Of a stretch of DNA of 64,000 nt, positions 1-64,000 are shown piece by piece; position 1 is the stretch's first letter; each line of letters starts with the position of its first letter. The translations under genes and the position numbers were made by a program. Below the pieces are notes generated by a model, which was not told the DNA's origin, ran no database searches, and worked only from the letters and a program-made list of their open reading frames with translations. This stretch comes from Symbiodinium sp. CCMP2592 (taxonomy: Eukaryota > Sar > Dinophyceae > Suessiales > Symbiodiniaceae), in assembly GCA_905221615.1 (NCBI GenBank), contig CAJNDT010006138.1, positions 265,501 to 329,500 on the forward strand, given 5' to 3'.

Positions 1-105
1 TGTAAGGTTTTTGAAGTTTTTTTAGGCATTGAGTATTGGGGCTTTGCAACGAATAAGGTCTCTGGGTAGTGAGGTTTCTGGTGCTTGTATGGAGCCTATG
101 GGCTG

Positions 106-207
106 AAATCTATACTGAACTTAGAACCCTAGCAAAAATTATAATTTTAGCAGTTTCTTAGGGATTACAATAGCCAAAAACATTAAATTATTTCTATGTA
201 TCCCTAA
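106..207. mobile_element. Element family E, copy 1
   Basis: CTATACTGAACTTAGAACCC, CTTAGGGATTA and ATCCCTAAG in the same order as at 60506-60602. The last two form an internal inverted repeat. Confidence 0.55.
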
Positions 208-434
208 GTGGAGCCTCTGGGCTGTATGGGCTTTGCTAATTTGGAAGACCTCGGGCTTGATGGCATACGGATGTAAGGGCGGTAGGAAGCTCTGAGTGGG
301 ATGTTGAAAGATCAGCGGACACGGTTGAGGAGGGTGGACGGGTTCAGCTTCTAGTTCCTCTTTTCTATACACAAAAACACGCGCGAAGCCCCCGAGAGAC
401 CTTGCAAAGACAAGCTGGAGCCCATACAAAACAC

Positions 435-600
435 CCGAAGGATATCTAAAGCTTCAACTTCTAAAGTCTAAACCTCTAGACTCTGAACCTTCAACCCTTC
501 AAACCCTAAACCTCTAAACTCTAAACCTTCAACCCATCAAACCCTCCTAAACTTCTAAGCCCCTAGACCCTAGACCCTTAAACCTCCAAACCCAAAACCC
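435..600. repeat. Degenerate CCCTAAACCTCTAAA stretch
   Basis: Telomere-like monomers decayed by substitutions, intronic in PABP. Similar stretches fill 700-860, 1790-2160, 13340-13435, 15040-15140, 32540-32625, 35380-35720, 46790-46880 and 49698-49750. No other feature seen in them. Confidence 0.65.
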
Positions 601-607
601 CTGCTGC

Positions 608-3600
608 CAAAGGTCAGCGTCTCGAGCGCACGCTCGGCATCCTGGACGCTGTAGTAGTTCACGTACCCGTAGCCAAGAGACCTCCAAAAGTCTCAGGTTT
701 TAGGGGGGTTGGGGTTCAAGGTTGAGGGTTTAGAGTTTAAGGGTTCAAGGGTTTCAGGGTTTAATGGTTTAAGGCTCACGGGTGCGGGTTCAGGGGTCTT
801 GGGATTTGGAGTGGGGTTTGTGGTTTAGGGTCTATGGATGTCTAAGGGTTTCTTGTTTAGGAGAGCTAAGATTAAGTTTAGCTTTGGGTAGCCAGAAACT
901 ATGCAGGAGTGTGGACATGATCGACGTAGAATTGTGCTCTGCGTACGGCTAGAAGGGAGCATGACTTAGCTGGAAGTAGCGGCATAGCTTGCAATGGCCT
1001 TATACATCTCAGTAAATATCAGGGGCCGTAAGGTTTGGGCGGTTCAGGGTGCTGATGTGCTGCCTGAAATTACAATCCTTATGAAGATGCTTCAAGAACT
1101 TGGTATATGGTGGGACTACTAGAACCCGGCAGCATCTCCATAGGGGCAGCTCAAGACGAGGAGAAGTATCTCAAGGACAGCAGATTGCCCCATGGGCGGC
1201 TTAGTGGGCCTTTGGCTTTCGGCGAGTTGCAGATGTGCAGGCTACCCTTTCTCTGGCCCGCCCAAAGCCTTCAACAGTCAGACGATTCTAAACCACGGCA
1301 ACCAATAGTAGACTATCTAGCCATTCCGACCCCTGCAACAAATTGAAGAGCCAAAAACAGCAAAACACAGTATACCATATAGTAACATAGTAGTTTGGGC
1401 CTCTTTCAATACAACAAGAAGATAGTCAAATGTAGGGCCCCAAAAAGCACACTAGCAAAACTTAGGTATCATGAAGCCCAATAAGATAGGGATATCCCCA
1501 TAAACTGCTTATGCCTTATGTGCTTTTTGGGTCCCAAATAACCCTACACCCTAGACCTTGAACCCTAAACCCTAAATAGCATAATTCAAGCCCCTTTCAT
1601 GTTGGGGGTTTCCGAAAATAGTGGTACCCGCCCTAATATGGTACCCTAAATAGTAGGATCCTCATTATGAGGACCCAAATAAGGTACCCCAATTATCGGA
1701 AACTCCCATCGAAAGGGCCCTCCAACCCTTGCAGAGGCAGCGACTTGCGGGTTGCATTGTCGCGGCAGACACGGCAGGACCTGAGCCGCTGTCCGGTTCG
1801 GACTTCAGCGCTGGGTTTGGGGGTTGTAGGGTTCAAGGTTTAGGGTTTGGGGGGTTGAAGTTTTTTTTTTGAACTCCTTTTTACGCCTGCTCGATCCTCT
1901 CAAGCCGACATAAGGCGCGAAAGTTTAGGGTTCGGGGTTGAGGGCTCAGGGTTAGTGTTTTGGGGTTCAAGGTTTAGGGCTTAAGGTCCAGGGTTTAGGG
2001 TCTAGCGATCAAGGTTTAGGGGTTAGGGTTGAAGGTTTAGGGTTTAGGGTCTAGGGCTTTGGGGTTGAAGGTTGGGGTTTAGGGTTTTGGGGTTCGCGGT
2101 TTAGGGGTGGGGGGTGGAGGTTTCGCGTTTGGGGGTTCAAGGTTATTTAGGGTTGAGGGAGTTTAAAGAGTAGATTTACGATTTCGGGTAAGGGCTGCCA
2201 GTTTCAAGTATTCATCCTCAAACTCAAGTAACATCTGCATGTGCGCGTGAGTGTAAGCGCCCTTGCTGCCTTTGCTCTCTTGTATTTTCGTGCATAAGCA
2301 TCACCAAAGTCATGCTTATTGTACTCACCACATGGTCTTCGTCAAACTCGTCGTACTTATCTTCTTCGTTTTGATGGTCGTCATCATCATCATCATCATC
2401 ATCGACATCACCACCATCATCACCATCATGCTCATCTTCATCATCTTCGCCTTCATCGTCCTTATACCAACATCATGTGAACGAAGTCTCTTTTCAGTTG
2501 CTGACTCAGCCTTCAGGACCCCTCGAAATTTGGGTTCAAGGTGGCTGTCTTGCGCACAAAGTCGGGCAATGCGGCAAGCCTTTAGCGACACTGAGCACCG
2601 CACGCGACGTTGCCAGCTGAACTGAATGCTTCGTACAGTGTGGCCTGTCGAGAACGGCCAAGGATTTAGGCGGTTCAGCGGGGTTTAGGGATGTAGGGAC
2701 CCAGAGACTCCAATATCCCTTAATTAAGGAATATACCTTAAATTCTAGTAGGATCCCTAGGAGGATTTATGGAATATTCCTTAATTAAGGGATATTGGAG
2801 TCTCTTGGGATGGGGGGCCTGTTGATCGGGTGTTAGTGATTCTGACTTCAAGACTGATGTCCTTTCAGGGCTTATGACTGCGGCTTTAGCGCATAGCTTC
2901 GGGCTCGTCGTTTAGGTTTTTCGGGTTGAGGGTTATAACACAACTTAAACCCCAAAACCCTGAAGCCCTAAGCCCTAAAACCCTAAAACCCTAAAACCCA
3001 AATTAAACCCTAAAACCCAGAAGCCCTAAGCCCTAAACTCTAAAACCCTAAACCCTAATTAAGCCCTAAAACCCAGAAGCCCTAAGCCCTAAACCCTAAA
3101 ACCCTAAACCCTAATTAAACCCTAAAACCCAGAAGCCCTAAGCCCTAAACTCTAAAACCGTAAACCCTAATTAAACCCTAAAACCCAGAAGCCCTAAGCC
3201 CTAAAACCCTAAAACCCTAAAGCCCTAATTAAACCCTAAAACCCAGAAGCCCTAAGCCCTAAACTCTAAAACCCTAAACCCTAGTTATACCCTAAAACCC
3301 TGAAGCCCCAAACCGGACTCTGCAGACGGCAGGCCAGAGACCTCAAGGGTTCGCAGTTCAAGCTTCCAAGAGACTCCACTATCCCTTAATTAAGGAACAT
3401 TCCTTAAATCTCATTAGGGATCCTAGTATAATTTAAGGAATATTCCTTAAACCATACTAGGGATCCTACTATAATTTAAGGTATATTCCTTCATTTTAGG
3501 GATATTGGAGTCTCTGGGTTGTCTGAGGTTTAGAGCTTCCGTGGGTTTAGGGTATAGGACTCTAGGGCTTCGGGGAGTAGTGCTTAGGGTGTATGGTGTA

Positions 3601-6600
3601 GAGTGTAAAAGCTCTCTTTACCAGTCTTATTACAACGCGCCAGGGCCTTGTTCGCGCGCGTGCCTTTGTGTGCATGTTGCAACTTCATTGGCCCTGCCAG
3701 TGAATTCGCGGTGTTGGGCCACTGAAGAATCTCAGAAAAAGCGCTTTATTTTTTCCCCTTCAGGCAAAGAGCCCGTCAGCGTCGTGCAGCACGTCATGCA
3801 TGCTCTGGTGATCGAATGCTCTAGGAACACGAACGTTATCATGGTTTGGCCATGGATGCTCTGGTGATCGGATGTGCAGGAAATGCTGCATACAGCAGTA
3901 CTTCTGCACCCTGTAGAAGCAAAAATGCCTGAATCCACTGCGTCTGCCAGCAAGTTTGCAAGGCTGAACCCATCGCAAGTTGCGCGCGAACAGGGCTCTG
4001 GAGGGTATAACAAGGATCTGAATCTCGAAGCCCTTAAAATCGAGGCTGCATTAGTCAGGGGCCTACATAATCACACCCACTTACCATTCAGAAGTTGACT
4101 GTCACGGGACTGGTCTTGTGTAGAGAGTTGTTGGGATTTTCGAGACTCTAGAGCCCTGAAGCTCAACACCCCTCAATCACTAACGCTACTGTAGCTACAT
4201 GTTGGTTCTTCTAGACGCCTGGCTGGGTGTTCAAAAGCGCCCCCAAAAGTCTTTGTAGTTAAGGTTGTATATTAGACCAACACGGGAAACTATAGCACAA
4301 ATCGGTACCTAGTATACAAATGAGCCCATATAACAACCCTCATAGACCCCTTTTGCACAAATGCCCCAAATTCTCAAACCCTAAACCCCAAACCCAACTG
4401 CAGGCCGCATCGGACGACGCTTTTCATGCCGCGCTCAAGCCAACAGCTGGTCCTCCGACCCTGCCGTCGCCATCTTCACGGCCACTTTGCCTCCCAGGGC
4501 TGAAGTATCTTGAAGGTTGCCTTGGGTTTAGGGTTTAGGGTATAGGGATTGAGGGTTTAGGGTGTGGGGTTTGCAGGTTTAATTTCGGAGAGTTTAGGGT
4601 TTGAGGGTTTAGGGTTTGCAGGGATTAATTTCGCAGAGTTTAGGGTTTAAGGTTTGGGGTTTGCAGGGTTTAATTTCGCAGAGTTTAGGGTTTAAGGTTT
4701 AGGGTTTTAGGGCTTAGGGTTTGCAGGGTTTAAGTAGGGCTGAACTATGGGGTCCCGGCTCGGTTACCATTCAAACTACTCTGTTTAGACAGAGCTGCGA
4801 AGCGTACGATCTTGCGATGATCCTGTGCCCGAAACTCTAAACTTCTGCACCAGCACCCGTCCTCGGGCTGTGGCACAGGTATTCTGATTCTAGGCCTAGA
4901 GAGACCCTAGACTCGAAATCTTTTTGAAACCTAAGTACCAGAATCGTAGAGCTGAAACCCTAAACTCAAAGCCGGGTTGAACGGTTGAACGCTACTAGAT
5001 CCTAAAATCCCAAGAAGAAACTCTGAACTCGAATTTGGGTTGAAGGCAAACGCGCCGGGTCTGGTTAAGCGGTTTAGGGATTTGGGGTTTCTGGTTTTGA
5101 GCCACGGGCAGAGGAGCCGGACGTTCTGACTTAAGGTTTCTCTTTGCTTGGCAAGTTGCCGGTGGTGTGTCCGGAAAGCGATTGGTTGAAAGCTTTCACC
5201 TCAGGCGCAGGGCCTAAACCTTAAATCCGCTAGCCCCAGGACCCCTAACCCATAGAACCGTCCGAACGAAAACCTCAACCCTTCATCCTAAAGCCATCCG
5301 AAGGCCGCCGAAGGTCGATATCTTCCAAGCCAAACACCTGGTCGATGTGCACTTTCCTCGGCTGGTTGTTTTATTTACCGTTTCGGGTTTGGGTTTAGGG
5401 TTCGGGGTTTGGGGATCCGTTTCGGGTTTAGGGTTATTGTCCAGGCTGTAGGTTTTGGCTCAATGTATACTAGAGGGTAGTTAGTGTCGGTTAGTGTTCA
5501 GGTTTTCGGTTTAGTCAAGTCTTCCTAATTGCACCGAACATAAGTGCTGTGAGCCTACGGCAAGTGTAAGATTGAGTAAGCCCAATGCAGTGGAAGTCCA
5601 TGCATTGCTGAAGTTGCATGGCCGTCTGCACATGCTGCCGAGTTTCAACTGGCCTTGATCCACCATCGACGCAACCTCAGGGTGTGGGAATTATAGGGCC
5701 CTCAGAAATAACTTCATTATAAGAGGATTCATATGGGATATCCTTAAGTTTTGCTTATGTGCTTTCGCGGGGTCCCATTTTAAATGTCTGCGGCGTTTTG
5801 GGTCTCCACTGTGGTGAACTGCCCCTTTTTGGCCGCCTCTGGATGGACTACGTAGGAATGTTTCAACATGGCTGTATTCCGGTATTTCTGTGTAACGCCA
5901 CAATATCAGCTGCCTACAATTCCAAGACCGTCTGACGGACTACGGCATGAGTTACCGTTCTGACTCCTGCATGATTGAGATGATAAGTTTGACGTGCATC
6001 TTCATGGGCCCTCTGTATCCAAAACAACTCAAACGATGCTGCTTGTGCCCTAACCCTACCACCCTCAAACCGTTGATGCCAGGTGGCAGCATCAATCTTC
6101 GTGTGTTCGGAACAGCTCCCGACGCAGGTGGGCGCATACTGATGCACGTCTGGGCGACGCAGCCTCGTCGAAAGCGAAGCTTTTCCTCCCTGCAGGAGCC
6201 TCAACTGAGCATCATCAAATCCTCGCCCTAACATGAATTGAATCATAAACCCACCGTAGCTTCAATTCAGGCTAGTCTGCTTCTTGCGGGTTCGAGCACT
6301 TGGCATCAACAACATGCCCCTCTGAGCGTGGGACGTAACGAAGCTCCCGTGCTCCTTGATGATCCCATATGCATGGTCTCCCGTACCATCCATGCCGACA
6401 CAATCGTAGACCACATCAACGGACTTCGGCAAGAGGACATCATAGTAGTTCTGCTTGTGGTAGTCCTCAGAAAGCTGGGCTGGAAACCCAAAGCATCCAG
6501 CCCGACACCCCTGCAGACAGCATATGATCTAACATTATTATCTTAAGTTGTATCACATTTGCTATATATTAGATCCACGCCACAAGGCACTTGTAGCACA

Positions 6601-9600
6601 TTCATTTAAGTGCCAAGGATGCTGACTGGACAAGGGCTCAACTGATGAATCTATAAATGAAATCCTAAATCTTTGTCATCTTCGTTTTTACGCTGAGAGA
6701 GTTCAAGGTGTCGGAGGTAGAGCTGGAGAGAACACTATGCGCTTCCAAACTACGCGGCCCTCATTGGTCCACCATAAAGATCCTGAGCCCCAAACAGGGG
6801 AGAGGGTGCCAGGCTCTCCCTTTATCCTGGAGCATGGACACCGAATTCAAATCGCTACGTAACCCCAAGCTTTTAGCAGCATATGGCGGCCTTACGAATT
6901 TGAAAGGGGTTCTCCGGGTGAAAGATAATATAGTTATAATACGGAACTATGGACCCTTAAGGAACCCCTAGGACATTCTGTCGTCCGAGAATCGATGACC
7001 TGATCTGCGCCCAGCTGTCGGACAAAGCTGGAATGAGTGTCCGAGCAAGTGGTGATGACCCAGGCAGCACCCATGGCCTCACGAATCGCTCGACAGTCGA
7101 CATGTCCTTGCCTTTTCCGTGAGGGGGCGGGGGGCGGGCGGGAGGGGAGTTCCTCACTGAAGCCCCATGAAGTCCCGACTAATTTTCTTGGAAGTCGATC
7201 TTTAAAATGAATCTATGCATACCCACTCCTAAGCACTACGTCCCCAAGGACCGGCAATAATCGCTGCGGGCTTGTATGTCTTGAACCGTTCCAGACATTA
7301 CGGGACCCTGTTTCTGATATAGCTTCGAAATTCCAAGGCTGTTCTATGAGGATCCCTGAATAAGGCATGCCTGCCTTTCTGAACTGCCTGTTTATAGCTG
7401 TGTCGGGCGTTTGCAATCCTGGCCTTTGCTAGCTGAATGCCCAAATGGCCAGTGCCACCGCCTCAGATCGATAAGGGAGGACATGGGAGTTTCAGAAGAC
7501 AAGGGAACCAACGTACAGACCAAAGCGTAGGACTTTGTTCTAACGACCCTTAAAAGCGAATCCAAAATGATGGAAAGTGCGTACAAACCGAACGAGTGAT
7601 ACTAAATTTAGCAACAAGGGCAACAGCATCATTATCATCAGCTTCTTCTCCATTCTCACGATAGTGAGCCGTTTCAGGTTGTTCCGGAACTCTCAGCGTT
7701 ACTGAAAGGATCAAGCGACTCATTAAGAAAAGGCTTGAAGTACAGTATTGGATGATATAGGCAAGTCAAGCACAGCCATCCTTCAAGCAGTCTCGTAGAG
7801 CCACCTTATGCCCCAATGTCAAAATTGCCAGCAAGTTTCTTCCACCGAGAACCAGCACGGTGGTGTTCGTGCTCCTCGCTCAATTTTTCTTCTGCTAGGT
7901 TCCCCAGTAGCCCTTTTGTAATTAGCCCTAAACCCCAGACCCTTTTTCCTACTATTCGGATTTAACCAAGAGCTGAAGCTAAGTCTGGCTTCTTCTTAAG
8001 CGGCAGCTCGGACATACGACTTGGGCCGATTCGGGTGAGAAGTTTGTGGGTGAGGATTTGGGCTGCAGGGCGGAGCTTAGGATTTTGGTCTGTGGGGTCT
8101 TGCACCCTTCATGCCACAACCTAACCGAGAACTTGCCAAAGCAGGGTGCCGTCCTGCGCAGGCCGCTATTTGCAGTGTGCGGTTACAACAGTTGGGGTCG
8201 AGAGCTTGCAGAAGGCTGCTTCAAAAACAGGTGTGCAAACAAGGGCATGGCTACTCACAACTTGTGGAAACAAGCTTGCGCAAGCTTGCAAGCCGGCGGC
8301 CGAAAAGCATGAACTGTTTCTGCCGCCTTCTCTCTCATGTGCTTGTCCTGCAGCTTCAGATGCCATGCGCAAGAACGTTGCGACAGACTCAACCTACACA
8401 TGCACGGCATAATTCATTGCTCATGTACACACTTGCCGAATGGTGAATAATAATGATGATATTGACGTTGATTTCATTGCACGATTTCGTACCATAGGAT
8501 GCCGATGTGCACGATGCGTAAACATGCTGACAGGAGAAACATCTAAAAACTTTTCGGCTTCTGCCGATTCCGAACACTTGACTTCGTGTGTGGCACTGAT
8601 CACACTATCGCCCATGAACCCTGGTTGTCAGGATCGCGTTCGGGCTGGGTGTCAGCTGCGATCATCCTCTGAAGCACAGCAACTTGCTGGTGAGCTTCCG
8701 GGCGGTGTAGCATGTTCAGCACTCTCGCGGCCCTGTCCACCTGTCGGTCCCTCTGTTCCTCTTGCACATTGGCTCTATGGCGTTCCTCTTGCAACGTGTG
8801 ACTGTGCCGCTGGGAATCACGATAAAGAAGGAGCACGCCACAAAAAAACACCACAACCACAACGCAAAGAATCCAATTTGTATGAGCCTGGTGGTGAAGT
8901 CCCTCCACTTGCATGGTCGTTTGGCTGGCCAGCTCCTGTTCCCCGCGACGAGCTTGAACATCGAGCTGGTGCTCTTCGTGAAGCGATTGTAGCTTCTGAG
9001 TGTGTTCGGCATGGATGCCTCTGTAGATGCAGTACGCAGCACCCACAAGCAATGGGCTGGCGCAGATGAGCTCTGCCCCAAGCTGTTGCTGAGACGCTGC
9101 CGTCTTAGCCTCAAACTCTGCCTTCCTTGTTTCTTCATGTGCCTGCTCCACTCCTGGCTCGGCAAGACTGAACGATGTCCACGCACCACCGACAAACGCC
9201 GTAATCGCACACACCAGGATTACGCCAATGTCGAGAACCATAGCGTGAGATCTGAGGGTGGTTGAGCCCCGGCAAACTCGCAGAACAAAAGGCTGCAGGA
9301 CGCGATGATATGATTTCATCTGCAACTAGCGGGCCGTGGGCATTGTGAGTGCTGCCGGACGGTGTCGGTGACAATGCTTCCGATGCAGCTCAAGCCCCAA
9401 GGCAGTCCTAAACGCCTTAGCCCTACAGTTCTCAACCTGTCAAAGTCTCCATCCTACCAAACTCCAAACTCCAAACGTCCCATCCCTCAAACCGTACACA
9501 CCCTTGAAATCCCCATACAACCTCTTAACCCTGCCCTTAAGCCCTAAACCATAAAGCTCGGCTTTAAAGCCCCAAGCCGTACCCCTCCCGAAGCTCCGAA

Positions 9601-12600
9601 ACTTCGCCGCGCCCGCCGCCCACCGAAGCGACTCGAGTCCCGTCAGAGCCACCATAGGCATGGCCCCGGCCTCCAGCATACCTGGGGCTTGGGTGTAGCC
9701 GCAACACTGAATATGAATAAATATTGGGGCCTTAATAACAACAAGTTCAATAAGTGTTGGGCAGTGTTGGGGGTAATATTTTACTATAGCAAGAACAAGG
9801 AATTCCGACCTCCACTTAGGCGCTGAGATAAGAGACCAAGATGAAACAGGCAATGCATTCATGCCCAATAACCGAAACTACAGAGAGGGACTTCAAACAA
9901 GTCTTTTCGTGGGGAGCCATCTTCAAAATGCCAACGCACTCAACAGAAACCCTTTAAAAAAGCTTACCACATTGATATAGGGTCTTTTTTACTTATAAGT
10001 ACTATTCCGACGTGATGTTGCTATGAGGGCCCCTACGTTACTATGGGCGCCCTGCACGGTCCAGGGCGTAACATCTCAACATCTAAACCCTAAAACTCTA
10101 AAAACCCTCAACCCTAATCCCCTTTTCCCTAAACGCTAGACCCCCAACCCTGGAGGGCTTAAGGTTCGAGGTCACAGCTTCCTGGCCGGGCGGCTTAGCG
10201 ACTTCGGCTTCAAACCCAAGACCGACTCCTCGGCTTTTCAATAGGGTTTGTGAGTTTTGGCTTAAGGTGTGAGGTTTTGGGGTTTAGGGGTTTTGGGTTT
10301 AGGGCTTCAAGGTTTGGGGTGGGTTTTGGGGTTTGGGGGTTTAGGGCTTTGCGGGTTTTGGGGTTTAGGGCTTTAGGGGTTTGGGGATTAGGGTTTAGAG
10401 GTTAGGGTTTGAGGTTTTGGGGTTTAGGGGTTTTGGGTTTAGGGTTTAAGGTTTGGGGTGGGTTTTGGGGTTTGGGGGTTTAGGGCTTTGCGGGTTTTGG
10501 GGTTTAGGGCTTTAGGGGTTTGTGGGTTTTGGGTTTAGGGTTTAAGGTTTGGGGTTTAGGGTTCAGGGTTGAAGGTTTGGGGTTTAGGGGCTTAAGGTTT
10601 TGGGGTTTAGGGTTCAGTCATTAGATTTGGAAACTAGGCAGTTGTAGGGTTCATATAGTTTTCGGGGGTTTAGTTATCCTATAGGGAACCCAAAAGGTGT
10701 AGGGTTCATTAATATAGCTTTAGGGGGATTAGTTCTCTTGCATCAGGAACCAACAAACAAAAAACTAAAAACAAGCTGTACCAGTGAAGAACCCAGACTC
10801 AGAGACGACTGCATACTGAGCGTAGGTGCCGGCAGTGGTGAGGGATTCCATCAAAGATGTGGCCTGGGTGACCCCACACTCCGAGCCTTAATTTCAAGAC
10901 AAAACAAGCCTTACCTCATTTTTGTCCGCATATTTTTTCCTTCAGAGGGTTAAAGACGCACCTTTAACCCCAAAACTCCCTCATTCCCTCGACCCGAAAC
11001 ACCTACACCCTGAACCCCGGTAGTCTGCTGCCCCTAAACCCTATGCCCGCACCGCCAGAGCCCAACACCCCTACGTCTCCGTAAACACGCAACTGAAAAC
11101 TTAAAAATCCACAGGCTAGGATGCCCAGTAACCTAGGAATAAAATGGGCTCCCTTTTTGGTATTGGGCACCTTTATAAGGAACCTGGACTACAAAAAGGG
11201 AATAAGGGTACTACTTGGCATCCTAGAACACGCGAAAGAAAACTCAAAGATCCACAGGGTTTAGGGTTTAGGGTTTAGGGCATCCTAGCAGGTTGCCTCG
11301 CCCCAGACTTCGTCGCCCGGCTTGAGACGCTCGCAGCCAGCGCCCAAGGTCTGAACGACGCCCGCCACGTCGTAGCCCAGCCTGGAGGAGATCTGGTCCC
11401 AAAACCCTAAACCCTGAACCGGTTTGAGGCATAAGGTCCCTCGAACCATACTATAGCGACCTAGGAGCCCGACTAAGGTACCTACAACTTCAAATAAACT
11501 CCGCACAGCACCTGGAATTTCATGCCACACGGCAAAAAGCTCGAAATGCCCGAAGCCCCGACATACCTGTAGCCCGAAGCAGCACATTACTAGAAAGGCA
11601 TAGTGAGTGCAGTACGAAGAGCAAGACTATGCCATAATTATGCTACTCCCTCAGAATGAGCAAACGAATACAATCTGCCGCAACAGTGTTCAAAGCACTG
11701 TAAAGCACTGCAATCATGTTGGAGCTACAGCGAAGCAGCCCCTGTAAACCAAATTCCAATATTCCCAAACCCCGCCATAAACCCTAAACCCCAAAGGAGC
11801 CAAAGAACTTGTGGGGATAGCTCCAGCTCCAGCCAGCCAAGCCGACGATCTTGTGATCAACCTTGAGATTCAGGTGTAAGGTTCAGGCATTCGGGCTTAG
11901 GGCTGGAGTTTGGGATTTTGAAGCTAGTAGTTCAGGGGTCAGCGCTTATAGTCTCGGGTCTAGGGCTGAGTGTAGCCTGTTTTCGAGGGTTACAATCCAG
12001 TCTTATGAGGTCGTTTCGTGTGCCCATTGTATACTCTCTCGGCCTCTATAAACTCTCGCTGTCTTGCTTGCGTTGGACAGTCCGATCGTGTCTAAGATGT
12101 CAGGTCTCGTAGGGGTTTTAGTTCAAACCCTACACCCTAAACCCTATATATATATACACACACACACATTTTTTGTTGAGCCTTTCTTTCAGGGTTCACG
12201 CCCTCCGGCTTTTTGCGGGGCCTTGAGGATCAGGCGCTTCAAGGTTTTTCCCAGTCAAGGAAGTTTGGGCATTGGTGACTTTGGGAGAGTTTCTTCTAGG
12301 GCTCCAAAAAAGCACATACGCAAAGATTAGGATAGGGATATCCCATATAAACCCCCTTATAATGAAGCCCAATAAGGTAGGGATATCCCCATAACATGCT
12401 TATGCTTATGTGCTTTATGGGTCCCTAATCTTCGAGCCCGAAACCCCACACTGTTGAAGCGGCGGTGTTCTAGGGGCGGGGTACGGTTTAGGGTTTAGGG
12501 TTCCAGGTTTCGGACGTGACGACACCGTAAAAATCACCATATCGCCTGAACAAGCTATATTTCTCGAATCCCGCTGTATGGCTGGTGAAATGACTTCTTG

Positions 12601-15237
12601 ATCAGCTCTACATTGCCTTGGTACGGCGTTCTCGCGAAATCTAACTCTATTGGCCGAAGCTCTAATTACTAGGAAAGCCCAGCTAGAACCAGAACAGGTG
12701 CGAACCCATAGACTCCAACACCCCCATAGGCCCCTGAGTTTAAGCGATTTACCTTACATCTTGCAAGGGTTCTTCATATGACTCGAAGTATCTACTTGAT
12801 GCATCCTCTGCAAAGATTCTTCGAATGATATTCATGGTTTCCTCCTCAATACAAAGGGGTTCTGTGCCGAGATGCAGGGTTGATGTTTGAAGCGAAGACT
12901 TTCACCAGCACTTCCCCGCGGCCCGGCGTTGGGATGTCCTCCGAATCTTGCTAGGTAGACTGTAAACCTCAAGCCCAAACCCCCATAGCAGGAAACCTGA
13001 ACATCGATAAGCCTAAATTAAATCCTATACGCCGTCTCTAAACCTTACACCAGGCTCAGAGTGTAGGGCCTTGGGCTTTGGGGCTTAGGGAGTTCAAAAC
13101 AATAAAGTTCGTTTCAAGGATCCGGTTAACAACTTCAGAACTCGAGACTTGAGGCCACAACCCGACTGCAGGCAAGTCGCCACGTCGATCACTTCCTTAG
13201 CTCATGCCCAGCTGCTTGCATCAAATCTACAGACGCAGCCTTTTCCGAGACTGGTGGAAGACTTCTAGGAGCTACGCAGCGAAAGGTTTCAAAGGTTGGG
13301 GAATAGGATTTTGGGGCGTTTTGGGCCTCTTAGTCAAACAAGATGCCCAAGTCCATCCTAAACCCTAAGCTCTAAACCCTAAACCCCTAAACCCTGAACC
13401 CCTAAGCCCTAAAACCCTAAACCCCTACACCCCCGAAGGAATATACACCCTAAGATGCCCAAGTTCATCCAAGCTTCGACCTTGTCCAAGTGGAACTGGA
13501 GATCCCAGCTGCGGTTGCTGACTACTGCAGCCCGCATCTTTTCGGCGGATCCCATCCTCCCGGCATTCGGGGGTTTCCGAAAACGCGGGACCCGAATATA
13601 GAACCCTAAATAGTAGGATCCTTATTAGAAGGATCCCAAAAACAAGGTACCCCTTATCTTCGGAAATTCCCACCTTGGTCGAGTCTAGAGCTGCAACTTA
13701 TTGATTTAGGGATTACAAGGGGAGGGGCGCAGCGTTGAGGGGTTTTAGGCTGTTGGGCTTGTTTCAGAACTAGATGCTTTCAACAACGGCATTGCCAATG
13801 CGAAGATGCTGTCCTCGGCCATAGCAGGAATGTCAGGCAGAGCCACTGAGACAGCGCCATCAGAAAACCTGCTTCTAGAACTGGGCCGCTGGTGTTCCGC
13901 AAACTCGAGCCGCTGAGCAGGTTGAGCGGTTAGTTCTGTCATCGCCTAAGGAAGCTTCATAAAGGAACTCAACAAAAGACTGCCAAATAATGATAATCAT
14001 AATGGTAAGGAGCCTTGCTATATACTCTGCCACAAGACGAACCAAAGTCTCAAAGAAGCCCCCTGCCATGCTGGGAATACTCACAGCAGTATATGGTCAT
14101 AGCTGGCAAGACTCCCCACGTTGCTCAACAGCTCTGTCTGTTCCGCTGCTGAGCACATTTCCCTAAACCCGAGAACCCTAAAACCTTCCAAGCCCGAATT
14201 GTGAGCTTTCTGCCTTCTCAACCATATGGCTTTAGATGTTAAGTTTCCGTGCGAAAAAACAATAAGTTAACCTTTCACTAACGTAGGCTCCTGGGTACCC
14301 AGACGGGGTAATAGGACGCATACTCAGCTACACAGTTTACCCAGAGAGCCCACCCCACCCAAATTGTCGAGGGCTGCTTATCATGGTTGAAGTAACATTC
14401 TCCAGTGATGGGGGCGTGCCGGTACAGATGTCCCGCCCCCTTTGTCGTCGGTCTCCGATGGAGAGTTTTAGAGTCTGGAAATCCGGGGCATGCCTCGCCA
14501 ACATCTGGGTGAAGATCGCCCACCTGAGCTTCATACGAACTGGACTAAGGTTTTAATATGACTTGCAGCGATTTCAACACATAGCTTTAACAGGCCTTGA
14601 TCACAAGGTTGCCTTCACACGCCAACCAGGCAGTAGACTTTCTATAAATGGTGAAAACGTACGCACCTCGGAGCTCGCTCCGCCCAAGGTCTGGGACCCT
14701 CCCCCCTTTGTATGGCTTGAAAGGATTACGGCTATCCTTTAACTGGGCACCCTAAAGCAAAATCATGTAAACCTGAATTCCCAAACCCCTGAACCCTCCC
14801 ACGAGCCCGAAATCCACCAAACAATGTCTCCCTTCACCAGGGCTCCAAGAGATGCTTTCGCGAGCTCTGGGAATTCGGGTGTGTCTTAGGCTCGGATTGG
14901 GAGTCTTTGGGGCGTTTAGGGTTTAGGCTCTTTGGGGTGTTTAGGTAGCTTGTCTAAGTTGTGCTAGAGGCTACAGACAGGACTGCCATCTTGATGAAAA
15001 GGCATGCCACAGAGTTTACCTCCAAGGAGCCTAAAGCACGAACCCTCTCAACCCTGAACCCCAAACATCTCCAAGGCCCTCAACCCTTAAACCCCTAAAA
15101 CCCTAAACCCTCAAACCCCCAAACCCCAAAAAGCCTAAACACCCTAAGCTTCGAACTTCTCCCTCGTCCGAGGGCAGAGCGTAGAGTGACGCAAACTGCA
15201 AGCCGTTTGAACTGGCCGGTGGTGGCGGTGCCGTCAT
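608..15237 (-). CDS. PABP: Poly(A)-binding protein, N-terminus and RRM1 (spliced, 3' part beyond window)
   Basis: Cytoplasmic poly(A)-binding proteins bind mRNA tails through RRM domains. Five minus-strand exons join in frame: 15237-15181 (ATG, Pro-rich leader ending FASLY), 14523-14494 (VGDLHPDVGE, only 30 nt), 2644-2604 (ATLYEAFSSAGNV), 1780-1745 (SCRVCRDNATR) and 681-608 (SLGYGYVNYYSVQDAERAL). The product, about 79 aa, reads through RRM1 in family order: VGDLHPDV is the RNP2 strand and SLGYGYVNY the RNP1 strand. Donors are TAC|GC, GAG|GC, CGC|GT, CAA|GT and TTG|GC; all acceptors are AG|G. RRM2-4 and the C-terminal domain must lie left of position 1. Intron 2 is 11.8 kb and contains an entire MDR gene on the same strand. 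Identity is strong; the last donor is the least certain boundary. Confidence 0.85.
1436..1536. mobile_element. MITE family H, copy 1
   Basis: GGGCCCCAAAAAGCACAC at left, TATGTGCTTTTTGGGTCCC at right, GATAGGGATATCCCCATA inside. Confidence 0.7.
1604..1708. mobile_element. MITE family B, copy 1
   Basis: Terminal inverted repeat GGTTTCCGAAAAT / ATTATCGGAAACTCCC, interior GGTACCCTAAATAGTAGGAT then TCATTATGAGGACCC. About 105 bp, no ORF. Confidence 0.72.
2380..2460. repeat. (CAT)n trinucleotide region
   Basis: CATCATCATCATCATCATCG and related ATC runs. Open on both strands but low complexity. Confidence 0.8.
2701..2808. mobile_element. MITE family A, copy 1
   Basis: Near-palindromic 108-bp element. 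Termini CCAGAGACTCCAATATCCCT and its complement at the right end, TTAATTAAGG inner blocks, GGATCC centre. No ORF, so non-autonomous. It lies in PABP intron 2. Confidence 0.75.
2943..3305. repeat. Minisatellite, ~57-bp unit of telomere-like sequence
   Basis: About six tandem units of AATTAAACCCTAAAACCCAG, AAGCCCTAAGCCC, AAACTCTAAAACCC. Higher-order repeat built from CCCTAAA. Confidence 0.75.
3366..3517. mobile_element. MITE family A, copy 2 (internally duplicated)
   Basis: Same GAGACTCC...GGAGTCTC termini as copy 1, but 152 bp long because the centre (TAGGGATCCTA plus TTTAAGGAATATTCC block) occurs twice. Confidence 0.72.
3929..13555 (-). CDS. Medium-chain dehydrogenase/reductase (quinone-oxidoreductase-like), 13+ exons
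   Basis: NAD(P)H-dependent MDR-superfamily oxidoreductase; the substrate cannot be told. Exons 5' to 3': 13555-13481 (ATG, MGSAEKMRAAVV), 12938-12876 (DIPTPGRGEVLVKVFASNIN), 11861-11809 (VDHKIVGLAGW), 11381-11297 (LGYDVAGVV...GDEVWGE), 10863-10801 (AGTYAQYAVVS), 10228-10195 (GLKPKSL), 9681-9606 (EAGAMPMVALTGLESL), 7874-7840 (NTTVLVLGG), 7461-7424 (GGTGHLGIQLAK), 7077-6979 (AMGAAWVITTC, QLGADQVIDS), 6474-6323 (VDVVYDCVG, GSFVTSHA), 6163-6124 (LRRPDVHQYA), 3995-3929 (DGFSLANLLADAVDS). Phases agree throughout and give 293 aa in family order: GroES-like half, GGSGGTG nucleotide loop, Rossmann strands. The last ~40 residues (final strand and helix) were not found with confidence. Donors are 3 GT, 5 GC and 5 GA. 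The gene lies wholly inside PABP intron 2. Confidence 0.85.
4525..4735. repeat. Minisatellite, ~58-bp unit
   Basis: Three to four units containing GGGTTTGCAGGGTTTAATTT and CGCAGAGTTTAGGG. Confidence 0.68.
5695..5777. mobile_element. MITE family H-like, decayed
   Basis: GGGCCCTCAGAAATAAC left, TATGTGCTTTCGCGGGGTCCC right, ATGGGATATCC inside. Confidence 0.42.
8600..9241 (-). CDS. Intronless three-TM, coiled-coil-like protein (213 aa)
   Basis: Not recognised. An uninterrupted frame starts at ATG 9241 and stops at 8600. The upstream extension to 9325 is open, but this ATG puts a hydrophobic segment at the N-terminus. Predicted membrane segments are residues ~4-22 (DIGVILVCAITAFVGGAW), ~54-74 (around ICASPLLVGAAYCIY) and ~123-140 (NWILCVVVVVFFCGVLLLY). 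Between them are Gln/Glu/His/Arg-rich stretches (e.g. AHEETRKAEFEAK, HTLQEERHRANVQEEQRD) likely to be helical or coiled coil. It lies inside MDR intron 7 (9605-7875), same strand, so it is a gene within a gene within a gene. An overlapping plus-strand frame (8440-9069) lacks this organised pattern. Function unknown; alternatively it is a retrocopy or a fortuitous ORF. Confidence 0.5.
   Translation of the reverse strand: MVLDIGVILVCAITAFVGGAWTSFSLAEPGVEQAHEETRKAEFEAKTAASQQQLGAELICASPLLVGAAYCIYRGIHAEHTQKLQSLHEEHQLDVQARRGEQELASQTTMQVEGLHHQAHTNWILCVVVVVFFCGVLLLYRDSQRHSHTLQEERHRANVQEEQRDRQVDRAARVLNMLHRPEAHQQVAVLQRMIAADTQPERDPDNQGSWAIV
10250..10620. repeat. G-rich telomere-like array with ~143-bp duplication
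   Basis: GAGGTTTTGGGGTTTAGGGG ... AGGGCTTTGCGGGTTTTGGG appears twice (from about 10268 and about 10411). It occupies an MDR intron. Confidence 0.68.
11116..11226. mobile_element. MITE family D, copy 1
   Basis: CTAGGATGCCCAGTAACCTA at left, TACTTGGCATCCTAG at right, asymmetric interior CCTTTTTGGTATTGGGCACC. It lies in an MDR intron. Confidence 0.72.
12298..12427. mobile_element. MITE family H, copy 2
   Basis: AGGGCTCCAAAAAAGCACAT ... TATGTGCTTTATGGGTCCCT, with the AATAAGGTAGGGATATCCCC block duplicated in part. It lies in MDR intron 2. Confidence 0.7.
13569..13673. mobile_element. MITE family B, copy 2
   Basis: GGGGTTTCCGAAAA left end, TTCGGAAATTCCC right end, shared AACCCTAAATAGTAGGATCC core. 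It lies immediately 5' of the MDR start codon (13555). Confidence 0.72.
13745..14069 (-). CDS. Possible exon(s): hydrophobic segment followed by overlapping frame
   Basis: A minus-strand frame from ATG 14069 encodes a strongly hydrophobic piece (ARLLTIMIIIIWQSFVEFLY). It overlaps, in another frame, an ATG at 13942 that opens 65 codons to a TAA at 13745 (start MTELTAQPAQRLEF). Both pieces look coding by residue composition, but the join is unclear: TAG lies just before the second ATG in its own frame. They sit between PABP exon 2 and the MDR start codon, so they may be a separate nested gene, exons of another gene, or chance. No family recognised. Confidence 0.22.
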
Positions 15238-16133
15238 CTCCTTCTGGGCGAACTGGGTTTAGCGTTTTTTGGGGTTGAGATGTTGAGGGTTTAGGGTGAT
15301 GGTTTCTGGCATGAATCGGCATGAACTTTAGAACGAGGTTTTAAGGCGTCGTGCCGGGGGTTTTGGCCCAAGCATATAGGCAGAGGGTCTGAGAGGAATG
15401 GGTGTGGGCATAGGGTTTCGGGTATGGGTCAGAAGGCCTGGAGGCGCAGGGTTCAGGAGGGTTTGGGGTCCAGAGTTCAGCGTCGTCGCTTTTTGAAACT
15501 TCCCAAAACTGCAAAAAATCAAAACAGGGCGAACAACTTCTGGGTGTAGTGTTTTGAGACATGGAACCTGAGCACCTTCTTGTTTTAACCTTCCAAGGTT
15601 TCAGGGACCAGGGTTTCAGTCCGAAAGATAAGAGCCTAAACCCAAACACAGAATATTCTGGGTAGAGCTCAGCTCTGCTGTTTTCTGCTGAAAAACTTTC
15701 AACACGTAATAGAGGAGCTAGCGAGGGAAACCAGGAAAAGGTAGTTGACCCACCACTGCTTCAAAACGGGGTGCTCGTTTTCCTTACTTGGCCGTACTCT
15801 TGAAGCCTAATCCGGCAAGCTTGCACTTCAAAACCCTTCTGAAACCTGACACGCGATCCAACCAGCCAGACAGTGTTTGCGACGATTCTATTGTTGAACA
15901 TGCTTGGATTCTACATTCTTGCAGTCCTCCGCCCTGCATTCTAAATCCAACCCTTCACTGGCCCCCAAACTTTAAGTTCTTTAAAGCCCATCCCCTGCGC
16001 CCTAAACCCAAAACCCAGCTCCTCTGTGCTGGCGATCGGATCTTGGTCAAAAGACTTTGGTAGGGGCACGCCAGGAGGTCCTTCGCCAGAAGACTGGAGG
16101 TCGCTTTAGGGGTCAGGGTTTAGGGTTTAGGGC

Positions 16134-16205
16134 TCATCGTCATGATCGTCATCGTAGCCATCATCACCGCCACCACCACGACCATCATCGTCATCATCAC
16201 TGTCA
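16134..16205. repeat. (CAT/CAC)n trinucleotide region
   Basis: Imperfect CATCGTCATCATC and CACCACCACGACC runs, resembling 2380-2460. Confidence 0.65.
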
Positions 16206-16634
16206 TTTCCGTTCGAGTTGAGAACCTTCGAGCAAACAGACAACGTGAACTGCTTCCATGCTAAAGCGCTGATTGCAAACACCCTTCCAGCAAGTCTCCC
16301 CATACGCCAAAACGGATGTTACCACTTCTTGGCCGACTTCTGAACCCCTCCTAAGAGTTAAACTTTATGGTCCCAATGGAAACCCAGACCCCAAAAAGTT
16401 AAAGTCCCAAGAGCCAACCAGAAGAACGCCAAGACTTTATGGGCTAAGATCTGATATAACAAACTCCTGTTGAAAGGGTTTATGGTTTAGGCTCAAGTGT
16501 AAAATCCTTTAATTAATGGGCGTAGGGCATTCTGCCAGAGGGAAGCTGCGAAAGGAACAGATCACTTGGGCAAAGAGGGAGCCTAACTGTAAGAAGCTCC
16601 AGCTTCGTGCTGCATGCCGTGTAGATGTCTCTTA

Positions 16635-16743
16635 CCCAGAGAGTCCAATACCCCTTATTTAAGGAATATACTTCAAATTAAAATAAGAGCCCTAATCTGA
16701 TTTAAGGTATATTCCTTAATTAAGGGGTTTTGGAGTCTCTGGG
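16635..16743. mobile_element. MITE family A, copy 3
   Basis: Termini CCCAGAGAGTCCAATACCCC and GGGGTTTTGGAGTCTCTGGG, with TTAAGG-type inner arms; diverged copy of 109 bp. Confidence 0.72.
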
Positions 16744-17286
16744 AAACCCGTAACTTAGGCCCTAAACCCTAAATCCTAAGCTCCACGTTCATGCCGTGAA
16801 GGCGTCCCTAACCCCCGGCCTCCCAAACTTAGCCCGAACTCGACCGAAACCTGAACCGGCAAATCCGAGCCCATTCGAAAACGGTACACTCCTCATGAAA
16901 CGGTTTAAACGACGGAATGAATCGGTATAACGCCCTGCAAAAGACGATCTGGGACTCCGGCTGTACTCTGGCTTCTTGGTCGTGCCCCGAGAAAACTAAG
17001 ACATATAAGCTATATACAACTGAGCATGAACGGATAGCTGCGGAGCTTCGCGCTTCAGGGAGCCGAGCGTAGGAGTTCAGAGTTTTGGGGTATGTATTTA
17101 GTTGTTTGAGGGGGGTTGAGGGTATTTAGGGTTTGCACTTTAAGGTTTTAGGGTTTCGGGTTTCAGAGGTTAGGGTTTTGGGGTTTGGGGTGTGAAGTGC
17201 CATGCATCCCCCGACTTCCCATCCCCTCCCTTGCTTACTCAAGTATCCTGTTGCACCTAAGCGTCAAGACCAGTCCTGGGGTAGGA

Positions 17287-17394
17287 ATGTGGCGGTTTCC
17301 GAAAATAGGGGACCCTAATATAGTACCCTAAATAGTAGGATCCCTCTTATAAGGACCCGCAAATAAGGTTCCCCTAATTTTCGGAAACTCCCAT
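17287..17394. mobile_element. MITE family B, copy 3
   Basis: GGCGGTTTCCGAAAATAGGG left, TTTTCGGAAACTCCCAT right, and the ACCCTAAATAGTAGGATCC core. Confidence 0.72.
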
Positions 17395-17569
17395 GTGGGT
17401 TCTGTAGTACACAAGAAGACACAAGTCTAAATCTCAGTTCCATAGTAGCTCCCATACACTGGATATTCAAAGACAGTATACTTACTCCAGAACACAGCAG
17501 CTAACTGCTACATGTCGGGGCTTGGGGCTTGGGGGGTGTTGAAGGACAAGGGTGTAGGGTTTAGGGATA

Positions 17570-17690
17570 AGGGGTGCTGGGTGGGCTGCTCTTGTCGACC
17601 ACGAGGCTGCCGGATGACATCCAAGGAGGGCTGGACAAGATCTTTGGGCTGAATGTTTGGGTTGAGCAGGCACGATTTCGAGATGTCTGG
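17570..17690 (+). CDS. Candidate plus-strand exon, unidentified
   Basis: A plus-strand frame reads RLPDDIQGGLDKIFGLNVWV with good amphipathic pattern. No domain recognised. Boundaries are not resolved and the opposite strand is also open, so this is a weak call. Confidence 0.2.
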
Positions 17691-18089
17691 GGTTCAGGGT
17701 CTAGGACTAGGATTTAGGGCTTCAGGGTAGTTTAGGGCTGAGGGAATTTTAGGGGGCAGCTGGAAAACAACGATTCCAAAGACATACCATCCTCAACGTA
17801 GGGCTGCGCCCCTTTCTCGTCGCAACTTCACGGACGGCGCATTCTCCGTTCTCACGTGTTGTGAAAACGGTCTAGTGCATTGAGAACCTACATGCTAGCC
17901 GGAGTCCACCGCAAACTAAGGCAACCCAATCCCTGCAGAGCTTACAATTACTTGGGGTTTAGTGGTTTTGTCAAAAGTTCCCAAGAACCTTGTGCCGAAA
18001 CCTCGTTTCCTGTTGCATCTGGTGACCTAGAACCTGAGAGCCTACGGCCCAGACCCCCTAACTAAGCCAAACGGCGGCTGCTGTCGTCA

Positions 18090-18160
18090 CCCGCCCGCGT
18101 TGCGCTCACCGTGGCGCCGCTCGAAGTGCGCCGAAAGCTTTTCCTGGCGGTTTACCCTGC
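18090..18160 (-). CDS. Candidate exon, unidentified
   Basis: A GC-rich island in a telomere-like region. The minus frame gives NRQEKLSAHFERRHGER, running into a stop (GGGTGA) shortly after; it could be a C-terminal exon. The plus strand also reads well (VALTVAPLEVRRKLFLAVY), so coding is likely but the strand is undecided. Confidence 0.22.
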
Positions 18161-18297
18161 CCAGACGAGTTTCCACGCTTGGGTTTCGACTAGACTTCTC
18201 GAGTAAACTCGGAAGGCCTGTATCGCTCAGAATTTCGGCTCTATTTCGACCTTCAACCCAGAGCACTGCACCCTAAACCCCATGCCCTGAAGATACA

Positions 18298-18358
18298 GGC
18301 TCCCCGTCGCGTGCAAGCGACTGTCGTACTTCCGCTTTTGCCAGTGCTGCTGCTGCCG
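18298..18358 (-). CDS. Candidate exon, unidentified (near ankyrin-like exon)
   Basis: The minus-strand frame gives AALAKAEVRQSLARDGEP and then a GT (CCT|GTATCT) that could be a donor. Length and composition suit an exon of the ankyrin-like gene, but the phase does not connect simply to the exon ending at 18624. The plus strand is also open here, so the strand is not certain. Confidence 0.25.
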
Positions 18359-18623
18359 CTACATCCCGAAACAGCGAACACCCTAAAACTAAAGCTGCAG
18401 GCCTTGAACTTGAACCGTCGTTTAAGCTGCGAAACCCAAACCAAAACCTGAACATCTAAAATGCTCATCCACCTGACGCAAGCAAGCCCTACAGACCCCA
18501 CCATCCTGAAGATTTGAATCCCGAACTCTAAAACTATAAACCCCGGAACCTCCAACCCTTCTTCGTGAACCTTCAGCTAGAACCTGAGACCCTGATCCTT
18601 GATCCGTACGCTTTCTCCCAAAC

Positions 18624-18826
18624 CTAGCATGTTCAAGTAAGCGCGCAAGCTCACAATGCGGAACCGACAAATGTAGGGCGGTTTGGAGAGCAGAGGGGGT
18701 TCCCAGGGCAGTTACATCTAGGAAATTCTGGTCGTACTTACATCTAGGAAATTCTGGTCGTGCTGCCTGAAACTCCCATTGCTCCTAACGACATGAAAGA
18801 GGTACGGGTAGTCGGCGCGGCTGTCG
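18624..18826 (-). CDS. Ankyrin-like repeat exon interrupted by a 26-bp tandem duplication
   Basis: The minus strand reads TALHLSVPHCELARLLEHA, which fits an ankyrin repeat (TALH, then helix two ELARLL). Ankyrin repeats are protein-binding modules. The exon runs from an AG acceptor (GAG|CGAC at 18827) to a GT donor at 18622-18623 (GCTAG|GTTTGG). Residues before the ankyrin part include ADYPYLFHVVRSNGSFRQH. A 26-bp direct duplication (18712-18761) shifts the frame. Removing one copy gives an uninterrupted 58-codon frame through FLDVTALGTPSAL. Either the allele is mutated, or one unit is spliced out (no GT-AG register fits), or the assembly is wrong. Further exons may include 18298-18358 (ALAKAEVRQSLARDGEP), not joined here. 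Confidence 0.5.
18712..18761. repeat. 26-bp tandem duplication
   Basis: TTACATCTAGGAAATTCTGG(TCGTAC) begins at 18712 and again at 18738. It lies inside the ankyrin-like exon. Confidence 0.8.
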
Positions 18827-18869
18827 CTCAACCAGAAAGCAAACCTTATCAGAAGAATCTCAGCTAGTT

Positions 18870-18957
18870 CATGGTTGGGATAGGGTTAAACATTAAAATT
18901 CTTATTCCCTATTGGGTTTTAAGTACCCATAAAAATGTAAAGTGCTACCCAACTATG
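18870..18957. mobile_element. Inverted-repeat element family J
   Basis: CATGGTTGGGATAG and CTACCCAACTATG ends with AACCCAATA/TATTGGGTTTT arms inside; single copy. Confidence 0.5.
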
Positions 18958-19662
18958 ACAAAGTCAGTAGAACCCAGGAAGCCCAATCCCCAAAATGTCT
19001 GCAGCTTGCCTGCAACCGTAAGCGAACCCTACGCCCAAAGCCACTAAACCCTACACCGGCAAAGCTTAATTCCCCAGATCCCTGCAGCTCGCCTGGGAGC
19101 CGAAGCGCCTGCCACAACCTGGGGCGGTGCAGTAGAACCAATCCTGGCTTAACTTTAACGGCTTATGTAAAGGAGTCGTTCGTTAGGCGTTGGCTTTGAA
19201 AATTAACGGCTAATGCAAACGAGCCTTGTTTAGGGCTTCAGGGTCTAGGTTTTAGGATCTGGGATTTTGAGGCTTGAGGTTTCCGCTACGGCTAAGTAAG
19301 CTTTATACAAGTGCTAAACAAGGAGATTAAGCAGCGGGGAGGAAATCAATAAGGATCCTAGTCCCTTTCGCAAACCAGAGCCTTCGGGCAACACAGGGGC
19401 CTTAATCGTGGGATAAGGCTTTGGGCGTGTAGTTCACAAAACTTATACCTACTCGGAGCTCTAGGGAACAGTAACTATTAATTACTATGGTTTCTATACT
19501 AGAATCAATTATGTGAGAAGTAGGGTTTCTGAAGCTTGGAGGTTCGGGGTGCTTGTGCATTTCACAGCATTTGATTTTGGAGTTGAGTTTGGCTCCACAT
19601 GCGGGCGGCGTGCCTGCTGGTTTTCGGATTTAGGGCTGACTTCCTGCTGTTACTTCGGCAGG

Positions 19663-19770
19663 GTCGTTGCAGTCTTCGGGCTTCGAACAGCTGGAGAAGT
19701 TTATAGCGCTGACGGCTCAAAACGGGGTATTGCTCTACACGAAGCCATCGCCCTTTAACCCAACATTTAT
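19663..19770 (+). CDS. Candidate plus-strand exon, unidentified
   Basis: After a good acceptor (TTCGGCAG|GG) the plus strand reads SSGFEQLEKFIALTAQNGV followed by LLYTKPSPFNPTF. G/C-ending codons predominate, unlike the minus-strand alternative. No family recognised; the donor is not resolved. Confidence 0.33.
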
Positions 19771-20782
19771 GTCTTACAAGACCCATCAGTAAACCCGAAA
19801 CCCCTAAACTCACAAACTAAGCCGAAAAACCTAAGATTCCAGATCCCTGACAAACCAACCTGAAACCCCTGAACTCAAAAACGAAGCCGAAAAGCCTAGG
19901 TTCTAGACCCCTGACCCACGCCCTAAACCCTAAAGCCATTAGCAACCCTAAACTGTACACCTTAGACCCACAAAGCAAACCGAGTTCAAAAAATCGTTCC
20001 TCAACTTCGCTCCTTCGCAGCGCCGTCGGCAGATCCAGGTTCGGCTTCCGGCCTGGGATTAGGATGCGCAGGGTTCCTGGAAGTTCTAGGGGTTCCTTCG
20101 ACTTTAGGCTTCAGGGTCTGTGTGGTTTGGGATTTGGGGTTTAAGCTTTCCAGGTCTTTTTGATTGAGAGAGGGGGGGGGGTATACTTTGAAAAGGCCCG
20201 GGAATCCCAAGGAACAAGCGAAAACGAATTACCCAGGCCCCTTTATCAAAACGGGTTGTAGTAAGACATGAGGTTGCAGGGTTGGGAATGTCGAAGCTCG
20301 GTGATTCCAAAGCTCAGGGTCCAGTGTGTGAGGCCAAGGCCCAAGGTCTGGGACTGGCTTGGACTAAAGGTTTGGTATGGAAGTTGTGACTCGGTTTGGA
20401 ACTCAGGGCTGTGGTTCCTCATTTCGTGGTTGCTGAAAACTTAAGGTGGCGAGGGCTTCCAGATCTCGGGTTGGTTTGAAGCCTAAAAGAGTCTCAGTTT
20501 CGTCCAGGAGCTGGAATTCATTGTCTTAAGGTTAGCTTTCAGGGCTTGAGGGCTTCTTAGGATTCAGGGTTGTGAAGCATATGGCTTAGAGAGTTCGGGT
20601 CGGAAAGGAAGGCTGGTCCTCGGCATGAGACATCACGATTTAAGGATGTTTGCGCAGTCTTTCGGTTCCTTCCATCACTGAAGTTCTCCCACCCCACCTA
20701 TTTCGAAAAGCCTACACACTCTTACACCACACTTTTCAACTTGAGATCTTAAGTCCTAAACTCCGAAGCCTCCAAGCCTTCC

Positions 20783-21110
20783 CTCCCCAAGCGTGGAGGC
20801 CGCGGCGACTCCGGTAGCCGGCTAACAAGCTGCTGCGACAGCTCGATCAGCTGCTGCCTGCGGAGGGTTTTAGGGTGCGTAGAGGCTGTTGGGAGGGTGG
20901 GCAGGTATTTCCGTGTTGCATTCAGGACAGCTCGATAAGCTGCTGCACGCCGAGGATGCTGGGGGGCAGGACACGGCCGTTCGTTCGGAGAGTTGCATTC
21001 AGAGCTTCCTGTGTAGTCTGAGTTGGGCAGCGGGCTTGAGGCAACAACGACTTCCCGAGAGAGGGATCGAGCTTAAGAAAGACTTCCTGATCCAATTCAC
21101 ACTGATCGTG
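20783..21110 (-). CDS. Two exons split by a ~90-nt intron with long direct repeats
   Basis: Upstream exon (about 21110-20926) reads EALNATLRTNGRVLPPSI then LGVQQLIELS. Downstream exon (about 20856-20783) reads QQLIELSQQLVSRLPESPRP. The two share a 20-bp near-identical repeat encoding QQLIELS (20926-20945 and 20837-20856, one mismatch), so the exact splice point is ambiguous. The product could be the C-terminal end of the ARMC2-like protein, which lies upstream on the same strand, or an independent gene. No domain recognised. Confidence 0.4.
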
Positions 21111-21532
21111 TAAACAAGTTGCAGGCTCTGAGTGCAAGCATCCACGGCATGGGATTTGGGATCAGCTGATGCACTGGAGTCTACTGTTGGGCCTTACTAA
21201 ACGGTTTTCTGGTACCCTTGTAGTATAAGTAAATATAGTAAGGAGCCCTAAGGAACAATATTGGTAATATGTCGGACTCCAAAATACGGCCAAGGGCCTC
21301 TGCAATGCTGTGGTCACTCCCCGTTCGAAATAAATCCGCCTTACCTTAAAAGGGATCTTATAAAGATCCACATAGTTAGGGCTAGGGCCGTAAAGAAAGG
21401 GAGTTTTATCAATCAGGGGTCTAGATGACCAGTCAGTGCTTACAGAAGCTCTGAGCTTCGCGAATTAACGCGTTCGACCCACCACACTGAAACCAAAATT
21501 CTTAAGCCCAAGAGCCCTCTGTACGGGTCTTA

Positions 21533-21596
21533 AGCCCCACCAGCCCCAGAGCCACAAGCACCTCTCCGAGATGTTCGCAAGCTCCTTCGGCAAGGT
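21533..21596 (-). CDS. Candidate exon (LAEGACEHLGEVLVALGLVG)
   Basis: The minus frame encodes LAEGACEHLGEVLVALGLVG, a typical amphipathic helix pair, with G/C-rich third positions. It lies between other minus-strand exons at 21.8 and 21.1 kb and is probably the same gene (ARMC2 3' end or the next gene). Boundaries approximate. Confidence 0.33.
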
Positions 21597-21675
21597 TTCA
21601 AGCAAATATCTCTTACAGTGCAGTGGGCACAGGCTTTAGGGGCTTTAGGGTTCAGGGGTTTCAGTTCAAGGGTTT

Positions 21676-21832
21676 GTGGTGGTGCCGTCCTTGCTCTCGG
21701 CAATCGTCTGCAGCAGTGCACTCCGAACCGCCTCTGCAGGGAGAGCGCCAATAGTCACAGACCCTAAGAATTCGGCCAGGGCTCTGACTCGAGGATTTAA
21801 GGCAGATTCTAGCATTTTCGATGCAGTGGTGG
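21676..21832 (-). CDS. Candidate exon, helical-repeat-like, unidentified
   Basis: The minus frame is open for ~52 codons: KMLESALNPRVRALAEFLGS, then ALPAEAVRSALLQTIAESKD. The helix-turn-helix rhythm resembles HEAT/armadillo-type repeats. It follows ARMC2 exon 22304-22248 on the same strand and may continue that gene. No clean acceptor was chosen. Confidence 0.4.
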
Positions 21833-22247
21833 GGATTTGACGGGGGAAACAGCCAAGATAATCAGTTCAGCCTGAAGACTACAAGCTCTCCACGGTGTCC
21901 ACCAAAAGGCTCTCCACTGGACTTGCGGCGTTCACAGTCTTGCCACGCGAGCTCGTAGCCCTAGTCTGCATTGGGAAACTCAGGATGCTGCTTTGGAACG
22001 TGGCTTGAACCTCAAGAACCCCTTGTCCTTTTCTTGCTCCTTGCGAGTGCCCAGGTTCGCTGTCGAGCTGTGTCGTTTCTTCTACTACCCTGACATCAAA
22101 GGCCTTGGGTGCCTTTTTGGGAGAAGCATAGAAAAGGAGCTGCAAAACAGATAGAACTGCACGAAAGACTCCGCACGGAGGACCCGGACAGAAGGACTCC
22201 CTGAGCCCCGAACAGCCCTCGACGCAATACGTCCGAGAGGTTCCCGC

Positions 22248-25200
22248 CTCAATGTCGGTGGCGGACCAGGTTGCCTGGGTGTCCAGCGAGAGGTTCGTGA
22301 GCACCTGCCGGAGCACAGAGCTTGTGAATGCAGCTTTGGTGGCTAGAAAGTTTGCTCAGGCCTCTTATGGGGCACAGTACATACAAAATATTTCACAGCC
22401 CAACAAACCTAAACTAAACAGTGCAGTATCTCCAAGAACTGTGAAGAATGGGTTCAAGTTCTTGGGTTCCGCAGCGCTCAGGATACAGAGTGTAAGATGG
22501 ACATGTGCGAGTGGTTTGGAGGGCGGGGAGGGGTGTGGGGGCGGGAGGGGTGAGAGGATGAGCTGGTTTTGGAAGTCCGGTCGAGAGTTTGGGATTTCGA
22601 AGTTTAGGCAGCTTTGGACGTTTAGGGTTTCACAGTTCCCAATCCGTGCTGGGTTTCTACACCCAGCTGCAGACTGCACAAGTTGCACAATGGGTGAGAG
22701 GCGCTTCATCCGTAAACCACACAACAGCCTTGGATGATCTTCTTCGAGATTCCATACATATTATTCTTAGTTTGTTCACTCGACTTTGATTTCGTAGCAT
22801 ACGGACACGCGCACACACAAACTCACTAATTGGCAGGCAAAATATGTGTTTCCAGTCTTGCACCGATTTGTGTCAGCTGCCGAGCTGTAAGCACCAGTGG
22901 ATGGCCAAGTCAATTCAGAGCGTGACCGGTTTTGGCTGCAAGACCTTGCAATAGCAGATGCTGGTTCGGCTTGATGCATTCCAGCAAGGTGTCCGTAAAG
23001 CTCTCCGGCTCGAAACCCGGCAAAGCGTGGCACCAGCGAGCATTGTTGATTTTGAGTTGTCTCCTCTGTAGCGAAAAGGAAATGTCACAAGCCTGAAACT
23101 CGGCTGCCGGGAACCACAGGCGTGGTCTCACAGAGGGGCACAGATGACATTATTGACTTGGCAGGAGGCTGCTCTTGTAAAAATCCAGCTCGCCCCCAGA
23201 CATGCATTACCTTGGCCAGCGACCACTGGGATGACCCACTGGCTTCTCTGACGGCACGCCGAGTGTTGTCCGAAGTGTTGAACTCGACGGCAATTAGAAC
23301 GCAGTTGTCCACTGTGTACCCTAGACTGTTGTCGAGCCTTTCCAAGGACATCACCCAGTCATGGTGACTGCACGTGTACTGCAGAGGAACCCCGGAGTAG
23401 AAGCAACGTCCTTCCTGCTCCAGCAGCTTCTGCATAATGTCCGCGTGCCCTATCTCGCACGGCATGCCTCTCCTTACTGCGCGTCTGCTAGCATGACCCG
23501 CGAGCCTTTTACACCTGTTTCTAAGGAGATTGGAGGACGGCCTGCCTCTGTTATGCAAGTCAGCAACCGCTTCACCGACGTCCTTTTCAAGCCCACGCAA
23601 ATCTGGCTGTAAGTTCCATGCTTTGGCGACGAACCGGAACTTCTCAAGGGACCATTGGGCCGTGCCCTGGACGCGTTCTTGCCGAACACCAGGACGCATG
23701 CTGTGGTCGCTTGAGTTGAACTCAGCAGCCACCAATACGCAGTTCTCGCGGAAGTACCCAGACGAATTGCTCAAACGCTCCAACGACATGCGCCAGTTTG
23801 AATGTGGAAACTGGAGCTGCATCGGAACTCGGGAGTATGCACACCGTCCCTGTTGATGTAGCAGCATCTGCAACAAGTCTTGTATTTCTATGCTACCCGG
23901 CAGGCCCTTTATTCGCCCCCTTCGGTTGGCATTGCCTGCCATAACAGCAGCAGTTCCACGTAAAGTGCGCTGGTAGTCTAGCTGGGTTTGACTTTCACAT
24001 CTTGTGCACAGACTGCATCGACCCCGAAACTCAGACGGTGGCAGGTAACGCCCGCAACGACGGCATGGCATTTCACCCAAGTCGTTCGGCCGCCTCCACG
24101 GCCTAGGGTTGGACGTTCTGCGCGGCCGTCGCTGAGCTTCAGCCACTAGGTCAGACAGCTGTCCGAGGTACCGCTGGGTAGGTGCCGCTCTTGCCATAGC
24201 CAGTTCATCTGGCCACTCGCGTTGAAGAAGCAAATGAGAAGACGCACCGCAAGCAACGAACTGCTTTGCTTGTGTACGTAGTGCCGGCATCCATATCCGC
24301 AATCCATGCCGAAGACTGTGGATCATGCTCTTTCGGACTTTCAAGCTTCGACTCTCAATACTCCTGATGCCCGAAATGCAGCAGCCGGCTTCGAGCATAC
24401 CAGGCCTTAAACCAAACGCATGAAAGCCTTCATGCAAACATCAAAGCACCTTACTTCCCAGATCCTAAAGCCCAAAACACAGAATTTGCAAAAGCAGAGC
24501 TTCAGCTCCGGGCCCTCGTGTCCTATAGCTCCAGACGCAGCATCTGCCGACGTGTTATTCTCGACGCAGGATAAGCTTTTAAGCCCTAAGCAGTTTAGCC
24601 CAACTTCTAAACACTGGCAGAAGCGAAACTCATGGCCTTCACGGCCACCAGCTGCAGCAACGGGTCATCCGTCGGCGCATCGCCGAGGAGCTGACGAACA
24701 GCAGCAGGGCTTCAAGATTTTCGGGCTTTGGGGTTTTCGTAGTTGTTTATCGACGTTTATGGGCTTGATGCTTTTGAGGTTTCGAGTATTGGGCTTCGAA
24801 ACTTCCTAAGTTCGGACTTGGGCCACCTGAACTCTTCACATCTCGTTTTCCCTGAACCAAATCCTGAACCGTCAATCCAGAATCCTATGCCCAGCCTGAA
24901 CCCCAAACCCTGAAAACCAACTCATAGCATACTTTACTATGCTCGACTCTACTTTACTATACTATACTTTACTATACTCTACTTAACTATTTCCTGGCCT
25001 TCCCCAGCTTCTCCACTGCCGGTGTCGAGCCGGTCAGACGTGGCGTGCATTCCTCGAGCCGCCGGGGTAAAAGGCAAAACACAAGCGACAAAACGACACG
25101 GTCGACGGTCGCACCCTTCCTAGGCCGTCAACGTCTGCACACCAGTAGAGTGTCAGGCGGATCTCGGGCAAGCACCGGGTCGGCAGCTAGGTTGACGAGG

Positions 25201-28200
25201 GCACCGCAGGAATAGAACCTGGCATGTCAAGTCTCAAAATCCTGGGAGTTCTGCCTTGGAATTGTGAGGTTTAGGGTTCACGGGTTTTGAAGCTTTGGGG
25301 TCTTGTTTAACGGCCTCAGATTCGCGGCTTCTTGTGAATTGCTGACGGTACAGGAAGGGCAACCAACCTACGAAGGTAGACATGCTTTCGAGATCAGGGC
25401 AGGGTCCGTTGTAATCCAAGAACCTGGGCTGGAAACTGAAGCTCTTGGCATTTCAACATCCCGGAAGCTCAGTTTCCAGTTGGGCATAGTATCCCCCCTA
25501 AGATAATGGCTGCTTCGATACCCAGTAGTAAAGTAATCTTCCGCATTGTTCCAAGTCTAATTTGAACCTTCCGACCAGGATTTCCGATTTTGGGATAGCT
25601 GAGGAGTTACGCAGGACAAACCCTGAATCCTGAACCCCTTCATCCTCAACCCTGCCAGTCTTGAGATGTTCTCTGTCCGATGCAGCAAGCTGTCTCATGC
25701 ATAGCTGCGCCTTGGCAGTCTCGCCAACAAAGATACAGTTGTGGACTGGGGGTCTGAGATCTACTGTACGCCAAGCCAAGTGCGGGCTTCATACTTCCCA
25801 AAGCCGGGGATATCTACCTTGGTATACTGCATACTTAACCCCCAAAGCCGGGGCTACCTATCTTTTGCTTTGCCACTCTTGCAGTTCCTATTCTTGCGTA
25901 CATGAATTCCGGGTCTTTTGACCCCGGAGTCGGGGCACAAGTTTGTCCAACGTCCCACCCATCCCCCCTTCCGGGAAATTGGTTGGGATTCTCCAACCAA
26001 AGTCCTCTCGCATCTGCGAGATTTCGCGTGCACGTCGAATTTCGCCAAAATGGTCAAAAGGCGACCAAACTTCCGGCCTCGGAAAGAGCAGGGTTTTTTC
26101 TTAGTCTTCTAACTCAGGTTCATAGGGCCCAAAAGGGCTTAAGCTGTACCTCACAACCTCACAAGGCTTGTCAGGTTTTGTTTGTTGAGGTTTCGAGTTC
26201 CTCGGCCACGAAAGGTGTATGAGCTTTACTCGCAGAAGGCTTTTATGCAAAGCCGCAAAGGCAAGCTTGCACTGCAGAATCTCAACTCTTTGGTTTTTAG
26301 TTGGAACTGCGGTTTCGGGAGAAAAGAAGACAACTCAAGTGAAACCCGCCGGTGAACCCCAAACTCCGAGTTTGCCAGTTATGCAAATTCAAACCTCCGG
26401 AGGCACCTGAACTGCAAAACCAACGATGGAGCCCGGCAGCCCTGAACCCCAAAGCTTTGCAAGCCAATCGTTTCTCGTGAAGTATGGCTTCACAGCCAAA
26501 CCCTAAACCCTAAACCCTAAACCTAAACCCGAAACCCTAAACCCTAAACATCTGTAAATGCTGTACAAACCTGATGGACTGCAGAGTCTGCTCCGAGACC
26601 AGCGCTTTTGCCGTCGTTTATTGCGCCTCCGTCAAGCTTTGCATCGGGGCATGCCTGGGCCGAATGGGTTTTCTGTAAATCTTCTTCTGTTCAAGATCCT
26701 TATATCATGTCTATGCCCAGGATCCTGCTGCTACTGAAGGTTTCTCTTGTTGTTTTTTTGCATTTTCTATCATTTTATTATGTTCCAAATCCTACTACAT
26801 ATTAGGAAGGGTTTCCATTATCCTAACCCCGATTTTTCTGTCACTTCATTATGTTCAGAAACCTACTACATATTAGAAAAGGTTTCTATTATCCCAACCC
26901 CCACACCCGAAGTTTCAGCCCGGAGCTCTGGGGCGCCGGACGCCTTGTTTGGGGTGTTTGGGTCGTGGTCGCCGAAGCCGCCGCCCTCGGTGAAGGCCTT
27001 CGAGCACCACTGCGCTTCTCTGGGCTCAAAGGCTTTGTAAGGGTTTAGGGTTTAGGGGTTTAGGGGTTTAGGGCTTAGGGTTTAGGGGTTTAGGGGTTTA
27101 GGGTTTAGGGGTTTAGGGGTTGGGGGGTTTAGGGGTTTAGGGGTTTAGGGTTTAGGGGTTTAGGGTTTAGGGCTTTGTAAGGCTCCACCGTCGACCCACC
27201 CGAAATCTACAGGAAGTTTTAAAGTTTCTTGTAACGACGTCTTTGTACACATTTTATAGAGTCCTTGAACACGTATCTACACTGAGACTCTGAGAAACTC
27301 TAAACCGTACCCTCCCCTAACCTTGACACAAGCAGAGTTTTGCCTCGTCTGTCTTCGAGTAGCCGGGCATGAGGCACTGGAACAGGCTCGTCGCCTGCTT
27401 CGGGCTTTGGGACGCAGTACTTGCACGACAGGGGCTTCCGAAAATTTGGGATCGATGTTTAAACCTAAACACTCAACTTGAGATCGATTTTCTACCCTAA
27501 GCTCTATACTCCAGGGATCGATGTTCTAACCTAAACCCTAAATTTGGGATGTTTTTCCTACCCCAAGCACTAGTCCTTAAACCCTACATCCTAACTTTGT
27601 GCTCAGGAGACGGATCGAAATTCAGACCCAACCCTCCAACCCTGACCCCCACAAGCCCCATATGGACCCTGACAGGCCTACTTTTCCACGGACTCCTTAT
27701 TCGGAATTCCATAGACAATTCCTCCAAAAAGGTAAGTTTTCTAGGGTTAGTTAAGATAAGTCCGGAACCTTTGAACCCTGGGAACCCCGTCCCGAAACTC
27801 TGAAGTGGAAACCTCTGAACCCAGAATCCCCAGAGCTCCTTCCCAACGCCCTTGCGGAGCCTTGCAGCACGTCGCAAATGCCTTCCGGTGAGGGAAGACA
27901 CCGTTGGTCAGAATGGAGCCTCGGTGTGTTCTCTGCTGAAACAAAAATTTGAGCTGTGACAGTGGGTTACACGAGGAGTGGAGAACAAAGATGGCTATCG
28001 AGATATTCCAAGGCTTTCTACAGCCCCATTGGAGTATGGTAAACACCATACTTCCAAAACTTCCAATAGTTTGACAAGCTTTAAGATCGAAAATCCGAGG
28101 GGGGGGGCTGGAAACCCACAAAACCGTTGGTCTGAATTCCCTAAGCCGCGAGAAGGTTCCAAATCCTGCTCAGAATGAAGGTTTCAGGGCTTGGATGTTG

Positions 28201-31200
28201 GGCGGTTTAGGGTTAAGGGTTTAACTTACCAGAACACTATTATTGGTTGTTGGGGTCTTAACAATAGCCTGAACGCTAAAGCCATGTACGGAGAGTCGAT
28301 AAACAGTGCAAGTGACGGTCGGAACACTTGCTCCACACAGCAAAACGAAAGCAGCCAGCGGATTCAGGTGAAACTTGGTAACAACGCTACGATAATTCCG
28401 CGTACGAATCCTTTCACCAGTGCCTTAAGGTCATTGGCTGGGAGGCGGGCATTTCTTGAAGCATGTGCCCAAGTAAAGCTCCTCATCCTGGCTTTCGAAG
28501 CCGCGGTGGCACTTCGAGATTGTTAGTATTCCCATGCAAGGGTTCGTGCTCCGGTCTCCTTTGAAGGTGAGCAGAACTCAGAGATCCCTACAAAACTAAG
28601 AGATCCCTACAAGACATTCATAACCTAAAACACTAAGTAATGCAAAGAGACACATGCACCCCCAAGAGCTGTATTGCATAGAGTTGAGGATTTCGGGTGT
28701 AAGTGTCTGGGATTTGCTAGGCTTCTTCAAGGAAGGAAAGTATACAGAACCACTTGCAGAATGTCAAAAAAACCCTCAAAGAATCCGAGAAGCCCCGTAT
28801 TCCCGGCAGGCGCGGCCTTCATGCAGGATCCCGGGGAATGCGGACCTGAGCTGAGCTTCGGAGGGATCTGCACCATGAGGGATTCAAATTTATGGCTTTA
28901 GGGCTTTAGGTTAGGGTTTAGGGTTTAGGGTTTAGGGTTTAGGGGGTGGGGAAGGGGGGTCAAGGTGCAGCTTTCTCTTTTTGGAAGCTCTAGGCCACAC
29001 CAGCAAACTCAAACTTCCCCAGGAGCCCGAACTGCCTGCCCAAACTCGTCTTTCTCCTCACTGGCCCAAAACCCAAGGAAATGAAAGTTGAAACTTTCAG
29101 AATCGACCACCTTCTAAGAACCCCAAAAGTTGAGTTTACAGCCAGTAAGTCTCTCTCAGCGCGGCACATCGCTTGGCCCCTTCCTTTGCTCCGGCGACAT
29201 CGAAACCCTGGCACGGCCTCGGCACTCGTTCAGTTTAGGTCCAGGCTTTGGAGTTACGGCCCCGGACCAGACAGTCCCCAGAGACTCCAATATCCCTAAA
29301 TGAAGGAATATACCTTAAATCATGTTAGGGATCCTACTATAGTTTAGGTATATTCCTTTATTGAGGGATGTTGGAGTCTCTGGGGTCAGATGATAACTGC
29401 GTTTGAGCTTGTGATGACGACTTCACTTCGTAATACTGTCAGAGCTACAGGATTTGCCCAGGCTTGACAAGCGCGGAGGGCAAGTACGGCGGATAAGAAT
29501 GCTGCAGTATCCTCGCCCTGGACCCGACACCTAAACCCTGAAACCTACACCCTAACACAAAACCCTGAACCCCAAGTCCTGTGCCTTCAACCCTAAACTG
29601 TAAAACCCCTAAACTCGAAAGAAGCCCTGGACCTGCCACGCTTGTAAGATCTTGACAGTTAAGGTTTAGGGTTTAGGGTTGTTTTAGAGAGGTGCGCCTT
29701 TTCTGTGCGTGCGACCCTGCCTGTACAGGCTTGCACTCAGACATTATCATTGATCGACCCTCAGGCAGAACTAGAAATTGCAACTGGCACATCTTCAGTA
29801 GCAGCTGGTTCCTCATTCGAGGTGGCAGCCACGACAGAAACAGATGTTACTAGAGGCATGTTAACATTGGCTCTAGCACTATTCTCCTCAGCAGCTTCAG
29901 CCGGGTTTGGGGTTTAGGGGGTAATTAAGATGTATACAACTTTATGTAACCCTTATGAAATCCTCGTAAACCCTGCATGGACACTCAAACTCAGACCTTA
30001 CCACCCCAAACCTTGAGGAACCTAGAATCCGTCTACAACCCTGTAAGGCCTTAATAAACACCTGTGAACCCTGAAACCCCCGTCGACGCTGAGGCGCTGG
30101 CATCAGTGACGGGGAGCTGAGGATGGCATTGATGGCATCCGCGCTGAGGTGGCACTTGTTCCTCGGCTTTTGGTTTTTTGCTTCTTTGTAGTTGGTGTAA
30201 GTTTTTTTATGTTTTGAAAGGGTGCTTGCACGGGTTCTACAAGGATTCGTCGGCTTTTCGACAAGACTATAGGCTTATGCGGTTTCGAATTTAGGTCTGT
30301 AAGGTTCAGGGGTTCAAAGTAAAATTAAAGGGATCTGGTACCAGGGAAAAAATGGTACCCTAAGGTACCCTTGTTCCGACGACTCAATTTTCGTCAAGAC
30401 ATCCGAAAAACACTAAGCGCTAAAGCCTACACCCCAACTCTACCATTAAGTTTTAGCCAGGAGACACCCGCCCTAAACCCTAATCCCTAAAACCTACACC
30501 GTTACCAAACAAGCATGAGGGGTGTCCAGTCCAAACTCCTCAGGATGGTGGCGTCCATGTCCTGGTATCTGACTCCACAGTCTCAGAAGCTAAGCCAGCA
30601 AGACTCCCTTAAAATCCCTACAAACGGTGTAGGGCTTAGGGCTTAGGGTTATAAAAGAAAGACTACAGCATGAAAAAGAAGCGCCAAAGAACTACCTATG
30701 CGCCACAGAGTAACTTTGTCAAAAAGGGGCCCTGTCTGCGACCAAAGCAATACCTCAAAGAACAGAAAACACAAGTTCATTCAGAACTGCTTCCTACAGC
30801 AACTTGGACCAACAAGGAAGTTCCAAGTTGCCCTGAGAAAAGGCCCCCCCCCCCCTCTTTTCCCATGATCAATGTTAGACTGGAGCCTCAAAACGAGCCA
30901 ATGCACCATATTACTGGCAAGCCAGTTCTTGAAGGCTTTAACTACCTTAACGGGGGAAAGCAGTAGACATAACTAGAGCTACTTGATTTAAAGCCTACTT
31001 CCAAGTGTTTTGATCCTTTACTGAGGCAAGACACTCGCCGCTGGAGTCCAGGGGTTCGCAGATGTGAGCAGCGCATCGGACCTCTTACTGGTTTTAGGGT
31101 TGGCTGAGAATCTACCTGGACCCCAGCAAACACCCTTTTCTAAAACCCTAAACCCTAAACCGTCCCTTTTCTAAGTGTTGGGCCAGTATTCTATCTATTT

Positions 31201-34200
31201 TGGAGGGCTTTAGGCGGATGGAAGGAGCTTCGGGACTAGCTCTTTGCTTGGTGGTTTGGGATAGGGGTTCCGCATTGTAGCGGGCATACCACGGACCTGG
31301 CATTTCTTCATTAAAGGGGCTCTTCCTGTTCCCAACACCCCAAGCCCTGAGGCCTAAACCCGGAAACCTCCTAAGTTTAGACTTGGGCACCTCTGAAGCC
31401 CAACACAAACCTCGAAGACGTCACCCAGACACGAAAAATACAAGGAAAGACCCGCTTATCCTAAACACTCTGAAGCGCTAGCCAAACCGAACAGCCCCTA
31501 TGCTTGGATGTTCGGGACACTTATAACCTAATCATAAGCGTATCCGTAGCCCATTCATTAGTCCCTTGCTGTAGGTAGCTAGGATACAATCGGGGTATAG
31601 GTACAGTTCTTAATTGATTTTGGTATGGTTGTCCCGAATCTCCAAGTAGATCCTCAACCTAAAACGCTTAAACCCAAAACCCCCAACCCAAAAGCCTAAC
31701 AAGCCCTCAACTCTCGGAAATGCGCCGACGCTCTAAGGCTCCCGCAGGCTTCATCCCTCCCGTGAGAATAGAGCACCTCGGTCAGCGATCGAGCTGCCGA
31801 GGTTTAGGACTTGGTGTTTGGGTTGAGTAGTGGAGGCTGGAGGTGCAATAGGTGCTCGGGGTGTGGCGTTTGAGGCTTTCAGGGCTTGGGTGAAAAGGCT
31901 TCGAGAAAAGGGGTTTGAGGGTTTCGTCAGCGTACCCCTGAATTCTCGCCGACATTGCCATGGCTTAGCAGCGTAACTTAAATTCCCTCAAAGAAATCAA
32001 GGCCTTGCACACCTGCTGCTGCTACCACCGCCACTCCACTAATACCATCAGTGGTAGTGGGTATCAAAGCCCCCTGTGTCATCGAAAGTTTACATTGCCA
32101 AGAGAAACTGCAAACTAATACAACAAGCTGTAGGTTCCCTACTTTATACTACACGAACCCCCAAAAGCCCTATTCTAGTTCTCCCGGCCACTACACTAAA
32201 CCCAAGTAAGCCCTAGTAGAAACCCTTACAAGCCCCTCCTGAACAAAGCCCTTAAAGGAACCCTACTTGCAGTTTTTAAAAGACCCCAAATCCCTTAAAG
32301 GAACCCTATTGCAGTTTCTAAAACGACCCCTTAAAGGAACCCTATTGCAGTTCTTAAAAGGCCCCCAAATCCCTTAAAGGAGCCCTACATGCAGTTTTTA
32401 AAAGGCACCCAAATCCCTTAAAGGAACCCTATTGCAGTTTTTAGAGGCTCCCAAAATCTAAGCCGCACAGAACCCGACTGTCTCAGCCGCCCGCTTGCTG
32501 TAGCAGAGACCTTCGAACTGCTCCTGGATGTGGCTGCTTTCGGTTTAGGGTTCAGGGGTTTAGGGTTTTGGGTTTAGGGGTTTGGGGTTTAGGGGTTTAG
32601 GGTTTAGGGTGTAGGGTTGAGGGTATCCCATTTGAGTCCCCTTATAGTTCTAGTAGAATAAACACCAAAGCCAAAACTCTATGCTAACCTTTCAGGCCGC
32701 TGTGTTTCTTCTTTAACTTAGTCTGCCTTTTCAGGGCTCTAACGGGCTTTCATGGCTTCCAGAGCATAGATTTCATAGATTTGGGGCCCCGGGCCTATCC
32801 TTTAAGGTTCGGGGCTTGGGGTGTAGGGCTTGGCCTGCTTAGGGCTTACGTTTTGTGGGTTCCTTGCAGGGTTCTTCTTAGGGCTCCTTCTAATTGAGGG
32901 TTCCTGTAAGCATTGCAGGGAGGGATCCGGGTCTTGGGGAAGTTTTCATGATGGCTTCTGATTTGACTCGGACGCTCGAAGAGCTTGGCATGATGGCTGC
33001 GACGACCCCCAGAACGCCCAGATTCATGTCAAGACAACTAAACCCCTGACCCCAAACACCCGCAACACTAAATACCAAAGCCACCACACAACCCACAGAA
33101 GCCTCTGTGCTGCAAAACACTCTAACTCCAGACCCGAAGTTGGTGCTTCTGGGCTGGGTGCTCGTTCAGACAGCGCCTTCCAGTGGTCATGGTCCCGGTG
33201 GTGTACGTCACACTAGAATCGTAGCACCCTCCACACAGCAAGTATTGAGCCCCGAAGCCCCCCAACCCTCAAGGTCTCGAATTTGAGCCCGCAACCCTGG
33301 GAAACCCAACACCTCGTCGTCGGCGCAGGGGTTCGAGTCGTGGAGGTTCTCGTGGGGAGCCAAGTGCCCAAGGTTCCTCGTTTTTCAGATAATCTTTTAT
33401 TTTTAAAGTGTAATGCACTTTTGACTCTTCAGATAGGGTTACGGGTTTAGGGTTTAAGGGCTCAGGGTTTAGGGGTTTACAGCTTTCAGGATGTCCGGAT
33501 TTTGGCTTCACAGGCTTTTTGGGGGGGCGGGCTTAGGGCTTCCGTGCTTAGGGTTTCCGTGGTTTGGCTCATAGGCCTTTTTGAGGGACGGTTTAGGATT
33601 GAGGGTTTAGGGTTTAGGTTTTGGCAGTTTTGTGATAAAGCTGCGCTCGGGAACTCGAATTCCAGCTTCTGTTTTGAATGTTGCAGGTTCGGGGTTCAGG
33701 ATTTACGCAAAAACCTAATCCCTCAACCAGGATCCCTAAATCCAAAACAGCACATGCTCCGTGTCCTGATCCGCTAACTCCCAACACTACGAAGCCCTGA
33801 GAACCTATGACCTATGAACGCTCTTTCTATATAAACAAAAGTACGAATCCACATGAACGCATCTACAGACATTGTACACCCTTGCAAGGCCCTACTTATA
33901 AAGCCCTTACAAAAATTGTATAACTCCCTCTGAAGCCCCAAAACGTTGTGAAAATCCTAGACAACCTGATAAGCTAGGCGCCTGAGCAGCCACCCTTGTT
34001 CATACTTTTTGGTTTAATAAAGGGACCCAGCAATGGAAAGGCAGAGGGTACTACTCAGGAATGGAACCCTAGTGAAGCCCTAAGCAGCCAAAACTGAGGC
34101 GATGGCCCCTCGAAAGCACTCTGAACGGTTTGCTGTGCCGCCCTTGGCTGGGCCGGATTGTCTGAATCAACCCTCCGGGGGTTTGCTGGGGTTTTGAAGT

Positions 34201-37200
34201 TCGGGTCGGGATCCAGGGTATCGGGTTTAGGGTTTGTCTGTTGAGAGCAATAAATTACAGTCCCATCATGCTAAGGAATGCGAGCAATTAGTTGCACATC
34301 CCGATATTTTGTGATAACTTCTCCCCGAACTCCTTAACAGTCAGCAAGAAATTTGGGGGTTCGTGGTTTTTGGGGTTGAGTTTTTGTTTTAAAGCTTGGG
34401 GTTTAAGGCTTAGGGATAGTTTGAGTTTGATGCTTAGGATGTGTGGAGGCAGTCATACGTCAAATGGGTCCATTGTAGACACAAGCCAAGCACAAACATG
34501 AACAGGATATAATTGATGCGGCGCAACTACCCTGCTGCTGCTGCTGCCGCTAGCTTGTTGCTTCGACTGCACCATTGGTGAGCACGATGGCGAACTCATG
34601 TTGATGCAGCTTCGGATGACGAGCATGGCGATGCCAAGAAGGTCTCTGACCACGCTGCTCGCGCCTGGCTTGAATTGCCTGATCTGAAAGGTCCAGATCC
34701 TGCAATATGTCAGACTCAGAGTTCTCCACGTCACTACCGAGGATCTGTTCCGGCTGTCGTCTTGCCGCATGGGTGGTTGTCAAAATTAGGGTCCCTTTTG
34801 GGTACCCTAAAGAGTAGGTGCCGTGTTAAAATAGGGACCCTAATTTTGACAACCACCCACATGCACGCCAGGCCCGGGACCACCAGGGCCACCAGGGCAC
34901 CAAGGATCATCATCGTCATCGTCTCCGTCTCCGTTGTCTCCGGGCTCTCTCGGATGAGGAGCTTGTGATTGCATATGGGAGTTTCCGAAAATAGGGCACC
35001 CTAACATAGTACCCAAATGGTAGGATCCTTACTATAAGGACCCCGAATAAGGTATCCCTTGTTTTCGGAAACTCTCATAATATCCTTCCACTTCATGCTC
35101 TTGCCGGCGAACGGCCTTCTGTAGACTTTCAGCTGCTTCACCAACATCACGGAAGGGGCTACCTTAAACACACAAAACCTCGAAAACTGGAGAAGAAACA
35201 CATCCAAGCCAAACCCTAAATAGCTCTATCTGAATCACCCAAGCCATCGAAAACCGAAAACTTCGGGAGCTTTGTGACCCCACACCCGACATCAACCTAA
35301 TGCGTCAAATCCAAGCCCTAAACTCTGAAACCTTCAACCGCTTATCTTACATTAAGCTTTTAGTGCTTTCAAGGGCCCCTAACCCCTAAACCCAGACTCC
35401 TAAAGCCCCTAAACTCCCCAACCCTGAAGCTCTGTGCCGGTGAGAGGCCCCCAAACCCCCAAACCCCAAACCCAGACTCCTACTACCCCCAAACCCCCCA
35501 AACCCTCAGCCATAAATCTGCAACCCTGAACCCTAAACCAGAAACCCTGACTCCTAAACACATAAGCCCCAAACCCCGAAGCTCTGTGCCGGTGAGACCC
35601 TCAGCCCTAAACATCTAACCCTGAACCCTAAACCAGAAACCCTAACTCGTAAGCCCCAAACCCCGAAGCGCTGTGCCGGTGAGAGGCCCCTAAACCCCAA
35701 ACCCCTAAACCCTAAACCCACACCCCAAGCCCCAAACCCCGAAGCTCCGTTCCGGTGAGAGGCTGCTTGTTCGCCTGAGCGGACGCACCCCAGGCCTGCT
35801 CGGCCGACTGCCTCAGCGAGCGTTTTTTTTTGTAGGGCTGGGTTTGGGGTTTAGGGTATTCATGGGCATCATTAGGTTTAAAGGGCTTTTTAAGGCTTTC
35901 AAAGTTTGTAGGGTGTTTAGGGATTAGGGCGCCCCCTTTGTAATTTACCGGGTCATTTCCGCCCACCCGCATATTCAAGCTGGGCCATGAAGGGGTTTAG
36001 GGTTTCAGCATTGCTGCCAAGGGCATTGCGAGCATCAGGTTTTACAATTGAAGTCGTCGGGGCTGCAAATTAGAAAATGTAGGGGTCATAGGGGCGGCTC
36101 ATAGGGTAGGGATGCTCATAACGGGGTCTTCAACTTTACGACTTCACAGAGGCCTGATCAGGATTTTGTCCGGGTTTCCGGGCTTCGTAGAATTCCAGTT
36201 TCGGGTTTCGGTGTTTAGGGCTGACAGCCTGTTCCCGGACCCCCGGGAGGATCATGGGATTAGTAGGGTTCCTTTAAGGGATCCTTTAGGGTTTTTACGG
36301 TTTAGGGATCTATAAGGGAAAGTGGATCCCCTAATTTGGGGCCCTATACTACTAAGGGCAATTTATAGGAACCCCCGATAAAGGGATCTACTTTGTGGAT
36401 CCTCCCGGGGATCTGGGTTGCGGTGGCTGCGCCGCGAGGAGAGCTCATGCTGGGCTGAAGGCTGGAGAGTTACGTTTAGTTGCAAGTGTACTTTCATAGA
36501 TGTCCAGCTCCTCATCAAGGCCAGCATACTCAGCGCACAGTTATGCCGTCGCACAAAGAGAAGCGCTGAGATAACAGCGTTCAACGCCAATTCCTTACGC
36601 ACCGCCTCCCGGGCCTCCCCTGCCGTGTTGCCGATGAATGCGCGCCGAGCGAACACCTCGAGCATCTGGATGTACGCCGTCTTTGCCCAGAACAATTTGA
36701 TGAACCACGGCGGCACACCACGCCGTGGTCGTAGTAGACTCTCCCGCCAAGCCGACTGTTTCGAGATACTGGAGTCGCGTCTTGAGCCGATCGATTTCCT
36801 GCGACTCCAGACACGGGGATGCCGCTTGCAGTTTCAAGGTTTACAGTCTCGGAAGCACGAGCGGCAGGCAGGCCGGGTTCAGGCGCAGCAGCGGCTCCAA
36901 CATGACACGTACCGGAGTTCCACGACACGAGTGTGAGCCACCCGTTTGCATCCCAATGCCATCGAATCTACGTTTCTGATCTTCGGCATCTTCGCTCCTG
37001 GAGATCACATTTCTGTGGGACCTCTAGAGCCTAGATAGGAAACTACACAATCCGTATACTAAACCTAAGAGTAACCTAGGAATAAAAAGGGTGCCCTTTT
37101 TGGTTTAAATGGGGTTATAAGGGAACCTAACCTCTAAAAAAGGGAATAAGGGCCTACTCTGGGTCCTAGTATAAGCCCCCGTCAAACCACCTTTAAACCC

Positions 37201-38735
37201 TACAGAAGCCCTATCGGACACTGCAAAACCCGCCAAGCACGGTGTCAACACCCATGAAGGACAACCTGAAGAGGCCCTAAACCAGGAGCTCAAGTCTAAG
37301 CCTTATACCAGTTGCTGGCAGACCCCAAGATCAAATTCAAGCCCCTACACAGCAAAGTGCGGCCAAAGCTCGACGATCCAAACTCCTCACATAAACCCCT
37401 ATAGTGCCCCAGAAGCCCCAAATCCACAAGCTCCTGAAGCCCATAACCACCGGAACCCAAAAAACTCAAAAGAGCCCGGAAAGACCAGGATCCCGACATG
37501 GTCTGACCTGAGCGTGTAGGGCTAAGGGCCCAGGGACTCCAATATCCCTCAATTCCAGGAATATTCCTTAAATCACATTAGGGATCCGACTATCATGTAT
37601 GGTATATTCCTTAATTAAGGGACATTGGAGTCTCTGGGGGCTCAGGGTTTGGGGCTACATTGCGGCTTCCTGTGTCGGTTCCTTGACGGGTCTTTGGGCT
37701 CAGGGCTTTGGGGGTTCTGGTTTAAAGGGCTTGGGCCTTTTAAGGGGTAGGCTTGGTTTAATTTTAGTGCATACCTGGTCGAAAGTTTCGGGCTTGGGGT
37801 TTCGAGATTTGCTAGGGCTCAGAACACTCAGCCGGTTTAGGGTTTTGGGTTTAGGGTTTAGGGTTTAGCTACAGTGCTTCCATGCTGTCCTTGAACCCGG
37901 AAGCTTCATGTGAACTTGTCTCGGCAGCGTAGCCGGTTGTGATTTCAGCTCGGCGGGTGGAGGATCAAAAAAATACAACGGATCAAAAACAAATTTGGGC
38001 CCAACCAATCAAAAAAAATAGGAAGGATCAAGAAAAACTTAGGGTTTGGGGATCTGCTGCAAACAATAGCACGGTTCCTGGGAATAGCGGATCAACAAAA
38101 TTTAGACAGGATCAAACACAGATTAAAAGATTTCTGTCAGTGCGATTTCAATAGTCCCGGGTCGGAACTGTGCGAAACCATGGCGTCAAAGCCAGAAAAG
38201 CGCGGTACAGCGTAGAGTCGTAGAGGGTTCGAACGGTTGGTGTAACCAGCTCTAAACAGCCTTAGTTGCCAGGATGAGATTTCAATATTTCAGAGTCGTT
38301 TGCGAAATCATGGTGTCAAAGCCAGAAAGGCGTTGTACAGCGTAGAGGGTTCGGACGTTTGGTGTAACCACGGTTGCTGGCCATGGCTGCGTGCGCAGAA
38401 ACAGCATTATAGTTGAAAGGAATGAGCCTGCCGCTTGTGGCCGAGAAATCAAGAAGCCGGAAGCTACTAAGCCAGGAAATCAACGAATTGCCTCGTAAGT
38501 CATAAATGTGTTGTTGATACTTTTTAATGTTGTTTGATCCGTTTTAAATTTTGTCGATCCTTTTTAAATTTTTTTGACCCCTCTCACAGCTCGGCAGTCA
38601 GACGGATCTGCCTCGCAATGATTGCGCTCGTCAGGATGAGAGCAGGGAGCTGAACTGGCAGCAACATGCCGCATTTTCTCGCATGCCTCTTGACATGCCT
38701 TCATCGCCACCGTTGTGCCCATCGTCTTCGAACAC

Positions 38736-38793
<58 letters not shown>

Positions 38794-41700
38794 GACACAC
38801 TCTCTGTGCGGCATGAAGGGTTTTTCTTTTTGTACGACGAACACATGAGTCAGGATCAACCCCTAAGCCCTATACACCCAACATTCAGAGCCGAACATGT
38901 AACATGTCCATGTGACTATAAGCTGCCAGCCCCAAACCTTATAGAAACCGGGTACTCCGTCCGTAAAGCCGAAGCCCACAAGCTCACGCCCAGCACCTTA
39001 GGCTTGAACCTTATGCCCTCAAACCCTAAACCCCTAAATCCTGAAAACTAAACCGCTTAACCCTGAACCCTAACCCCTAAACCACTAAACCCTGAACCCT
39101 GAACCCCGAAACCCCCAACCCAAAATCATAGGCTGGAAGCCTTGCTCCCTAAAGCCGCAACCCTGAATCCCAATTGCCACATCTAGGTTTAGGGTTTATA
39201 AGGTTGGTTTAGGATTTAGGCGTTCTTGGGTAGCCCCTTTATAGTGAGAGTACCCTTTTTCCTAGTATTCGGTTTCAAGAAGGGGACCCTCAAATAAAAA
39301 GGGCGGCAAAAGCATATTACATCTGAAGCAGGCTTGCAACTTGCAGCCTACATGTCTCACCACAGCAGACAGACTCAGGGAATAAAGTTTAGGGCACTCT
39401 GGCGTTCATTACACCTCACGATCACCTAAACTCTGAACCCATACCAGGACCCCCGCAACTACCCTCTGTTATACCCTAAACACCCACTATCAAGGACCAC
39501 AAGGGCTTTATAAAACATATACACACATTCATTTAGTTATGTACTGGTTTGTTTGGCGCCTGTAGGGCCCTGTAGAAACGCATATGACCACCCCATACAA
39601 CCCCGTAACCTGAAACCCTCAACGCCCTCTGAAACCTGTCCTTGCAGCTTAAACTCGAACACCCTGAAGACCTTAAAGCCTAAACCCCAAACCCCTACAA
39701 TCTTTACTATATGAAAAGTTATGTAACACTCTATTGGGACTACGATCTCGCAGTTGCAAAGCACTCGGCTCTACAAACTAAAGCCCCAAAAAATGCCAAA
39801 TAGCCTAATGTAATACCCGAAGTAGTAGGATCCTTATTATAAGGACCCCCAAAAAGGTGCCCCCCGCCAATGTTCGGAAACTCCCATATTATCAATCCAA
39901 AGTCCTAAACCCTAAAACTTTTCGCTGGGGATCTCACTTGTTTGCGTTATGGCCTCGGCTGAATCGAGTCGTCGGCTTTTCGGGTTTAGGTACAAACAGA
40001 CAAGGTGTTAGGGTTGCGGGGTTCCCTAAACCCTAAATCCTAAACCAGCTTCCGGTTCCAGGAAGGTTTGGTCTGGGTTTGCGTGGATTAGGACTGAAGC
40101 CTTTCCTGCGAGACAGTTTATTGACGGGTTTAGGGTTATGCAGGGGTTTGAGGGCTTGGGAACTAGGGCTTTCGGGCTGAAAACCTCTGCAGAGTCTAGG
40201 GGTTGAGGATTTGGGGGTTTAAAGTCCGGATAGGTTTAGCATGTCGGGATTGGAGTTTTACGGCTTTAATCTCGGGCAGTGGTTCTTCGAGCGGCGGCGC
40301 TCGGGCAGCGGGTCAGGTCGTTTAGGCTCGCAGCTCTTCACCGCACTTGACAAAATCTCACAAGAATGGTAACTGCCTAAGACGTCCAGCACCTTCCTAC
40401 AAACAGCCGGCTGCCACGGTAAGTGCTCATTCGGCAAATCCTGAAATTGGCTCCACTCTGGTACTGTTCTACCGGAGCGAAATGCAAAACCTCCAGGACA
40501 GTCGCCCAAGAAGAATCAATGCAATCCAAACTTCAAAACCCTAAACCCCCAAACTCTAACCCTCTAAACCCGACAAGTTTAGGGTGTGGGGTTCAGGATT
40601 CAGGTTGTAGGGACTACTTGGAGGATCATGGGACTTAGTAAGTAGGTTATAAGTGGGGTTATAAGTCCCCTAAGTGGGGTTATCCTAAGTATAACCTACT
40701 TATAACCTTACTTACAAAGTCCCATGAGCCTCCAAGTAAGGGGGCAGATTGAGACCCGCACCTGTCCAGCTTGCTGCTTCATCGCTTGGGCAAACTTCTC
40801 ACCCATGCCGTTGAAGTCCTCGCGCGTGGCTTCGTTAGGATTTGAAGTTTACGGTTCCGGCGAAAAAGCTCCCTGAATCCTAAGCCCCTAAAAGCAAACC
40901 CCAAAAATCCGAATCCCGAACCCGGACCTCTCAGCTGCGAACCCCCCTTTCCTGAGAACAAATCGGGCACCTGGTTCCCAGAGACGGATGTTGGAGTCTC
41001 TGGGTTTACACTTGCGAGACTATTCTGCTCCGCTCAGGTTGACCATCCCGAAGCTCGAAACCCGAGGCCCGAAACTTACCTCTGGTTACTAGGGAATAGG
41101 GCTCCTTTAAAGGGATCGATCGGGTTCCTTTAAAGGGATCTATAGGGGTTTAGGGTTCCTTTTTTGGGATACTATGGGATCTTTTGGGATTCCTTTAAAG
41201 GGATCTATGTGTCTAGGATTTAGGGGTTTAGGGGTTTGGGGGTTTTGGGTTCAGGGCCGGGTAGGCCTGGCTTATCTTACCTCTGGTTAGTAGGGAATGG
41301 AGGCATGGGGTACAATTATAACTATAACTTATAACTGCTATTACTACCATTCTTCCATTCCCTACCAACCAAAGGTAAGGAACATCATAAACTGTGCTCT
41401 TGTTGAGGAAGTTACTTTTCAGTTACCATCATAGGGATCTATAGTAAATGGTTGATATGGTTTCCCTGTCATGGTTACTGACTAAAAGTTCCCCAACAAG
41501 GACCCAGGAAACCCCAACACCCAACACCCTAAACCCCAAGCCCTGGATCCTGATCCTGAACCCGAAACCCAAAATCCTGCACCCCAAACCCTACATCCTG
41601 CACCCAAGCACCCTAAACCCAGACCCTAAATCCAGTCCCACAATCCCTAAACTAAACCTCAAACCCCTAAAACTCGAAGATGCTAAACCCTTACCCCCAA

Positions 41701-44700
41701 CATAAGAACAGCCTGCAATGCAGCGGTGTCCTCGCCGGAGAGCTGAATTGTGCCCGCGGCCTGCTCTCTCTTGCAACTAATGTGACTGACGTCAATTTTG
41801 TTGAAGGGCTTATGGTTTAGGGTTTAGGGAGGGTTTTGGATGGGTTCGGGATTAGTCATTGGATTCAGAGGTTAAGTCGGTTAGGTTTCGGGGTTTAGGG
41901 ATGCTTTTCAGCTGGTTCGGTTTGGTCAATGTCATGTCTTGCGGGACCCAGGACCCCATGTCCTAATTTATAATTAAGGGAGGCTTTGGGGCAGTATTGG
42001 TAGTTGTTCTTACCCCTTATAATGCAGGCATTTGCACTAGATCTGAGAAAAAACTACACCCTCGAACCCCTATCCTTCACCATTTCTCTCCCTCAGAGCT
42101 TGCGAATTTCCAGGCTCAGGGACACCCTAAACCCTAAACCCTAAACCATCCTTTTAGGGCTCAGGCTTTTGGTTTCAGGGTTGATGGCAGATTGCGGGTA
42201 TGGGGGAAAATTCGGAAACTGCAGGCTCTTGCAGCACGAACGTCCAAACACAAGAAACCCCTCTGAGAATCTATTGGGGTTTAGGGTTTAGGATTTAGTC
42301 CAACTCAAGGGTTAACTTCAGCGCATGTTGTTGCAGAACGTCTTACAGCATAGCGGCCAAAAAACATCAATATTTGTAGTTTGCCTAAGCCGATATCAAC
42401 CTGTGTGGTGTCTTCAATCCGACTGAATAAACTCCTCGTTGGAAAAAAATTCCGATGGGGTTTTTGTATGATCTTGTATTCTAACAACAACCACAACAGT
42501 TCTAAAGGAGAGTTCAGAATATGTTCAGATTAAGGCCCTGAGGGGGTTTGGAGAGCAGGGGTCGACGTTAATTAACGCCCTAGCTTTAAACACCTACCAA
42601 CGTTGTATTAACCCGTAAAAACGCGCTTATGGATCTACATCTACAAACGCCGTATATCAAAAAAGGATCTACATTGACTGCTAAGGAGAAGCTCGGCTGA
42701 GGCCCGGGCGTTGTGCAGTGACAGGTGGCTAGAGCCTCGCGGACGGCTCAAACTGTTTAGGGGTTGGCAAGGGCTACGGATTCAGGGCTTTGTAGGGTCC
42801 AGGAGGAGCGTTTAGTGTTCAGGGCCTGGGGGCTTAAAGACTTAGGGATCGTGAAATTTAGGAGTTCAGGTTTGCAGTGGTTGCCGGTTAGCCATGTAAG
42901 GTTTATGGTTTAGGGCTTTAGGTTTGCGGCTGTGGAATACGGGATGGGATTCAGGAGCGAGGGTTTCTTTCGGGGATTCGTGGTTGAGATTGACTAGCTT
43001 AGGCGTGGGGCTGAAGGGTAGTTTTTTTTAGAAAAAAAAGTGCAATGGCTCCTTTCTGTGCACGAGCAGGCTCGAGCAGGAAGTTGCCTGCCTCAAGGGT
43101 TTGGGGCCTAGGGTTCACCGTCAAGGTTTGAAAGGGGCTATGAAATCTTTTTCAATAGCCAGGCCCGAAACACAACTGAAGATACAAAGCAGTTCTCTCA
43201 TTGCCCCGTGCCTAGTTAAGTCTTTACTTTCGGTTCTCAGCTGTGGGGTCGTGGGCGTTGGTTCTGTGGGACAGAGTTCTACGAACAAGGAGCTCCTCGA
43301 AGCCTCTCCTCTGACACAATGTCTGCATCTGCGCAGTGACCAGCAGTGCTTGTGCGCGCGCGTGCACGCAGTGAGGTGGCTTGAGACGCGGGATCTAAGG
43401 TTCCTAGAAGCCCCTTACAGGTGGGTAGTTCTTCTTCCATAGTACTCCCATAAGACCCCCTTTACCTTATAGGAGTGGTATGGGAGGCTTATGGGAGACT
43501 ACCCACCTTAAAACTACCCACCTGTAAATGGCTTAGAGTTCCGGGCCGGACAGAGCCCTGGGAGCCCTAAGAGTTCCCAAAGTGCCTGCCACCTAGTCGC
43601 TGCTTCCTCTGCTTGAAGATCTCGGTGGCCTTCTCCTTTCCGTGTCTTCCCAGCATCTGCTGCCAGTCACTGTTCTGGCCTTTTCTGACCATTCCGAGTG
43701 GGTTTAGCAGCATGTGTTTTGACGACTTCTTTAGCCTCAGCAGCATGTCCACTAGAGTCAGGGAGCCCTCACCGAGACCCCTGGTAGAAAGGACTAATGT
43801 AAGGGCCCCTAGTAAGGGCCTTAATAATTAGACTAGGGTTTTGGGGGTTCCTGATTATACTTATAGAATAATGTACCCCCAAACCCTACGAGTATTCTAA
43901 CTATTGAGGCCCCTACATTACAGGAGCTAGCCTTGACGGTTTGAGGTTTGGGGCTTGAGGGTTTAAGTGTTAGACTGGGGTCTTTAGAGGTTTGAGGGTT
44001 CAGGGTTACGCACCTAAGCCCTTAACCCTATGACTCCCATGACTTCACTGTAAAACCAGTCTCAGATCCTATACGAGAGCTGACTAATCTCAGTTCCTCA
44101 TGCCGGTAGAGGTTTAGGGTGTAGATATGCCCCCCAGCCCCGGACACGTTACAATTGGGATAGGGTTCTGGGGTAGAAGTCTACAAGGCCCAAACAAGGG
44201 GATATTAGTACCAATTTGCAAAGACCACCAACCCTAAACCCTAAACCCCAAACCAAACACCCTAAACCTTTAACCGCACTACTTCCTCAAGAATGAGGCA
44301 GGACCTCGAATCCCGGGAGCCTGAACCCCAAAGGCCTGCTTGGAGAGCCATCTGCCGAGTGAACGCCGCAACGCCTTGGAAGTTTACAGTAGACCCCAGA
44401 AAGTTGGAACATCATTTTCCTCATGCCCTGAAGGTAAAGCGTAAGGGATCCCAGCACTAATCATCTTAAATCCATGTTCCAACTTTCCGGGATCCAACAT
44501 AGGCTCTGGCGGCATGTTTCCATTCCTGATTTTCTTACTCTTTCCCTTCGTTCCGATTTGTTAGTGACTACCTTGTTTTTGGGGTTGATTCAAACCTTGC
44601 TGACCAACACATGGCTTGTTTAGCGTACCAGTGCTTGTCAGATTTGGAGTGCCTGTTACAGGTGCGAAAAAAGTACAAGTGGGCTTGGAGATTGAGGCTT

Positions 44701-47700
44701 TGGTTTAGGATCTACAGTTCACCCAAAAAAGGCTCCTTGCAAAAGGGATGTGTGATTTTAGGGACTTTGTTGGGGAGCCACTGGACCCAAAACCCAAAAC
44801 AAGACGTAAATCCAAACGACCCCCGGCCCTGCCCTCTGACATGGGATCCTTTACGGGTACTATTCCGGGGGGTTGGGAGCTCGTAGGTTTCGGGAGGCAG
44901 CGAGCCGGGCCTAGGATGCGAGATATTCCTGCAATCGTCTCTTAATGTCTCTGGAGCTGGGTTTGGGCTTGGGGCCTCGGGTTTGGAGTTTAGGCTTTAG
45001 GGTAAGGGTTTAGAGTTTAGGAGTTTTGGGTCACGGGTTTAAATGATTCCATACCTTTGGGGGGTCTTCGGGACCAGATAATCAGGCGACGCGCAAGACC
45101 TTTCGCAGGTTACTGACGTGCTCAAGATTGGCAGTGTATCGTACCGCCGCATCCATACTTCGAGCGATTCGTCGTCGTGGTGCATGCCAAGCATTGGATC
45201 CTCCCCATATGCAGAGTCGAGATGTATGCATGCGCAATCCGCCCGAGACGCGGATTGAATGCGCAGTGTATCAGCATCGTGTGCCTCCAGCCGGACATAA
45301 GTCAGCACTCCCACTTGTACCCGTCTGCATGCCACAACGCATGAACGAGCGTCCTCATTCTCGCCTGTCGACCTGTCATCACGAACCCTAAACCCTAAAC
45401 CCCTAAAGGATCTTCAGGACTCAAGGGTTAAGGGTTATAAGGGTTAGGGTTTAGGTTGGAGGGTGCTTCGCAGCTGTACCGGCAAAATACTCAGGACTCC
45501 CCAAACCTCTATTCTACTTAGCGGATCATGGGACTTAGTAACTAGGGTTATTATTGGGGTAGCTATACTTATAATTACTTATAGTCCCAGTTAAGGGACT
45601 TAAAACTATAGTTACTAAGTCCCATGATCCTCCAAGTAGTCCGGCCCTGAAGACCTTAAAGCCCCAATCCTAAACCTCGAACCCCAGCACCGAGGCTGTG
45701 GGAAAATGGCTCAGTGCCCTACCCAGGACGCCCGCTGCAGCAGCCTAGGCCGAGCAGGCTCAGTTCTGCTTGTTGACTTAAAGGGAGTTGCTTTTGAGTG
45801 CGATGGACCTTCGGAGCTGCAGAGGCTTAAAGGGAGTTTAGGCTTGAGGGTCTGGGGTTGAGGGTTCACGCTTAAACGCTTATATATGTTGAACCCCAAA
45901 GCCCCAAATCCCATTCGAATTTCATACGTGGTCTTTCGTTTTGTTAACAGGGGCTTCATATGAGCCTCGAGTCGCACCCCTCGTGGGCGTGCGGAGGTTA
46001 GGGCAAACGGTTTAGGCTTTGGGGCGTGTTTTGGTGTTTCGGCGTCTGGGGGTTACAGTAAACTCCATAAAATTGGAAACCGGATTGAGGCCAAATAGTG
46101 CTGGGATCCCGTGTACGTTAAGGATTGAGGCTATGGGGTTTCCAACTTTTGGGCTTCTACTGTATTAGGGTTCAGTACGGACAGTTCGGACAAGAGTTCG
46201 TGGATTCTCCCTCCGCGCCATGACTGGCAGCGGGACAGGGAGGTCTGTGCCTGACTTTAGGAGGTTTGGGGAGGGGGAGGCCTTAAGGGTTCAGGGTCCG
46301 AGAAGCAGAGAGTCTCAGACAAAGACGAATCCAAGCTTCTTGTTCTACAAAACTACACGCTCAACCCTAAGACCCGGCCCCAAAGCACAGCACCCGAGGT
46401 TCTAAACCACTCCTAAATCTCGGAACTTGATGTCCCCAAATCTTGACCGAAACCCCTTGCCTTAACCCAGCTAGCAGCCAGAGTGTCCTCCTCGCTCTTT
46501 GCCCCAGCCCTCCGAAGGACACATACACACACCCGACCTAAACCCAGAATCCCCAGAACAACCACCTAAACCCTGACCCTACCTACAGTCTCCATTTCTG
46601 GTTCTTTTTGGGGTACCTTATCAGATGCTAAATGTAACATTGGTTAAACCAAGAAAAGCCAATGGAGACCATTGTAGGTAAATCTTACCCTAAACCCTGA
46701 ATGCTAGATCCTAAACCTGAGCCGCTCTGGATCCCCTCGGGACCGGGCTGCAACCCGCAGCCACAGGCCGCGCCCGCCTGAGGCGACTGTCAGGGCTTAG
46801 GGTTTAGGGTTTAGAGTTTAGGGTTTAGGATTTGGGGGTTTAGGGTCTAGGGTTTAGGGTCTGGATTTTTGGTTTAAGGGTTTTTTATGGTCTAGGGACT
46901 CGTTTCTCTCTATAGCGAGCCCCGGAAAAATTTCACATGGATTGGAGATGATTCGCGCCAGGATCCTTTTACTGTACCTCAAGGGTATGAGGATAGTCAT
47001 GTTCAAATCTGCCGGCTTCTACGGCAGGGCTGTATGGTTGTTTATGGGTGGTTAATAAAAGCACAGGGGTCGCTAGAAGACTTTAACCCCTGAACACGAA
47101 TCCCGGAACCCCTCAGACTCAGAACGTGGTCAGAACCCTACACACCCCTAAACCCTACTCACAGAACCGAAACCCCCAGCCCAAATTCTGAGGGCCCCCG
47201 AGAGTATGAAACAAAAAAGGCAGTCTAGCCCTTATGGAAACCCATAAAAACAGCTTTAAAGGAACCCCTACCCCTAAACCCCAAACCTAATTCACACTAA
47301 CTCTATATAGCAAAAGAAAATGATAACAATATGAACACTACTACTACTACTAATAATAAGAATACTAAATAGTGATGATAATAACAATAATAGTCATAAT
47401 ACGGAGAATATACATAGTACTAGCAGCAATGATACTACTCGCTCAAAGGGAGTCACTGGGAAGCCCCACGTTGCTCGGGCTGGCTTCCCATCTCCTTCAA
47501 GGGTTTCGGGTCTAGGGTTTACGGTTCAGAGAATTTAGGGTTAGGGGCCTAGGTGGTTATGGCTTGGGTCTAAGGGTTTTGTTGGGTCTTTTTGGTTTCA
47601 GTGCTTCATGTCAAGACGACAAACGTGTTCCCAAAGATTTCAAGCTAGCTCTTAGAGGCCTTTAGAGGAATTGTGTGTGGGCTCAGGCAGTTTGTTGTTC

Positions 47701-48264
47701 CATCTTAGGGTTGGGCGAGGGTGCCGACAAGTTTGAGGATCGGGCTTAGGGTTTAGGGTGGTGTCGGGTTTAAAGGCTTTCGGGCACATATTGCTCATAA
47801 TGCGCACTCTAAATCCAAACTCCACGTACTCCCGCCCCTCCCCCCCTCTTCCCATAACACGCACTCTAAATCCAGACTCCATGTATCCCGGCCCCTCCCT
47901 CCCTCCCCACTAAAAAACACTCAAAAACAAACACTTAGATGCTGAGTTCATAAGCCCCAAAGAGTGTACACTTTCAGTTCTACAATGGGTAATATTATCC
48001 CCAAGAAGTGTAAAGTGTATCACTCAGCTACTAAGGCCTAACATAATATCATAAATAGTAGGATCCTTATTATAAGGACCCCAAAATAAGGTACTCCTAA
48101 TGTTCGGAAACTCATATCCACTCAGCTACAAAGAACAGCGCACGCGCGCGAAAGAAAGTCCTCCGCTCCCTCCGAGAGCTCGGAAAGCAGATGACCGGCT
48201 TCCTGCCAAGGCATTGGAGTGCACAGCACTCGGACTCCTCTAAGGAAGGATCCTAGAGAGTATG

Positions 48265-48301
<37 letters not shown>

Positions 48302-51300
48302 AAATATGTATATATGTATAGACTAGAAAGAATGCAACCTAGCAAAACACAGCGGGTAGGGATTTCGTACCAACTTTCACTCGTCCTGGTTTTCTGGTGC
48401 CGTAAACCCTGAGCCCGCAACCCTAAACCAAGGTCATGCCCAAGAAACTGTCGCGGGGTTCCATCCGCTAATGCTTTGGTCCCGAACTTTGGAGTTTTAG
48501 TCGTAAGCCTGCACGGCTATTCGAGGGACTTTAATAGGCGTTTACAAGGCCTCAGGTGGCAGGGACTATAATGTGGGCTTCATTACCGCTGTGTAGGTCG
48601 AGGGTTTGCGGTTGAATTTTAAGCTCCAACTGTAGTTTATGTGCAGACGGCTCATTTTAAAGTGTCGACGTGGCGGGGTTATAGTGCCAAGGAAGACGTT
48701 CCACACCCGCAAAGCTCTAAACCCTCAGACTCCAAACCCCCGAAGCCTGAAACTTAAATCCAAAACCCTGCACTCTGAAACCTCAACCCCCTCAACCCTA
48801 AACCCTAAAGCCCTAAACACTCACCCCGACCCTTAAAGCCCCCAAAAAGAGGATCTGGAAGCGGCTGAGCCCGGGACAAGGTTCGCCATCGAGAAAAGCT
48901 TGGAAGCGGATGCGTCAAAGCCTAAAACAACTGCTTGGGCCAAAAGCTGCGCGGTTTAGGGGTGGGTTTGGGGTTTAAGGTTTATGGTATGTGTGGTTGA
49001 ATGTTTACGGTTTAAGGTTTTAGGGTCTAGGGTGTTTTTTGAAATTCATGGGGATGGGGATATGGGGTTAAGGATGTCGCCTCGGAGAGTGGGGCACCCT
49101 TGAACTGTTAAACCCCCCTTTGATCCAGAAGACGCCCTGGGTTTCTTTTGGATGTAAAGTAAAGCCTAGGGAGTGCAGGGTTGCGGCAAAAGAGAATACA
49201 ACCTGAAGGCACAAGACGGAAGGAATGCTAAGCAACCACTTCGTTCTGTTCAATAACGCCAGAAATGTTTTGGGATGTTTCTCGTCCTGCCTCCCTCCTT
49301 CCCATCCATGCCTGGTTGACACGTCTGAGCTGTGCAGCTTTGGGGTCTGTAGTTCCCAGGCCTAAAATGGCCAACCTTTGACGATGACAGCTTCTTTGTA
49401 CCCCATGGGCCCAAGTACCTAACAAGCATATACTCTCCGAAATTCTAACCTACATAACTAATTATTGGGTCCTTTGGACCCTTCCCAGAGATCCCAATAC
49501 CCTTTAATTAAGGAATATACCTTAAATCATAATATTAACCCCCCTATAATTTAAGGTATATTCCTTAACTAAGGGGTATTGGGTTCTCTGGGTTGGGGTG
49601 TACACCAACAAGGTAGGTCACAGTACTCAGCTACTAAGCTACCCTCAGCCCCTGCTCCGAAACTCCGAAGCCCGAACTCCCAACCCCTGGCCTAATTAGT
49701 TTAGGGTTTAGGGTTTAGGGGTTTGGGGCTTAGGGTTTAGGGTTTAGTTGGGGCGTTTATAGATCCTAATCCCTAGACCGAATGCCCGCAGTCCCATGAG
49801 TTAGAGGTTATGTAGGCTTTCGGGCAGTCTGTAGGGCCGTCAACAAAACGCCGCCGGGAACACACGAGGTCTCGATCGTCCTCGGCTGGGGGGGCTCTTC
49901 GTGTGTGTAGTTTCGGCGCCTCAATTAGGTAGAACAGGGCTGTATGTTGTTTCATATGTGCTTCAACAAGGTGCTATAGGGACTTTCCAGGGCCTGCTGT
50001 ATTGGCCTTAGCAAGGAGAATAGTGCTTTTTGGGGAAGGCTTTATTTCAGTTGGAGGAGTGCACGGGCAGAGCTGGTACGCATAGAGCAGCGTCTTGAGA
50101 GTGGTGGGCTGGGGCTTTAGGGCTTTAAGCAGTTTAGGATTGGGTTAAGATTTTCGGACTCACGGCTCTGCCGGGTTGAAGGGGTTTGGGCACATCGCAG
50201 CACGGTTCTAAACTCTGAACCGCTTCCGCACAAAAACATGCTCTCCAACTGCTCAGAAACATCTAGGAAGAACTTCTGGGAGCATGTAAACCCTCAACCC
50301 TGGATGCCCTAAACTCTAAACCCTACCCTTAACCCTAAAGCCTAAACCCACACTGTGAACTCCTGAGTTTGGGTAGCTACCTATCACCCCGCTTACTAAG
50401 TCCCCTGACCCGAAAGTAAAATCCACGCCCTCGGCCCTGATAGGTCCCTTTAAAGGGGCCCTTAAACGAACCCTAAGAACTCCATTTGCCAAGTCCCCTG
50501 ATCCTCTAAGTAGGCATCTTCAACTCAACAGTGGGAAGTCCAAACCCGCTAAATCCGCAAAGCTGAACGTGAAGGGCTAGAAGGCCTCAAAAGCACCTAA
50601 AAGATTAGGGTTTTAGTGCTTCAGGTTTTAAGGTTTTGGGGCTTTTGCAGGGTTGAGGGGCTTGCGGTTTAGGGTTCAGGCGTTTAGGGGCTTAGATTTT
50701 AAGGGCCTATTCCTAGAAACCCTCACCACAGCTTAGGGTTTAGGGTTTAGGGTTTTGGGTTTAGGGTTTAGGGTTCTTACATTAACCCCAAACCCCGATT
50801 TCCGAACCTCGTGATCCCGAAGCCGTGAAAACCCAAATTCAGGAGCCCTCAAAAAGCAAGCTAACCAAAGCAACAGAACCTTACCTCTCTTCTTCAGCAA
50901 CCGGGCCCCAACAAGTTCCATCTTTCTAAGATAGAGCTATTATATAAGGCCAAAAAAAGTTTAAAGCTTCCCCGGTCACCATCTAAGTTACAAACCCCCG
51001 TTTGAACCCAAAAACCTTTGCCAGGCTGCGTGGTCCAGGAGGATGGCTAAAATCTCGTCGAGGCGAAGACCTCTGCTTCTGTAACCAAGGAAAAAGTTCG
51101 TGAGAACTACCGATCTTTGGGTGTGGGACAGGCTAAGGGACTTAGGCGTTTGAGGTTTAGGGTTCAGAGTTTCGGGTTAGGGGTCTCGGAGATAGCTAAC
51201 CAGTGGTTTTGGGGGTTCCCTTGGCTTTTTGGCTCCTTATTTAATAGGGATTATCATCATCCCTGGCTCCTTAGCTCCCCCAATATCAATGGTTAGTTGT

Positions 51301-53788
51301 GTATAGTTACATGTTTGCTTCGGTTTAGCGTAGGGTCTAGCGGTCAGGGCTTCGGGTTTAGGCTTCAGGGCTCGGGGAGACTAGGGTAGACAAGTTTAGA
51401 CTTTGGGAAGTTGGTTTGAATTTGCGATGCACGGCTTTGAAACTCAGGTTTCGGATCGTTTGGGTTTTGGGGCTTACAAAGCTCTGCTGCGGCTTTCGCT
51501 CTCGGCCCTAAGCCCTAAACTAGGCACCTGGCGTCTTGACCAGCATTCGGGGCTTTTGCAGTAGGGTCGACGAAAAGGACCGTAGTAACTAGAATAGGGT
51601 TTGGGGTTTAGGGCATAGAGTTCAATAGAAGAATGTATCCCCCATAAACCCATCTTAGTAGCTCTTCTGGCTAATTCAAAAGAGTGTCCCAGTGAAGGTG
51701 TAGAGTCCATGTCAAGTTAGGAGCTAACGATCAAGACTATAACAAAAGTACAGTAACAGTCAACCACATATCCTGGGATACCCAGTAACCTAAGAATACA
51801 AAGGCCTCTCTTTTTGGTATTGGGTAACTTTATAAGGAACCTAGGACTACAAAAAGGGAATAAGGGTACTACCGGGCATCCTAATATCTGCGGCACCTAC
51901 GACCCCAAACTGCAACCCCGGCTCTGGACACTTCTGCCGAAAAGGCCCACTACAGTAGAAGCCAGAAAGTTGGAATATTATTATCGTAACCCCTTCTATG
52001 GTAAATTATAGGGTATCCTACCATGAATCCATATTCCAACGTTCTGGAGTTCCCTATATGAGCTTCTTTTTCGTCTAAAGGGGCTTATAAGGGAACCTGA
52101 ACCCTAAGAAAGGGAATAAGGGCCTACTCCGGGTCCTAGATTATGAGCTTCTGACAACTAAGGGCTCCTTCTGTTCTTTGGTCCGCCACGATGGATCCTC
52201 AACTCCCTGCTATTAGCATCCCTTCTTCCGTGAGGCTCCGAAACCGCTGAATTGAGCAAGTTTTCAGAATCGCAGGGAATCTGCACGGTTCTGTGCTCTT
52301 GTGCAGCAGCCGGTCGGCCAAACTGCTTGAAACATAAACTCTGTGCGATCAGGTGCCTGAAGTTCATCGCTCATCCCAAGGTTGCAGTCAGCTGCCCCAA
52401 AAATGCAGACGACTCGAGGGCCGTAAACAAGTCTGAATGCCGCACCGGGTGCCTTGTGAAAGCAAAGCTCTTGCCAGCACGAGGGCACGCCAAGTCGTGT
52501 TGGTAATGGCCGTTGCCGAGGCAGTGCTTGCAGGAGAGGATCTGTTGCAGCGCGGAGGATTACGTCTCAGACGGAGAGTAGGCAGTCAGGGAAGGTTGGT
52601 TGAATGGAAACGGGTTCCTGATCCCAAGTAAGGCAGCGAGGACTAAAGGTTTTGCGAACTCGGGGTGATGAGTGACATTAGTTGCTTTCGATTTAGCCTT
52701 TACCATACCCCCTTAGAACCATGATGAAAATAATGGTTTTAATATTCTCTTGGGTTTTATATGAACAAAAACAAAAAGCTAAGTCCTAAGGAGACTATAG
52801 TTGAAGGAATACCATGTTGTCTTCAACTGATGAACTCCAGAGTGACTATACTAGGATACCCAGTAACCTAAGAATACAAAGGCCTCTCTTTTTGGTATTG
52901 GGTAACTTTATAAGGAACCTAGGACTACAAAAAGGGAATAAGGGTACTACCGGGCATCCTAGTATACCATGGCTCTGAGGCATTGGCTAACCATGCATTT
53001 CCTGGCATCCGCATGCCTCCACTGCGAGAGATTTGGGCGCACGGCTCAGGCTTAAAGACCGGTCACGGGGATTTCGGACTTAAGGATTAGGGTGTAGGAT
53101 TCGAGCTATCCTGCAGCGAATTGGATCAACAAAGCCTTCGTTGGCTTCGGGCTAAGGCTTCTGGGCCACATGAAAATTTTGCAATTTAAACCCTAAACCT
53201 GAACCTTTGACTTGGGTTCCTGAGGGCTCAACATGAGGAACGCACTGAGGCCATTTGCCCATATAATTATGCCAGTCATGATGGTTGCTCATCAACCGAA
53301 ATCAAAAAAGGCACTCCCCCTTCAAACCTTGGCCAATACTCATAACAGGAACCGCAAGCTAACGACCTGCAATCCGAAACCGTCAACCCTCAACACACAT
53401 GCACAGCCCTTGCTGCAGAACGAACACTGAACCCCCTCTCCGAACCCCTAAACCCTAAGCCCTAAACCCTAAAACCCTCTAACGCCCAAATTTTTACAGT
53501 ATGGTACGCCCTGGCGGCGTGTATTTTCGTGTGTTCATGTTTTCACCTGCGTTCGCAGATGGCAAGCTTAGCAAGCTTTTCACTTCCAACCACATTGTTT
53601 TAGATGCATACAAATACGACGTGTTGTGAATTGTTACTTTGAGTTTCCACGAAACCATTGACATGACCTGACCGAATACTTGTCCGAGAGATAAAGTACA
53701 GGACAATCGTTCAAAAGAGATCCCGAAGGTGGAGGGCATAAGGGCACGGCCTTAAGGTGTGGCTGTGGGCACGGAGGCCTGGAGGCCT

Positions 53789-53826
<38 letters not shown>

Positions 53827-54999
53827 CGCAAAAAAAAAAAAAAAAAAAAAAATTGTGGGCTGCTCTCTGGTAATTTTTTTTTTTTTTTTTTTTTTTTTTG
53901 GCGCCCCCCCCCCCCGCAGGCAGGACCTTATGGACGGAGATCCGGAGGTAAGCAGGGTATGTCTGGGGCCTTCGGCCTTTGGCATTCCAGTTCCCGCACT
54001 ACGCGATCATCTCAAGCTTTCCAGTGTGCCACCAATCCTGTCCTATCAAATGAAACATCCCTCCATGAACAACTGGGAAAGCGGCTCCCACACGTGAAAA
54101 CGGTGACATTACTTACGGATGACACTTATACATGATAAAAGTATGATGGGTAATACATTCTATCATTCTACACGTTAAAAAATGGGAATGACGTCCTTGT
54201 ACCGCGACTCATGGTGACCTGGTCTCTACACCCCCAATTATGATGGTCCAAACCGTCTAAGAAGATGATGGGTGGCGAACCCACAACCCGACACTGAGAG
54301 TCGTGATTGGCTTCCAACATTCCAAAACATCGTACAAAATGTTGGGCCCTCATCCGCAAGCTCGGACAATGAAAGATAAGTTGCGAGCCACAACATACTT
54401 GTGACATTTGGGGTGGAACATAGATACTTACCTACAAGCCAACCTTGGTAGACAGATGTTAGTTTATACCTACATATATATATATATATATATATGTGTA
54501 TATACATGTTGATGTATGTGCGTAGATTTGATATATACATGCAGACATACATACACACCTACATATGGATGTGTATGTCAACATACACACATGCTCATGC
54601 CTTTCCAAAGCTTATAAACACATACATATATGTATTCTATATATACATACATGGGTACATACATATATATGTATCACGGAAACATGTGCATTGTTTCCGC
54701 AATACACATGCAAACCCATTTATATGCAACGAGTAGGCATTTAGGCAGCTACAGGCTCAAACAAGAAAATGGACGGCCTCAGGCTCCTATCCCAAATCCC
54801 GCAGCGGCATGGTGGGTGAAGGATGGCGAATATCAAGTCTGTGCGTAAGCACGGCCTCCATACCTGTACATATATACAGCTAGACACACAAATATACGTT
54901 TAGACAGAAACACACGATGCACTGTGGAAGCTCATGCATACCTGTACCATACGTATGCAAGTTCGTGCACTTTGGAAGCCCATGCATACATACACACAG

Positions 55000-55031
<32 letters not shown>

Positions 55032-58000
55032 AAGTACATGTCTTTATATATATATATATGTATGTCGAGGAATATTATGTGATGTACATGCGAGTACCTG
55101 TGTATGTAACCGGGGAGCCTAATGCAGTTACAGTGTGGAAGCTCATGCATACCTGTACCATACGTATGCAAGTTCGTGCACTTTGGAAGCCCATGCATAC
55201 ATACACACAGATATATATGTATAAGTACATGTCTTTATATATATATATATATATACATGTCGAGGAATATTATGTGATGTACATGCGAGTACCTGTGTAT
55301 GTAACCGGGGAGCCTAATGCAGTTACACTTTCCATCTAAACTGGAACCTTGGAAGGGTATCATGGGCGGATGAGTTTACATACATACATTCATACATACA
55401 TACACACACGACTTTCCGTGCATCACGGTGATATGTAATTTAATCGTAATTGGGTGAATGATCGCGAACAAGAGGTCTCAAATAGAACGACTGAAAAACA
55501 TGCCCAATTACACCGTAAGCCAATCCCTAAAAGGTATGGCTCCCTGCCAGAACTGCAAATCACAATAGGGACACCGGAAAAAAGAAGGCCAGAGTCTGAA
55601 AACTTTGGCACATATCACGGGCGACATTTATCCAATAAAGATATATGGTGACTAGCAAACCCAAGTACCCAAAATGATGATGTGTGTCCAGAGCATCCAA
55701 ACTCTACTGGAAGATATTTGGCCGAAACCGAGGCCACACAAGGATGTGATGGGCCAATGCCCCTGAGGAGTTCGACGAGTGGCGGAACCACAACTGGATC
55801 CTCAAATCGGTCACTGTTTTCCCAAATACACGCAGCTTAGGAGATGTTGCACTTTCAATCAAATGCTTCAGTGAACTGAAGAAATGACGGGTGGCAAACC
55901 CAAAAACTCTTTCAAAGGTGGAAAGCCCCTTAAAGCTTGACACCTGTAGGAATATAGATATCCCGTTCCCCACGACTTCAGATGCGGTATGCTGCAGCCT
56001 ATGCCACAATTTCATTCCCCAGTGCAAGACGTGATATATACAAGAAGTTGCAAATCAACATTAGTATGCACATACAAATATGGGCCTGTAATGGGTCCTA
56101 CTCTCTTTAGATATATGTATGTATCGTATGATTCTACATGCTCGTACAGAGTTAGAATCAGAAAATGTTGATGTATGGTTGCATCCATGCAGGAGCACAC
56201 ATGTACTCCTACGCGACATGTCAGTCTGCATATACACATTGACACATTGACATAATTACATACCTATATTCATACACACATATGTATGGGCTAGGTTTGC
56301 ATGTGGATAATATCAGCAACAAATGTTCTTATAACCGTTTATCCTGATCTTGATATGCGTGTTACGGGCGAATGGTAGAGATGAAGAATTGCGTGCATGT
56401 CCTTTTCGGTCCTGAGTTTAGTGGAGCGAGACAGCTTTCGCAGCAGTAACAGCATCTATTAAAACTCGAGAAAAAACACGAGATTCCTCGAAAATGCACG
56501 CCGCCACGGCGTACCAGTCTCAATTTTTAATACAGAAAAAGGCAACCCGTGGGCCTCGAAAGGTTGCCTAGAGCTCGGGCTGTTTCGACCAATGCCTGTG
56601 CGAGGAGAGGGCCGCAGAAGGGTAGCAACCGTTCTTTTTGGGGCTTGGGGCTTAAGTTTCCAGTTTAGGGTTGTTCAGGGTTTAGGGTTTAAGCTTTTAG
56701 GGTGAGGAGGTAAGGGTTTAGGGGTTTAGGGTTTAGAAAATAGGGTTTATGACTCGAAACTCGAAAGCCCAAACTCTGAACCCCCGGACCGCTTTTAAGC
56801 CCTCGGGTTAAGGGTGTATCATAGGGGCCTTAACAATTACTAGTAGATTAGGCTTTTGGGCCCCAATCGTATTGGTAAGTATGTAAACCCCTACATCTCA
56901 GTTGGCCCAAAACCCAAGGAAATAAAAGTTGAAACTTTCAGAATCGACTACCTTATAAGAACCTCAAAAGTTGAAAAGTTGAGCTTGCAGCCAAGAAGAC
57001 ATTATCTAGGCCCCTAATATAGAACCCTATTATAGATCCCTTCTAGACCCCTTTAAGGATACCTTTAAAAGGAACCCTGGGTAGTTATTTCGGCCCCAAG
57101 CCCGTCCTCGACGTTGTAGGATTCCAGCAGCAGGGGTCTGAAAAGCCTGAGCGCGCAGCCGTAAGTGATTGTTTCAGAGTTCAGGGTTTAGGGCTTAGGG
57201 GTTTCGGGGTTTATGGGGTTTATGGGGTTTAGGAGTTTAGGGGTTTCGGGGTTTCGGGGTTTAGGGGTATCGGGGTTTAGGGTTTAGGGGTTTCAGGGTT
57301 TAGGGGGTTTAGGGTTTCAGGGTTAGGAGTTTCGGGGTTTAGGGCTAGGTGTTAACGGTCTTGGTGTATGTTGTGGTCTAGTTATACCAAGGAGCCCTAA
57401 GCAATAATATTGGTAACAATTCGGGCTTCTATATTAAGATATTGCTTTGGGCTTGTCCTCTCTTCCAATAGACAGGGCTCAGGGTTTGGGTTTTAGGTTC
57501 AGGGTTTAGGGTCTTTCCTCAAATAGTGTACCCTAGCCTAGTCCTTATGAAGAATCACTACTGTAACCGACTTGTCTGCTAGTCTTCATCAGGGACGTCT
57601 CATTCGTCTATACCACGCCCAAGACACGTAGCTCTCTGCTTGTAGACCCCGTAAGAGAGGCGATGTTGATAATCAGGCCTGAACACTTGTAGACCCTATT
57701 ATAACGAGAGGTGAGTTTGGTAATCAGGGGTCTGCTCCCTGCCTGAAGCCCTCAATCTCAAAGCTAAACGTAGAGTCCTCAATCCCCAACTTCTGAAGCA
57801 TGCCTTCGCTTCACGCCCTAGCACCGGCCAAACCAAGTTGTGCAAATTCTTTCTGAACCCTGAGACGGTTCAGGTTTTGGCTTCAGGGCAATAGCTGTGA
57901 GCTTCGAAGTTGGCTATTCCCCAGACGGAAGGAGAAGGAGGGTCTTAGTCGTTTTAGGACTCTAACTAAACAACGGGCCCGCCTGCACAGCAGCTGCTTG

Positions 58001-61000
58001 CTTTCCTCCTGTATGAGACATGGCTTTCGCTACTGCTGCTGCTGCTGCTGCCAACATCACTCCAAACTCAACAACCTCAACTTCGAACCCACATGCTATA
58101 TTAGCACTTACGTTCTTCAACCTGGAACTATACTATAGCACGCGCTGCAAACCCGCCAAGGTTCTGCAATGGTTGTGGAGCTTTCGTACGGGGGCTTCTC
58201 AAAGGTCCCTTGTTTGCGCTTTACTAGCAAGCCTAGTATGTCAGCTCCGTCTTTGCTCCGTTGCTGAACCACCGAAGGCTTCAACGCCCGGTCCGGGGAA
58301 CTCTAAACCCTAAACCGGTCCTGGAAAAGCATGTTCGAGGGCACATCGTAAAAGAGAAGGTTCGTGACGGCCGCCACGACGTTGAGAACCAGCTCCTGAT
58401 GGCGGGTAGTCAACATTAGGGTGCCCTTTGGGGTACACTAAATATTAGGTGCCGTATCATTTTCGGGACCCAAATAGGGAGCATAATTTTGACAACCTCC
58501 CTGATGCGCTTGGATGCCACTGCGGGCTGAAACAAACCCGAACACACGAACGGTGATGGCTACTACGGTTACTACTAGTGCTGCTTTGCATCCTTGTTTA
58601 GTGATTGGTATACAATGATTTGTTTGATTGCATGTAAGGCAATTTAAGCCTACAGCTCTGAATGCCACCAGCGCCTCTAACCCCGGAAGGCCTTGCCCGC
58701 AACACCCAACGCCCTGCCACCGCCTGGGACTCATAGGATCATGCAATTCCCAATTCTGTAATCGCTAGCCGACACACTGGACTTTACAAGTTTCCAAGTC
58801 TCCAACAGCTAAACCGCACCAAAATCCCCAAGAAAGCATCGCAAACCGCTGAAGCCTCGTCATCGCCTAACCTCCCTAAACCCTAAAGGAACTCCTACAC
58901 TAAACCCTTGAACCCTAAACCCTAAAGGCCTTAAGCGCTAAAGGAACTCCTACACTAATACCTAAATCTGAACCCCGAAACCCCAAATCTGGTGAGACCC
59001 TGACCTAAAAATCCGATGCCTTCCGCTTTGAGCGAGTCTGTTCATGCCCTAACCCCCTAAGCCCTAAACCCTAATCCCAAACCCGAACCCCCTAAGCCCT
59101 AAACCTCTAAACCCTAAACCCTAACACCCTAAGCTCTGAGCCCTAAACCCGAACCCTAAACCCGAACCCCCTAAGCTTAAGGTTGGGGGTTCTCGGGGTT
59201 TCAGGTTCTGAGGCTCCGGGCTTAAGGATTCGACTTCAGGGCTTCGGCCTACTTAAAAGATCATGGGACCTACTTGGAGGGTCGGGGGACTTAGTAACTG
59301 GTTATTTTATAGACTTATAAGTACCTTAACCCCAATTAGGGTCCCTTTTAGGGTACTTATAAGTCTACTTACTACCTACTTACTAACTACCCCGACCCTC
59401 CAAGTAGTAACTCCGGGCTTAAGGTTTAGAGTTTCGGGCTAGGGCCTACTTAAAGGATCATGGGACTTAGTAACTAGGGTTATTGGGGTGACTATACTAT
59501 AAACTACTTATAACCCCAATTAAGGGGCTTATAACTATAGTTACTGAGTCCCATGATCCTCCAAGTAGGCTTCAGATTGAACGATTGGAGCCAAGCGTCC
59601 TCGCTGTCGCTGATCCTCTTCGCGCCCAACATGTCCAGCAAAGGGTCAACGACCGCACTGCAACAGGGGCACGCCATGCATGCGGGCTTATAAATATCAG
59701 GTTCCACTTGCAGGTATCCCATTTTGACATCCAACGTAGGCACTCAGCGATGTAAGCTCACCACGACCTTGAATACAAAAACTACATCATATCGGGCTTG
59801 GCAGTTTAAGATTAGGGAAGTGGTTGCCCGGTTTCTGGATAGGGTTGTTGAGGTTTCAGAGAGGAGGCCTCAAAATCGTTGACAAGCCGAACGTCCATAC
59901 TGTAAAAGCCTACATACACCCTTAAACCCAAACCCTAAAGCTATAATCACGTCAGAGCAGAACCTCAAAAACAACAGACTGCAACCAGTTTGCAACACCC
60001 TGCAGCACAAAGATCCTAAAGATCCTTCAAAATGCAGACCTCACACCTCCACAGTTTGTGCAGTCCTGACAATTCAGGGTCCGTTGTCGGAGCTCTTGTA
60101 GAAAGGATCATACACTTTGAGGTCCGTACTGGATCCCCTCAATCTGCGAGTCCCTAATGGCCCTAATACAGCTAGAGATACGTTTCAGGCACCTTGCCAG
60201 CCTAATGTATCCCCATAGCACGATGCAAAGGAAAGACCAACCTGTTGCCTCAGATTCATGCGCGAGGAGCAGTGCTCAAACACTGAAAACCGAAACATCC
60301 CAGCCAAAGCTTCGGTCACGGTTCAGGGCTTAGGATGGCGTCGTGCTTCGGGTTTTAAACCCCAACAGCGGTTCGACTTTTCCAAAGGAAGCCCTCAAAT
60401 CCCAAAACCCTAACATTCCCAACACCACAACCCGAAATCCTACAGCTCCCTAAAGGGAACCTTGAAGGAACCCCGAAATCCTACAGCTCCCTGAGTGTAA
60501 CAACTATACTGAACTTAGAACCCTAGCAAAAAATATGATTCTAGCTGTTTCTTAGGGATTATACTAACCCAAAATTAAAAAATATTTCTAAATACCCCTA
60601 AGACTAAAAAGGCCTCTCTTTTGGTATTGGGTAACTTTATAAGGAACCTAGGACCACAAAAAGGGAATAAGGGTACTACTGGGCATCCTAGCTGAGTGTA
60701 CCAGGAGGCTCGGCCTGGACGCTGCCAAGGTGGCACCGGCATCCGGGCTGATGGCGATGTTCGCCAAGAGCCTGCAAGGGTAAAAGGAGGGACCCTGAAT
60801 AAGTACCCCTAGGGTTTAGGGTTTAGGGTTTAAGGTTTAGTGTTTAAGGTTTAGGGTTTAGGGTTGAGGGACCCTGAATAAGGACCCCTAGGTATATACC
60901 CTTAATATAGCTATTCTATACCCATGATATAGCAAAATTATAGGGTAGGGGTCCCCATTAAGATGTTCGCCAAGAGCCTGCAACATCTAACCAATGGTTT

Positions 61001-61686
61001 TGGGGTTCTCAGGCTAAGGGACTTAGGCGTTTGGGGTTTAGGGTTCAGAGTTTCGGGTTAGGGTCTCGGAGTTAACTAACCAGTGGTTTTGGGGGTTCCC
61101 TTGGCTCTTTAGCTCCATATTTAGTAGGGATTATCATCATAACTGGCTCCTTAGCTCCTCCAACATCAATGGCTAGATTCCGGTTTAGGGGTCTATCAGG
61201 TTTAGGATTTAAGGTTTGTAGGGCTCGCCACGAACCTGAGCTATTTGGGCTCAGCGTTTAGAGTAAGTTTAGAGGGTTTGGGGTTCCCCAAGCGCCGGAA
61301 GTTTTCATGATTGGAACAGGCTTCTGGGTGGTGGGGGGGGGGTATTTAGCGGTGTTTCTTGCATACCTTAATCTACCAGAACCTACGTTTTTGTAGGGTC
61401 CCTATAAATCCCATATTAGGGTTTATAATAAGAACCGACAAAAAAGTAGGGTTTAGTATGGCTGGGTAGGGGCTAGAATGGGATACTTGTGGGTTCTAGG
61501 CTCTTCGGTTCTGGTTTTCGGTCCTTCCGACGGGAGTTGCGAAGCAGCAAACCCCAAAACCCCCAGAGCCCCTGAAGCCCTAGACTTCGCACCCTAAATC
61601 CCGAAGCTCCCCTAAACCCGCAATTCCAAAGCCCTCGAGCGCCTGACCAACTTCACGAGCACCTCCTCGACGTCCTGGGCGGATGC
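22248..61686 (-). CDS. ARMC2: ARMC2-like armadillo-repeat protein (at least 12 exons over ~39 kb)
   Basis: Armadillo-repeat protein of the ARMC2 family, which is linked to flagellar axoneme assembly. Frame-compatible minus exons: 61686-61643 (AQDVEEVLVKLV), 60771-60715 (LLANIAISPDAGATLAAS), 59657-59600 (AVVDPLLDMLGAKRISDSE), 58395-58321 (ELVLNVVAAVTNLLFYDVPS), 57146-57107 (LFRPLLLESYNVE), 56595-56555 (ALVETARALGNLS), 53016-52997 (HADARK, 20 nt), 51070-51030 (LRLDEILAILLDH), 25218-25176 (FYSCGALVNLAADP), 25052-24999 (ECTPRLTGSTPAVEKLGK), 24690-24637 (LLGDAPTDDPLLQLVAVK), 22304-22248 (VLTNLSLDTQATWSATDIE). Their order matches the family as I remember it. Short exons are missing between 58321 and 57146, and between 51030 and 25218 (expected to supply a DRDLV-like motif). 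The N-terminus lies right of 61686; the C-terminus may be the 21.8-20.8 kb exons. Confidence 0.82.
22660..22790 (+). CDS. Candidate exon of uncertain strand
   Basis: The plus frame reads QTAQVAQWVRGASSVNHTTA then LDDLLRDSIHIIL with a stop at 22789. The minus frame gives MKRLSPIVQLVQSAAG over the same bases. Both look plausible, and the segment lies inside the ARMC2 intron downstream of the HNH gene. No family recognised. Confidence 0.22.
22910..24398 (-). CDS. Zinc-ribbon protein with two degenerate HNH-like modules (467 aa, 2 exons)
   Basis: The longest open frame in the window. ATG 24398 was chosen; an ATG at 24326 is also possible. Exon 1 is 24398-23149; an 85-nt GT-AG intron leads to exon 2, 23063-22910, ending GLAAKTGHALN and TGA. 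Residues 112-134 form a Cys cluster (CRRC...CSLCTRC), likely a zinc ribbon. Two repeats follow at ~185-228 and ~330-374: GRC-x-YSxVP(M/L)Q, ~10 residues, SLERL(S/D)NSxGY, NCVL(V/I)A, EFN(S/T)SD, each followed by a QWSLxK tail. This is the layout of zinc-ribbon HNH endonucleases with the D-R-I-D-N-S-x-G-Y signature, but the usual metal-binding His is not evident, so catalysis is doubtful. It lies inside the ARMC2 intron 24636-22305, same strand. Similar proteins are, to my recollection, multicopy in dinoflagellates. Confidence 0.72.
25655..25745 (-). CDS. Candidate exon (CIFVGETAKAQLCMRQLAAS)
   Basis: The minus frame reads VHNCIFVGETAKAQLCMRQL and AASDREHLKTG with normal coding composition. 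It lies just upstream of ARMC2 exon 25218-25176. It may belong to ARMC2, although the motif does not match what I expect between LLDH and FYSCG, or to another gene. Confidence 0.3.
26498..26548. repeat. Interstitial CCCTAAA array
   Basis: About seven near-perfect CCCTAAA units, the plant/alga-type telomere repeat, in intronic position. Confidence 0.8.
26762..26907. repeat. ~72-bp tandem duplication
   Basis: ATTATGTTCCAAATCCTACT / ATTATGTTCAGAAACCTACT, each followed by ACATATTAG and a TTTC-ATTATCC block. Confidence 0.65.
26925..33359 (-). CDS. Cysteine-rich secreted-type protein gene (multi-exon) nested in ARMC2
   Basis: Two exons join exactly: 28511-28451 (CHRGFESQDEELYLGTCFKK) and 27919-27861 (CSILTNGVFPHRKAFATCCK), with donor AAAT|GCCC and acceptor GAG|GCTCC. 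The next donor, AAG|GCTCCG, is also GC. Further pieces, boundaries approximate: 33359-33301 (LHDSNPCADDEVLGFPG), 33235-33145 (CGGCYDSSVTYTTGTMTTG, RRCLNEH), 32541-32493 (IQEQFEGLCYSK), 27432-27345 (SCKYCVPKPEAGDEPVPVPH) and 27028-26925 (AQWCSKAFTEGGGFGDHDPN). The alternating YxGxCF-KC, LTNG-xP-R-CC and GGxGDHDPxTP motifs recall Cys-rich modules I have seen in Symbiodiniaceae proteins; function unknown, probably extracellular or lumenal. The whole set lies between ARMC2 exons 51030 and 25218 on the same strand. The number of genes represented is not certain. Confidence 0.5.
27025..27178. repeat. Interstitial TTTAGGG(G) array
   Basis: About 20 units alternating TTTAGGG and TTTAGGGG. It lies directly upstream (minus sense) of the exon at 27028-26925. 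Confidence 0.8.
28798..28848 (-). CDS. Candidate exon (LRSAFPGILHEGRACREYGA)
   Basis: After an AG on the minus strand (GCTCAG|CTCAGG) the frame reads LRSAFPGILHEGRACREYGA. It sits upstream of the Cys-rich exons, same strand, and may belong to that gene. Weak. Confidence 0.22.
28895..28948. repeat. Interstitial TTTAGGG array
   Basis: Six consecutive near-perfect TTTAGGG units. Confidence 0.78.
29064..29145. repeat. Dispersed repeat P, copy 1
   Basis: TGGCCCAAAACCCAAGGAAA, AGTTGAAACTTTCAGAATCG and AAGTTGAG in the same order as at 56903-56995. Confidence 0.6.
29276..29385. mobile_element. MITE family A, copy 4
   Basis: 15-bp perfect terminal inverted repeat, CCCCAGAGACTCCAA at 29276-29290 and its complement at 29371-29385; GGGATCCTA centre. 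Confidence 0.75.
29393..29521 (-). CDS. Candidate exon with hydrophobic segment
   Basis: The minus frame reads GEDTAAFLSAVLALRACQAW and continues ANPVALTVLRSEVVITSS. The Ala/Leu-rich core could be a signal peptide or membrane segment. It ends next to the inverted-repeat element at 29276-29385. No ATG assigned; unidentified. Confidence 0.3.
29777..29925 (-). CDS. Candidate exon, unidentified
   Basis: The minus frame encodes PAEAAEENSARANVNMPLVT then SVSVVAATSNEEPAATEDV and a TGA stop. The plus strand is also open here (SSVAAGSSFEVAATTETDVT). Low-complexity composition; weak. Confidence 0.2.
30670..30966 (+). CDS. Small basic ORF with true ATG, 98 aa, unidentified
   Basis: ATG at 30670 follows an AT-rich leader. 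The frame is rich in Lys/Gln/Pro (start MKKKRQRTTYAPQSNFVKKG), contains a C homopolymer at 30842-30856 that encodes prolines, and stops at 30966. Codon usage is A/T-leaning, unlike the spliced exons, which argues for repeat-derived or non-coding sequence. No family recognised. Confidence 0.25.
   Translation: MKKKRQRTTYAPQSNFVKKGPCLRPKQYLKEQKTQVHSELLPTATWTNKEVPSCPEKRPPPPSFPMINVRLEPQNEPMHHITGKPVLEGFNYLNGGKQ
31148..31330 (-). CDS. Candidate ORF fragment, unidentified
   Basis: The minus frame reads FNEEMPGPWYARYNAEPLSQ and continues to IRLKPSKIDRILAQHLEKG. Amino-acid composition is coding-like, but A/T-ending codons are frequent and no splice sites are obvious. It could be a remnant of a transposon-encoded protein or chance. 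Confidence 0.25.
   Translation of the reverse strand, partial: NRKSPFNEEMPGPWYARYNAEPLSQTTKQRASPEAPSIRLKPSKIDRILAQHLEKGRFRV
32249..32458. repeat. Minisatellite, ~43-bp unit, five copies
   Basis: Units of CCCTTAAAGGAACCCTATTG, CAGTTTTTAAAAGG, CCCCAAAT with small indels. Confidence 0.72.
32890..33055 (+). CDS. Candidate plus-strand exon, unidentified
   Basis: The plus frame reads GRDPGLGEVFMMASDLTRTL then EELGMMAATTPRTPRFMSRQ before a stop. The amphipathic pattern is convincing, but the minus strand (VVAAIMPSSSSVRVKSEAIM) is also open. It overlaps the span of the minus-strand Cys-rich gene. Confidence 0.28.
34550..34920 (-). CDS. Candidate N-terminal exon and following frame around MITE G1
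   Basis: An ATG at 34919 starts MTMMILGALVALVVPGLAC, which looks like a signal peptide or membrane anchor. It is cut by the inverted-repeat element 34771-34859. Beyond the element two frames remain open: DILQDLDLSDQAIQARREQR, and GASSVVRDLLGIAMLVIRS in another frame. If the element is excised at its CAT repeats, the reading continues ACM-RQDDSRNRSS. Unidentified; the splice structure is not resolved. Confidence 0.3.
34771..34859. mobile_element. MITE family G, copy 1 (perfect 25-bp TIR)
   Basis: GGGTGGTTGTCAAAATTAGG(GTCCC) at 34771-34795 with its perfect complement at 34834-34858. CAT occurs on both sides (34768-34770, 34860-34862). Inserted in a hydrophobic N-terminal ORF. Confidence 0.76.
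34974..35079. mobile_element. MITE family B, copy 4
   Basis: TATGGGAGTTTCCGAAAATA left and complement TTTTCGGAAACTCTCATA right; GGTAGGATCCTTACTATAAGG core. Confidence 0.74.
35425..35765. repeat. Complex repeat: GAAGCTCTGTGCCGGTGAGA in CCCTAAA spacers
   Basis: The 20-bp motif recurs at about 35425, 35578, 35666 and 35741 with one or two changes, separated by CCCCAAACCC/CCCTAAACC spacers of variable length. Confidence 0.65.
36241..36410. mobile_element. Inverted-repeat element, 170 bp
   Basis: CCCCGGGAGGAT at 36241-36252 and complement at 36399-36410, with GGGTTCCTTTAAGGGATCC and AAAGGGATCTACTTTGTGG inside. AGGATCATGGGATTAGTAGG recalls family C. Confidence 0.55.
36420..36837 (-). CDS. Candidate exons in two frames, unidentified
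   Basis: The 5' part (about 36837-36720) reads KLQAASPCLESQEIDRLKTR then LQYLETVGLAGE, coiled-coil-like. The 3' part (about 36716-36420), in another frame, reads VPPWFIKLFWAKTAYIQMLE and EAREAVRKELALNAVISALL. An intron or frameshift near 36720-36750 would join them. The longest plus-strand frame (36418-36936) is Arg/Ser-rich and looks like its shadow. Family not recognised. Confidence 0.38.
37064..37169. mobile_element. MITE family D-like, diverged
   Basis: AGTAACCTAGGAATAAAAAGG left, AGGGAATAAGGGCCTACTC and GGGTCCTAG right; a subfamily also seen at 52060-52139. Confidence 0.55.
37529..37637. mobile_element. MITE family A, copy 5
   Basis: CCAGGGACTCCAATATCCCT at the left, complement ATTGGAGTCTCTGG at the right, TTAGGGATCCGAC centre. 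Confidence 0.72.
38737..38790. repeat. (CA)27 microsatellite
   Basis: Uninterrupted CA dinucleotide run; all reading frames across it are low complexity. Confidence 0.95.
39785..39887. mobile_element. MITE family B, copy 5 (left end decayed)
   Basis: Right terminus GTTCGGAAACTCCCAT and the TAGTAGGATCCTTATTATAA core are intact; the left terminus is eroded. Confidence 0.6.
40258..40495 (-). CDS. Candidate exon, unidentified
   Basis: The minus strand is open for ~80 codons: PEWSQFQDLPNEHLPWQPAV then CRKVLDVLGSYHSCEILSSA, ending in a basic tail (PERRRSKNHCPR). A plus-strand alternative with a GT donor at 40368 (LFTALDKISQEW) also exists. Boundaries not resolved. Confidence 0.32.
40614..40738. 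mobile_element. MITE family C, copy 1
   Basis: Inverted repeat CTACTTGGAGGATCATGGGA ... AAGTCCCATGAGCCTCCAAG with further palindromic TTATAAGTGGGGTTA blocks inside. Confidence 0.72.
40977..41004. mobile_element. MITE family A, deletion derivative
   Basis: Only the two ends remain, fused: CCCAGAGAC then GGATGTTGGAGTCTCTGGG. The centre is missing, as expected for an internal deletion or footprint. Confidence 0.5.
41276..41379. mobile_element. Inverted-repeat element family K
   Basis: CTTACCTCTGGTTAGTAGGG ... CCCTACCAACCAAAGGTAAG, ~104 bp with AT-rich centre. A solo left end (CTTACCTCTGGTTACTAGGG) is at about 41078-41100. Confidence 0.65.
43415..43527. mobile_element. Inverted-repeat element family L (perfect 16-bp TIR)
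   Basis: TTACAGGTGGGTAGTT at 43415-43430 and its exact complement at 43512-43527; inner TCCCATAAG / CTTATGGGA arms. Confidence 0.72.
43567..43756 (-). CDS. C-terminal exon of unknown basic protein
   Basis: From a TAG|TGGACATG acceptor the minus strand reads LLNPLGMVRKGQNSDWQQML then KEKATEIFKQRKQRLGGRHF and stops TAG at 43567. Third positions are mostly G/C and charged residues dominate, as in real exons. It is bracketed by inverted-repeat elements at 43795-43922 and 43415-43527. Family not recognised. It sits in the large ARMC2 intron. Confidence 0.42.
43795..43922. mobile_element. Inverted-repeat element family I, copy 1
   Basis: TAATGTAAGGGCCCCTAGTA ... TTGAGGCCCCTACATTA with AACCCTA-containing centre. 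It abuts the candidate exon 43567-43756. Confidence 0.62.
44387..44498. mobile_element. MITE family F (pogo-like termini), copy 1
   Basis: Begins TA then CAGTAGACCCCAGAAAGTTG, with the complementary GTTCCAACTTTCCGGGATCC at the right end. Confidence 0.6.
45100..45372 (-). CDS. Long candidate exon (~88 aa), unidentified
   Basis: From an acceptor GACAG|GTCGAC the minus frame is open for ~90 codons: VGVLTYVRLEAHDADTLRIQ, ACIHLDSAYGEDPMLGMHHD, ESLEVWMRRYDTLPIL. An acidic, well-mixed composition makes this one of the more convincing unassigned exons. The donor is probably near 45100-45130. It lies in the ARMC2 intron 51029-25219, so it may be another nested gene. Confidence 0.42.
45514..45639. mobile_element. 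MITE family C, copy 2
   Basis: CTACTTAGCGGATCATGGGAC ends mirrored by GTCCCATGATCCTCCAAGTAG; inside ACTTAGTAACTAGGG / CTATAGTTACTAAGT. Confidence 0.74.
46056..46162. mobile_element. MITE family F (pogo-like termini), copy 2
   Basis: CAGTAAACTCCATAAAATTGG ... CCAACTTTTGGGCTTCTACTG, exactly flanked by TA on both sides. The start resembles Emigrant/Lemi-type pogo termini, and TA target duplications fit Tc1/mariner/pogo. Confidence 0.68.
46580..46680. mobile_element. Inverted-repeat element family M
   Basis: TACCTACAGTCTCCATTTCTG and CCAATGGAGACCATTGTAGGTA ends, AT-flanked, ~100 bp. Confidence 0.6.
48036..48114. mobile_element. MITE family B, copy 6 (left-truncated)
   Basis: Carries AATAGTAGGATCCTTATTAT, AAGGTACTCCTAATG and GTTCGGAAACTCAT. 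The left end begins inside the element. Confidence 0.58.
48262..48320. repeat. (TA)n(TG)n microsatellite
   Basis: TATATA run then GTGTGTGTGT and TATGTATA. Confidence 0.85.
49205..49390 (-). CDS. Candidate exon, unidentified
   Basis: The minus frame reads RLAILGLGTTDPKAAQLRRV, GRREAGRETSQNISGVIEQN and then stops. Moderate coding look, no family recognised; a second overlapping frame is also open. Confidence 0.22.
49484..49592. mobile_element. MITE family A, copy 6
   Basis: CCCAGAGATCCCAATACCC left terminus and complement GGGTATTGGGTTCTCTGGG right; TTAATTAAGG inner arm. Confidence 0.72.
50371..50515. mobile_element. MITE family C, degenerate copy
   Basis: CTTACTAAGTCCCCTGACCC and CAAGTCCCCTGATCCTCTAA match family C ends but in a rearranged, decayed form, with an internal TCCCTTTAAAGGGG palindrome. 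Confidence 0.4.
51129..51295. mobile_element. Element O with duplicated 5' flank, copy 1
   Basis: CTAACCAGTGGTTTTGGGGG ... CCCCCAATATCAATGGTTAG inverted repeat at 51196-51295. The preceding 67 bp (from CAGGCTAAGGGACTTAGGCG) are also shared with 61010-61176. Confidence 0.6.
51771..51893. mobile_element. MITE family D, copy 2
   Basis: Interior from GATACCCAGTAACCTAAGAA to ACTACCGGGCATCCTA is identical, base for base by eye, to the copy at 52851-52962. Confidence 0.75.
51953..52056. mobile_element. MITE family F, copy 3
   Basis: TA then CAGTAGAAGCCAGAAAGTTG, right side ATTCCAACGTTCTGGAGTTC; right terminus decayed. Confidence 0.55.
52060..52139. mobile_element. MITE family D-like, 3' fragment
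   Basis: AAGGGGCTTATAAGGGAACC, AAAGGGAATAAGGGCCTACT and GGGTCCTAG match the element at 37064-37169. Confidence 0.45.
52851..52962. mobile_element. MITE family D, copy 3 (youngest-looking)
   Basis: CTAGGATACC...GGCATCCTAG, flanked on both sides by TATA (ACTATA/TATACC). Interior identical to copy 2. Confidence 0.78.
53790..53915. repeat. Homopolymer hairpin G37-CGC-A23 ... T26-GGCG-C12
   Basis: G run 53790-53826, A run 53830-53852, a 21-nt spacer, T run 53874-53899 and C run 53904-53915. The two halves are inverted copies. Confidence 0.85.
54923..55327. repeat. 211-bp tandem duplication
   Basis: TGTGGAAGCTCATGCATACC begins at 54923 and 55134. Both copies contain GTATAAGTACATGTCTTTAT and GAGGAATATTATGTGATGTA, differing mainly in (TA)n length. 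Confidence 0.78.
56816..56906. mobile_element. Inverted-repeat element family I, copy 3 (decayed)
   Basis: ATAGGGGCCTTAACAATTAC and GTAAACCCCTACATC resemble family I ends. It directly precedes the dispersed repeat at 56903. Confidence 0.45.
56903..56995. repeat. Dispersed repeat P, copy 2
   Basis: Second copy of the 29064 repeat, with an added AAAAGTTG duplication near the 3' end. Confidence 0.6.
57180..57345. repeat. Degenerate TTTAGGG / TTTCGGGG array
   Basis: Alternating GGGTTTAGG and GGGGTTTCGG units over 165 bp. Confidence 0.7.
58402..58500. mobile_element. MITE family G, copy 2, at an ARMC2 splice acceptor
   Basis: GCGGGTAGTCAACATTAGGG ... TAATTTTGACAACCTCC, flanked by a 6-bp direct repeat CTGATG (58396-58401 and 58501-58506). 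Read on the minus strand, the left repeat is CATCAG and ends exactly at ARMC2 exon 58395-58321. Confidence 0.74.
59035..59175. repeat. Degenerate CCCTAAACC array
   Basis: CCCTAAGCCCTAAACCC variants, ~14 units. Confidence 0.7.
59270..59407. mobile_element. MITE family C, copy 3
   Basis: CTACTTGGAGGGTCGGGGG and CCCCGACCCTCCAAGTAG ends, long internal inverted arms (TAAGTACC / GGTACTTA). Confidence 0.7.
59444..59570. mobile_element. MITE family C, copy 4
   Basis: GCCTACTTAAAGGATCATGG left and complement CCATGATCCTCCAAGTAGGC right, ~127 bp, close to copy 3 and just 3' (minus sense) of ARMC2 exon 59657-59600. Confidence 0.74.
60506..60602. mobile_element. Element family E, copy 2 (joined to D)
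   Basis: CTATACTGAACTTAGAACCC ... TTTCTTAGGGATTATAC ... ACCCCTAAG, ~97 bp, directly continuous with a family D right half. Confidence 0.55.
60603..60691. mobile_element. MITE family D, 3' part fused to element E
   Basis: GGCCTCTCTTTTGGTATTGG to CTACTGGGCATCCTAG matches copies 2 and 3. The left terminus is replaced by family E sequence. Confidence 0.66.
60756..60983. repeat. 22-bp direct repeats flanking an insert at an ARMC2 exon start
   Basis: The 22 bp starting GATGTTCGCCAAGAGCCTGC occur identically at 60756-60777 and 60962-60983. The exon begins at 60771 inside the first copy. The 184 bp between contain GGGACCCTGAATAAG twice and an inverted repeat around 60890-60958. Confidence 0.7.
61010..61176. 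mobile_element. Element O with duplicated 5' flank, copy 2
   Basis: Same 167-bp unit as 51129-51295 with scattered differences. An extra left terminus (CTAACCAATGGTTTTGGGG) lies just upstream at about 60987. Confidence 0.6.
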
Positions 61687-61734
61687 CTGCGAGGCAGGCT
61701 TTGCGGCACAGGCTGCAGCTGAAATCCTACACCC

Positions 61735-62040
61735 TTGGGTTTAGCGCTTAGGGTTTCTAGGTCTAGGGTTTAGGCTTTTTACGGCTTAGGGCTTCGGGTT
61801 TTTAGGGCAGGGTTTTGAGGGCTTAGGGCTTAAAGTTTTCACGGCTTAGGGTCAAGGGTTTTTAGGGTGTAGGGTTTCAAAGCTTAGGGCTTTTTGGGCC
61901 TAGCGTTTAGGGTTTTGAGGGCTTAGGGCTTGGGGTTTTAGGGCTTAGGGCTTGGGGTTTGAGGGCTTAGGGTTAAGGGTTTTTTAGGGCTCAGGGGTTT
62001 TAGTGTTTGAGGTTTAGGGTTTAGGGTTTAGGGTTTAGGG
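61735..62040. repeat. Long TTTAGGGCTTAGGG array
   Basis: 300 bp of GGGTTTTTAGGGCTTAGGG variants ending in perfect TTTAGGG units. It directly precedes (plus sense) the degenerate family C-like sequence at 62040-62150. Confidence 0.72.
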
Positions 62041-62529
62041 AACTTAGTAACTCGGTCTATAAGCAGGGTAACCATCGGTCTTTATGTACTCATAACCCAA
62101 AGTAACGTACTTGTAATCCGACATACTAGGTCCCCTCTCGGTTCCGGGTCTAGGAAACCTCAATGCCTAGCTCGAAACCCTAGTTTCCTGAACTCTGAAA
62201 ACTCCAAACGGAACTCACTACCTCAGAGCCTCAAGTCTGTCTTTTCAACCCTAAGCCCTAACCTAAGCCCTAAACTCTAAACAATAAGACTGAACTCCAA
62301 CGGTTTACCGCTCTAAACTCTAAACCCGGAACACGAAGCCATAGTGGGCATGCCCTGTAGATCAGGGTTTAGGGTGGGCTCTCCAACACTAAACATGGGG
62401 GCCGTCTGTTAACCCCAAAACATGGGCACCCTGTAAGCCAGCCCCCAAAGCAGCAATGTCACGAGTGTAAGTGTAGGGAACCTTTGGGGGGGGGGGATGA
62501 AAACTCCACAGGACAGAACACCGAAGCCC

Positions 62530-62620
62530 TCAACGAAACCCTAAACCCTAAACCCTAAACCCTAAGCCTTAAACCCTAAACCTTAAGCCTTAAGCCTTAA
62601 ACCCTATGCCTGAAACCCTT
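62530..62620. repeat. CCCTAAA / CCTTAAG array
   Basis: CCCTAAACCCTAAACCC followed by AAGCCTTAAGCCTTAAACCC variants. Confidence 0.7.
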
Positions 62621-63049
62621 ACCTTCTTTTGCTCTGAAGCCGAAACCTTCGAAAGGAACAGCAAGGCAGGCAAACTGTCCAGTTGCATGGGACGATAAAA
62701 GACAGAAGACAGACCACAAAGGAACCTGCAAGTGAGCAAGACAGCCCAACAACAAAGCTAAAGACGGCGTTGAGCTGTTTTGCCGTCGCCACTCTTTACT
62801 TCATACGGCTGAGTGGAAAATCCGGACTGCGGCACCTTTGCGCCGCAGCGACAGAAGCCGCATGAACATGTGGTTCTGAGGCTTGCAGGTCACGGGCCCC
62901 CATGGCAAAACAGGAGTCTTGGTAATTGGAGTAGGGCTTTGGGGCATATTACAGTATAGCTATAAAACGGAGCCCACTCGAATAATTGTAGGTTTTGGTA
63001 GTCAAACTGTTCAGGCGTCTATGGTAGCTACACGGACGACAGATCAGAT

Positions 63050-63127
63050 GTCGGTGGTTGTCAAAACTATGGTCCCTTTTTCGGTCCCTATTATAATACG
63101 GCACCTATCAATTTTGACAAGTACCCA
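63050..63127. mobile_element. MITE family G, copy 3 (diverged)
   Basis: CGGTGGTTGTCAAAACTATG and TCAATTTTGACAAGTACCC ends, GCACC inner block as in copies 1 and 2. On the minus strand its right end begins GTACTTGTC, a possible GT donor after SKSW. Confidence 0.6.
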
Positions 63128-63237
63128 GGATTTGGAGCAGGCCCGGCCAAGCTGCCCTGTGCAACCCTCGTCGCTAGATGTGGACAGTTTTTTCTTTTGC
63201 CAAAGCCGGCCATTGCAAAACGGCGCGCTGATTTCTG

Positions 63238-63372
63238 TCACTTACTGCGCTTGTTGATGTCACCTACTAGTTCTTCTAGCAAAACAGGACGAAACTCAAC
63301 TATGATTGCCATGACTCTTGCCGTCATATCTACTGTTACCGGTATTTTAATCGCAAGGCTAACAACTTGACA
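63238..63372 (-). CDS. Candidate C-terminal exon, hydrophobic/helical
   Basis: The minus frame reads VVSLAIKIPVTVDMTARVMA then IIVEFRPVLLEELVGDINKR and stops TGA at 63238. It could be an exon of the ARMC2 N-terminal region or a separate gene. No family recognised. Confidence 0.28.
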   Translation of the reverse strand, partial: CQVVSLAIKIPVTVDMTARVMAIIVEFRPVLLEELVGDINKRSK

Positions 63373-63570
63373 GTTCATGCAGGAACTACCCTACGTCCTA
63401 AACCCTGAACCTTAAACCATGACTCGTCCCCTAAGCCGCCTAAACCGTTTCTGTGGACGTCCTTATCCACGTTCCAGAAGTCAGGCCGAGGACTTGAAAC
63501 TCCAAACCCTCGACATCTACGCTCTGCGCCGACCCTCAAATCCTACGCGGCCGGAACTGGAGACGAAAGG

Positions 63571-63683
63571 GTAATGTAGTGGCCTTAATAACTAAATGAG
63601 GTTTTTTCGGGGCTTCTTTTTATTATAGTTATAATATCATTCTCCCCAAACCCTATTCTAATTGTTAAGGCCGCTTCATTACT
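63571..63683. mobile_element. Inverted-repeat element family I, copy 2
   Basis: GTAATGTAGTGGCCTTAATAA ... TTGTTAAGGCCGCTTCATTAC. It ends about 10 bp before the plus-strand exon at 63693. Confidence 0.64.
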
Positions 63684-63692
63684 TCATGTTGG

Positions 63693-63812
63693 CCCTGTTG
63701 CAAAAACTGCCCACAGCCCGGTTCTGGAGTGCCCAAAGCATTCAACAGCAAAGACTGCCAGATCGGTTCCTACAACTGCAGCAACTACGACAACCAGAAC
63801 AACGCCATGTAG
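63693..63812 (+). CDS. Cys/Asn-rich C-terminal exon, plus strand
   Basis: The plus frame reads PCCKNCPQPGSGVPKAFNSK, DCQIGSYNCSNYDNQNNAM and a TAG stop at 63810. Nearly every codon ends in G or C (AAC, TGC, TAC, GAC, CAG), the strongest codon signal seen on the plus strand, and the minus strand is closed. Six cysteines suggest a secreted or metal-binding protein. It starts immediately after the inverted-repeat element 63571-63683. Family not recognised. Confidence 0.42.
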   Translation, partial: PCCKNCPQPGSGVPKAFNSKDCQIGSYNCSNYDNQNNAM

Positions 63813-64000
63813 TATAGGGTGCAGAGTTTAGGCTTTAGGGTTCAGGGTTGGAGTCTAGGGCTCCTTTACAGGTTCTATAAGGGCTCTAGAGAATATAGAC
63901 TTCGGGTATTCCAGAGTCAAGCAGTTGTGAAACAAAGGCAGACCTTGTCATGATGACGCCTGCAGCTCTTCATCGCCAGTGGCCTTTGCAATAGAGTTTC

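Follow-up and report, generated by a model that had tools for sequence, protein, structure and literature searches.

A same-strand MDR gene within an intron of a PABP gene in a dinoflagellate-like nuclear genome

The stretch of DNA analyzed here (64,000 nucleotides, hereafter the window) is best explained as part of a dinoflagellate-like nuclear genome in which genes are nested in an ordinary way, a reading to which we assign a probability of about 0.78. Intron 2 of a poly(A)-binding protein (PABP) gene would hold a medium-chain dehydrogenase/reductase (MDR) gene that runs in the same direction, and intron 7 of the MDR gene would possibly hold a small gene in its turn. The MDR gene (13555-4435) lies wholly inside the host intron (14493-2645), and every modelled exon of both host and guest is on the minus strand. 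At the sequence level the same-strand nesting of PABP and MDR is well supported, and we regard the arrangement as real in the DNA itself.

The host gene is represented by five minus-strand exons. Exon 1 (15237-15181) starts with an ATG and reads MTAPPPPASSNGLQFASLY, exon 2 (14523-14494) reads VGDLHPDVGE, and both end in a GC donor; exon 3 (2644-2604) reads ATLYEAFSSAGNV plus two bases, exon 4 (1780-1745) reads SCRVCRDNATR(K), and exon 5 (681-608) reads SLGYGYVNYYSVQDAERALETLTF. The sequence-only reading had placed exons 2 and 3 at these same positions and had claimed that they join in frame, and this phase-0 junction was recovered; exon 1, from the ATG at 15237, and exons 4 and 5 continue the same frame. 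Together the five exons give 79 amino acids with no stop or frameshift. The match to PABP1 (PDB 1cvj), which we take to be the human protein, is ungapped over 68 of the 79 residues and spans all four junctions, with E-values of 7e-35 for the chain and 2.2e-23 for the RRM1 stretch. The piece also matches RRM_1 (2.8e-16) and positions 1-63 of the profile TIGR01628 (3.2e-29), which identifies it as an RRM1 of the PABP type; with only 79 amino acids to score, it reaches 102.5 bits, well short of the 497.1 set as cut-off for the whole protein. The remainder of the gene, with RRM2 to RRM4 and the C-terminal PABC domain, should lie outside the window.

A single position in the window stands out as the best match for each of exons 2 to 5, with scores of 48, 38, 41, and 80 against runners-up of 23, 28, 28, and 24, respectively. 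Exon 1 is ambiguous when taken alone (its four comparable residues, ASLY, occur at three positions in the window), and its placement, which we regard as probable, rests on an initial ATG, a fitting phase, and a location immediately upstream. At 30-41 bases each, exons 2 to 4 are short. Introns 1, 3, and 4 measure 657, 823, and 1,063 bases and intron 2 measures 11,849 (2645-14493), of which about 2.7 kb (938 + 1,790 bases) would be left without the MDR gene. An intron of this length is not new, as one of 26,372 bases is reported in Crypthecodinium cohnii (PMC11453091).

The possibility that so fragmented a match arises by chance was assessed by spliced alignment of the PABP1 RRM1 letters to the window, with GT, GC, or GA donors and AG acceptors. 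At an intron penalty of 18, the minus strand scored 157, while none of 40 shuffled queries exceeded 61 and the plus strand gave 45; exon 1 was pulled to a wrong place (36108-36088). At an intron penalty of 8, it scored 200, against maxima of 151 for 60 Markov sequences and 142 for 40 shuffled queries, 122 for the plus strand, and 131 for the reversed sequence; this path includes one spurious piece, at 53962-53954. Masking exon 3 lowered the score from 157 to 136 at the higher penalty and from 200 to 194 only at the lower one, where spurious tiny exons substitute for it, a result that counts against this exon. Because masking cost little in the full alignment, exon 3 was also scored alone: of 889 stop-free candidates of 41 bases, taken from both strands and bordered by suitable splice sites, no other reached 22.

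These data also bear on a reading without nesting, in which two partial PABP copies, one lacking its 3' part and the other its 5' part, flank an ordinary MDR gene. The window displays RRM1 alone from PABP, as such a pair of remnants might. However, the two sides meet in matching phase with no residue lost or repeated, and exons 2 to 5 have single best places, so both copies must have broken in the same intron. On the minus strand above 13555 alone, the best chain scored 126, no higher than the full-length chance mean of 133, and left the real exons 1 and 2 unused; below 4430 alone, the best chain scored 157 and consisted of exons 3 to 5 and three spurious pieces. There is therefore no second, complete RRM1 on either side of the MDR gene in these searches, and we consider the reading with two PABP copies highly improbable. 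A PABP1 RRM2 query gave 70 on the minus strand and 47 on the plus strand (maximum of 20 shuffled queries, 53); the former score probably reflects the RRM1 exons matching a related repeat. Inspection of the last 607 bases by eye revealed no RRM2 exon.

The guest is a gene of the zinc-type alcohol dehydrogenase/quinone oxidoreductase-like kind, which runs on the minus strand from an ATG at 13555 to a stop at 4435. Our provisional model comprises about 14 exons and 303 amino acids: exons 1 to 3 at 13555-13475, 12938-12876, and 11861-11803; exons 4 to 7 at 11381-11297, 10863-10801, 10228-10195, and 9681-9606; exons 8 to 10 at 7874-7843, 7461-7424, and 7077-6979; exons 11 and 12 at 6465-6334 and 5675-5632; and exons 13 and 14 at 5356-5317 and 4500-4435. 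Exons 3 and 11 lack a GT, GC, or GA donor and exon 14 lacks an in-register AG acceptor. The earlier reading was right about the gene's own ATG and its position between PABP exons 2 and 3 on the same strand, while its count of 13 exons gives way to a provisional 14. The 13 modelled introns range from 275 to 1,731 bases; the longest, intron 7 (7875-9605), owes 642 of its bases to the inner frame discussed below.

Assignment to the MDR superfamily is supported by the first 254 residues of the model, which contain a GroES-like N domain (PF08240 ADH_N, 8.6e-14) and a nucleotide-binding domain (PF00107 ADH_zinc_N, 3.4e-14), both above the Pfam cut-offs; the model is quinone oxidoreductase-like, and PDB 4ida matches it at 6.6e-34. 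Spliced alignment of the 4ida letters at a penalty of 18 scored 185, whereas 30 shuffled queries did not exceed 105 and the plus strand gave 78. Five of its ten traced intervals coincide with model exons, four overlap them, and one falls outside the model; exons 1, 3, 12, 13, and 14 are absent from the traced intervals, and the query ends before the C-terminal part. In that part the model is probably missing one or two short exons. The alignment at a penalty of 8 (366, with 318 on the plus strand and up to 327 among 30 shuffled queries) was set aside: because its path crosses many spurious tiny exons outside the gene, the penalty of 18 was relied on for MDR.

The models contain 18 donors (eight GC, five GA, three GT, and two without an acceptable site). 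Dinoflagellate acceptors favor AG|G, and here AG|G is found at 16 of the 17 internal exons. The use of GC and GA besides GT is a trait of dinoflagellate nuclear genes and is seen here, although these counts are partly circular, as the junctions were hand-picked with GT/GC/GA and AG|G in mind. In Symbiodiniaceae, GC and GA are reported to account for 25-74% of donors, and TTTAGGG is the dinoflagellate telomere repeat (PMC11453091). Degenerate, telomere-like TTTAGGG in either direction makes up 16.4% of the window (one shuffled copy has 0.6%) and is absent from all modelled exons. Splice borders and repeats thus suggest a dinoflagellate.

In the MDR model two donors and one acceptor are not acceptable, and the end of the PABP gene is not in view, as might be expected if the PABP (or MDR) copy were a decaying pseudogene, in which case the splicing conflict would be moot. 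Against this, the 79 PABP residues are intact, as noted above, and the joined MDR exons read from a start to a final stop with no stop in between, although its junctions were hand-set to keep the frame, which favors the model. We consider decay of either copy unlikely.

Several dispersed elements occur in the window. A palindromic element of about 110 bases is found in both directions at 2700-2808, 3366-3519, 16634-16743, 29275-29385, 37523-37639, and 49479-49598, with 75-91% identity among the matches listed, and looks like a small non-autonomous mobile element. A second element, of about 105 bases, lies at 1603-1709, 13569-13672, 17290-17394, 34976-35078, 39804-39887, and 48037-48113; the copy at 13569-13672 stops 13 bases before the MDR ATG and may supply the 5' region of that gene. 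The two copies of a third element, 90% identical, lie in PABP intron 4 (1467-1539) and MDR intron 2 (12358-12429), and a 99-base repeat (84% identity) is present near both ends of the window (110-208 and 60504-60602). Outside the nest, a 451-codon stop-free stretch on the minus strand (23088-24440) exceeds the 227-codon maximum of 40 simulated windows; it has no Pfam match, and its codon score ranks 29th of 151. A Pfam search of ten other long frames, from 373 stop-free stretches of at least 60 amino acids, returned no family at E ≤0.01, and the window contains no RNA family at gathering scores and no tRNA.

Repeats of this kind could have led an assembler to misplace an MDR-bearing contig in PABP intron 2. 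They stand on both sides of the MDR gene (the palindromic element at 2700-2808 and 3366-3519, the second element at 13569-13672), both flanking elements have further copies in the window, and a tandem array lies at 2945-3308. Such an artefact, however, would need two misjoins within one PABP intron with orientation preserved; the window is free of any N, and nested genes are reported to be common in Polarella glacialis (PMC7245778). We therefore find an assembly artefact quite unlikely, and true nesting of MDR in PABP is the reading we retain.

The sequence-only reading had placed a third gene inside the second. Its 213-codon intronless frame is present on the minus strand, from an ATG at 9241 to a stop at 8600 within MDR intron 7, and it has three hydrophobic peaks; as a gene it is plausible and not more. 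The frame may be a small intronless membrane-protein gene, and the odds tilt modestly toward this candidate being real. The stop-to-stop stretch, at 241 codons, exceeds the longest (227) in 40 simulated 64-kb windows, and the TTTAGGG-like repeat, frequent in the window, is absent from the frame. With training on the MDR gene, the frame has a codon score of 0.118, above all 2000 intron samples, and in a separate codon scoring it ranked sixth among the 151 stop-free stretches of at least 80 amino acids in the window. A chance open frame, which would leave a single level of nesting, nevertheless has only slightly less than even odds: the score of 0.118 is lower than that of the frame's own opposite strand (0.177), which is in turn lower than that of PABP (0.292), and no match above cut-off was found in Pfam or NCBIfam (best E 0.015 and 0.044). 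Single-protein pattern scans of viral and prokaryote contigs, whose reach is limited to close relatives, hit 6 and 105 stretches, with 0 relatives by tblastn. An origin of the inner frame as a recycled mRNA was also considered and is unsupported: a search of the window for a spliced-leader relic found none, whether as many as 5 substitutions were allowed across 21 bases or as many as 2 across the final 15.

Under the nested reading, two or three transcription units most likely share this DNA, and each gene would be expressed as its own mRNA. In the PABP pre-mRNA, exon 2 (ending at 14494) would be spliced directly to exon 3 (starting at 2644) over 11.8 kb. The earlier claim that the host transcript must ignore at least 25 internal splice sites fits the 14-exon model, which gives 13 donors and 13 acceptors, two donors and one acceptor of these lacking an acceptable site; splicing of PABP would thus skip as many as 26 modelled sites of the MDR gene. 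The 5' end of the MDR mRNA could be set either by a promoter of its own or by an acceptor at the AG|G junction that precedes the ATG at 13555 by one base. A single pre-mRNA may carry all these sites, and spliced leaders may be used. Since its introns are retained, the MDR gene would have arrived as DNA and not as a reverse-transcribed mRNA, through insertion or transposition of a segment or through recruitment of PABP exons across it.

A variant of this mechanism gives one pre-mRNA two fates. The MDR message (and perhaps that of the inner frame) would lack a promoter of its own and would be derived, by spliced-leader trans-splicing at the AG|G beside the ATG at 13555, from the PABP pre-mRNA or from the intron removed from it. 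We hold this to be improbable. If it were true, each primary transcript would give either PABP or MDR, and the nest would serve as a built-in switch linking mRNA-binding capacity with an oxidoreductase. The locus would be a good test case for how the spliceosome pairs a donor and an acceptor 11.8 kb apart past up to 26 modelled internal sites.

Gene-in-gene nesting has already been documented in dinoflagellates and in animals, and the locus makes a good further example of a known arrangement. The surprise implied by the sequence-only reading was in this respect overstated. We found no printed account of the PABP/MDR locus in the literature, which was searched without PABP by name. The window supplies a clearly mapped case of a gene with many exons inside a same-strand intron of another gene, in a genome that looks to have relaxed donor sites and possibly spliced-leader capping.

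A close likeness is with the dinoflagellate Polarella glacialis, in which genes are likewise found inside introns of multi-exon genes. In two isolates, 4898 (8.4%) and 3359 (6.5%) of the genes are reported as nested, from an annotation that admitted GA donors and genes inside introns longer than 10,000 bases, and full-length transcripts confirm the nested structure according to that paper (PMC7245778); strand, exon number of the nested genes, and double nesting are not given in the parts of the paper compared here. A study of sponges cites 5-10% nested genes as typical of other genomes and almost none in several (PMC10282587). In a mammal, nested pairs resemble the present one in that host and guest can lie in tandem, with host intron retention and exonization upstream of the guest; they differ in that such pairs are few, as 53 of 158 protein-coding nested genes are reported as tandem and 31 were kept as probably individual genes. 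Double nesting and guests parallel to their host, in a genome where spliced leaders are common, are found together in Hormiphora californensis, which has 2357 nested genes, 484 of them doubly nested and many host-parallel (PMC8527503), but which is a ctenophore and thus an animal.
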